A stretch of 64,000 bases of DNA from Sparassis latifolia (Eukaryota; Basidiomycota; Agaricomycetes; Polyporales; Sparassidaceae). Numbering within the stretch: position 1 is the stretch's first letter; each line of letters starts with the position of its first letter. A model generated the notes under the pieces. That model was given only the letters and a program-made list of their open reading frames with translations. It was not told the origin of the DNA and made no database searches. Position numbers and translations under genes: made by a program. The stretch spans positions 2,914,001 through 2,978,000 of the forward strand of contig CM031557.1 of assembly GCA_018466975.1 (NCBI GenBank), written 5' to 3'. Shown one piece after another: positions 1 through 64,000 of this stretch.

Positions 1-1036
1 CCAAGTGAGCACTCTCCTCGCTGTGCAATGTTTCAATATTCTGACAACCTCTGCAGATGTGAGCATATATGCTATGTTTCCTGAGAGCATGCTGACTGCA
101 GATGCAGTGTCGCTTGCGACACATTCGTGTGCGATCGGTGTCGATGCCCTCGTACTCTTTCTTACATGGATCAAGACGTATGGGATCAGGAAAGTTGCAT
201 CGCAGATGCATATCAAAGCTACGATTTCGACGCTTCTGCTTCGGGATGGTGAGTTTCACACTCCTGTAGTACTAGTGGATGATGGCTGATGCGGTGTAGG
301 CACTATTTATTTTGGGTATGTTGTCGCACCTTTATCCGTTTGAGTTTGAAGCCAACGGGGCTTGGATTGCAGGACCATGCTGGCCCTCAATGTTGTCGAT
401 CTCATCATCGTGCAAAGCGACGTGGTGCGCATACTCCGCTGTTTGGGCCGACTACCGCTGCTGATTCTCCGGAACAGATCTTCAACCCACTCCCCAACTT
501 CATCGACGTGTGCGTATCTCTTCCTCTACGCAGCGTTCTCACAGATTTGCACTGACCACACCACCAGAATCACGTGCATCCTGATCTCGCGCTTCCTCTT
601 GAACCTGCGCGAGGTCGTCGTCGACGGGGACGGCAACCAAGGCGAGTCGCTCGACGTGTCTGCACGGCTGTCTCTGCACTTTGCGGCGAGTGTGCTAGGG
701 AATATTGGTGCGCCCCTCGAGCATACCATGTGGTCGGCGAGGCACGAGGGTGTGGGGGAAGAAGGGGAGGAGGAGGAACAGCAGGAGCGGGTGCTTACGG
801 TGGCGAGTAATCCGCTCGTGGTCGGCCTCGGAATGGAGGACGACGGTGTGTCTTCGATTGAGTGCGTATATTTGTGACATTCAAGCTAAAGCTAATTTTC
901 CTTTTTTCTCATGTGCAGGTTGGTGAGTGTTTCCAGTGTCTATACGTCCAGTGTGCAGAGGCTGAAGAGTCAGGTGCAGAACCCAGTCAAGTTCAGCACG
1001 CCACACGACGTGGAAAATTCCCCTGCCTCAATGTGA
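1..1036 (+). CDS. DUF6533-type multi-spanning membrane protein, 3' portion (5' end outside window)
   Basis: The segment holds the last membrane helices and cytoplasmic tail of a protein of the large Agaricomycete DUF6533 type; its function is unknown. Visible hallmarks are a helix ending in LVLFLTWIKTYG, a LLRDGTIYFG stretch that is made only after splicing (introns 249-299 and 316-372 restore Asp-Gly-Thr-Ile-Tyr), and ISRFLLNLRE near 590-615. A last intron, with donor gtgcgtat after 860 and acceptor cag just before 920, carries the frame into a short Ser/Val-rich tail that stops at 1034-1036. The start codon lies upstream of the window. Family assignment rests on remembered motif order, and the exact exon borders between 420 and 560 are uncertain. 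Confidence 0.55.
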
Positions 1037-1643
1037 GGATGTCACGCTGAATTCGGCATTTTCTTGATGGTGTAGATAACTTTTTTGTTCGTCCTTGGCG
1101 TACTATATTAGCTTCATAATCAGAGGCGTTCGCTGGCGGATTCCCAAACATTCTGTAGTGAGTATCCACTTCTGTATGTCTTTTCTAATCCTTTCTTCTT
1201 ACTTTATCTGCCACATATGTAAAGCAGCTTAAGTACTTGTACTTGTGAATTGTATGATGAGATCAGGGCACATCTCGACCGGCTTGACCGACCGTCAGTG
1301 ATCCAAAAACATTGAAATCAGAATTTTACCGGTCATCAAATCTTTTGCGGAGGAGAAACGAACGTGCGTTCTCATCCTCGACAGCACAGTACTTTCTTCA
1401 TGAGCAGGGTACCACAAAAATATCAATGCAGGGGATGAACGGCAGCCCGTCACTGCAGCTGCAAGACCTGTGAGGCGAATTCAGAATATACCATATTTGG
1501 AAGGGACGATACGAACTCCGATTGAAGTAGCGAGATCGTGTCAGGGGGTGAAATTTACTTAGTCGCTCTCACTTTGACCACTCACTCGTCCGTCCATCAC
1601 CTCGTCAACCTCATTTTACTCTTTTCTTCAGGTTTTTTTCGCC
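1037..1643. other. intergenic region / promoter of the downstream SR-type gene
   Basis: No convincing coding exon is seen on either strand. The stretch just before 1644 is pyrimidine-rich (ttactcttttcttcaggttttt), as is common upstream of fungal start codons. Confidence 0.4.
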
Positions 1644-4106
1644 ATGGACGTTGACATGAAAGTCAAAGACGAAGTCGAGGATAAGCGGGACCGGGACCGG
1701 GACCGGGACCGCGACGCCGACCGCGACAGAGAGAGGGAGCGCGAGAGAGACAGAGAAAGGGAGAGAGATAGAGACAAAGACAGGCGGGACCGCGACAAGG
1801 ACCGCGACCGTGACCGCGACCGCGACAGGGACCGCGATAGACGCGAATCTGGTGAGTTCCCACCGCCGCCAGCTGCCCCTCAGGCCGATGACAGACCTCG
1901 CGCACCGCAAGGCCGCAGTCGTCGAAGTGGCGGTGATCATTGGGAGCCGGATGACAGACGCAACGGCGATGTGAGTACCTCCAGGTCGTGTGCTTCGAGT
2001 ACCGGTGTGGACATGACTTTCTATTTTAGCGTCGCAGGCGCTCGCGCACCCGCTCTCGTTCTCGCTCTCGAAGACGCTCCACTTCTCCTCGACGCCGCTC
2101 GCGTCGCAACGATACGCGCTCCCGGTCTCGCAGCCGTTCGCGCAGCCGCTCGCGGAGCCGTGACCGCAAACCTGCGGATTCTTTCTCGCGCTCTCTGGGC
2201 GGCCCGATGAACGCGCCGCATGAAGAGGCGGTCGAATTTGCCAAGCAAAGCAAGAGAGAAAACCGGGTCTACGTCGGCAACCTCAGCTACGACGTCAAGT
2301 ACAGGGACCTGATGGAATTTATGAGGGGAGGTGGGTTGGGGAATCTCAGATTAGTTTCTCGTATCTTCAGTTGGCTTCGGATGAGAGGTGTGATGTGGCC
2401 GGCGATTCGCTGAGAGTCTGCTTGAGGACAGAGAGTCTACTTGAGGGCAGGGGTCTGCTTGAGGAGAGAGGCGCTGTGTCGAGGCTGGGGAGTTTTACGC
2501 GTTTTTCCGGTTTACTGACGGATGGATGCTGAGAGGATGGTTATTGATGGGAGTTTTCTTTTGGGGTTGTTAGCTGGTGAGGTCCTGTTCGCCGAAGTGC
2601 TCGTTACCCCGACAGGCGTCTCCAAGGGATGCGGGTGAGTCTACATGATTTTGTTGATGTGCGGCGTCGGAAGGTCTAATGTCATGTGTAGTATCGTCGA
2701 GTTTACTTCGCAAGAGGATGCTCAACGCGCGATTCGCGAACTCTCTGAACAGCCACTTCTTGGCCGTCCTGTGTTTATTCGTGAAGTATGTATTGGGATT
2801 TGCTGACACGATGATTTCTCACTTGTTATTTGCAGGATCGGGAAAATGAGTCTCGGTTTGGGGCGACTCCTGTTCCAGGTAAGATCGGGATGGCAATGGC
2901 AGGCCAGGGGCTACACGCTGCACCACCACCTCGTCCTCCGTCTCATAATTTCTTCGGTCACCAAGGCGCAAATCCAGGCAATCAACTCTATGTGGGAAAT
3001 GTGCGTTGAAGATGGATTTGCTGCTTGGCATCTGATTTACCTACCGCTCGTTTAGCTCCCCTACCAGGCTGGGTGGCAGGACCTCAAGGACCTGTTCCGC
3101 TCAGCAGGCAACATCATCCGTGCTGATATCAACATTGGTGCCGACGGCCGTCCCAAAGGATCCGGCACTGTTATTTTTGAGACGGCGAAGGATGCACAAC
3201 AAGCTATCAGTAAGGCACTATCATTTTCCCTCTCAACGTATTTTTAACGTTCACGCAGGCATGTACAACGGCTTCGACTGGTACGGTCGAACGCTGGAGG
3301 TTCGAGAGGTAAAATCAACACTAAGCACCATCATGGAATATATGAATGAACTCTCGTCTGCAGGATCGTTATGCCGGCCTCTCTGGCCCCGGTGCATTCC
3401 GTGGCGGTCTGCGTGGAGGCCTGCGTGGCCTTCGCGGCTTCCGTGGCGGCTTACGTGGTGGTTTCCGCGGCGGACTCGGCGGAGCTGCAGGTAGAGACTT
3501 CTCGAGCCAGGATCTGTATGCCGACTATTCCGGCCCCGATCAGCAAGCTGCTGCCGGCGGGCTGAGGATGGATGCCTACGGTGCCGGCAACTTTGGCGGT
3601 GCTGGCCCCGGATACGGTGGCTACGAGGCTGAGCCCAGTCAGCAGATTATGGTGCGGAATGTGAGTGACCCCCAGGACTTTGTGGCGGACCGTGTGGATT
3701 GTCCCTCTAATTTTTTGTGCTCCAGTTGCCCTGGTCGACTGCGAATGAGGATCTTGTCGAGCTCTTCGAGACTACCGGCCAGGTCGAGCTGGCTGAAATC
3801 CTGTTCGAGGGCACCCGGTCGAAGGGGTGCGGCGTTGTGCAGTTCAGCAACGTCCCCGAGGCGGAGACCGCTATAGGTACGCATATCTCTTGCTTTCAGT
3901 TTTCAAACCTCTTAACATGCATTGTAGCCAAATTCCAGCAATACATGTACGGTGGACGACCTCTAGGTGAGTTTACCCAATCCGTGGGCAGCTATCAGAA
4001 GGTTGACTTTGAGCCAGATGTCCGGTTCAACGATCGCTGGCATACATTCACTCCTACCGCTGCGAAGGGGGGCCAGACCATTCCTATGCAGCAAGATGTC
4101 GTCTAA
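1644..4106 (+). CDS. SR-type RNA-binding protein with three RRMs (Gbp2/Hrb1-like)
   Basis: Probably a nuclear poly(A)+ RNA-binding/mRNA export factor like yeast Gbp2/Hrb1. The N-terminus is an extreme Arg-Asp/Arg-Glu repeat (about residues 12-70) followed, after an intron (3' end near 2029), by an Arg-Ser repeat. Three RRMs follow. RRM1 has RNP2 VYVGNL and RNP1 KGCGIVEF, RRM2 has LYVGNL and KGSGTVIF, RRM3 has IMVRNL and KGCGVVQF. A Gly/Arg-rich linker (FRGGLRGG repeats, 3390-3480) separates RRM2 and RRM3. At least nine short introns are needed. The last (3967-4017) joins GRPL to DVRFNDRWH, which matches the C-terminal layout of Gbp2-type RRM3. The start ATG follows a pyrimidine tract. The order RS domain, RRM, RRM, Gly-rich linker, RRM supports Gbp2/Hrb1 rather than a spliceosomal SR protein with one or two RRMs. 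Confidence 0.85.
1690..1850 (+). repeat. coding 6-bp Arg-Asp/Arg-Glu repeat tract
   Basis: Degenerate hexamer array (cgggac, cgcgac, gagagg variants) that encodes the alternating Arg-Asp/Arg-Glu domain of the SR-type protein. It also leaves a long open frame of Val/Ala on the opposite strand, which is a shadow. Confidence 0.8.
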
Positions 4107-4408
4107 ACGCGTGCTCGATCCCTTTGTATTGATTTTATTGACATCCCTCCTCATTGTGTTTTTCGAGAACGTCAAAATTAAGCTCTATGATGCTTAGGTT
4201 TTTCTATTTCCTGTGCAATGCAACGGGGAACAAATACAAAATGTGTCGTGTCGTCTGCGAACTAGATCGTACATACAACTATCAGCATTTCGTCAGCCCT
4301 GCCAACGCCCCAAGTCCCAGAACCCATGTATGTGCTGCAGAATGATGTCAGTAAAGAGGTCGTAAAGTGTAATCAGCTTGCGAGTGGATCTGCGTGATGC
4401 GTGTGCGT
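4107..4408. other. convergent 3' intergenic region
   Basis: Short A/T-rich gap between the stop of the RRM gene (+) and the stop of TPS2 (-). It would hold both 3' UTRs. No separate gene is seen. Confidence 0.5.
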
Positions 4409-7400
4409 CTAGAGGTTGCTGTGGGGCGCCGCCGGCTCCTCGGGGTCGCGCACGAGGAGGAGCAGGTGCTCGACGACCTCCTCTGGCGCAGTGACGTGCC
4501 ACGCGGCGAGCGTGCGCTTGCTGCTGTGGCCGACGGCGGTGGTGAAGACGGAGTCGCGCGTGAGCGCGAGGTCGACCGGCTGGAACTTCTCCACGGGCTC
4601 CTTCTCGATGAGGGTGACCGAGAGCGGCGGGTCCATGTGGGCCTTGGTGGCGTCGCCGGGGAAGAGGAGGAGAGCGCGGAACATGTCTTCGTCTGTCTTG
4701 TCGTCGCCCGCGCAGAATACGAACTCGGCGTCGGGGTGGAAGTAGAGGATCCGCTTCACGATCTCGCCCTTGTTCACGGCGAGCGGCCGGACCTCGAGGT
4801 TCTTCTTGCCCACCAGCACTGTACAGAAGTCTTAACGTACAATTCTGCGTAAATCGCGATTGCGAGCTCACCTTCTATGGGGCGTTTACGTGCCACGTTA
4901 TTTTGGAGCAGATCTTGACATTGATGGCACTGGAAGAGACTGGACGGGCCACGGGTGAGCAAGAGCACGACAAGGAGAGACGGACAGCACATACCCCCAC
5001 TCCGGGTCGCTCGAGCGGTAGTGCCACGTAATCGAGCTCTTCTTGACCTCGATATGGCTGCCGGTCGTGCGCTCGGTATAGTACTTGAACACCTCGAGCA
5101 CCTCCGCCATCCAGCTCATGTCGAGGTTCTCCGTGAAGTTGCTCCACTCCTTCTCGCCGGGCGAGCGCACGAACCCGCCGTGCTCCGCGGACATGCCGAG
5201 GTTCTGGATGTGCCCGAGGTGCTGCTCCAGGAACGCGCCGTCGCGCCCGGAGATGATGTACACGATGTTCTTCGGGTCCGCGGTCAGTCGCTCGAGCGCC
5301 TCGAGCGTGTCCGGCGAAGGCACGGCCATGCTTGGCACCTTCACGATCGGCGAGAGCGTACCCTGCACAACGTATCAGCAGCCAGCATCACGATGAGGGG
5401 AAAGGGAAGGAGCACACATCGTAGTCGAGGAGGAACAGCCGCTTTTTCGCAGCCCTGTAATGATTCTCGAGGTTGCCCTTGGGGATGAACGGCGTCTGGC
5501 GCGCCTGGTTCTGGCTCCCTACGTGGGTGAGGAGCATCTTGGCGAGCATCGCGGCCCACGAGTGGGACGTATGCGTCGTGACAACGCGGTACAGGCGCTG
5601 GTGGCGCTCGAGCTTCTCCGCCTCGGGCATGGTGAGGCCCCGGTTCATCGCGGCGGCGACCTCGCCGAGGTTCCAGGGGTTGATCTGCAGCGCGTCGGTC
5701 ATGTTACTCGAGATGCCCATGAACTCGGAGAGGACCAGCGGCGAGCGCTTGGTGCGCTCCTGTGCGAGAATGAACTCCATCGACGTCGTGTTCATCCCGT
5801 CGCGCAGTGGCGTGATCACGCCGAGGTCCGCGACGGACAGCAGCGCGTAGAACTCGTCCTTCTTGATCGTCTGGTGATAGTGGTGCACGGGGATGAAGTC
5901 CAGCGAGCCGTACTCCCCGTTGATGTGCGCGACGAGCTCCGACACTTGCCGTTCCAGCTTCGGCGAGTCCGACAGCGCCGGCGACGTCACCTGGATCAGC
6001 ACCACGTTCCCGATCCACTGCGGATAGTCCTGCAGCAGCTTCTCGAATGCTCGCAGCTGCAACAAGCACGTCAGTCACGGTGATGCAGCATCGACCGCCA
6101 CACGCACCTTCTGCACGACACCTTTCACAACGTCCAGCTTATCTCGCCCCACAATAATCTTCTTCCCTTCGTACAGCGCGCGGAGTGCCTCTAGCTTCGG
6201 CTGTATGCCGGGTCTGAGCCTACTGGCCTTGCATTAGCACGAATGACGAACCACGCTATGAGGTACTCACGTATCCTTCATGACACGTTCCGCGTCCACG
6301 CCGACGGGGCAGTACGCGATCGCCACGACGTGCCCCTGCACGTCAATCCCGCCCTGCGGTGTAATCTCGTACCCGCACACGCGCACGCATGTCGACGTGA
6401 AATGTCGCGAGTATGAGTACGTCTACCAGGCACACAAAAGTCACTGTCAGTCCGGGGAATTGGGTATAAGGGGGAGGGTGCGCACCTGGAAGCAGATGAG
6501 GTTCGCGCCGAGCATGCCGTCGAGGATCTCCTTCCGCCGCGGGAGACATCTGCGCGAACTCGTAAGTAGGGCACATGGATGCCAGGTAAAAAGGGAAAGA
6601 CCCACCTAAAGATCTCCGAGCTCGGAAACGGCGTGTGCACGAACAGCCCAACGGCCGCGTCGGGCAGCGCCTGGCGGAGAAGACCGGGAACGAGCAAGAG
6701 GTGATAATCATGCACCCATATCAGGTCACCTAATTCACCAGCACCCGCCACCGACATCGGGAAGAATAAATCAGTTCCCGCCCAGGAGAGGTGAAGGAAG
6801 GACGCACCAGGCTTGTACACCTCCTCGACGCGCCGTGCGAATGCAGCGTTCACCGCGGCATAGGGCTCCCAGTGCGCGTCCGCCGATGCATATTCCGTTG
6901 CGACATCCTGCCAGAGGAGGTAGTGGAACAGTGGCCAGAGAGCTGCATAAAGCCATGATCAGTAACCGCTGGTGTAATTGGTTGTGCAAAAATCGTTAAG
7001 GATGAGAGAACACAGCTAGGGAGTACGGCCAGAGGCCAACGGCGGTGCGATGGTGTCACTTCCGGCCCACACCTGACACGCGAACCGCCCGACACGGACA
7101 CGTGAGTACGAACTCCCCACGCACGCGCAGGGCGCATACACCCAACCCTCCGCACCCAACTTGCCACGCCCGCTATCTCGCTATCTCCCACAGAAGAAAA
7201 GTGAAGACGACGAGCAAAGGCACGGGGCACCGCGGCTCGCGGCCCGCCACACACAGGGAAGATCCCGAGGAAGATACGAAAGGGAAGAAGACAGAAGGCT
7301 CGAACGAAAACACAGGCCACCACAAACGCGGCGGGCGAAGATCCCCAACCGGGGGCGGCGCACGCAATACAAATCCAGTGAGGCTAAAGCTTCCAGATCG

Positions 7401-8528
7401 TCGGACGCGCTGCTCCGAAGATATTGCGGAACGGCGTGCAGAGGTAAGTAAGCAGCAGGTGGGATGAAATCAAATGAAGTGCACGAGGCGGAGGACGGAC
7501 TGGGACGGAAGAGCGAAGATTTGATAACAAACAGAAGAAACGGGCGTGGGGGAAGCACGCTGGCATCAGCGGAATTGAAACGTGCAATCGAGAAGGGGCG
7601 AGACGTCGCCAAGTGGAGAAGAAGAAGCAGTAAAGGAAGGAGAACAAACTGAGGGGAAGTGTCTGAAAAGGAAAGCGTAACGGAACAGACGCGATGGGAG
7701 GATGCGCAGATTGATGGAAGGAATCGGCTGAAAAGGAAAGAGAGATTGCAGAACGTGCGCAGCACACCGGTACGCGAAACGCAGAAACGAGGGGAGAAAT
7801 GCGAGACATGCGAAAGACGAAAGAGAACGCGAGAAACACGGAGAGGACTCACTTTGCTTGCAATAGCCATCGTAGTGCTCGTGCGCCTGCTTGTCGTCGA
7901 GCCAGACTGGGATGTAGGATATCTTCTTGCCGCCCTCCGAGACCTCGTCGCGGGAGCGATAGGTATTAAGAAGGTCCTCGAGACCCTGCTTGTCTCTGTC
8001 CTCAAGCTGGGACGTGAGCACCCTCCCGCTCGGGGGCTCAACGACACCGGGAATCGCCGGGGACGGGGCAATGAGCGCGGGCGTAGCTGGATGCACTGTG
8101 TCGATATCTCCGGTCCAGCCGATGAGGAGCTGCTCATGCGTTGCAGAGAGCGAAGATATGCCACTGACCATGGCGGAATGGCCATAGCGCACGGAGAGAG
8201 ACCATCTGTCGCGGGGGTCGATAGGCTGCGACTCGTTGATAGGCACGCCGTCGATCTCCTCCGCGGTAATGGAGACCTGTGCGATGGGCTCGAAGGCGAT
8301 GTCTGTGGGCTTGGCGGTGGGGGTCGCGGGTGGGCTGGGGAGGCCCTGGGCGGAAGCGAGGGTTGCGAAGGACGCATGGACAGGGAGGTAGTGGCAGACG
8401 TGGATGATTCTGCCAGAGAGAGGGATGCCTGCGGCACGGTAGTCCTCCTCGAGCTTCTTCACCTGGGCGCGGACCTCGGGGAGGGAGATGCCTTCTGTCG
8501 GGCGGTGTGTGCCCGCAAAGCTGTCCAT
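4409..8528 (-). CDS. TPS2: trehalose-6-phosphate phosphatase (GT20-like N-terminal domain plus HAD phosphatase)
   Basis: Dephosphorylates trehalose 6-phosphate to trehalose in the cytosolic trehalose synthase complex. The N-terminal part (first exon 7853-8528 and exons down to about 5390) is a glycosyltransferase-20-like domain (IIHVCHYLPV, LIWVHDYHLLLVP, GLFVHTPFPSSEIFR, PLRDGMNTTSMEF). In yeast Tps2 the matching domain is not the active synthase. The C-terminal part is the HAD phosphatase: the catalytic DYDGTL motif is made by splicing across the intron ending just above 5363, and the acid loop GDDKTDEDMF lies near 4690. Introns include a 910-bp one (6943-7852) and a 78-bp one near 6732-6810 that is a multiple of three without stops and so looks like coding sequence. 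The start ATG (MDSFAGTH) opens the first exon. The gene is intact after splicing. Confidence 0.93.
6943..7852 (-). other. unusually long (910 bp) intron of TPS2
   Basis: The donor GTGAGT (7852 downward) follows DGYCKQ, and the acceptor (6943-6944) precedes TLWPLFHYLLWQDVATEY. Fungal Tps2 proteins are contiguous across this point (YDGYCK-TLWPLFHY), so no exon is missing inside. Neighbouring introns are 50-80 bp. Open stretches inside it on both strands look random in composition. Confidence 0.75.
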
Positions 8529-13304
<4,776 letters not shown>

Positions 13305-13821
13305 CGCCAGCGTGACAAGGGGCCCGATCCGGGAGAAACAGTGGAAAATTAAGTAGGAAAGACGAAGGTTGAGATAACTGTCGAGTCTTGCTCCGGTGTC
13401 GGCGACGTGTCTGTATGCATCTATTTGGAATGTGGCGTCGTCACACCGTGCGTGCTTGCACTCCAAGCTCAAATTTTATTTCGAACAGACAGCTAACCGA
13501 GCTAGCGAGACTATTATTCAAAGTACAAGTGTGTTAAATCCTCTAAGTAGATGCTCTGCAAGTCAACTCGAAGTGGGGAGGGCCGAGAAACACGAAAACT
13601 GGAAAGGTCAAGTGACACTTCCCCATATGGTGGTGAAGATCAATGTCGGGAGCAATGCGGGGAGCCAGGTACTGTACTGTTTCTTGTGTTCCCACTGCCG
13701 TCTGCTCGCCGACTCTCCTTTACAATATTGTCGCCGTCGTCCCCGTGGAACTTCACGTTGAGACTTCTGTTCCCGCTGTTTGGAGTGCGAATGTGCTGTC
13801 TGCTCTGATAGTTTGGCAACC
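13305..13821. promoter_or_regulatory. shared divergent promoter region of SEC23 (-) and the MFS gene (+)
   Basis: A 517-bp gap between two divergent start codons, with no convincing exon on either strand. Short pyrimidine tracts precede both starts. Its role as a bidirectional promoter is inferred from position only. Confidence 0.45.
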
Positions 13822-15453
13822 ATGCTCTCGTTCTACGAGTTCCAGCTCGTGGGCCTCGTATCATTCTGTCTACTCTTCTTACTGGTTGAGAAACAACTTT
13901 CACGTTGGAGGCAATCAAAACAGAAGGGTGACTTTACTGCAGAGGGTGCAGCGTCATCTAGCCCGTCTGGAAATGTCCTGGCGAAGCTAACCAGACAGTA
14001 CTTGACCGTGTACGCTATAGTGATGGGTAAGCCTGTCAGATTCAGCAGCTGGGATGGGGCTGATCAATGGTGTGCTTGGCAGGCGCGGACTGGCTCCAGG
14101 GTCCGTATATTTACTCACTGTACAAGGAACAATATGCGTTCCCAGAACGCATGGTCGCCTTACTGTTCGTGACGGGCTTCACGTCTGCTGGTTTAATTGC
14201 ACCATTAGTTGGTGTATGGGCGGACCAGCAGTGCGTATTTTAAGTTTGACGGTGTACGAAAGTTAACGGGATGTATAGCGGCCGCAAAAGACTATGTCTT
14301 ACTTTCTGCATAACATATACTCTGGCTTGCATATGTATTCAATTACCCTATCTGCCGGTTCTGCTCGCCGGACGTGTCCTGGGCGGCATCTCTACATCCA
14401 TCCTCTATTCCGCTTTTGAGACGTGGTTGATATCCTCCGCCAACTCTCTTGCTCTTCCCCAATCCGACCTGTCAACCATCATGGGCCGTGCGACGCTCGT
14501 GAATGGTTTCGTAGCTACCACCGCAGGGGTGGTGAGCAATCAACTAGTTGCTTTCAGTGGCTCATTCGCATCGCCATTTGTGGCGAGCGGGTTTTCGCTG
14601 CTCCTTGCGTGGGTGGTCATCAAGGGAACCTGGACAGAGAACTACGGTGGCGGTGGAGGAACCACCTCGGCTACTTCGGACTTCCTGCAAACGAGACGAT
14701 TGTTGCAGGCATTCAAGATCGTCCGCCATGGTTTGTGCTGCAACCTATGAAGTATGAACGCGCAGCTGATGTTGCGCAGACCCACAACTTCTTGTCATCG
14801 GCCTTACTCAGACATGTTTTGAAGGCTCCATGTACCTCTTCGTCTTTAACTGGGTACCGGCGCTCCAAGAAGCATCTATGGACGCCTCCTCGCTCCCATT
14901 GGGCTACATATTCTCGTGCTACATGGTCGCCATGATGGTCGGGTCGCTGCTCTACACCTCCATCGTATCTTACTTCCAGCCATCCGAATCCGCCGGATCC
15001 GACGGGCCGCTCACGCTGCATGCCAAGCTGAGCTCGCTTGTATGTGCGGTCAGCGCACTGTCGTTCGCCATCAGCATTGAGAGCACGCAAGAACATGTGC
15101 GTTTCTGGGCGTTCTGCGTCTTCGAGGCTTGTGTAGGGCTGTACTATCCCGTACAAGGGATGCTACGCGGAACTCTCATCTCGAACGAACATCGCGCCAC
15201 GGTAAGTTATATATAACCTATGTATCGCCTCCATTATATCTGATGTTTCTGCTCATTGTAGCTATCATCTCTGTTCCGTGTTCCGCTCAACATATTCGTG
15301 GTGGTCTCCCTACTCACGGGAGTCTCCTCGGCACGATATATGGTTCTAACTGCTAGTGCACTTATGCTCTTGTTTTCCTCGCTAATAACCGCGGCACTAC
15401 TTGTCGATCATGCCAGCGACGCACCCTCACCACAACCAGCTAGACCGGCGTGA
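13822..15453 (+). CDS. major facilitator superfamily transporter, MFSD5-like (molybdate-anion transporter family)
   Basis: Multi-pass membrane protein. The start ATG (MLSFYEFQLVGL) leads into a first helix. Four introns restore a single open frame: MG-ADWLQGPYIYSLY near 14,075; DQ-HGRKRL across 14,232-14,279, giving the MFS loop motif DxHGRKR; HD-PQLLVIGLTQTCFEG near 14,745-14,785; and RAT-LSSLFRVPLNIF near 15,200-15,260. ADWLQGPYIYSLY, FTSAGLIAPLVGVWAD, GRVLGGISTSILYSAFETWLI, FVFNWVPAL and YYPVQGMLRGTLI are typical of the MFS_5/MFSD5 family, in which an algal member was reported to transport molybdate. The substrate here is not shown by sequence. The gene appears intact, with a short Pro-rich tail and a stop at 15,451-15,453. 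Confidence 0.88.
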
Positions 15454-16545
15454 AGATTTATACCACAAACTCCAAAATTGTATAGATGGATCCATACCGT
15501 AATTTCTCATGCTGTGCACTAAGTTAGCGCCTCGAAGGTGCATCTCTCATCTGTACGATAGGCACGACCCACGAGTTCGAATGATCTGTAGCCTGCGGCG
15601 AGTTCGATTCGCGCTCTACTGCGGAGCGAATACCGAAGACCTCACTTGTCTCGTCGGATCAGCATCATGATCTGAGCTCTGGGGTGCCTGCTGTGCCTCA
15701 GGCTGGTGACTGTCAGTTACAGTGCGGGGCTCATGGTGCCGTTACGGCATCTGCGCTGAGCGCTCGAGGCTTCAACACCGAGCAACATCTATATTATTAT
15801 CTGATAGTCCTGCATCCACCCTTTGTGCTGCCAGTGTCCCATCGAATCCGTCGCCTGTATCTCGCGGTTCGAAAAGGCACAGCGTCACATCAGCACGACG
15901 GTGACTTCTGGAATCTGTGATTTGTGAACTGAAGCATGATTGGACCATCTAACACACCTGCAGGGGTGCCTACTCACTCAGAACATTGACAGACGAGCAA
16001 ACTGATGTGCTCCGATTGCTGCCGGTGTATCTGTGGACCGACCTCTTTGGATGGTGCGGATTGGGTCTCGGGACTGGCCAGCAGAGCTGCGACTTTGGTC
16101 TCTTGCGGATCTTCGGATCTAGCAAGACTTTATCATCCTTGTACTTACTCTACTGGCTGGCACTGTGCCTGGTGTCCAAGGTAGGTTCAGGACATGAAAC
16201 GAGCGAGGTGCGAAGATCTCCCTTTTGTATACTCTTTCCTGTCTATCATTTCCTGTCTATCATTCTCGTGCAAAATCTCCGAGAAAACATCATCCGCCCA
16301 GTCCATCTGGCCGCACTTACTATGCTGACACCTGAAGCCCCTCAAAAGATCCGTGCGTGGTAGAAGTGATAGACAGATAGAAGTGTCTGGTGAGTATACT
16401 GAAGAGGCTCTTGACTGATACCGAATCCCCCACGGCAACACTATCAGTAGTGTGTATCACATAACAACTAGATATGGTTTATGGCGCTGACGTTGGCCGC
16501 GTCCATCTTGTCGGAGTGATAGCCAGCTATTGTTCTATTTCAGCA
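15454..16545. other. gap without a supported gene
   Basis: Frames such as the one at 15,986-16,363, with a Leu-rich stretch (TLSSLYLLYWLALCLVSK), may be decayed exons of the DUF6533-type gene that follows, but no start or splice set is convincing. Confidence 0.3.
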
Positions 16546-16549
16546 GGAG

Positions 16550-17760
16550 GTGAGTCAATACCAGTATCATTCGTGGCTTAACTGCTCGTTGGATACTCAT
16601 CTTGCACACGTAGTGCTATTTTTCTACTTAACACTGAACCAATTCATCTGGATCCGTCGATTCACTGGAGTGACTGTACTATTGACCTTAAATCGATATA
16701 TGATATTATTCGACTGCGTCATCAATGTCCTCGAAGTAGTCCTGGGGAAGTACCAGACGAACGTGGTACGTGTTGTCTTGCCCATGCTCTGGATTCGTCT
16801 TACGTTATGTCTAGAGATATCTTCCGTGGTTACCGCGCATATATCTCCTCTGACTATTGCCTGTTGCAAGTTCCTTTTTGTGCCAATGACAGAACCGGTT
16901 ATGGCAAGCCCATTCTACGGCTGTAATGAAGTAAGACCGTGCCTCATCCAATTTGCTCCACTCTTACACTCGGATGATTAGGCGTACATCTAAGCAAGTA
17001 CTCATCGAGAGCTTACAGTGGCTATGACCACTGGCATATCTGCTATTTCGGCGGACACTGTAGTTTTGTTCATCACCTGGTACCAGTCTTACACAATCCA
17101 TTGAAACACATGTCTTAATATGCAGCCATCGTTGATCTCGATGTTGCTGCGAGATGGTGCGTGTCAATGGATTTTGCGTGACTCCCGATTGTGAGCTTAG
17201 TCCCGGTCAGGGAGACTATACTTCGTGTAAGAGTGGCGAGATCCAAGCATATCAATCAAGCTGTGAATCTCTCGTCTCCGTCTCTGTTCAAGATCCTCAT
17301 ATACTCAAATTTGGGGACTTGGTCCTCATCAGAGCTGTTATGTGCAATCTCGTCAATTACTCTGATTTATCAACTGAGAATCTATGCTTGCTTTTTGTAG
17401 TCCCTCCATCCAATGACATACTTCGTGTACGTGTAAGTAGGCTTCCTCGTTATACTATCAAACACATGGCTTGCATAAAGATTTACAGCTATTCTCGTAT
17501 CACGCTTCCTCCTCAATCTGCGGGAGGTGCATCTTGCCTCGTCCAATGAGAAGTTAGGCGAGGAAGAGCAATTCACGACAATCGCTTGCGTTCCCAGGTT
17601 GCAGTTTTCATGAAACATCACGGAGCCCCCCTCCCGACGACTACGACCATAATCCGTGCAAGGACGCACCTCAGGCATCGCGTCATTTCCTGGCATACGG
17701 ACTGGCACCTGATGAGTATTCGCCGCGACTACGTCAAGAGGTAAGTCTTTCGGGTCTGAC
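16550..17760 (+). pseudogene. DUF6533-type membrane protein gene, probably decayed
   Basis: The order of family hallmarks is kept. IRRFTGVTVLLTLNRYM lies at about 16,650, ISADTVVLFITWYQSYTI at about 17,040-17,100, and TAILVSRFLLNLREV at about 17,490-17,530, with an acidic/Gln tail after it. The frames between them are interrupted by stops, and some pieces need introns I cannot place, so this is either a gene with several short exons or a pseudogene. It shares its type with the gene at the left window edge, suggesting a local family. Confidence 0.45.
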
Positions 17761-17855
17761 AGATAGTTAGACTGCCCTTTATTGACAAATATCGAAAGAA
17801 CAGGACGAACCGGACCAGAGTGACCGTCAGAGGTGCTGGCGGGTAGATATGAACG

Positions 17856-18195
17856 CTAAGACTTGGACTCACTGAGTGTATAGATGCCCACATGTCTACT
17901 ATCTGACTGTTCTCCATTTCTAGGCTGTTGAGCTACCACACTGTTCCGGTCGTGTCTCCTTGCTGCACTCCTCAGTGCTATCTCGGTATTCATCTGAGCC
18001 TCCGGTGATCCGACGAGTTCTACAATTTCTGCCTCGTTCGAGCGAAGTGTTCGATCCTGATCTTTCAGAGGCAGTTCGTAACGACGAGCTTGACAGATCG
18101 TTGTAATCAAAATAGCACTGGCTCCCACCGTGACGGAAAGTGTCAGTCTTACTAGTCCTTGTCCAAACCAGAGCTGATTCTGTGCTTGTTGATTT
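17856..18195 (-). CDS. C-terminal exon of a single-pass membrane protein
   Basis: Read on the minus strand this is a membrane helix (TLSVTVGASAILITTICQ) followed by a basic residue pair and a polar cytoplasmic tail rich in Asp, Glu and Arg ending in YTLSESKS. The layout resembles the Ser/Thr-rich stalk, helix and tail of Agaricomycete surface proteins like the one at 18.8 kb on the other strand. Upstream exons (18.2-18.6 kb) could not be assigned, and an in-frame stop lies near 18,270 unless an intron removes it. Confidence 0.35.
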
Positions 18196-18799
18196 CCTCG
18201 AACCGTCGTTCTTTGCTCTTACGATGAAGACGGTTTCTACTACTGCCAGTTCTTTGGGAGATTACGGGCGAGGCAAGTCCGTGGGAGTTCCTGAAACCCC
18301 GATCATTGATACACAAGGGATGTGATTACGGTAAGTGGTCTGATGGCGCCTTGCGCAGCCTCCAGTCTTGACGCTCACACAGTCAGCCTCAGCCTTTGTA
18401 GCAGGTTTACGACCGTCGTAGTGCAAGGTGGGCTAATACGCAAAGTAGCAATCGCCGCTGTCAAAATTTCTGACTGGTATCCGTGGAAGACGTCTTGTAC
18501 AGGCTTGCAATGGGAAGATATCATCCGTGTCCTATGAGAGCTCTATACGTGCTGGCGTTTTTGAGCGTCTGCAAGTCGCTGATGATAGGAATTCTCAACA
18601 TGATCGATTGACCATGTACTGCATAGTGACTATATTTATACCTGCTGCGACCCACACCTTACTGCTGTGAGTATTTGCGAGCTTGTTTCCTGTACCTCTT
18701 TCTCGGTGAGTGTTTGAACTATGCAGTTTAACGGGTGAATCTAATTTTCAGTGGTGTCGGGGTCAAGAAGTTGTTGCCTGCGAGCCCACTGCTTCAATA
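18196..18799. other. gap between two opposed surface-protein genes
   Basis: It probably contains unresolved 5' exons of the minus-strand membrane protein (for example a Thr/Val-rich stretch near 18,390-18,470) and the promoter of the plus-strand gene. No clean model was found. Confidence 0.3.
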
Positions 18800-19763
18800 A
18801 TGACGAACAACGTCTCAACTCTCCTTACCGTTGACGATACCGACCCCCGCTTGATCTATGAAGGCTCATGGACCGAGTCCGAGAGCTCAGGAGAATACGA
18901 TTCGACAGCCCACGGTACCGTAATCGCCGGTTCGTCGGTGCTATTTGTCTTCAACGGTTGGTGAACCTCCTTCATATTATCCAAGTGAAGTCATCTGAAT
19001 CTAATCTCACAGGCACATTCGTCGCCGTGTACGGCACAGTCGGAACATCTGGGAGTAACTCAAGCTATGTCTTGGACGCTCTACCACCCGTTCAATATAG
19101 CGCGCCTCCATTTGCATCACCAGTTTATAACCAAGCCTTTTACTCCTCTGAGATTCTCACGAACGGGAAGCACAGCTTGAATATCACATCAACTGCAGAC
19201 GGGGAGAACTTCCTGCTCGACTATTTGCAGTATACTACCACGGACCTTGGGGCGGCATCAGAGTCTTCGGCGCATCCTGCACCGACTTCTTCCTCTATCG
19301 GTCTGGCAAACTCCTCGAAGTCGCACATGACACTCTCTGCTGGCGTGATATGTGGGATTGTCATCGGCAGCATAGTCTTCTTGACTGTTGTCACATGTAT
19401 CCTCCTTTGGATGCGCAGTTGGTGCTGCTTCAGGAGCCTTCGCGGTAGAAAACTCCGGCGAGGAGACGAGGTTGACATGCTTCTATCGGGTCAGTGATAA
19501 CTTCTCACCAGTCTTCAATCGATATGATTAATGACATCTTTCCCGTAGACATGCCAAATGCCCCACCACCTACCATGGATATTCTCCGTAAATTCAAAGC
19601 AGATCTCCACCCTTCTGCGGTGAACATTCATGCACCTCCGACCTCATACGGCACCGAGTCATCTGCCGTATTTACCTCCGTCATATTCTTAACACCACCC
19701 GTGTCGACGGTTTCTGGCAATTCTGCGGGAAAAAATCGACAACATCCTCGTAATGTCTCATAA
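18800..19763 (+). CDS. single-pass membrane protein with fungal extracellular domain
   Basis: Three exons: 18,800-18,956, 19,013 to about 19,492, and about 19,549-19,763. The extracellular part (VDDTDPRLIYEGSWTE, then HGTVIAGSSVLFVFNGTFVAVYGT after the first splice, and LNITSTADGENFLLDYLQY) has the beta-rich pattern common in Agaricomycete surface proteins that resemble carbohydrate-binding jelly-roll domains. A Ser/Pro/Ala stalk follows, then a helix (AGVICGIVIGSIVFLTVVTCILLWM), a basic stop-transfer run (RGRKLRRGDE) and a polar tail. No clear signal peptide follows the chosen ATG, so an upstream exon with a signal sequence is possible. The function is not known. Confidence 0.7.
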
Positions 19764-20150
19764 AATCTGATTTATCGCTGTCTCAATCGTGCACGGACTT
19801 CAGAAATGTGTAGAGCGAGTGGCATACATAGCAAGTACCGCACTTCTCCTGGATTCCTACCTACTACCTCTATCTCGCAGCTGTAGCCGTCTCGTGATTT
19901 CTTTCGTGTACTGCCCAGAGTTTGAGTTGTATATATAGTCATTTCATCTAGATTTTTTTTTTTTTGGAGGAGTGTTGTAACGGCTACCGGCGGCTCACTT
20001 GGTGAGTCCCAGCGGCCCACCCACTGGCTGCGGGAGTTTCACCCGTCACTCTTCCAGGAGGAAATGCATTATGCACGCCCATGTATTTAAGCAGTGTGGG
20101 ACTCATTCCACTATCATCGGTCTGGTCTACGCCAGAGCTCAAGAGGAATG
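19764..20150. other. intergenic region with poly-T run
   Basis: No gene is seen. A run of about 11 T residues lies near 19,954. Confidence 0.4.
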
Positions 20151-20154
20151 TTAC

Positions 20155-20400
20155 CCACTAAAACAGGACCACCGCAAATGCTATAAGAGGTTCGATCTTT
20201 GGGCTAGCACTTTTGGGGGTCTCGGAAATGGGCATTTTTGGGGATTTTCATATAACATTTTTCCAAAAGGGTCGTTTTTGGGGAAAATTTCGATCGAACC
20301 TCACCTAGAGGCCAATTTTGGGGAAATTCGGGATCGAACATACTAAAAAGGTGAATTTCATGGAAAGTATGGATTAAACACAGCCCTAGCGTACTCGTAA
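20155..20400 (+). repeat. 5'-truncated LINE tail (related to the LINE at 53.6-63.3 kb)
   Basis: AGGACCACCGCAAATGC near 20,165 is identical, in inverse orientation, to the end of the LINE coding frame near 53,790. Both copies continue into the same style of G-run-rich tail (tttggggattt, cgggatcgaac). This looks like a short dead-on-arrival copy of the same LINE family. Confidence 0.5.
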
Positions 20401-20436
20401 TGTTTGTACACTTCAAAGCCGCAGTGGAAACACTCC

Positions 20437-20983
20437 CTAGTCAACGTACGAAGACATTTTTACCTTTTTAACACCTTTCTCCACCGACACCGACACCGTG
20501 CCTTCATCTTGTTTACGTTTGGGACGTGCCGCGGCGGCCTTCAGAAGTGCTTTCACGCAGGCCTTGAGCTGCGGCTCAAGCGTTTTGAGTTGATTCAACC
20601 TCTCTTCCATGGTGCGCTTCGGTTTCAACATCTTCAGACCGGAACCAAGTGGGATCGCATCCTCCATGCTATTCGGGCAAAGCACGTTCAGGCTCGTGAT
20701 CAGGTTTTCCTGATGAAGGAATAGGTAGCTGGGAACATTTCGAGCGCTACCGGCAGGCTGAGCAGTGAGCGGAGAGAGTAGGTTGCCATACTGTTCATAG
20801 GCAAGAACAACAAGACGGGAGAGGGTAGAAATGTCGGAGCATGTTGGGGAGTAATTGTGTGCAGGCTTTTGACCCCCGCCTTTCAAATAGATAAGCTTAA
20901 CTGAAGGATAGACATACAGTCAGCATTGTACCGGCTTTGATGCCAACATTGCTCACCTTGGCCAATAAAGACTTTTTCGAAGC
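20437..20983 (-). pseudogene. piece 3 (C-terminus) of the Ulp1-transposase gene, cut off by a copia insertion
   Basis: The minus frame enters from the copia target site (FEKVFIGQ), crosses a short intron (gtgagc ... ttcag) into VKLIYLKGGGQKPAHN and runs to a Lys-rich tail (KKVKMSSYVD). Removing the copia element and one copy of GAAGC joins it in frame to the codons ending at 26,092 (VIVGC-FEK), so it is the 3' end of the gene whose middle part lies at 26-28.3 kb. A coiled-coil-like stretch (TMEERLNQLKTLEPQLKA) is visible. Confidence 0.75.
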
Positions 20984-21312
20984 TATCGCGAGTACGCGGC
21001 GAGGGGGGAAGGCGTCCAGGGGATGTCTAACGGATCTAGAGCGGGACCAAGCGCAGCTCAGTCTCGTGCGATAGCAAACGAGTGACTGTATTAATACTAA
21101 CCTAGAGCGGGACCAAGCGCAGCTACTACAGGTCAGTAAGGAGATAAAAAGTAGGTAAAGAAAGTATTCACCTCAGTCTCGTGCGATAGCAAACGAGTGA
21201 CTGAGGTGCATCGTCCGAACGTCCGCCAGTACTACCTACGTGATTACGTAAGTAACGTGGTGGCGTAAATACCGTACTACTCTGCCCGTGTCGCAATGTA
21301 TGTACTTCAACA
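20984..21312 (-). repeat. copia 3' LTR
   Basis: 329 bp, reading TGTTGAAGTA to CTCGCGATA on the minus strand. A 45-bp gap separates it from the pol stop at 21,358 and contains a short purine run (gagtgggcg) that can serve as the polypurine tract. Confidence 0.95.
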
Positions 21313-21357
21313 CGCCCACTCAGAGTGACAGGGAATAGAGTATATAAATGAAAATAC

Positions 21358-24300
21358 TTAAGCCAAGCCCATCCCCGCTGAAAACTTCTCATGCTTCTCA
21401 CGAGGAAGCCCCTTCGTCAAGACATCAGCAACCTGATTTCCGGTAGGAACGTACTCAGGTTCGATCTCGCCGGAGTCATACTTCTCGCGGATGAAGTGGT
21501 AGCGGACGGCAATGTGCTTGGTGCGTTCATGGAAAGCAGCATTTTTGGATAGCGCGATGGCGGACTGATTGTCGATGAGCAATGGAGTAGGGCCCTTCTG
21601 AACCTGTCCAATCTCCGAGAGGAAAGTGCGAAGCCAGACTGCTTCCTTTGTACCATGAGCTCCAGCCATATACTCAGCTTCAGTGCTGGACTGCGCCGTC
21701 GAGTGCTGCCTCTTTGAAGACCAGCTGACAGCGCCTTCCGATATGAGGAAAACAAAACCTGTGACCGATCGACGGTCGTTGACGTTCGCTGCCCAATCTG
21801 CATCCACGTATCCGAGAAGGGGTTCCTTCTCCTTGGTAGTGCCACAATAGACAAGCTTCTTGTCTGCTGTCCCACGCAGGTAGCGATAGACTCGCATAAG
21901 AGCAATCCAGTGCTCCTTGCCTGGCGTTGCAGCATGCTGGCTCAACGCGCCCACTGTGAACGCAAGGTCGGGGCGAGTCCCGATCATTGCATACATGAGA
22001 GAGCCAAGCGCGCTCTGGTAAGGCTTCGGGTCGATCTCCGCCTCCGAGAGCTTGACGAGCTTCTGGTTCTGTGCCATAGGTGTGCTGACCGGGCGGCAAT
22101 CGGCCATACCATGTTGTGCGAGACACTTCTCGACATACTGGTGTTGCGAGAGCTCGAGGACACGGCGAGGACGATCACGAGTGATTTCCATGCCGAGGAG
22201 CCACCGTGCTTCGCCAAGGTCGGTCATCTCGAAGCGAGACTTAAGATCTTCCTTGAGGGTGGTGACAGCAGTGAGGTTGTCAGAAAGAATGAGCATGTCA
22301 TCGACATAAATGGCGATAATGAGGAGAATACCGTCATCGTTCTTGTAGAACACGCTGTGGTCCGAGTGGCAGTGGGTGAACCCAAGCGCCTCGAACTCAG
22401 CACGGATCTTCTTGTACCACTCACGTCCAGCCTGCTTAAGACCATAGAGGGCCTTGTTCAGCTTCCAGACGAGGCTGTTGGACCTGTGGAAGCCAGGGGG
22501 AACCTTCATGTAGATCTCCTCATCAAGATCACCATTCAGGAATGCCGATTTGACGTCCATCTGGTGGATCTCGAGGTCGAGCTTGGCAGCAAGAGCAAGT
22601 AGTGTTCGGACAGAAGCGAACTTTGCGACGGGTGCAAAGGTTTCATTGAAGTCGAGGCCCTCAACCTGTGTAAAGCCCTTGGCAACAAGTCGAGCCTTGT
22701 ACTTCTCGATTTCACCGTCCGGTCCACGCTTAATCTTGAAGACCCACTTGCAGTCTATGACCTTGCGATTCCGTGGGCGCCCACTTCGTCGTAGAGCTCC
22801 GCTTTGACAAATGCGTGTAGCTCCTCTGCGCACGCAGCCTTCCAGCGCGCAGCATCGGGCGTGACATCGCCTCCTCGTAGGTCTGTGGTTCATCCCAGCT
22901 TGTGGCTTTGTGAGCATTCTCTGCATCGCCCACTTCCTCTGCGTTCTCCGAGTCTGCCGCTGCGGCATCAGCGCCCTCCACCCACATCATCCTGGCCCTT
23001 CGGTTTCCGTGTGTAGGAGGACACGAAATAGCGGTCATCATCGGCGCTACGGTGCCGTCGGCGCTGCTCGACCTGAACGGCGCAGTTCCGGAGCCGGGGA
23101 GGAGGTGGTGGTGGCTGCGCGCGCGCGCGTGACGCCGCGCCTAATTCGGGCAGTGGAACGCCGTCGTCGCTGTCCTCATCCGCGTTGTCATCGTCATCCT
23201 CGTCGTCGCTGTCGCCCACATCCAGGAGTGCAGGTGCGTCCTCATCTTCATCTGGGACATCTTCGACAGTGGGCCTTGGCGGGCGCGAGACGGCGGCAGC
23301 TGCGGCCGCGCGTCGGGCGCCTCCTGCGTAGGTGTGGCGTCAATTGTGATGCGACTGGGTGCGACTTCGGTGCCTTCGCCGAAATACACGCCGCGGGATT
23401 CGACGATGCGGCGGTCGCTCTGTGAACCAGGCGGTAGGCCTTGCGATTTGCGGCAAACCCCAGGTGCGTGCACTCGAGCGTTTCGAGTCGAGTTTCTGAC
23501 GTTTTCCTTCGAAGCGTGGACATAGGCTTTGCAGCGGCGCGGAGGTGCGCCACGCTCGGCTTGTTTCGGTGTAGGCCTCATGTGGTGTGAGGTTGTCAGG
23601 AGAGTGCGGGTTGGAACAGAGTTAAGGATGTGTACTGCATGTAACACAGCATCACCCCAGTATGTGTTCGGCAGTCCAGCGTCATTGAGCATGCTCCTGG
23701 CCATCTCCTCGATGGTGCGGTTCATCCGCTCGGAACGCCATTCTCCTGTGGAGTGTAGGCATTCGTCTTTTCGTGGTGGATGCCCTTCTCCTTTAGGTAC
23801 GCCAATTCCTTCGACTCGTACTCACCGCCGCCATCAGTCCGCAGGATATTGGCACGCTGCCCGGTCTCGACCTCAGCCTCGCTCAACAAAAGCTTTGAAG
23901 TGTGAAAGCGCTTCATCCTTCGTCTTCATGAGGTTGGCGACAAGGTGGTGCGTGTGTCCGTCGATGAGCGTGATGAAATAGCGGTGGCGGACGCGTCTGA
24001 GTCTGCATGGGACCACAGACATCGGAGTAGGTGCGATGGAGAACGCGGGGATTCTCGACATCCGACTCCTTCGGAATTGGCTGGCGTGTCTGCTTGCCAT
24101 GGAGACAGGGCTTGCAGGTGACGTTACTCACCTTTTCTCCGACGATCGACATGCCCTTGACCATTCCCTTTCGCACCATCTTCAGCACGGAGTCTACGGA
24201 GATGTGACCAAGGCGGCGATGCCAGACCTGAGCACTCGCACTGGATGTTGTCTCCTTAGCAACAAAAGCGTGGAGTGGGGGATCATCCATGGAGTCATCG

Positions 24301-25640
24301 TAAGAGGGAGGGAGATCTTTTGCCTGCAGGATGTAGGTACGCTCGGGGAGCTGCGTGGTCACGTCGAGAACATAGAGATTTCTCCGCATGTACCCAATGG
24401 CGCTAAGTCGGCCCTGGGCATTGCTGATGCGACACGTACCATCAGCGAACCTAACATCGTAGCTGTTGCGGTCAAACTGCGAGACAGAGAGCAGGTTGCC
24501 ATTGAGATCTGGGACATGGAGAACTTCCTGCACAATGCCAGTGTTCGTTGAGCCATGGTCGACTGCTGCACGGAGTGTGACCTGACCGATACCAACGGCG
24601 AGGATAAAGCGCTCATCTCCGAGGTAAACACGCTTGGGTGTAGCGAGGGCACGGTAGTTTACGAACCACTTGCGGTGAGATGTCATGTGGGAGGAAGCTC
24701 CTGAATCAACAATCCAGCGGTGGAGGTCATCACCACGTGCCAACTCCTCAGCAACGAAGAGGCGGAGCGTCTCGGAGTCAGCCTCACCGACACTGGCGAT
24801 CTTCGCAGATTCCTTTGCATCAGCAGCCTTCTCAGCTTTCTTGTCGCCCTTCGCTGTGGCGCCCTCCACCTGGCTCACCTTGAACTTCCGACACTCGTCC
24901 TTCGTGTGACCAGTGTAGCCACAGAAAGCGCACTTGCCCTTCTTCTTCTTGTCCTTGTCCTTCCCCTTCGACTTCGACTTGGTATCAGCATGCTTCGCAA
25001 TGAGCGCAGATGCTGCGGTCGTCTCGCCACGTCGCTTCTCCTCGCTAAGGACCTCATTGACGACCTTCTCGACTGTGAGTTTCGAGTCAGAGGCCATAAG
25101 GATAGTGCGAAGGGTTGAATAGGATGGAGGAAGGGAGATAGCCATAGCGATGGCGATGAGCGTGTCGTCTAGCGTTAGCCCGAGTGTCTCGAGGATGTGG
25201 GCCTTCTGCTGCATCGTGTTGAGCTGCGGCTCTAGCGGCGACTCGTCACTAAGTGTGCTGCGGAAAAGGTCGCTGATGAGATAGGCTAAGGTTTGCTTGC
25301 CTCTGCCCTCGTAACGTCTGTTCAACTTCTCCCAAGTGTCCTGTGCCGTCATCGAGTACATCACACCGTTAAGCGGCTCGTCCTTGAGCGTCAACGTGAT
25401 CTGCGCGAGAGCCTCATTGTTCCGGACATCCCACTCCGCCTTCTTCATAGTATCCACTGTTCCGGGGTCGGCTTCGGTGCTGTTGATGAGCGAATAGAGA
25501 CCACGCAACCGGAGGATGGTAGTCATGCGGTACTTCCACGTCTGGAAGTTTCCGCCATTGCTTTCGAGGAACGGGACATCGTAGAGGCGCTTCGACTCAG
25601 CTTTGGAGCTGGCCTGAGATATCGGCGGGTATAGAGACAT
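21358..25640 (-). pseudogene. copia gag-pol polyprotein with several one-base frameshifts
   Basis: From the start near 25,640: a UBN2-type gag, a CCHC knuckle (CAFCGYTGHTKDEC) near 24,920, protease motif WIVDSGASSHMT near 24,700, the integrase zinc region (HRRLGH ... CKPCLHGK) near 24,100-24,230, the integrase core (LIDGHTHHLV, TPQENGV) at 23.7-24.0 kb, reverse transcriptase (KARLVAKGFTQ, YVDDMLIL) and RNase H (YVDADWA, STAEAEYMA-like STEAEYMAG), ending near 21,358. Gag to early integrase, and RT to the end, are open. Between about 22.77 and 24.02 kb at least five single-base gains or losses switch the frame. The unusual mix of near-identical LTRs and a broken integrase is discussed in the findings. 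Confidence 0.92.
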
Positions 25641-25740
25641 GGTTCGACAGGGGTGTGAACGAGAGAAGCAGGTTGTGGGAAAGGAAGGTGATGACGAGCG
25701 ATTGAGTTCTCGATATTTCCGATGCTGTCAGATTCAGTTG

Positions 25741-25758
25741 GAGGCGGGGCTCATAACC
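25741..25758 (-). other. copia primer-binding site for a half-molecule of initiator tRNA-Met
   Basis: Directly inside the 5' LTR the plus strand reads GGCGGGGCTCATAACC, which matches the anticodon stem-loop of eukaryotic initiator tRNA-Met (GGGCTCATAACC). Copia-type elements are known to prime from a tRNA-iMet cut in the anticodon loop. Confidence 0.65.
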
Positions 25759-26087
25759 TATCGCGAGTACGCGGCGAGGGGGGAAGGCGTCCAGGGGATG
25801 TCTAACGGATCTAGAGCGGGACCAAGCGCAGCTCAGTCTCGTGCGATAGCAAACGAGTGACTGTATTAATACTAACCTAGAGCGGGACCAAGCGCAGCTA
25901 CTACAGGTCAGTAAGGAGATAAAAAGTAGGTAAAGAAAGTATTCACCTCAGTCTCGTGCGATAGCAAACGAGTGACTGAGGTGCATCGTCCGAACGTCCG
26001 CCAGTACTACCTACGTGATTACATAAGTAACGTGGTGGCGTAAATACCGTACTACTCTGCCCGTGTCGCAATGTATGTACTTCAACA
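25759..26087 (-). repeat. copia 5' LTR
   Basis: 329 bp and one substitution from the 3' LTR. Next to target duplication GAAGC at 26,088-26,092. Confidence 0.95.
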
Positions 26088-28334
26088 GAAGCATCCCACG
26101 ATTACCCATGAATCTTCACGCAGAGGATGAAAGACCGAGAGCGCAGCACTAGCAAATGAAAACGGGACAGATCTGTCTAGTGCATCATATATATGTCGAC
26201 GCATCGACTGCACGCTCCTTGAAGGCGATGCATTTCCCGAAGGCCCTGCAAACGGCGGTGAAATCAGCAATTGCACATTCACTGGGAGACAGTAGAAGCC
26301 ATACCACCTCTCATTGCACTGGCACTGCCGGGGTTTCCTGCATTGGAGGAAACATCTCCTGGGACAACTCGTGCACTGATCACAACATTCTCTGCAGCAT
26401 CTCGGAGACTGCTCTCATCGTCCGACTCGACTTCACTGCCCTCCATAGCCTTCGTTGCATTTCTTGTGGCCGCAACCTGTCCCTTCCACCGCACCGCCCG
26501 TTCAACACCTGTGGCTTCCGCTTTTGCCAGTGCACCTGTCACAGTTGCTGAAAGCATACGGGTCATCTCTGCGACAATGTCAGCCTTGAGGGTGCTTGAG
26601 TTTGTTGAATCCAAGGCAGAACCCGGCGCAGCGTTACTGGCCCCCGAATCAGTATCTTCGGAGGACCTGGTATCTGCGACTGTGATCATGTCATCTAATC
26701 CCCTTGCGCGTCGGTAACGATATGAGATTGCACTCTTTGCTTCCTCCGTCTCGTGCTTCGCCCGCTCTTGGATCATGGCCTCAAAGTTGAAAGCCGATGC
26801 TGTCCCGAAATCGATTGGTTTCAACATCGTCTTAGCACTGCTAGCAGGAGGAATTTTCCGTGGTGTGCTACCCGTCGAATTCATGTTGGGCTGATCATCA
26901 GCTTTAATGGTGCCTTGCTGTCGCATTTGTTCCTGCTTGACGGCATCTAACAAGGCCTTCACCTCATCACGCCAGTCTCTTAAGGCAGATTCTGGCTCTT
27001 CGGGCAATGTATCACTAGTGGAGACAGGTGAGTTCTACATGTCAAACTGTGCTTCAAATACACGAAAAAAACTCACATTCTCAGGGAGTCATGAACAACT
27101 ACTGCCGTCGCTGCAATGCCCAGATTTGTTATTGTCTCATCAACATTGTTTGGGCGCAATTCATCCAGCTCAGAGTCAGTGAGGAAGAGTTTCTCCATTT
27201 GCACAGCATGTGGCTCCAGGTCTGTGACGTCCAGGCTCCCGAATTCTTCGTCCGAGAAATCAGTAGTTGCATTCAGTGCTTGAAGTGCTTCCGCTAAAGC
27301 CGGCTGGTCGACGGAGTTCCCGAGAGAGCTTGTACTGATGCCGAGTATGTACAAGAGTGATTCGGCTTCAGTGTGTGCTACTGAGATGATCTGATTGATT
27401 TCAGAGTCTGGTGGACATGAGGTAAGGTTGACAAGGTCGATTCCGCTAGACTGAAACCAGGAGTGATGATAACCAGAACGATGCGCACTTGCAGCCCTCT
27501 GTGCACCTTTTAGTTTGGTCCGTAATTCTCCGGCCATCAGTAAGCTAAGTTTCGAAATCAAGAGGATCCATTCCACAAACGTGAAGTCCTTCTGAATCTT
27601 GCGTGCACACCCAAACATGTGTTCACAAGTTTCCGTGGAATTCAGCCAAAGCAAAAGTGGAATATCGGGAAAAAAGTCGCGGTGGACCAAGATGAGCAGC
27701 AACATAGCATTGATGAAGATGGAGAGGATATCATAAAGCTCCCGCGAGATGAAATGTGTGTTGACCAAGTAGTATGGATGATCCAGAATGAACTGTCTCC
27801 ACCCTTCAAGGAAGAAACGTCCGCGCCACAGCATTTTGATTCGTTCTTTGTGCGACAGAGTCCGACTCTGTTGAGCATCAACAATCTCGCCAATAATGAA
27901 TAGATAGGCTGCAAGTCCAAGCTCGTCAGGCTCTGTGCGTGAAATGTGCTCAATGACTGCAGAGGAGAACAACCGTGCAGCAGCACGGTCATCCTGCTTG
28001 TCCACGCCCACGATGTCTGTTTTCATCAACGGTGAGTTCGGACTTTGCGCGATCCTTGCCAAAAGAGGATAATCCACCCTCCAATGGCCAAATGGCAGTA
28101 CACGGGCACCAGAGGTGGCACTCCCTCGAGCATTCTTTTTAGCATGCTTCCCATCAGTTGACATCACACATGGTTTGCCGTTGCTAAGAACAGGGGTATG
28201 GAGGGAGAGTCGAGGCATCCCTGGAACAGGATTTTCGAATGACCACAAGTGAATCTTTCCTGCTGCGATCGCCTCATTACGGATATCGTGGGTGAGCCCA
28301 CGCTCAATGGAGACACCATCGACATTATAGCTAA
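26088..28334 (-). pseudogene. piece 2 of the Ulp1-transposase gene (C-terminal transposase domain)
   Basis: The frame enters at the TIR-element junction (SYNVDGVSIERGLTHDIRNEA) and runs through HTPVLSNGKPCVMSTDGKHAKKNARG, where D-G-K-H fits the D(2)H motif of P/hAT-type RNase H transposases. It continues to LNSTETCEHMFGCARKIQKD, where the Glu fits the third acidic residue. A splice near 27,020-27,070 leads to a Ser/Ala-rich region, and an intron (gtgaatgt ... tttgcag) to a short piece ending at the copia site (SWVIVGCF). It has no start of its own. It is continuous with the frame that stops at 50,415 once the 22-kb element is removed. The superfamily call (P/THAP9-like) is inference. Confidence 0.72.
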
Positions 28335-28336
28335 CA
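28335..28336. other. target-site duplication CA, left of the 22-kb element
   Basis: CA immediately before CATCAGC; the partner is CA at 50,415-50,416. Removing one copy plus the element restores codons Leu-His-Ile-Val-Ser-Tyr-Asn of the host gene. Confidence 0.8.
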
Positions 28337-28339
28337 CAT

Positions 28340-28694
28340 CAGCAAAACCCCACTTTTACTTATTTCACTTTTTCGTGGGCTTATTGGTCTTATTTCAGGC
28401 CAAAAGACCGCCAAGAAAACATTTCAGAACAATAAGGGCTACTTTAATGTAATGTAGCTTAATTTCCTGAATCATCTTTTCGACTTGAACCAACACAAGT
28501 CCTCAAGATCGCACTCAAGACCCGATGGTCAGAACTTAAAGTGTGTCTGGATTTCAGGGGCCAAGAACATCAATTGTATAAGACTGAAAAGCCTATATTG
28601 TCAGACCGAGCTTCAGTCCAACAACGGCAACAGATCTGCAGGACTATCATATAAGGCAGAGCTTCAGTCAAACAAGTCAAAAAGATGTGCAAAA
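28340..28694. other. left subterminal region of the 22-kb element
   Basis: A/T-rich and non-coding. It contains cttattt and GGTCTTATTTC motifs like those at the right end, and two copies of gagcttcagtc followed by aacaa near 28,610 and 28,660. Confidence 0.5.
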
Positions 28695-29800
28695 TCAGGT
28701 AGTGTCAACCGTTCGAGCGATCAATGAGGACGACGGCGCCACTGAGGGTAAGGAGTCAGGGGAGTTAACGAGGGGCGGAGCGGGTGACGAGGACGGGGAG
28801 GGGGAGGGGGCGGGCGTGTCTGAGGTCGGCGGCGCTGCCACGGGAGTGAACGTGAGTGACGCGGCAGGCATGGACGTCGGCGCTGCAGCAGGGGTGGAGG
28901 TAACTGCACCAGAGCCGGAGCCAGGCCCGAGGGTAGATGCATTCTGGAAGATATCGTTCTGCGCGCCGGTGCCAAAGTTGGACGTCGAGTCGTTATCGCG
29001 TTGGCTAGTGAAGGCGCTGCGACCATCGTAGTCATCGCTCCGCAGCGACTTCCGTTCATCGTATTCATCGTACATATCGGCACGCTGGAACGGAGATGTA
29101 TTGACAACCAGAGGGAGAACCTGACTTGATTGGCTGAACGGGTTATTGTAACCGCCTTCTTCGTAGGATGATGTATCCGCGCCTGGCGTAGCGTACGGTG
29201 CATAAGGGTCACCAAATCTTCGTGGATTGAGGCCAGCCTCAGCCTCAGCGTCACGCAACCTGTTGCGTTTGAGCTCTTCAATATCCCTGGAACGAGGATC
29301 GTCCTCGGGGGAGTGGAACGCGATTTGCGACAGGAACACCTACACATCTCCGTTAACGATCAGAAATTTCACCCGAGCTGAAGGGAACACACCTTATGAA
29401 GACCAAGGACGATGTCTATCACCTGTAGCCCTAGAACCGTTCTCGCCTGCTCGACCATTTCTCGAGGATCACCTTCGACCACGCACAACGAAGATATCTG
29501 GGCCTTGTACCTCCGCACAAACTCGTCCGGTAGCATAGTCACCTCGAACACGTTCACCGATCTCCGCGCGATCTCTGCCAGTCCCAAGCTCCTGACTTGG
29601 CCCTTGACCGACCGACCTTCCAGCTGGTTTGGCAGCTGTGAGTCGTTGGGGTTGATGCAGAACACATACCACGATTGGGTTTCCTCGAGGGTCTCGAATA
29701 ACGTATCCAGCGCGGTGCGGAACTCGCCCGCAACGCACGGTGCACCACCGCTACCCATAGTACCTAGGGGCTCCTCGTCCTCCCTTTCCTTTTCATCAAG
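28695..29800 (-). pseudogene. myosin-motor chitin synthase fragment, part 2 (end of motor domain and linker)
   Basis: Minus-strand frames give LDTLFETLEETQSWYVFCINPNDSQLP, QVRSLGLAEIARR and VFEVTMLPDEFVRRYK, which are the converter end of the motor domain of class V/VII-type fungal myosin-chitin synthases. After an intron at about 29,340-29,369 the linker follows (DIEELKRNRLRDAEAEAGLNPRRFGDPYAPY and SPFQRADMYDEYDERKSL). It then turns into a Pro/Ser/Thr-rich stretch and stops at 28,695. The membrane helices, cytochrome b5-like region and chitin synthase catalytic domain that should follow are absent. The retained intron shows it derives from genomic DNA rather than mRNA. Confidence 0.85.
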
Positions 29801-29805
29801 GTCAC

Positions 29806-30446
29806 TGTTACAACGCTCCCCACTTGTGGCACGTCTTTTCTTTTTCTTTTCCTTGTTCCTTTTACGTTACCAGACCACATGATCCAACACGTGACTCATC
29901 GGAGCGCAACCTCCGATTCTTTGCCCAGATGTCCAGAACCCCTAGTCTAGGGTTACACCGGATCCAACTCCGGACCTTCTTCTTATCGCGCATGCAAGAC
30001 GTGCATGTACGCCTCATCTTTACCTCGTTCTGATACACGACTCGTTATCCCCATTAGTACTGATTATCTCTCACGACCTTACTCAGCTTTCTCATACATA
30101 TTACTTCCTCGCTGTTACCTTGCCCAGATATCGTTTCACCTTATCTAGCCAATGAACGATCTCGCATTACTGCGTAGTACTGCGGATACCTTTTGTATAA
30201 GTAAACGACCTTGTCGAGCTGGATCCCCATCTCGACCTGGTTACCATTAAACCAGCTTTTCACTTGCCTTTGACTGAGATCGACCGTCAGTAGCAGATAG
30301 CTACTACGAGTCATAAGAACAAACTCTGATCGACCTTCAGTGCGAGGACATCGCCAGAAGTGTCACTTAAACGGACTTGTGTCTTAGACTAAGACCTTGT
30401 CTCGTGACGACTCGACTAGACGCTCGTGTTTCGCTGCCGCGTAACA
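29806..30446 (+). repeat. gypsy 5' LTR (641 bp)
   Basis: Compared with the 3' LTR there are about six T/C differences, all T in this copy, and about nine single-base length differences, nearly all one base longer here and in short homopolymers. Confidence 0.95.
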
Positions 30447-30818
30447 TTAGGTCGAGATCATTACTACTCTCTGTGACTTCCTAGAGTCTAACAACGAACT
30501 ACCGACCGGACCGAACCTTGAAGACTGAACGATACACCCGATTCGATTGCTAAAGCACCGTCTGAGATTACTCTGTAATCGAGGTAGCTGAAGGGATAGA
30601 CTGATCACTCATCTTCGGAGAGGGGTCTGTCCGAGAGACCAATAGGCCGAGGAGGCTGAGGTAATCACTCGAGCAATCAGCAAATAGGTGTACCAGTTTG
30701 AAGACAGAAGACACTCTACGGGCTTGTTAGCCGACGACGAACGAACCCACTTAGTTAAGGACGGTGTGCAGTCTACGTGTAGACGTAGGCCACACAGGGG
30801 AATTTATCCACGCTGGAT
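30447..30818 (+). other. gypsy leader between 5' LTR and gag
   Basis: About 370 bp without a good frame. No tRNA-complementary primer-binding site was recognised directly after the LTR (it starts ttaggtcgagatc), so self-priming or an unrecognised tRNA is possible. Confidence 0.4.
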
Positions 30819-35960
<5,142 letters not shown>

Positions 35961-35977
35961 AGGAGAAGAAACCCGGA

Positions 35978-36154
35978 ATGACTACCACGACGATTTTCCT
36001 CATCATCTTCTTAATCGTCCTCCACTGCACAACCCTCGCTTTTCTTTGGATCACCCACCGAATCCTTATCAGACGACTTGTCGAACACACACTCTTCACG
36101 CGAGACAGCCCGCACGCTAACGGCTGGGGTGATCAGAACGATGCCTGGAACTGA
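35978..36154 (+). CDS. small single-helix membrane protein frame 1 (gypsy accessory region)
   Basis: ATG at 35,978 opens about 58 residues starting MTTTTIFLIIFLIVLHCTTL, one long hydrophobic helix followed by a basic and polar tail. It lies between the chromodomain end and the 3' LTR, the position where envelope-like or other accessory frames occur in some Ty3/gypsy elements. It overlaps the end of pol. It could be chance. Confidence 0.3.
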   Translation: MTTTTIFLIIFLIVLHCTTLAFLWITHRILIRRLVEHTLFTRDSPHANGWGDQNDAWN

Positions 36155-36290
36155 TCAGGCAGCTCTTATCTCTGTGGGAACACTCTTTATCGTCCAATGG
36201 ATTTTCATCTATTTGATTATTACCCGGATCCACGACATTCTATTTCACATCACAGATAACCGCGATCCCCTTAATGACCGAAAGGTATAA
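36141..36290 (+). CDS. small single-helix membrane protein frame 2 (gypsy accessory region)
   Basis: ATG at 36,141 opens about 49 residues with one hydrophobic helix (AALISVGTLFIVQWIFIYLI), slightly overlapping frame 1. The close pairing of two short helix-bearing frames is notable. No family is recognised. Confidence 0.3.
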   Translation: MPGTDQAALISVGTLFIVQWIFIYLIITRIHDILFHITDNRDPLNDRKV

Positions 36291-36316
36291 AAAGAGGAGA
36301 AGACGATATATCATCA

Positions 36317-37095
36317 ATGCCCACTTCCGCTATAGACGACCTTGTTCACAATATACTCGCTGAAGTCGCCTCCACAATTATGAGCATACCCGCATCGCCT
36401 ACGCTTGTCAATGGAGTACCCTCTCGAGCACAGACACCCTTTATCCGCGCCTCATCGCCCACACCTTCTATCGAACTCAGTCACGCATCGGACGAACAAG
36501 AATTTGCCACACGCCTGGTCTCGCTATCCGTGTTCCTGTCGACTTCACAGATATCCTCGCCGCCTTACGAAATCGCCCGCAAGATCGATAAGCGGTGGTT
36601 TCCATGCAACGAGCATTAGAAATGGTCGAGTGGATGCAGACGGCCAGACAAGAGCTTATCGCAGCAGAGGAAAGGACGAGTAGAGCCCGAACCAGAGTCC
36701 ACTCAAGTCTGGTCGCACGCGCAGTACGGTCACCGTACAGCACAGGAGATTTGAGGAGCATGGGGACGAAGACATCGGACACATCCTCGGATACACCACT
36801 AATGGAATACCCGCATCCACTCCTCGCCGCCGCCAGAACCACCCCGCTCGACCGCCTTCCTCGTTCGCACGCACTCCAGTGGGCGATCTCCGTTATCCCA
36901 ACCATCTTTCTCGACCGCATCCACTTCTTCGCGCCGCAGTCATCCCTACAGGGATGGACGTATCCCGAACAAGGATCGCGAACCAGCCGTGGACATGCTA
37001 CAGATGTGGAGGAGATCATTATGTCCGCGACTGCCCCGGCGACGATGAAGATCACAATATTTCTTGTGGGACAAGAAACGTTAGGACGGAGCTGA
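36317..37095 (+). pseudogene. gypsy accessory frame 3: Ser/Pro-rich protein ending in a CCHC-like knuckle
   Basis: ATG at 36,317 (MPTSAIDDLVHNILAEVAST) opens a Ser/Pro-rich, gag-like frame. Frame changes near 36,600 and 36,870 lead through a helix (MQRALEMVEWMQTARQEL) to CYRCGGDHYVRDC near 37,005, a C-x2-C-x3-H-x4-C knuckle one residue shorter than the retroviral CCHC spacing. It runs up to the 3' LTR. This is either a second gag-like gene or a gag duplication; it is not similar to the element's own gag at the motifs I can see. Confidence 0.4.
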
Positions 37096-37727
37096 TGTTA
37101 CAACGCTCCCACTTGTGGCACGCCTTTCTTTTTCTTTCCTTGTTCCTTTTACGCTACCAGACCACATGATCCAACACGTGACTCATCGGAGCGCAACCTC
37201 CGATTCTTTGCCCAGATGTCCAGAACCCTAGTCTAGGTTACACCGGATCCAACTCCGACCTTCTTCTTATCGCGCATGCAAGACGGCATGTACGCCTCAT
37301 CTTTACCTCGCTCTGATACACGACTCGTTATCCCCATTAGTACTGATTATCTCTCACGACCTTACTCAGCTTTCTCATACATATTACTTCCTCGCTGTTA
37401 CCTTGCCCAGATATCGCTTCACCTTATCTAGCCAATGAACGATCTCGCATTACCGCGTAGTACCGCGGATACCTTTGTATAAGTAACGACCTTGTCGAGC
37501 TGGATCCCCATCTCGACCTGGTTACCATTAAACCAGCTTTTCACTTGCCTTTGACTGAGATCGACCGTCAGTAGCAGATAGCTACTACGAGTCATAAGAA
37601 CAAACTCTGATCGACCTTCAGTGCGAGGACATCGCCAGAAGTGTCACTTAAACGGACTTGTGTCTTAGACTAAGACCTTGTCTCGTGACGACTCGACTAG
37701 ACGCTCGTGTTTCGCTGCCGCGTAACA
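37096..37727 (+). repeat. gypsy 3' LTR (632 bp)
   Basis: Ends CGCGTAACA at 37,727 followed by the target duplication GTCAC. A purine-rich run (ttaggacggagc) just upstream may be the polypurine tract. Confidence 0.95.
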
Positions 37728-37732
37728 GTCAC

Positions 37733-39210
37733 ATTCCTTCAACGTCGGCATCCGCTTAATCGTGTTTTTCCTGCGCATCGACGGCGCGCGCATTGGCTTA
37801 ACCGGTTGCTGCGCTGCGACGATGGTATCCTCATTTCGAGGATGGGCCTGAGTAGCAATGGCCTTCGCGGAGTACAGTCCCCGGACGAAAGGGTTGATGG
37901 AACCTGAGCCATCAGCTGAAGGAGCGTCGGTTGTGCTCGCAGATGCACCGCGCAGAAGAGAGACGAAATCAGGATCTAGGGCATCCAAATCCCTATCGAG
38001 GAATTCGTGCGACGAGTACGTGACGGGGCCGCTGAAATGATTGATAGTGAACGTAGGGAAACCTAGAGCGATCCATCGCGCTCCATCTTGAAGGACGGTG
38101 ATTGCCCCACCGCTTCGCGAACGACTCGCCACGGTGTGGTCCGCCTTCTCGGCTGGCGCCGCCTGGTCATCCATGATATGAATAAGACCACCAGGCTTGT
38201 GCGCAGCAGGCGCAGACACTCCGAGTTGTCAAAGCACGCACCTGAGGAACGGCGGGAGATGCCTCTGTTGTGTACTCGCTGACATGACGCCGACGCAGTT
38301 TCTTCTGCTTGAAGTTCTGCAACCGCGGCAGTCATTCAATGAATTGACGCAAAACTGATCCAGGAAGCAGCTGCTGAGTCGCGCAAAGGCATTGGGTTGA
38401 TATGCTCATTCAACCATGCAAATAGGAGGGAGTACAGGGACTTTGCGAGTTCGTCTCGGTTATCCGAGGCACCGTCGGGATCCAGGAAGACCGTACACAA
38501 TTCCTTTTTCAACATCTTCGTCCTGTATGATAGCGCCGCTTCCAGCGCTGCCGGCTGCACGCCCAAGAAATCTGCGACGATATCGAGGACATCCGTGTTA
38601 CGCACGACGGCGGCATCTTCGTTCTGGGAGCGATCCATGGAACTCAAGGTTACCGAGATGGAGGATGGCGGCAACCAACTGGCACGTCTGCGCGACATGT
38701 CGTTTCGAGAATCCCATGTTCTTCAACGCCATCTTCAACTGATCAAACCGCACGGCGTCCTCGTCCCGGCCACCATGGGCATGTGATCCCGCAGCGGTGC
38801 ACTGTCCGAGATAGCGATACTTTGTCTTCTCTGAGAGGTGCAAGTGCTGCCGCTCCTCCGGAGAAGCACCGGCAACGAGGTGGTAGAAGATATGAAAATT
38901 CCGCTCTCCAGAAGGGGCCCCAGCGACGCGGCTGCGCTCGAGGTACTAATCGAGAGTCTTGATGCCACAGAGCCTACCACATTCCGAAACTCTCCAGGAC
39001 AAACTCGGCCGCGGGCACCTGGTTTGCCAGCTTTGAACCCTTCTTCTAGAGTGTGAGAATGCTGAGCTGGTCTTGATGGCGAGTCTGCGGTTCTCCAACT
39101 TGCCGCTGCCTGTCGATGCTGCAAATCGGTCAGTAAGCCGGTCGCGAACAAATCGAGCAGGAATAGCTACCCATCCTGCAAGAGCACCAACGGCTCTATG
39201 CACACGACAA
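37733..39210 (-). pseudogene. myosin-motor chitin synthase fragment, part 1 (motor domain)
   Basis: The minus strand from about 39,130 gives a damaged P-loop region (TGSGKLENRRLAIK, where Ser is usual after GSGK), RNFHIFYHLVAGASPEERQHLHL-like pieces near 38,850-38,900, MALKNMGFSKRHVAQTCQLVAAILHLGNLEF near 38,700, NTDVLDIVADFLGVQPAALEAAL near 38,590, KKELCTVFLDPDGASDN and LYSLLFAWLNEHIN, then KPGGLIHIMDD, GFPTFTINHFSGPVTYSS and DALDPDFVSLLRG near 37,960-38,190. Several frameshifts separate these. The motor continues at 28.7-29.8 kb after the gypsy element. The N-terminus before the P-loop is missing. Confidence 0.85.
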
Positions 39211-41933
39211 CGTCGACCGTGGTGTGCTCCTGCTCAACTCCGCATGCGCGTTTGCACATCCAACACGAGCACCTTGTAATTCGGCGTGGTGTTGAGCTCC
39301 AATAGCATCTTGGGAAACTGCGCCGAGATCGGTGTCTCATCTTTCCGCGGTCGGACGTGTCGTCGGGGCCATGACGAGCGAGCTCCCGCTGGGCGAGAGC
39401 CCAGACGGCTTGCGGGAGACCGAGTGGGGCGACGGCAAGAGCGCGGGGGATGCGGGGCGGCTGAGGAACGTGTTCATCATAGGCGGGATGGGCAAGATGT
39501 TGGACAGTGTACAAACAAAGAATACTCAGAAGTTTACACACTCACAGCAAAGAGCTTTACATGCGCCCACCCATGAATACCCAGGTTTACACACGCGAGC
39601 TCTTGCGTGGCATGCCCGCTGGGTGGATTGCTTTGCACGTTAGAGGCGTAGTCAAACAGCGAATACGCCGGGCGTACGTGACGAAGCGTTGCTATTCTGC
39701 CTCGAGCGGATAGTCTTGAAGGGTCTATGACAGTATCAGTTAGACAAGAAAAGGGAAACAACAGATGCGAGTGCAGATGCTTACCCATTCGACAGACCTT
39801 TGACCTCTGTCTTGGACGACACGCGACACAAATGACGAAGGCAAAATACTGGGCGCAAGGACAGGGAACACGGCTCGGAGCGTGTCATCCGAACGCCATA
39901 TGTCGCATAGAGACTTCACCGCCCGATGGGGACACGCGAAGCGGAAGCCGTAGATGTCACGACGGAGTGCGCGAAGACATACATTATATCGACTGTCTGG
40001 GTGCAGCCCGAGCACAGGAGGGGCGGCTTTGCAACAGGCACTTAGAAGAAGAGATTGCATTTGTCCGTTATGTTCACGGGCGTTTCGAAATTCGAGCAGA
40101 AACCCTTGTATTCAACATGATCTACCTACGCCTCATCGCCTGCCAGAAACATTAGACTACATGCACTTTGAAGCACCTGACAGGAAGAGACTCACATGTT
40201 GGAAAACCGCCTGACCCTTGCGACGATCCTTCGGCCTTTTCAAGCAGCACACCCCACACCACCTATCGACCGTGTATCTCATCGTAAATGGATCCGCACA
40301 TCTCACGATTCTACCAGAGACGCGCTGCGCTAGCGAGCACTCAAAATACTTTGGCTTGCGAGGCGGAGAAGGGGCTCCGCACTTGTAGAAATGTTCGTAT
40401 TTGTAGCACATCTGTTGCAAGATCAGCAGGTCGAACTACGAGTGTGAGATGGAAATACTCACGGCCAAGCGGTGAGAGGTGGGTGTGTGTTGAGATGGGT
40501 GGGCGTCGAGAGGTGGATGAGTGTCGAGAGGTGGGCGCGCGTCGGGTGTGACCTTGCACATGTCCCCATCACAGATACAAGCTTCAACGTACAAGCTCGG
40601 CTTGCTGCACTCATCGAGCTTTGACTGCCTGCTGCCAATCCACCTCTCCTAGGTTGACTTTGTAAATTGGTCTTTGTAGCTCGCTGGGCCATGAGATGGC
40701 TGACATTCGATGCGCTACGATCCGATGTCGTACAATCCAACGCAGTGGAATTGGCTCTCAGCGACAGTTGTGCATCCTCCCACCAGTCGCCTGGCATGTC
40801 CAAGAGTAACGAGTCGCCGTCGTTCATACATCGGCCTCGCCTCAAATGTGGTGAGTTCAGGGCTCGACTTGCACGAGCTACAGCTGGGGAGATGTGATCT
40901 GACAAACAACGCGGGATCGGCGACAGATCGAACATTTGCTCTTTAATCATTGCAGTAGCATCAAGACGATATACATTGATGTAGAATCTCCGATCTGCGG
41001 GGCTGCAGAAGCCGTAAGGATCGAGCCGAAGACTCCTGCACCATCTTCGTCGTCTGCTTGCGACTTTGGTGCGTCAAGAAGGCCCATTGCATTTCTGCGA
41101 GCGCGTAAACTGATGCTTCGGTATTTTTTCCATAGCAGTAGGAGTACGGTAGCGGGTTCTCCAGGATGATGAGGTACGGGCTCTTGGTGATGACCTGACA
41201 TCCTCCATGCACTTACGAAGCAGAATGCCTGTCGGCACGTCTGAGTTGCCCTTGACATCCACCCGGCACGCGATGTCATGCGTGCCAGAAACCGGAGTCG
41301 CTGTGCTTGCACCAGGTGGTGCAGTAGTGGTCGACGTACTTGATCCTGCGGTGAGCGGCGAGGTGCCAGATGGCGCGATCAGCACCGCCGCGATCAGAGC
41401 GCTGTCGTTCTCATCGTGAAGTATGAGTAGCGGCCACGGCATCCTCTCCTTGATTAGGGGAGGGGAAAGCACGTTGCGGGGTGCGAGACGGGGAAGACTT
41501 CTTATGCTGAGATAGCGAACCAGAGTCTCAGCTTGTCCTGTCGTCGGGGCACACGGGAGTACGTGCGTGAGCGCACACAGACGGGGATCTGACAGGAGCG
41601 CGAGTCTGTGGACAGGAGAGCGTACAGGAGGAAACATGAGCGCGGGAGGGCAGGGATGTATAGATGAGTATAAGCAGACATAACCCTGTGGACGAGGAGT
41701 GCTCGTACGGGCAAATATGCATCTATAAAATGGAAGGCACAACACTTTGTTGATAGGGCGATTTCCGGGGCATTCACTTGACCTAGCCAGCGGTCCGCGG
41801 TGAGCTTGAATCTTCACCTAACCGATACACGACATGTGGGCAAGGGTGGGCTGACTCGGAGAAAGTTAGGGCGAGGACGCTCTGAAGGCGTCCGAACGGA
41901 GGTAGGCACGAGTCTGCAGGTCCAAATGAGGAA
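39211..41933. other. region of possible captured gene fragments, no intact gene
   Basis: Minus-strand stretches look protein-like without a complete gene: QFPKMLLELNTTPNYKVLVLD near 39,260-39,330, joined directly to the truncated myosin P-loop; GTHDIACRVDVKGNSDVPTG near 41,230-41,290; and KSPYLIILENPLPYSYCYGK near 41,120-41,190. I recognise no family. They fit a mosaic of host gene pieces inside the 22-kb element but could also be eroded coding DNA of one gene. Confidence 0.35.
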
Positions 41934-44900
41934 TCAAAACAGTGTGTGAAAAGCATGATGGTCGGCATATTTGTTCACATAAAACTGCTCAAAAACATCC
42001 AGAGAATGATATTCTGTTAGCCCCTCAGGTATAGGGCCATTGAAAACCGGGATCAAGTGCGCCGCGCGTAGGATAGAGTCGGTATGAATTACTGAGATGC
42101 TGCCATCATCCGTCCGTGGCCTGACGATCCACATGCCGGTGTCTCGATCTGGCTGCTCATCGACCAGTTCGTACCGACGAATGAGCGCGCACGGATACTG
42201 TATGTAGCGAAAGCGGAAGTTGAAGAAAAGTTGGACACGCGCAATATCAAAACTATTGACTCCAGGATCAGCAGACGGGCTTTTGATGAATACGCAATCG
42301 AAACGCGGCCCAACGCCTCGCCAGGAGGGAGTAGCCCGAATGTACTCGCGCCGCATACCGCCAATACCGCTGGGATCACTGGGGGCATAATATGTGGCGG
42401 CCGCCGAGTACACGACGTAGACCTTGTCCTGGTGAAGGACCTCTGGACATGCGTCAATCGGAATGGTGCCAGAAATGTCTCGGTTAGGATGTAATTGACC
42501 ATATAGAAAATGGCGCAGAGCCGTAGGCAAGTGAGGTTGGTCGATCTCGTCGGCGAGGGCATAGATGGACCGTGAGTGTTGCCGCTCTGTGTGGGATGCA
42601 TCAGAAATTCAAACATGTGAAGAAATGGTTCGGAAGCACTTACGGAGGGTCACTGCTAACTTAACGTACTCCTTCGATCGCGGACCCGGAACGATGTCGT
42701 CCTCTCTTTGGGCGGTGGGACCTGCATCGGCATCCGGGTTTGGCATGTCGTTTTCAAGGCCGCGAACTGTACACTGTATGAAGTGAGCATACCAGACATT
42801 GTTTAACAGAAGGACGTACTATGGATGTTCATCGCGGCAACGAGAGCTGATTCAGCCAACATCCCGCGACTGGTGAAATCGACGCGTGCAGCAGCTAGCT
42901 TATCAAGGCGCTGGTTCGTCAGCAGCATCTGCCCGAGCGCCTTGTAATGACTAGAACGTCGCCAAGGCTTCTTGACAGCAGTGATATGCCTCGACTCAGT
43001 AATGGAAGAACATAGCCCATTCGGGGCACCGAACGCCCATATGTGAGCCCGATAGTGGACAAGTGAGTGTTGCCGGGGAAGGGAGAACCCACTGATCCGA
43101 ACTCCACAAGTAGCAAAGATTTCTCTATCACGATGAAAGCGCTTGAGAGCGTGATCCAAATCGGCCAGTGTCTTCTCGGTGTGAACATCGCGCCTAGCAA
43201 GGTAACAAAAGTCGAGGAACGACCGTAACGCACGAACCATTTTGCGAGGCACATAGTGTGAAATGGCGGGCAGATACACCTGGTTTAGATGTATCTCAGT
43301 GCCGAACATGCATACAAGGTGGTAAAACAAACCTTCATCAATGCTTTCGAGTCGTCTCCTGTCCATTGCTTGAAGCCCCGGCCTTCAGGAAACCGTCGCA
43401 GATGGGAGAATGGAGGAACGACGGAAATACTGAGCATACGAAGTATCAATACATGTACTAGACAGTGGTGAAGTGGACAGATTACCGACGATCAATGTCC
43501 GCCAAAATGGATTTGGCAGTAGCGGGACTGTACTTGCTGTTTATGTATTGCTCTACCCAATCGACGAGGTGATCTTTGAACGTTCCTTTGATAAGCTGGT
43601 GTAGGAGGTCGGGAGATAGAAGTTCGTGAATGTCCGCGCGTGGAAAGTCATTAGTGAAAGGCTGTGAAGTAGTCAAGTCAGCATACGAATAGACAGGCAT
43701 CTTCGGAGAGCAGCGGGAAGGCATGAGCTGACAAGAGAAGTACGAACAAATGGCGCACGACGGTCGTCGCGTGGGCAGCGTATGGCGCGTGCGAGAGTAT
43801 GTTATGTGTCTCTCCAAGGACATGTAGTGTTCGCACGTCCTCAGCTTGCTTAGCAGCCCCATGATGCATCAACACGCGTTCCAAGTAACATACGTACAGC
43901 ATGCAATGAAAAGGAAGCTACAAAAAGAAGAAACGGATGACTCACCACTATGTCTCCCACCAGTCCGTAATCGCGCCATAGAACGTCCAGGCCCAGTTCT
44001 TCAACTAATACCTCAGTGTGCGCTCGACTGCGTCTTCCGCCCTCGGAACCGTCGAGATTAGAGCTGTGTGCAGTGCATCTACAAAATGGTCAGCGAAATG
44101 TACAAAAGCGAGAAGGTAAGACGTACTTCGGACACCACCCTTGCACGATGCAGGCAAGGAGTGCCTGCTCCGGATAATCAGCAATGTACGGACCGAGGCC
44201 GTAGATGACACGCCTGAAATGACCGTCTGCGCAACGGGTCACTTCTGGTGTTGTCATACCGGGCTTGAGTGGTTGCAAGATCTTCGAAAGTGATGAATGA
44301 AACATCTGGCGCGGAACTTGCGGAACTGAATGTCGTCCGCATACTTCCTGTCAGCTATCGCGGGGAAATCATAAGTTCTCTGATATTCCAGAAATGCACT
44401 ACAGTACTCACTCTTTGGAATTGCCAGAAAGCCTATAAGGGCGACGGCATTGCGATGCGCCCGTCGCACATTATTGCGCACGTTACCGATCGACATATAA
44501 AGTGGATAATATTCATTTTGACCGGTGGCTACGGAGATGGTGGTCTTGTCGCTGCCGAGGATGATGGGAACGAACATGGAGCCGTGTGTGTCTGGGTCTT
44601 GCGTGATTAAGTCCTGAAACAATTCTAAGTCAGTACGCGACTCGGAATGCGACCACGAAGTATTTCTCGTACTGCTTGCTTCCATACCCAGTCGCCAGAC
44701 ATGAAGTCTTGTAGGTGGCGTTGATGCGGGGCTTCACGTTCGAACTGGCGCATGACACTGTAATCGATTTCACCATCAAAATCTGGATTCGAAAGCATGT
44801 TCTGGGCAACAAGATGGGGATCTCGATACCAGACATCATAATCTGCATTCATCCACGCTGGCGCATTGTTGTCCGGCTTCGGGCCATTGTACGTCATGTT

Positions 44901-45942
44901 GAAACTTTGCCATTTCACCTCGCCGAGTAAAGTGTTGTCAATACGTTGATATAGGTCTTTTGCATCTGCAAACGGAGCTTCATCGCCGTGCTTGACGAGA
45001 GATGAGGCCCATAATCGACAGAGGGCATCGATGTTTCCGCAGACATTTCGTCGCGGGCAAAGAGAAGCTCGGCGGTCTCGAATTCAGTCCGATTGCGATA
45101 CGGATACCAATCATCGTGAGCTGGTGCCTGTGGAGGAGGAGGAGGTGCATCTCTTGGGAGGTAGTTGCCAAACTCATCGCATGGTCGTCCTGCAAAACAC
45201 AACTTACATATCAGTGTTTGTCCAACGGACACAGTACTGATACATACCATAAATGTGGGGGTGGTTTTGAATGATTGGTCGTGTCGGATCTTCGGCATCA
45301 GGGGACATGCTAGTACGCGATGGAGTATCTCGCTCGTCACCCATGGAGTGGTCGCCATCGCTATCCCCACCGTGTGCATGATGCGGGTTAGGTGATCCTT
45401 CTAAAAATACTTGTGCTCAGCATGGCATGTCATCTGTGCGAACGAGCATGGTAAACAAACTGTAATCTTCGTACAGATCCCTCCCCAACTCATCTACGCC
45501 CTCGAAGTCCATATGGACGTCGCGAAACCCAAAATTGTCTGCATGCTCGAAATCGTAGTGGTCGGGCGCATCTCCGACGGCATCTGCATCGGCGCCCGAG
45601 CCTGCCCTCTCTTGAACATGAGGAGCTTGTGCATCTGGGCCTACACTGCCGTCGCGTCTGTCTTCAAGGTCCGCGCCACTGCGTTCATTCGATCCTTCAC
45701 CTTGATGGTCTCGGCTGGCTTTATTGGTGTCAGTACACGAACAAATAAAATATAGAGCCTGAGTGCGCACTATACTGTTGTAACGGCAAAGATATCGGAA
45801 TCCGAGCGAGAGGATCTTTCAGGTGGTAGGTGCGGGCATGCTTGCTATGTCCGTTCTTTGCCTTGAACTTCATTGTACAGCCTGGCGCACGACAGCCGAA
45901 ACGATACTTGCTGGAAGCTTTCGAGGCTCGCGGGGAAGACAT
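41934..45942 (-). pseudogene. Plavaka-type DNA transposase
   Basis: The start is probably the ATG at 45,942 (MSSPRASKAS). A C2H2-like finger follows (CRAPGCTMKFKAKNGHSKHARTYH spread), then an acidic region, then the characteristic order PCDEFGNYLPRDAPPPPPQAP, DDWYPYRNRTEFETAELLFARDEMSA, WQSFNMTYNGPKP, PAWMNADYDVWYRDP, MSGDWVWKQ, HGSMFVPIILGSDKTTISVATGQNEYYPL, GNVRNNVRRAHRNAVALIGFLAIPK, GMTTPEVTRCADGHFRRVIYGLGPYIADYPEQALLACIVQGWCPK. The C-terminal domain is GGMRREYIRATPSWRGVGPRFDCVF through NKYADHHAFHTLF. Introns split it. At least two one-base losses (near 45,035 and 44,313) break the frame. The family belongs with CACTA/EnSpm-related fungal transposases. It is a candidate mover of the TIR element that contains it. 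Confidence 0.85.
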
Positions 45943-46213
45943 TGAAAAATATATAGGTCGGGGACTTGAACGCCTGCGAGACATAGAGTCTGGTTAGACT
46001 GTCACGATTTTTTGAAAAAAAAAAATACAGACAAATCACTTTAAATGGGCCGCAGCGGAGGGATGAAGACGAGGTACTAGTATGGGGCAGAACTTCGCGT
46101 CCAAATTCTTCTAAGTCGTAAGCGCTCGTGACCGTCCCGCCTTTCCTAGCCGAATCAAACCTGTGACGTGTCCAACTCTTGCCAACGGACTCTACTACAT
46201 CTCGCTGTCTACC
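45943..46213. promoter_or_regulatory. short divergent promoter between transposase and accessory gene
   Basis: 270 bp separate the start of the Plavaka gene (-) from the ATG of the plus-strand gene. It contains an A-run (about 46,010-46,023). The arrangement suggests shared regulation; this is inference. Confidence 0.4.
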
Positions 46214-49200
46214 ATGCCTGTTGCCACTCGAGCTGGGAATGCCGACAAGCACCCAGGCCGCGCTGAGCTCAGTAAGCGCAGGTCCAGCAAAGAAGTTCAA
46301 GCGGAAAAACTAGCCAAAGCGAAGGTGAAACTGGACAAGGCAGAGTCGGCTGCAAACTCTGTCGCGCGCATTGCGATGCTTGAGGACAAGATGGCAGCCA
46401 CCGACAAGGACACTGAAGATAACAGGGTGAGGGCGCTGCCCGAATCAAAAGCGACTCGCAAGCGTATGTACTACGGTCATCATTGCGGCTGATGGAGCTG
46501 ACTTCGAAGCACGCGGGGCCCTGCAGGCGCAAATGAGTCAAAGTCGAAATCGACGTCCAAACCTCAGGAGAGCTCACCGCTCTCAACCATCGACTCGTCG
46601 GAAGCCGAACAGCCGCCTAAGAAGAAGAAGGCGACCAGCACCAGGGGAAAAATACAGCAGGCCCGCCAGGAGGCCGCCGCCGCCAACAGCGTCCTGGAGC
46701 TCTCTTCAAGCGACACTGAGCAGATAAAGACAACCGGAAAGAAGAAAGGTAAGGGCAAGGGCAAGGGCAAGGCGAAAGCGAAAGCGAAGGCGAAGGCGCG
46801 CAGGTAGGTTCCTTATCGATATCGATGTCCGCATATGGATAGGATCTCACTGCTTTTCGCCATCATCACGCCTCTCTTCCTATCTATGATGGTCATCCTT
46901 GTCCTCTCGGAAACAACGCTGTTCTACTTTACCTTGGCCTGCAGCTCCTCCAGTGAAGAAGAGTTTGGAGAAATGCTCGACTGGTATGCAAAGGTTCCAA
47001 GTGGCTGGAGCAAGCGGCCCGGGGACGATGGGGCCGGCATTCGCCCTTCTACCATGACCGCGGCCTCAGCTGCCATTTCGAAGAAGACCAAGAGTGCTCC
47101 CTCGACTGCTCCCTCGAGCAAGAGCGCCCACTCGAGCAAGAGTGTTACCTCGAGCAGGAGTGTTACCTCGAGCAAGAGCGCCCCCTCGAGCAAGAGCGCC
47201 CCCTCGAGCAAGAGTGTTACCTCGAGCAGGAGTGTTACCTCGAGCAAGAGCGCCCCCTCGAGCAAGAGCGCCCCCTCGAGCAAGAGCGCCCACTCGAGCA
47301 AGAGCGCTCTCTCGAGCAAGAGTACTAGTTCGAACGAATCAGCTCCCCCGACCAAGGTCATTTCCTCAAGGAAGGATGCTTCTCGTAAGGTTACGGACGC
47401 CAAAGTAGACGCTGATCTTCTGCAGAACAATATTGTTGTGGCCGAAAAGTCTATAGTGAGTGACGATGAGGACGTTGAGCGACTTCACGCCCTCTCCAGT
47501 CCTGTCAAGCCTGCACACTTTCGGGCGATGAATTCAGTGCGTATTTTTTTTGTAATCAAGATGTTTGCTCACCGTCTCAAGGGCGCCATTGACATCATGG
47601 AGGTCGATCCTGACGATCGTACTGGTATCGTTGCCGGCGCGTCCGGGTCTTCCCGCCCCAAACCAAGGCCACGGTTAGCCCCCTTGACGGCGGAGGTAGG
47701 TATTGGTGAATGAATGCCGTACCATCACTGATAATTTGCACGTACGGAAGGTAGATGCCAATGCAAACAATCCTGATATCTCAGTCGACGCAACCCCGGC
47801 GCCCAACAGCATTCGATCGACGAGCAGTGTGAGTGATCACCGGCTCGTATTGATCCTGTTGACGAATGCGGACCTACAGATGAACGTGGCAATTGCAGAC
47901 AAAGGAGTAAGAGAACAAGCCAAGAAGCGCAAACGGATGGCAAAGGTAATTAGCAAATTGTTGGTGATGCTACGCGCTCACCAAGTGGATTAGTTGGACG
48001 AGGATTCAGAGGATGAGGTCAAGGTGGAGCTGCACGATGACGGGCCGAACGCGGAGCCTGATGATGACGAGATGGAGGTCAAGACAGGGCATTTTGGGGC
48101 CGATGATGATGAGCCTGATGGCGATGAGCCGGGAAAGCGCAAGGCTATAGTGAAGAATGCGGACCTCCCTCCCGTCGCACTGAAGAACGATCGCTGGCGA
48201 CGTCGGTTCCTGCCGACGGTCGACGATATGTCGGCACTCTCAAAAATCCGTGGACCATTGATGAAGAGGAATTCAGAAGGGTGCTCGAGCTCATCTGGGA
48301 CAAGGTCTACGGGAAATTGGGTGTGGAATACACGGATGCAATCCACGTCATCACCCGTAGTCTGGTAAGTCCTTTTCCATAAAGTTGTTCAGGCCAGAAA
48401 ACGTCTGAAAACGTTACAGTGCATTCAGCGACTGTACGAATGGCGCTCCACCTTCGGCTCCACTGCCATCAGCGTAGTCGAAGCATTCTTCAGCACAACC
48501 CCGAAGTATCTGGATTTCGCCAAACGTCCGTCTTTTGCGAAGGCGTTACTCAAGTTGTCCCGCTTTGCATTCCTGTCAGCCAAAGGCGAGAACCGAAGTG
48601 TAAGTACTAATGCCTCTCGGTCAGAGAATAGCTTATGCTGATTACACCATATCAGAATTTCATGGGCCTGTTCCGGTCTCCATTCATGTTGCGGACGTTT
48701 GCCACCCATCTCGCAGCAATTGAGGGTGCCATTGATGTTGAAGGATTGTACTCCGAGGGATCCGCGCTGACCGTGAACAAAGCTATTGGTGCACTGGGCC
48801 TGACGGGCGCCACAGTAAGCACTTAACAGTCTGTTGTTATTATTGCTCATGTGTTCACAGGTTAAACGCAGCCTTACGCTGTACAAGTTTCTTGCCATTG
48901 TCTACAAGAAGGGACGACCGGTACCTGCGAAGCGCATGTGTGAAGACATGAACTCTGCTGCGGACGTTGATGCTGCGAAGCCAACTGGATTCACGAATTC
49001 TGGCTGGGGTCATGAGACCAAATTTTTCGCCGTCTCCGCACAGAATCTCTTAGCTTCGAGCTTGGCCAAGGTGGCCAAGGAAGGAGCAGAGGTTTTATGG
49101 ATGACGCGTGGGCAGCGGCGTGAGGTAATTGTTGTCTCGTCAGATGATGACGGTGACTATCTTGTTGACAATGGTGAGAGCGATGAGAATGATGACTCGG

Positions 49201-49265
49201 AGGATGGGAAGGTCAGAAACACTGAGAAGACCAGTAACTCGGAGGATGGGGAGACCTCTGACTAG
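46214..49265 (+). CDS. multi-exon protein of an Agaricomycete-expanded family (DUF6532-like C-terminal half)
   Basis: The start ATG gives MPVATRAGNADKHPGRAELS, a short N-terminal region seen in multi-copy mushroom genes, then a Lys-rich coiled coil. Introns restore one frame: CGC-AAC-type joint near 46,465-46,533 to NESKSKSTSKPQ, and an AG-C joint across 46,807-46,940 to SSSSEEEFGEMLDWYAK. A Lys/Gly basic run and an 18-bp-repeat Ser-rich domain follow. The C-terminal half (KNADLPPVALKNDRWRRRFLPTVDDMSAL, then LYEWRSTFGSTAISVVEAFF, NFMGLFRSPFMLRTFATHLAAIEG, LYKFLAIVYKKGRPVPAKRM) is compact and helical. It ends in an acidic tail (stop 49,263-49,265). Function unknown; nuclear basic/acidic tracts suggest a DNA- or chromatin-linked role. 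The DUF6532 comparison is tentative. Confidence 0.65.
47095..47330 (+). repeat. coding 18-bp minisatellite (Ser-Ser-Lys-Ser-Ala-Pro type)
   Basis: About 13 tandem copies of an 18-bp unit (tcgagcaagagcgccccc and variants ending gtgttacc) encode SSKSAP/SSRSVT. Variant units alternate in blocks, indicating duplication of multi-unit blocks. All copies keep the frame. Confidence 0.9.
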
Positions 49266-49365
49266 GCTAATGAGTCTTGAATGGCATCGCGCGGGTTTAC
49301 CAGTCGCTTCCAGTCGCTTTTCTCGTTTCTGCATTTGCTTTGCATCTGTGCGTCTTTTGGACTAA

Positions 49366-49470
49366 CGACATTATGCATCTGTGGATATTTTTGGACTAAT
49401 GACCTTCTGCACCTTATGACATTATGCACCTTATGACATTATGCACCTTATGAAATTATGCATCTTATGT
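49366..49470 (+). repeat. short tandem repeat of about 17 bp
   Basis: Three to four copies of cttatgacattatgcac and near variants in the 3' flank of the accessory gene. Confidence 0.75.
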
Positions 49471-49682
49471 CCCTGCATAGCTTATGGCATCTTATACTCT
49501 GAATGGACTTTCTTCCTTACATATCTGATTGACTTGCAAGCTTAACAGATTTCAAGGCAGGATAAAAGAGCTACTCTCAGAGAAATAAGCTAGTACAAAG
49601 CTCTGTTTGGAAAATGGCCTTATGTCTCTGAGAATGGTGTTATGTTCTTATTCTCTGTATAATCTGAGAGGTCTGTAAGATT

Positions 49683-50414
49683 GATCAGGAAAACCGAACA
49701 TTTTCTTAGGGACTTATTCAGACTTCTCAGTCTGACAAGGCATCAGGAAAACCACACTTTTCCTTAAAGGGGCACTTAAATAACTTAAATGGACTTATGG
49801 TCCTTATTTAAGGACATAAGGACAAAAAGGGCCTAAGGCATATTCCCTGAGTGTCTGAAATTCGACTTATTTGAACACTTATGGCCTTAAATAAGGGTTG
49901 TCAGACCCAAAAGTCTAAATAAGTCTATAAGAGAAAGTTGGGTTTTCCTGATGCAACACTTATTTAAGACTATAAGAATTCAAATAAGTAGCAGTAAGTC
50001 CACTTTCAGATACTCATATAATATGGCTTAGGCCCTTTTTGCCCTTATATCCTTAAATAAGGACCACAAGTCCATTTAAGTCAGTTAATTCCCTCTTGAG
50101 AAAAAGGAGGGTTTTTCTGATAGATAAGATATCTGAGTTGACTATAAGAAAGATCAAGAGACATAAGATCACTACAAATGATGAAATACAATTTCTAAGT
50201 GTAAACATAAGAAATGTCTAAGATCACTACAAACGAATTAAGAACATGGAGATTGGTCATTAAGGGCACTAAAAGAAATATAAGGACAGATGTAAGTTTG
50301 ACATTCAGGGAATATGCATTATGGTCCTTAGAGACTTATGACCTTATATAAGGACAATAAGACCAAAAAAGTGACAATCTAAGATCAATAAGATAAAGTT
50401 GGGTTTTCCTGATG
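49683..50414. repeat. right subterminal repeat block of the 22-kb element
   Basis: Contains several partial or inverted copies of the terminal sequence: forward at 49,683 (gatcaggaaaacc) and 49,741 (catcaggaaaacc), reverse at 49,953 and, degenerate, at about 50,096-50,120, and the terminus at 50,414. Between them are repeated CCTTATTTAAGG-like palindromes and ggacaaaaagg motifs. A segment near 50,010-50,120 is an inverted copy of 49,741-49,850. The 49,741-49,953 pair lacks matching flanks, so it is more likely internal duplication than a clean MITE insertion. Confidence 0.7.
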
Positions 50415-50416
50415 CA
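50415..50416. other. target-site duplication CA, right of the 22-kb element
   Basis: Partner of 28,335-28,336. Confidence 0.8.
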
Positions 50417-53400
50417 ATGTGGAGCCCACGTGCTGCGAGTTTTGAAGCTACTTCATCGTGCCATTTTCGGAGCTCTGGACGAGCAATAGAATTGCCCAGT
50501 GGCATCGTTGCAATTAACTTTGGTGGGATATTCGGAAGAGGGATCACAAGGACCCATGCACGAGTCTGGAATGAGTGTCCATGTAAGCATCTGCAATGAA
50601 TAGTACACAATAAGAGCCGACGAACCTTCTCTGCAAGATTACCTTGTGCGGCCTGTGCCAGCTGGACTAACTCCTCATAATTCACAAAAATGTCAACCTT
50701 GCCATGCATTCCACCAAGCCGCCAAATGGTGCCGTCCTTGTACGATCGTAATGCAGCCACAATCTTCGTATCATCTGCTGCAAGAACAAAAGGACCAGTA
50801 TAGCTCAGATCCCTTGCCCACTGTGCAGCTGCGTCAAAATTTACATCAACGATGTCGGGCTGAAAGCGTCCGTGCTTTGCACGCAGTTGACTGTGTAAGA
50901 GTCAATAACTGCGTATGTGGGTTAGAATGACATACACGTACCCCATACTACGCAAGGAGCGTCCACCAAACTCAGCCTGAACCACCCTATATGCACGTGG
51001 AGACAGCAGTGCTAGAGTCGTACAGATCGCATCATATCCAGCATCGTACTTCATGTTTGTGAACTTCTTGCCACGCCGTATGCGGTCCTCCATCTTCGTA
51101 ATCGTGTCAAGCATCCCAAGGAATGCCTCCTGTCCATCATAACGACCAGCTGCACCTCTCTTTGCAAAAACCAACCACCTAGATTTGCCTTGGTCCTGAA
51201 GTAGGTGTGAGATCCCAGACCAAACAACGAAAGCAAAGACTTACCATTTCCATCAGCTCTTTAACATCAGCATGGCGTAAGTAAGCTTCACCGGCAAGTT
51301 CATTGCGGTAGGACTTGGGAGTGAACTTGTCATTACCATGGCGAGGTCGTTTTCTCCGCAATGCATTCCTGAAAACCTTATTGCGCAGCACCTTCATGCA
51401 CTCACAACATGGGTGAAGTCCACCACTTGATGGCATGTCTACCGCCACCTTCGAACACCTCGCAGAGAAAACTGTGCCGCTGGTGTGATGGTTCAATCAG
51501 ACAGCTCTTGACCGCTCCGCAGCAATGACCCGTTTGATCAGCTGCATTTGTGTAAGTGATGCCCCGCGTCTTGATCGATTGTTGGCATGCTGTACCTGCA
51601 GGTAAAGAATAGAGCGGGGAGGTGCACCACCAGACAGAACAGAAGTGCGCGCTAGGTAAGCAGATATGCGTGGATCCTCTAGGGAACCAAGGCCAGGACA
51701 CGGCACCTTGATTCCAACCTGGCTGTCCGGAATCTTGCACACCAAAAAGTGCTCTATGGAGGGTTGGTCACCCTTGTCCCTCTGGCACTTCTGTGATTTG
51801 CGATGGCTGTGCCATCGTGCTATGTCATTGTCGGCCCGTGCAGTCACAAATGTTCCACATCGCCCACAGCGCACTGTACGACGATCATCACGGTTGAACT
51901 CTACCTTCTGATCCTCCCGTAGTAGCTTAGCTTGAAACTTGAGAAAGCCAGAGTCTTCCCACCATGCTGGATCATCCTACGTATACAGGTATCAGAATAA
52001 GTCAATGTTCTTTCCTATTCTGGCTATTACGCACCGGCTTCCTTATGACCATCACCTTCTTCGTCTTGACTGGATTCGACACGCTTTGCTTGAGTATCAA
52101 CCGTTTATTTCCCATGACCAACAGCTTTCGTTGTCTTGGCCTGTTAGATTTTGGCTTACGGATGATCTTTGGATGGCGGTTCCCGGATGATATCGATTCA
52201 GAGTCTGTCCTTGCATCATTGGCACTGGCTTCTCCTGTACTTACACTTTTGAGTGCTAGACACGCGAGTTCAGGTTCTATGATTGTCCGGCCAATACTTG
52301 ATATCTGTAGATGGACATGAGAACCACTTGCTTCAGAATTAATGCTTGGGACATACCTCTCGTCCGACTTCGATACATCGCATATAGTAGGATGCTCGAG
52401 TGACTCCTGGATGATCTGGAAGCCAAGATGCGACAGATGGGATAGCACGTCGATGAATCGAATTCACGGTGGCTATACCGCATGAACGATTGTCCTGCTG
52501 TAGAGTCACGGACAGCGGGTTTGGATTTTCGCTCCAAACCTTCCCTGGTATGTGGATTTCCAGCCACTTCATCACGTCCTCCATAATCACAGCCAGATGG
52601 TACCCTGTCACTGAGGGCTTTGAATCACCGACATTAATGCACTCTTCCGTGACATCAACTTCGACAGATATCCAGTGAACATTGAGTACGTTACATGGCA
52701 GTAGAAGCTTCTTGACGTCGCCTGACCTCAACTTCTCCCCCCAGAATTGTGATGTATTTGCATTCGGATTTGACATCGTCCCGCAGAGCGATGTGTCGGC
52801 AACCTGAATATGTGAATCCACTCCCGCAATATCCATTTCCGTGCGAATGACGTCCATCAACGAGTCAATTGCTTCATCATCCAGCCAGAGATTCGAGAGT
52901 ATCGAAGCAAGCCTAGTTGAGGTGACTGCGCCATTTTGTATCGGTGGGAAACCAGACAACCATGGAGTTGTCATTACTGATTCCTTGACATTTGCGAGAA
53001 ATACTGGTGTCCATGCCTCCATCTCTGCGGTTTGTTCCACCCAGTCCAGGTGACGCTGCCATAACTTTATCTTCTCCACGAGTGCACTCCCCCACTTCCA
53101 CAGGCAAACACACCACAATGGTAAGAGGACATTCTCCTTGACCGGATGCTGCACGGAATTAAATCCATTCTCTATAGCCCTTGATAGAGAAACATCGAGT
53201 GCGACACATAGATGTGATGGCGGAAGCACGATGTCCTCAAGTGATGTCAGAACATAGGTGGGATCCTCCGTTGAATACCACTGTGAGACGGGCAAGCTAA
53301 TTTTTCTGCTTCCAGGTCGCAGCGGTACCTTCATACTAAGAAGCTCGCTGACAGGCAGAGACACAGGAGGTTTTAGCAGGCATAGTAGATCCGCCGGAGG

Positions 53401-53556
53401 GTTATTGTTGACTTCCATGTCATCAAACGAAGACTGAATGGCTACTCTGAAGATTTCTTCATACTTATTATCTAAGCATAACTGCACTTGTAAGTTGTAA
53501 CTACTACTGTGAAGCCCAGATTCATCTCGGAAGTCGGTACAACGAATGGCGTTCAA
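50417..53556 (-). pseudogene. piece 1 of a Ulp1-like protease-zinc finger-transposase fusion gene
   Basis: The N-terminal part is a C48/Ulp1-type cysteine protease: VHWISVEVDV holds the catalytic His, the Asp follows in INVGDSKPS, and the Gln and Cys lie in LQQDNRSCGIA (about 52,470-52,680). Clean GT-AG introns then join it to a basic linker (52,000-52,320) and to DDPAWWEDSGFLKFQ, followed by a BED-like Cys/His finger (RCGRCGTFVTAR ... RWHSHRKSQKC, 51,780-51,870). The transposase N-terminal region (NDKFTPKSYRNELAGEAYLRHADVKELME, SPRAYRVVQAEFGGRSLRSM, SYTGPFVLAADDTKIVAALRS) runs to RGLHIA at 50,417, where the 22-kb element starts. An in-frame TGA at about 51,497-51,499, where a Trp codon would fit, suggests inactivation. 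No ATG is seen at the 5' end; the LINE inserted upstream may have separated the first exon. Confidence 0.75.
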
Positions 53557-53818
53557 AAACCTCGTGCAGTTCGGTAACGTCGGTACGACTCATCGCCGAG
53601 ATGTAAGCTGAGATCGCTACTTTTGGGGTTTTGTCCTCCAACATTGAAAATTTCGGTCCGTATTTGGGGGGTTATGGGACCTAAGAGTTGTGCCCGAGAG
53701 GGCTCAAATTTGGGGATTTGGATCGAACATTTCGGCCTCCGAGGTCGATTTTCGGGGATTTCGGGATCGGGGCTCGAAGTGCATTTGCGGTGGTCCTACT
53801 AAAACCCCCTTTATATTA

Positions 53819-54859
53819 TTGCCATTTGCAGTAAAGTTGGCGGTCGCGCGGATTTCGCGCGTTTCGCGTGGTTTGCACTGTAAATGAAGATGTTCCCATA
53901 TCTCGACAACTAGCCACCGGAACCTGCAACATATATATATTTTCTGAATCTCCTAGGTCAGGGCTGTTGAGCCCCGTGGTTTTTACAATGATCCGAGCAG
54001 GTTGAGTTTTTCTCTGAGCTTGCCTCATTTTTTGCGGATGTACCTCTACCTCTGTCAGTATACACCAGAAAAAAATAGCTATTGAATTTCTCACATCCCA
54101 CTGAGTACCTGTAGTGAGCCCAGGTAAAAATCGTGCACTTGCGGCTGAGATCGAGCGCGCGCTGTCGCCTCATTGCACATGCCTCTTGGTCTTTCATTTC
54201 ACCTGTACCTGGCATTACTGTTCCAGAGGCCTTCGGATGGATGGCGAAAGGCAAAGCACGTTCAGATGATCTTCGAGAAGTTCTGCTACACATGGTCCAA
54301 AGGCTCGACCTTGCCTCAATTCTTGAATACACTGGATGCAAGAGATGACCACTTGAGCACCTGCTCTCCGATTACAAGCACGGGAGATCTGTCACTCATG
54401 CACGGCTTGGCAGGCAAGCGGTGAGACCAGTTTTCGAGCGGGACATGGACTGTACAGATGCAACTTGGGGACTGGAATGAATTTTCACGTGTGACAAGAG
54501 TACTTGATGGTGCCGCACTCGGCCTCAGCTTTGCAAGTGCACGATTTTTTACCTGGGCTCACTACAGGTACTCAGTAGGATGTGAGAAATTCAATAGCTA
54601 TTTTTTTCTGGTGTATACTGACAGAGGTAGAGGTACATCCGCAAAAATGAGGCAAGCTCAGAGAGCCGCAACTCAACCTGCTCAGATCGTTGTAAAAACC
54701 ACGGGGCTCAACAGCCCTGACCTAGGAGATTCAGAAAATATATATATGTTGCAGGTTCCGGTGGCTAGTTGTCGAGATATGGGAACATCTTCATTTACAG
54801 TGCAAACCGCGCGAAACGCGCGAAATCTGCGCGACCGCCAACTTTACTGCAAATGGCAA
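53819..54859. mobile_element. 1,041-bp foldback-type element with about 330-bp inverted arms and TA duplication
   Basis: The left arm (53,819 to about 54,143) and right arm (about 54,530-54,859) are near-perfect inverted copies starting TTGCCATTTGCAGTAAAGTT. TA lies on each side (53,817-53,818 and 54,860-54,861). Removing the element and one TA rejoins the LINE frame (DDWLI-KGVLVGPP). The roughly 390-bp centre has no clear gene. TA duplications are typical of Tc1/mariner-related MITEs, but the TIR family is not recognised. Confidence 0.85.
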
Positions 54860-55172
54860 TAAGCCAATCATCAGGAACGTGTGTGTCGTTGAGGGTGCCG
54901 TTCTATGTGCTGAGCACAAGGTTCTTGTTAAGGGCTCGGCGGCCAATTCTTTTGTTGGTGAGGATGCGGTCTTGGTAGAGACGTTTATTTATAGCAGCGT
55001 GCCATCGGGCATGAATCTCGCGGTCAGAGTGCCAGGTGGAGGGGTCAGTAGAGTCTCCTTTCTCGATGCGTCGTTCGCAGCGTATCTTCCAGATGAGGTA
55101 TGCTGATTCTGAAATAAGAATACGATAGAGGCGATTCGCGCCTCGTCGAGGTTGTGCACGATTGTCTGCGAA
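54860..55172 (-). pseudogene. LINE C-terminal coding segment between two insertions
   Basis: Frame FADNRAQPRRGANRLYRI to HVPDDWL. It joins upstream to the LINE frame ending TLIS at 59,062 and downstream to KGVLVGPP at 53,816 when the insertions are removed. Confidence 0.8.
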
Positions 55173-56226
55173 CATCAGGAAAACCTTAACTTTACTTATG
55201 GGGACTTATCTGTCTTATTCAAGTAATTAAGATGTTTAAGTGTGTAAGCTGATCTCGATACTTGATCGGCTTGGCCGGTGGCTTGACTGGCTTGAAATAG
55301 CTTGATGCTTGATTTGTTGTTGCTTAATTAGCTTGAAGGTATGCAAATCACAACCGTACCAGCATCAATAAGAACAATAAGTATATTAAGTACAGTAAGT
55401 ACATGCAAAATGCAACAATAACACCCATTGCACCGTCATACATATACAGATCGTGAGTTGCATGATCGCTAGTGGAAGGTGGTCAAAGCTGATGACGTGT
55501 CGAAAATGAGTTGGGCACCACACCAGGACTCAGGACTGGGTCATGGCTTGAGTGGGGATGAGCATTCAGATACTTGCAGAGAAAATGAGATGCACAGGGA
55601 GTTGCGAGCGTCTTCTGGATGTTGTGATATGAGTGGTGTCATCTGTCATCTCTGTGAGCAGTAAGGGCCATCTGAGGTGTCTGCTATGCAGAAAGTGCAC
55701 CTGCAGTAATGAACACTGATACACTTCCAGACCTCCTGGCCTCTGAAAATGCATTTTCCAGCGATCACTCAGACCTCACTACTCTATGTCTTAGCCTCCG
55801 AGATGCATCTGACCCTTTTGCAACCTTCTGCGAACTTTTCTGACATCGCATGCGACCTCTTGTTCGACTTCGCTCAATTCCTTGCGACTTCGCTCCGAGC
55901 TTCGACATTCTTTCGTCACTCATATGCCACTCTTGCATCTCCCCACTGTCAGATACCACTTACCCATTGTCCTTTGGTCTCATCCAATGCGCCCTGGCTG
56001 ATTTCCTTTAAAGTCCGTACTTTCCCGACATCGCGCTGCCCCTCTGGATGTTGTGCTAACTTTTTGGTGTTGCACGATGGTCATGACCTCTTGTTTTGCA
56101 AATCCCATTCCCTTTATCATTCGACCTTCCCCTTCAAGACCCCTACCTTTGTGCTGGACTGAGATGCCATTAGAGTGTTTCATGTGGCTCAGGACAAGTA
56201 GCATATGTTTTCTTTCAATTTTCCTC

Positions 56227-57021
56227 TACTTTACTGTTCTTTTCCATCGCTAATGTATGACATTCACCTCTCCACTCCCTTTATCTATTTTTCCATTGGT
56301 CCTAGACCATTGCAACTCTTTCTGATGTCAGGATCCATCTTCCGACATTTCATGACTTTCACATTTCACCTCTCCCATTTTCCTCCTCTATAAATACCTG
56401 CTGTATCTATGTCGATTATCATCGAAGATTAGTAGGAGACTTCCCCCTTCACTTCAGATCGCCAAAAAACTGTGATAGCGACTTCAAACTGCGATATACC
56501 TCACTGCAACATAGTGACACTGTGACACTGCGACATAGCGAGACTGCGATACTTCGAGACTGCATACTGTGACTGTGATAGTGACATAGCGATATAGCGA
56601 TATAGCGATATAGTGATATACCACCTGCATTGGTCTTAATCCGACTTTTGCATTAGACTGATCGCAACTTCGTCAAGACAGCGAATACTGCATTCCCCCA
56701 TAGTGTTCTACCCCCACAGATAGTTCCCTTGCCCTTTGCGATTTAGTTCATCTTCGCCTACGAGTTTGGCAATTGCGTCGCGACTTTAGCTTCCTACCTT
56801 CGACTTTTGCAACTTTGTTGTAGATTGTCGCCCGACTTTGCATTTACATCGCGAGCCCTCATTTTCTTACAGGTCACATCCCCCCTTTGGCTTAGGTCGA
56901 GGTTCTGGGACCCACTTGCTTTATTTTACAGTTGCGATGCCCTTCCCTCACACACAGATCGCCCCTGCTTCTTGGTTGTTTTAGTTGGGTTTAGGTGTTT
57001 GTGTCAGGTGTGCACTCATCA
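56227..57021. repeat. dispersed repeat, inverse copy of 63,303-64,000
   Basis: Ends at gtgtgcactcatca, which mirrors tgatgagtgcacac at about 63,310. The copies track each other for about 700 bp with many substitutions. This copy has an extra low-complexity tract (gacatagcgatatagcg units, 56,510-56,625). Confidence 0.8.
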
Positions 57022-58453
57022 ACACAGGCACAGATAAGGAGGTGAGACATGTCAGTGAGGTGAGCATGTGAGAGACCTTGGCAGGAAGAATAGACAGAGA
57101 ATGCACCTGGGCAGACGTGATCCCTGCTCCTGCACATGAGTCGATAGGGAACATTTCTCTGCACATAATGTTGAGGCCCAGATGGAGAGGTCACTAGGTC
57201 GAGCGGCACCCATGCAGGTGAGGGAAGATGGGTTGTATGCAATGGAGGTGTTGACTTTGCTGGATGGCGAGTGGAGGAGTCAGTCAGGAGGTGAGTGCAG
57301 CTGCATGAATGCTGGTGGCAGAACTGAGGGCAATTGCCTGCAGAATGATCTCTCATGCAAGGTTGATCACCTGTTAGAGTCATGAGTTGACCACCTGAAG
57401 GGCACACACATTGCATCAAACCTCATTACTGCACACTCATACAGTCAGATGGCAGTTACAATTGTCATGATCAAGCCTATTTGGGGGTGGATGGATAGTC
57501 ATAGGAGAGAGGTACACCTAAAGGGAGATGTCAGCACTATGGTGGACCTTCAGCACTATGCCTGCTCACTTGTTGCATGAAAAATGTGACCAGGAGCTGC
57601 TCATCTGAAAGTTCAGAAATGTCTCACTGATGAGAGTGTCTTCTGCTGGGGATAGTGTAAAGTGAGAAGAGAGGGGGACAATACACTACATGGATGTGTC
57701 ATGAGTTCAATGTTATTCTCGTACTCTCCAATGCTTGTCCATCACACCATGCTGGAATCCACAAGCTCTTCAGACGTCTCATGTGCTTGCCCTGTAAGTG
57801 TGCATAGTTCCAATCTTGATATTGTATCATGGCAGCATCAAGTGAAGGTGAGAAAGCAAATAACAGGGCACAGAGGGAAATCAAGGAGAAAGAAGGCAGG
57901 CTCGCGCCACACCAGAAGGACTTGTTGGATTTCAAACATCCAAGTCACATGACCACATGAGTCACATGACCACACAACATATGTACAGAGTTGCACTCAG
58001 GGACACATTATGATTGTGACATAGCTTAGAGTGCACCTGTCACCAGTAGATGAGCAACATCAAACATGGCACACAGCAAGCAGCAGGAGTGCAGTGACCA
58101 GATTCATAGAGGGTGTATGTGGCATTGTCGCATGCACACCATCTATCCAATGAACAGCTTATCACATTAATGGACGCTCCCACAGCTTGATTGTGCTTGA
58201 TGCTTAACGTGCTTGAGACCTTGAGATAAGTGTCAGCTTAGAGTGCTAAATTGCCTTGTTCCGGCAGCTTGACATCATGATTGCTTAGCACACTTATTAA
58301 AAGTATATTAAGTCCTGCCAAGTAACCAGTTAGAGAAATATCGGACATGTTATTAACTTTTTGGGCTTGCTGCCTTGGATAAGCGATCTAAGATAATCAA
58401 AATAAAGTTACGAGGTGAGAAGAACAAGTCGCCATAACTTCCCAAAGCAGCTG

Positions 58454-58498
58454 TCTCAAGGGAAAATTTCTGGCAGTTCCAGAAATTTTCCCTTGAGA
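58454..58498. repeat. perfect 20-bp hairpin with 5-base loop
   Basis: tctcaagggaaaatttctgg, loop cagtt, then the exact reverse complement. It lies about 560 bp inside the right end of the 3.9-kb TIR element in non-coding sequence. Confidence 0.9.
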
Positions 58499-59063
58499 GT
58501 ACTCACTCATGTCTTTGCTCAGCCTCTCTGAGGGTGACCTGCAGGTTCTCATCAACTTTGTCCATTCTCCAGTGTTATAGATCTCCTTCAGGGCTTCAGC
58601 GACCTCGTCAATGTGAATGTACTTCTACTACTATATAAATATGAATGCAGTGTTGTGCGATATGTGCTCATTTCAGTCACACCAGCATAGCAGAAGACTT
58701 TTGCCAGGAATTGAATGACTCTCAGCTTCCCTTCATAGGGAAGGGCAAGCTCTTTGTCAAACAATCCACATTATGGCAATACACTTCGGTTCACTTAGTG
58801 TCCTTGTTCTGCTCAACTCCTCTACTAGCTTATGTTACTTACCAAGTATATACATTAGTCGACTTATCGGACTTGACATGTATGCTTAACTGCCTTATCT
58901 AGTGGCTTAATGTCATAATTACTATTTCTACTTACTAATATAAACTAAGTAAAACCAAGAAAGGCCTCAAAATATAATTTAAGACTTAGTTCCCTTATTG
59001 GACTTGACCCCTTAGATAAGATGCTTAAGCCAATCAAAGTAAATTTAAGGTTTTCCTGATGAA

Positions 59064-60508
59064 GGAGATCAGGGTGCATCCAAGGATGGTATCTAAGGAG
59101 AGAGTGGGCCATGACTTGGGATTTTCTGTCTCCAAAGGAGTTCAGTTAGGAACCAGATAAGTTGTTGCCCAGACGCACGACATTCAGTAAGGATATGTTT
59201 AAGTGATTCAGTTTTATTGCATACGTGGCATAAGGCTCGTTCTTCATAGCGGGGATTTTTCCCAGAAGGTGCTGCATTTCTGGTGCCATGTAGCCCTTTT
59301 CAGAGGAAATCTGATATGGGGCATTCAAAGTTGGAGGATCGGACTGAGCGCCATATTGCGGCATCAGTGTGGAAGATGTTAGTGATGGAGAAGACCGCAT
59401 GGTGGGTAATGTTGAGGTTAATGGTGATGGAGAGACGTTGTGGGGTAGTAGAAGTGTTACATATGCACTGGTATGTGAGGTGCTGTGTCAGGGACTGGAT
59501 ACAGGCACCTGTGAGGTGGAAGATTGACGGAATGGATGTGTCAAGATTATCTGAGATTGGTTTGCATGTGCTGTGGCCTGCTAGGGCATCTGCACCATTG
59601 TTTCCAATGCTATTAGCATGGCCCTTGGTCCATTTGAAGGTTATAGGCGCAACACGTTATCGGAGGTGGGCAGCAGCTGCTTGGAAAAGGGTTGCATTTT
59701 CAATACCAATCCATCTAATGTTTTTCCAGTGGGGAAGGTGAATAGTGAGTCTGTCTAAGGTGTATTTGGAGTCACTTATAATGTGGAGGGGGGCAATGAT
59801 TGGTACCACTTTTGTAGTGAGAAGGATTACTGCGATTTCACTGGCTTGATTAGAGATATATGGGGGGGGAGGCATACTGAGATGTTATGGGGATCGGCTG
59901 GGCTGAACCAGACACCACTGCCAGCTTTAGCATTTTTGTGCCCATTGTTGATGCAGGATCTGTTGGTGTATACAGTGGTAGATTCCTCTGGAACACTGCA
60001 TCTGGAGTGGTGAGCAGATTGTATTGTACCTGCTTGTGAGTCAGTGAAAATACGGAAGTCATTGCCTAGGTCTTCAGATTCTGTGATCAATGGATTGAAA
60101 AGTATCTGGCCATTTTCTTTGCGAGCTTTGCAGTTCTTACGCTTACAGTGGTGGGTTAGAGTGAGATTGTCCGTTTGTGGCTTATTGTGTGGATGCCACT
60201 TTGGTTCGAGCTGGTTTAAGGCTTTGTTTGCCATTTCAATGCATTTGCAGGGGTTTTCACATTTCAAGGAGTCACAGTCAAATTTGCAGTACTTACAGGT
60301 ACAGTTTTTGCGGGCGATATGTTGGGGTGAGAGGTCAGGTTTGCGCTCTCTCTTGGTAAATTTTAGAAGGTCGCCGTCCATCAAAATCTTGTGTCATGTT
60401 CTGAGGCATGTGGCCATGGGGGCATTATTCAAGAATTTAAGGTGAGGTTTTGCATCTATGTGATACCAAAGAGGGAGTTTCTTTTTCATAGATGTGGATA
60501 ATTTCAAC
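59064..60508 (-). pseudogene. LINE RNase H and C-terminal Cys/His region
   Basis: Contains TVYTNRSCINNGHKNAKAG, where an Asn occupies a position normally Asp-Gly in the RNase H motif (YTDGS), then ISDSKYTLDRL and KGHANSIGNNGADALAG. The frame is broken several times. Upstream it has a Cys-rich stretch (CTCKYCKFDCDSLKCENPCKC) resembling a zinc-binding region. Confidence 0.75.
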
Positions 60509-60510
60509 TT

Positions 60511-60724
60511 CATCAGGAAAACCCAACTTTTACTTAAAGGTGTCCTTATGTAACTTAAATGCACTTATGGGCCTTAAATAAGGTTAAAAAGTACAAAAAG
60601 TCCATAAGTCATATTTCCTTAGAGACTTAAAAGTCAACTTTTGGGAACTTATGGGCCTTAAATAAGGCCAAAAAGGACAAAAAGTGGGAATAAGCCCCAT
60701 AAGTAAAAGTTGGGTTTTCCTGAT
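60511..60724. mobile_element. 214-bp MITE of the CATCAGGAAAACC TIR family
   Basis: The ends CATCAGGAAAACCCAACTTT and, inverted, ATCAGGAAAACCCAACTTTT match. A TT duplication flanks it, and removal rejoins the LINE frame (Asp-Thr-Phe-Lys-Leu-Lys). The interior has the same cttatgggccttaaataagg motifs as the right end of the 22-kb element. The outermost base of the right end is lost. Confidence 0.88.
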
Positions 60725-60726
60725 TT

Positions 60727-63302
60727 GAAGGTGTCAAAGCGAGCATGGTGGTCGCATCCTGTTTGTAGCATGTGAAGGATGCCGCGAGGTAGCTTGAATG
60801 TTGAGTGTAGGCCGGTGGACCATGTTTGGAGGAAGACATTGATTTTGGAAATGGAGTGTACATTTCTGGAGGCCTTTGTTATATTTTCACCAATTAGTAC
60901 ATCAGCTACATAGGCCCACGTTGGGCAGTCGGATGAGAGGGCAAGGAATTCATGAAGCCATTGTAAGTCAATTGCTTTGTTACATGATTAAATTTCCAGT
61001 AGGTCGAGTCCTCCTGAGTGTGCAGAAAGGAGAAGGGTGGCCATGTTCACAGGTGGCGTGCTTGTACTGTTCCAGATAAAGTTACATGTTATTTTGTTTA
61101 GGGTCTTCTCAACATGTTTGGGCATGCCTTGTACTGCAGTCAAATATTGTGTCATTCCTCCAATGACCATCTGGATGATCAGGCAATGATCACGTATTGT
61201 TGAGTGAACATGGTTCCATCTTGAGAGGGCTGCAGATATTTTGTCAATTATTAGGGACCAAGGGGATGCTTGATTAATATTGTTACCTATCCAGGCACCT
61301 AGGATTCATATTGGTTCACCGTCTTTTGCGATGTGGATTTGCGGGGAAGGCATCTTTACTTGTATGTAATCTTTATGTGTTTATAATGGAGTTTCGGTAT
61401 TCTTGGGTACCAATGGGGATTATTTCCATTTTGTTTATGTTAAACCGAGCTGATGATGCTTTGCACCATGTATTTAGTATTTTAAGTAGGGTAGAGTAAT
61501 CATCATGTTCGGAGAGGTATGTGGTTGTGTCATCTGTGAAGAGTGTTGTGACAAGTTTTTCTGCAACTCCGGGATTTTGAAGCCTTGAAGTGGGGATGTA
61601 TGGAGACAAGAGAGTGGATCTCCTTGTTGGACACCACAGGTTACCTTGAAGATGGAGCTACATTCACCATTGAGGATGACAATGGTTTCTGCATGTTCAT
61701 ATAGGGATTTGACTGTTGCAATAAATTCTAGGGTAGGTTGAAGGCTTTGAGGGTGTCCCAGAGGTAGTTGTGTGCAATTCTGTCATATGCTTTTTCTTGG
61801 TCAAGGGCAATGATTACCCCATTTTCTTCAAGTGCTTTTGCATAGTTAATCATAAGTTCAGTAAGACATACTTGGTCGAGGTACAAAGCCTGCTTGGTTG
61901 GGGTGGATGATAGATGGAGCGACTTTGGACAGGAGAGTGTGAGTGCTTTGCTGAAGATTTTATAGTCAGAGTTGAGAAGTGTAATAGGATGATAGTTTGA
62001 AATGTTCCTCCGATCATTATTTTTATATAGGGGGCAAAACAAGCCTGCAGCAAAGTCAGTTCCTGGAGATACTCCATGTTGTTGTATGTCATTGTATACC
62101 CAGGTTAGTGTGCAAATGGTATTAAAGGATGAGATATTGTCCTTGGAGAGTTTGTCATGTTGGACTTTGAGGATTTTCCAGAATTCATATGGAATGCCAT
62201 TGATACCAGAGGCATGTTCTGATTGAGAAGCTTGTAGGGCCTCATTTACTTGCTGGGGGTTGTGACTTGGGTTGCTAAGTCTTTTGCTTTTTCATCTGGG
62301 AGTACATTTGGAATGGAGTTGAGTACAGTGTTAATAGCCTGTTTGCAGTCTTCTGAGTTGGTTGGTGGGTGATCAGTTTGGAGGTTTTCATAATAGTTCC
62401 GTGCAAGTTCTGCCATACGGTCAGAGTGAGTCTCATATTTGGGAGGGTTACTCCGGGAATTTGAAGTGAAAAGAAGATGTCACGTGGTTTTTTGTCTTTT
62501 GCAAGGTTAGTCCAGTATTTTTAGTGCATTCTGTATTAACCTTAAAGTGTGCTATCATTAGAGCATGGTTATGTTGACTGCAGGTTTGCTCTAGGTCTTG
62601 GATTTTTTGTTGTAAAAGGGCTGTAGAAAATCAATCTCTTTGGTGAATTTATTGTTCTGGAGTAGGGAGAGAGGCATTGTCCAATGACCTCTTCCTATGT
62701 ACGGGGTATTGAGGTCAGCTATTTGGACTGAAATAAGTCAGTGGTCAGTTTGGAATGGAGGATTTGTTATATTCCAGTCAGTTGTGGTGTTCATTAGGTT
62801 GTCTGTCAGATATATTCGGTCAATTCAGGAGTGGCTCCCGGTGACTTGTTAGAAGAAGGTGTAGTTATGTTTATTTGGGTGCATTATTCTCCATCCATTT
62901 TGAAGTTGAAAGTGAGTCCATAGATCAAGCAGTTCACTTGTTGCTGCTATTGGGTCTGGTTAGAGGGGGAAGCAGTCAACTGCATCTTCTATAAGATTAA
63001 AATCACCGAGGAGGATGTCAGTGTAGAGAAGGTCAGAGTTATCCCAGGCTGTGTTAAGCTGTCTCCAGAATTATTCATTTTCGACTGGCAGGTTTAGGGC
63101 ATAGATAGCTAGGATGTTGATTGTAAGGTCAGCATGTCAAGGGAGAGAGAGATAGAGTGCCCGACCAGGTATAATCTCAACTTCCTGCATGTCTTTCACA
63201 TTTGTTTGTTCACAGTTGAGGACTATCGCGATTCCTCCTGTTGTAGTGGCATTATTAGATGCGAAGAAGCGGATTTGTAAACATTTTCCATACTGGGAGT
63301 GC
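60727..63302 (-). pseudogene. LINE endonuclease and reverse transcriptase segment
   Basis: Endonuclease at about 62,600-63,300, RT fingers/palm at about 61,370-62,230, thumb to 60,730. The usual palm F/YADD box reads FTDDT. Numerous stops, for example in the endonuclease region, mark it as dead. Confidence 0.8.
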
Positions 63303-64000
63303 AGGCGGTGATGAGTGCACACCCAACACAAACACCTAAACCCAACTAAAACAAACAAGCAGCAGGGTGATCTGTGTGAGAGGGAAGGGCATCACAACTG
63401 TAAAATAAAGCAAGTGGGTCCCAGAACCTCAACCTAAGCCAAAGGGGGATGTGACCTGTAAGAGAACGAGGGTTCATGATATAAACACGAAGTCGGGTGA
63501 CAATCTACAACAAAGTCGTGAAAGTCGGAGGTAGGAAGCTAAAGTCGCGATGCAATCGCCAAACTCGTAGGCAAAGATGAACTAAATCGCAAAGGGCAAG
63601 GGAACTATCTGTGGGGTAAAATGCTATGGGAGAATGCAGTATTCGCCATCTCGATGAAGTCGCAGTCAGTCTAACGCAAAAGTCGGATTAAGACTAACGC
63701 AGGTGGTATATGTCGCAGTGGGGTATATTGCAGTTCAAAGTTGCTATCACAGTAAATGCAGTTTCTCAGTGATCTGAAGCTAAGGGGAACTCCTCCCTAC
63801 TAGTTTTCGATGATAATTGACGTAGACAGGTATTTATAGAGGGGGAAAATGGGAGAGGTGAAATGCAAAAGTCACGAAATGTCAGAAGATGGATTCTGAC
63901 ATCAGAAAGAGTCGCAATGGTCTAGGACCAATGGAAAAATAGGTAAAGGGAGTGGAGAGGTGAATGTCATACATTAGTAATGGAGACAAATGGTAAAGTA
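63303..64000. repeat. end of an unidentified element that truncates the LINE, runs off the window
   Basis: Begins near tgatgagtgcacaccc, interrupting the LINE endonuclease frame, and continues to the window edge. It is an inverted relative of 56,227-57,021. No protein frame is seen in either copy, so this may be an LTR or non-coding terminal region of a larger element. Confidence 0.6.

Follow-up and report, generated by a model that had tools for sequence, protein, structure and literature searches.

A 22-kb PlavakaB element carrying a myosin-motor cassette within a mobile-element-like gene of Sparassis latifolia

Results

The window (the whole 64,000-nucleotide stretch of Sparassis latifolia DNA that was analysed) contains a minus-strand gene split by a 22-kb segment (Table 1). 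This segment has inverted ends of the form CATCAG(C/G)AAAACCC and is flanked on either side by CA, the left junction at 28337 reading ..GCTAACA/CATCAGCAAAACCCC and the right junction at 50414 reading ..TTGGGTTTTCCTGATG/CAATGTGG, with a flank that starts CAATG (slashes mark the junctions). The terminal inverted repeats (TIRs) agreed closely over about 14 bp and weakly beyond, with 69% identity over 100 bp compared to a mean of 45% and a maximum of 65% in 100 shuffles. Joining the minus-strand flanks with one CA removed gave a single open frame, ..ASKLAARGLHIVSYNVDGVSIERG.. (..LRKWHDEVASKLAARGLHIVSYNVDGVSIERGLTH..). A join keeping both CA was also open in one frame over the stretch tested, but without the residues common to relatives of the gene.

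Table 1. Positions in the window of the element, its contents and the interrupted gene.
Feature	Position	Strand	Evidence and remarks
Whole element, PlavakaB	28337..50414	.	22,078 bp; CA/CA target duplication at 28335-28336 and 50415-50416
Left end (TIR and subterminal)	28337..28445	+	79% identical over about 109 bp to left end C10:3620518
Right end (TIR and subterminal)	50274..50414	-	80% identical to right ends C10:3664995 and C10:2959613
Interrupted gene, upstream part	50415..53589	-	Ulp1 peptidase match below threshold; may contain the first catalytic Asp
Interrupted gene, downstream part	26279..28336	-	Open frame after joining; alignment to relatives
Plavaka transposase gene	41937..45400	-	PF18759 at 44628-45083 (103.3 bits), 44257-44733 (107.1 bits), 43485-43868 (66.4 bits)
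Second gene	46115..49262	+	Diverges from transposase; extent by eye; window 47437-49185 67% identical to two C10 loci
Captured cassette, part 1	28780..29805	-	ORF 29372-29848 matches myosin head; directly joined to part 2 in C2 and C10 copies
Nested Ty3/gypsy-type LTR element	29806..37727	+	7.9 kb; LTRs 641 and 632 bp; GTCAC/GTCAC flanks
Captured cassette, part 2	37728..41656	-	Myosin head matches in ORFs 37701-38228, 38339-38722; three stretches absent from C2/C10 copies
213-bp MITE of PlavakaB end family	49741..49953	+	97% identical to C3 copy L021; inside older inverted MITE (49684-50121)

Protein relatives of the interrupted gene were compared from the same 41.4-Mb, 22-contig genome only. 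A locus on C3 (L050), which has no insertion, was identical in 126 of 338 alignment columns, without a stop and gapless across the joint (..HEHQIKVVSYACDGATIER..). A more distant locus on C7 (L052), also free of an insertion, was identical in 71 of 288 columns, with one stop upstream of the joint and no gap there. The initial annotation had looked to such empty relatives to decide the matter, and had named as evidence against an insertion any that failed to continue from the 50.4-kb part into the 28.3-kb part; both loci run from the one part into the other across a gap-free joint, which argues for the insertion.

The name 'Ulp1-transposase gene' given earlier did not hold up as well. The Ulp1 match of the upstream part was below threshold in Pfam (16.8 bits; cut-off 20.7; E = 0.0064), and no Pfam family was matched by the joined remainder; none of the Pfam results for this gene marks it as a transposase. 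A PDB sequence search with the joined protein returned weak matches only (nine up to E = 10, the best with E = 0.025), none of them named a transposase. The transposase part of the name is therefore kept at the level of plausibility: Asp (DDTK), Asp (DG) and Glu (TCEH) positions, read by eye, are common to the interrupted gene and L050, and from these shared positions a DDE transposase is plausible. The interrupted protein may resemble P-element transposases.

Inside the element, the extent (from about 45400 to 41937) and several exons of the transposase gene were placed by eye on the three-frame translation. All three of its ORF matches to the Plavaka transposase profile PF18759 exceed the Pfam cut-off of 26.3 bits, and together they cover profile positions 1-169 and 287-325 of 325. 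At 45037-45039 the gene shows a one-base length difference from both C10 relatives compared, and here its frame changes (at about 45038). This apparent frame break suggests that the present copy of the element may be immobile or inactive, unless it is a sequencing error.

Pfam scans of the ORFs in the second gene found no convincing domain. Sub-threshold Pfam matches to LPMO_AA14 (16.4 bits; cut-off 27) and EIPR1 (14.1 bits; cut-off 54) were set aside. No TET/JBP domain and no recombinase domain was found in the ORFs scanned within the element, a scan that an intron-split recombinase gene could escape. Rfam gave no matches at gathering thresholds in 26000-56000.

Own-genome DNA searches with the left, middle and right parts of the element, of which the best candidates only are reported, located relatives of the transposase at C10:3636128-3640148 (75-81% identity) and C10:2953681-2955934 (72%). 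Best candidates for the second gene lie on the same side of each transposase, at C10:3662122-3663858 and C10:2956732-2958475 (67%). The identities of the ends in Table 1 extend over 109 bp on the left and 141 bp on the right. The ends at C10:3620518 and C10:3664995 have TC/TC flanks, lie 44.5 kb apart and enclose a transposase and a second gene; if they are partners, a pairing based on flanks and homology, they would delimit one element of 44,478 bp. Over 75 bp, identity was 80% between left ends and 88% between right ends compared to 71% in each of three left-right comparisons, and over 100 bp it was 79% and 84% compared to 67-69%. Over 140 bp the preference of the left end shrinks, to 74% with the C10 left end compared to 71-72% with the C10 right ends. 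For the second C10 relative, a search of C10:2936400-2940400, C10:2946400-2952300 and L055 yielded no left end. The best own-genome candidates included no further copy with this cassette between ends of this kind.

The exact end pattern CATCAGSAAAACCC occurs at 282 places in the 41.4 Mb (139 forward and 143 reverse) and its backwards control at none, in keeping with the initial annotation, which had judged a chance origin unlikely and had pointed to other copies with the same ends as a check. We sampled 37 close opposite end pairs from the first 100 of the 282 places listed. Two of these measured 407 and 601 bp, and all others 213-224 bp. The 2-bp flanks were equal in 30 of the 37 (TG 6, TA 6, AA 4, CA 4, TT 3, AG 2, CG 2, CT 1, TC 1, AT 1) compared to 9.5% of mismatched pairings, in which left flanks were set against right flanks of other copies. 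The seven pairs with unequal flanks include L033, whose end was placed five bases off in the 100-bp and 140-bp end comparisons and correctly in the flank and 75-bp comparisons. A match at the third base as well was seen in only four of the 37 pairs, which sets the duplication at 2 bp. All 74 arms of the short copies were closer to the right end of the 22-kb element than to its left end (mean 76% and 71%, respectively, over 75 bp), which suggests, but does not prove, that these miniature elements (MITEs) were made from two right ends.

Several further members of this end family were observed. The younger of the two nested MITEs (Table 1) has unequal 2-bp flanks of its own, GG and CA. In the window, a second CATCAGGAAAACCT end pair at 55173-59061, 3.9 kb apart with AA/AA flanks, is probably another element of the same family, and a further MITE at 60511-60725 (73-76% identity to four copies compared) has one changed terminal base and unequal flanks. 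In the C3 relative of the interrupted gene, another MITE (L050:938-1160) precedes the first aligned block by about 20 bp.

The cassette gave myosin head matches above the Pfam cut-off of 33.3 bits in its part 1 ORF (46.3 bits) and in ORF 38339-38722 (37.4 bits), and one below it in ORF 37701-38228 (26.3 bits). A myosin-motor chitin synthase may be its source. At C2:1430414-1434175 and C10:1500161-1503949 the cassette is contiguous, in pieces 92-97% identical to the window, and lacks three stretches present in the window (160, 529 and 498 bp); to each other, these two loci are 96.8% identical across a 6.7-kb stretch. The C2 copy has ORFs in shifting frames, as in the window, and the best candidates for further copies (72-86%) lie on C6, C7, C10, C11, C13 and C15. 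The carried part is thus a multicopy, fragmented-looking cassette rather than a recent duplicate of a single gene with clear function. No duplication or inverted ends were recognised by eye at its borders (28780 and 41656) or around the three extra stretches. The weaker C6 match (86%) runs from 28713 and thus crosses the 28780 border, which disfavours a simple capture there and suggests that the cassette may have been shortened in the C2 and C10 copies. Separately, one part of the cassette (window 39115-39493) matches C11 with 83% identity at four positions about 11 kb apart (1000359, 1011356, 1022343 and 1033346), perhaps a long tandem array.

The LTR element between the two cassette parts has gag, reverse transcriptase and integrase zinc-binding matches (Pfam). 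Where the window has this element, the matching pieces at the C2 and C10 loci overlap by 5 bp (C2:1433161-1433165 in the C2 copy), so these loci are the empty-site counterpart. Its LTRs (29806-30446 and 37096-37727) differ by six substitutions, all transitions, and nine single-base gaps; the gaps are all confined to the right-hand LTR, perhaps a sign of assembly indel errors. This separate retrotransposon makes up about 7.9 kb of the 22-kb element, and about 14.2 kb remains without it and one copy of its duplication. The transposase, second gene, gene parts and nested retrotransposon listed in the initial annotation were all recovered, the extent of the LTR element being corrected to 29806-37727.

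Three other repeats lie in the neighbourhood. A short distance downstream of the interrupted gene, window 20980-26054 contains a minus-strand copia-type LTR element with 300-nt LTR stretches 99% identical and gag, GAG-pre-integrase and RVT_2 matches; a VasL match on one of its ORFs was set aside (16.9 bits; cut-off 27.3). Inverted repeats of 193 bp and 102 bp (98-99%) at 53816-54862, upstream of the interrupted gene, are possibly a foldback element. A long inverted repeat (56227-57031 and 63299-64000; 86-95% in pieces) reaches the window's end.

Discussion

The TIR family, not recognised in the initial annotation, is PlavakaB, a kind of element already in print. The accessible part of that description (PMC12730594, 2025) places PlavakaB among the DNA transposons of Agaricomycotina and separates PlavakaA (TGT..ACA termini, 2-bp duplications) from PlavakaB (CATCA..TGATG termini, 2- or 3-bp duplications). 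The 22-kb element has termini 5'-CATCA..TGATG-3', 2-bp duplications (CA/CA here, TC/TC at the C10 relative, equal flanks in most of the short pairs) and a PF18759 transposase in three ORFs. By these three features it belongs to PlavakaB, as a well-resolved case of a kind already known and not a new one.

The 22-kb TIR insertion with its 2-bp duplication is confirmed, and its reading as one TIR element gains support from the flanks, the relatives of the interrupted gene, the 2-bp rule in the short pairs and the second, TC/TC end pair. We consider it very probable that a PlavakaB transposon inserted as one unit at a CA in a mobile-element-like gene, carrying the cassette and receiving later nested insertions. 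The abundance of MITEs in the family, some of them nested near the right end, could instead suggest a composite, in which two separate MITEs flank an arbitrary 22-kb segment and either moved with it as one or bracket it by chance. We regard this as very unlikely. Over 75 bp, the left end has 80% identity to the C10 left end, and none of the 74 MITE arms exceeds 75% (mean 71%); for the right end, identity is 88% to the C10 right ends and no higher than 79% (mean 76%) to the MITE arms. The transposase and second gene also stand in the same order as in two relatives.

The gaps confined to one LTR hint at indel errors, and an assembly join or chance rearrangement might have set two gene halves beside TIR-like sequences. 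Against this, the flanks match, two relatives cross the joint without a gap and ends of this kind recur elsewhere, leaving such an artefact barely credible. Large size and cargo would also suit a Starship-like giant element or a KDZ element. Starships are defined by a tyrosine recombinase captain gene, and none appeared among the ORFs scanned, within the reach of that scan. KDZ elements (Zisupton, Kyakuja) would carry a KDZ transposase and duplications of 7-8 bp, namely 8 bp for Zisupton and 7 bp for the Kyakuja families described in the accessible part of PMC12730594, whereas the window has 2 bp and a PF18759 transposase. The chance that either is the right assignment is close to negligible.

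For the PlavakaB insertion, the following course is proposed, based on what is known of the family. A member of the CMCT clade with DDE-type cut-and-paste transposition would have entered the intron-bearing, mobile-element-like gene as a single unit. The PF18759 transposase would have cut both CATCAG ends and joined them to the target, where a CA cut with a 2-nt stagger would leave, after repair, the 2-bp duplication. The element carries the fragmented myosin-motor cassette and has itself received insertions of the Ty3/gypsy-type element and of MITEs from its family. The nesting places the 22-kb element later than the gene it interrupts, the LTR element later than the cassette and the young MITE later than the older one. 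The cassette may have been taken up before or after the insertion into the gene.

Compared to published PlavakaB (PMC12730594), the termini, the 2-bp duplications and the PF18759 transposase are alike. The sizes (22 kb here, and 44.5 kb between the ends of the relative), the myosin-motor cassette, the nested elements, the lack of a TET/JBP domain in the scanned ORFs and the many MITEs with two right-end-like arms were judged without published sizes or sequences and may not be real differences. EnSpm/CACTA elements, also of the CMCT clade, share CA..TG ends, short duplications and a related DDE transposase, whereas the EnSpm families described in the accessible part of the same source have CAC..GTG ends and 3-bp duplications instead of CATCAG and 2 bp. 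Plant Pack-TYPE elements likewise carry a gene fragment between TIRs and are, as far as the accessible part of PMC8903248 describes them, non-autonomous, whereas the 22-kb element also holds a transposase gene, and the gene part within it is multicopy and fragmented in its own right.

Its size, its cargo and the MITEs with both arms like the right end may be new in a modest way. A broader reading, in which PlavakaB here forms a giant cargo-carrying cut-and-paste class (22-45 kb) that spreads gene cassettes, with MITEs from two joined right ends, is tentative and in our view rather unlikely. The locus provides a well-controlled PlavakaB insertion, with insertion-free relatives, a 2-bp duplication, 37 short relatives with flanks, a second end pair and a nested order of events, and it agrees with the recently published end signature (PMC12730594). 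It points to MITE formation from one end and the carriage of gene parts as matters to test in this family.
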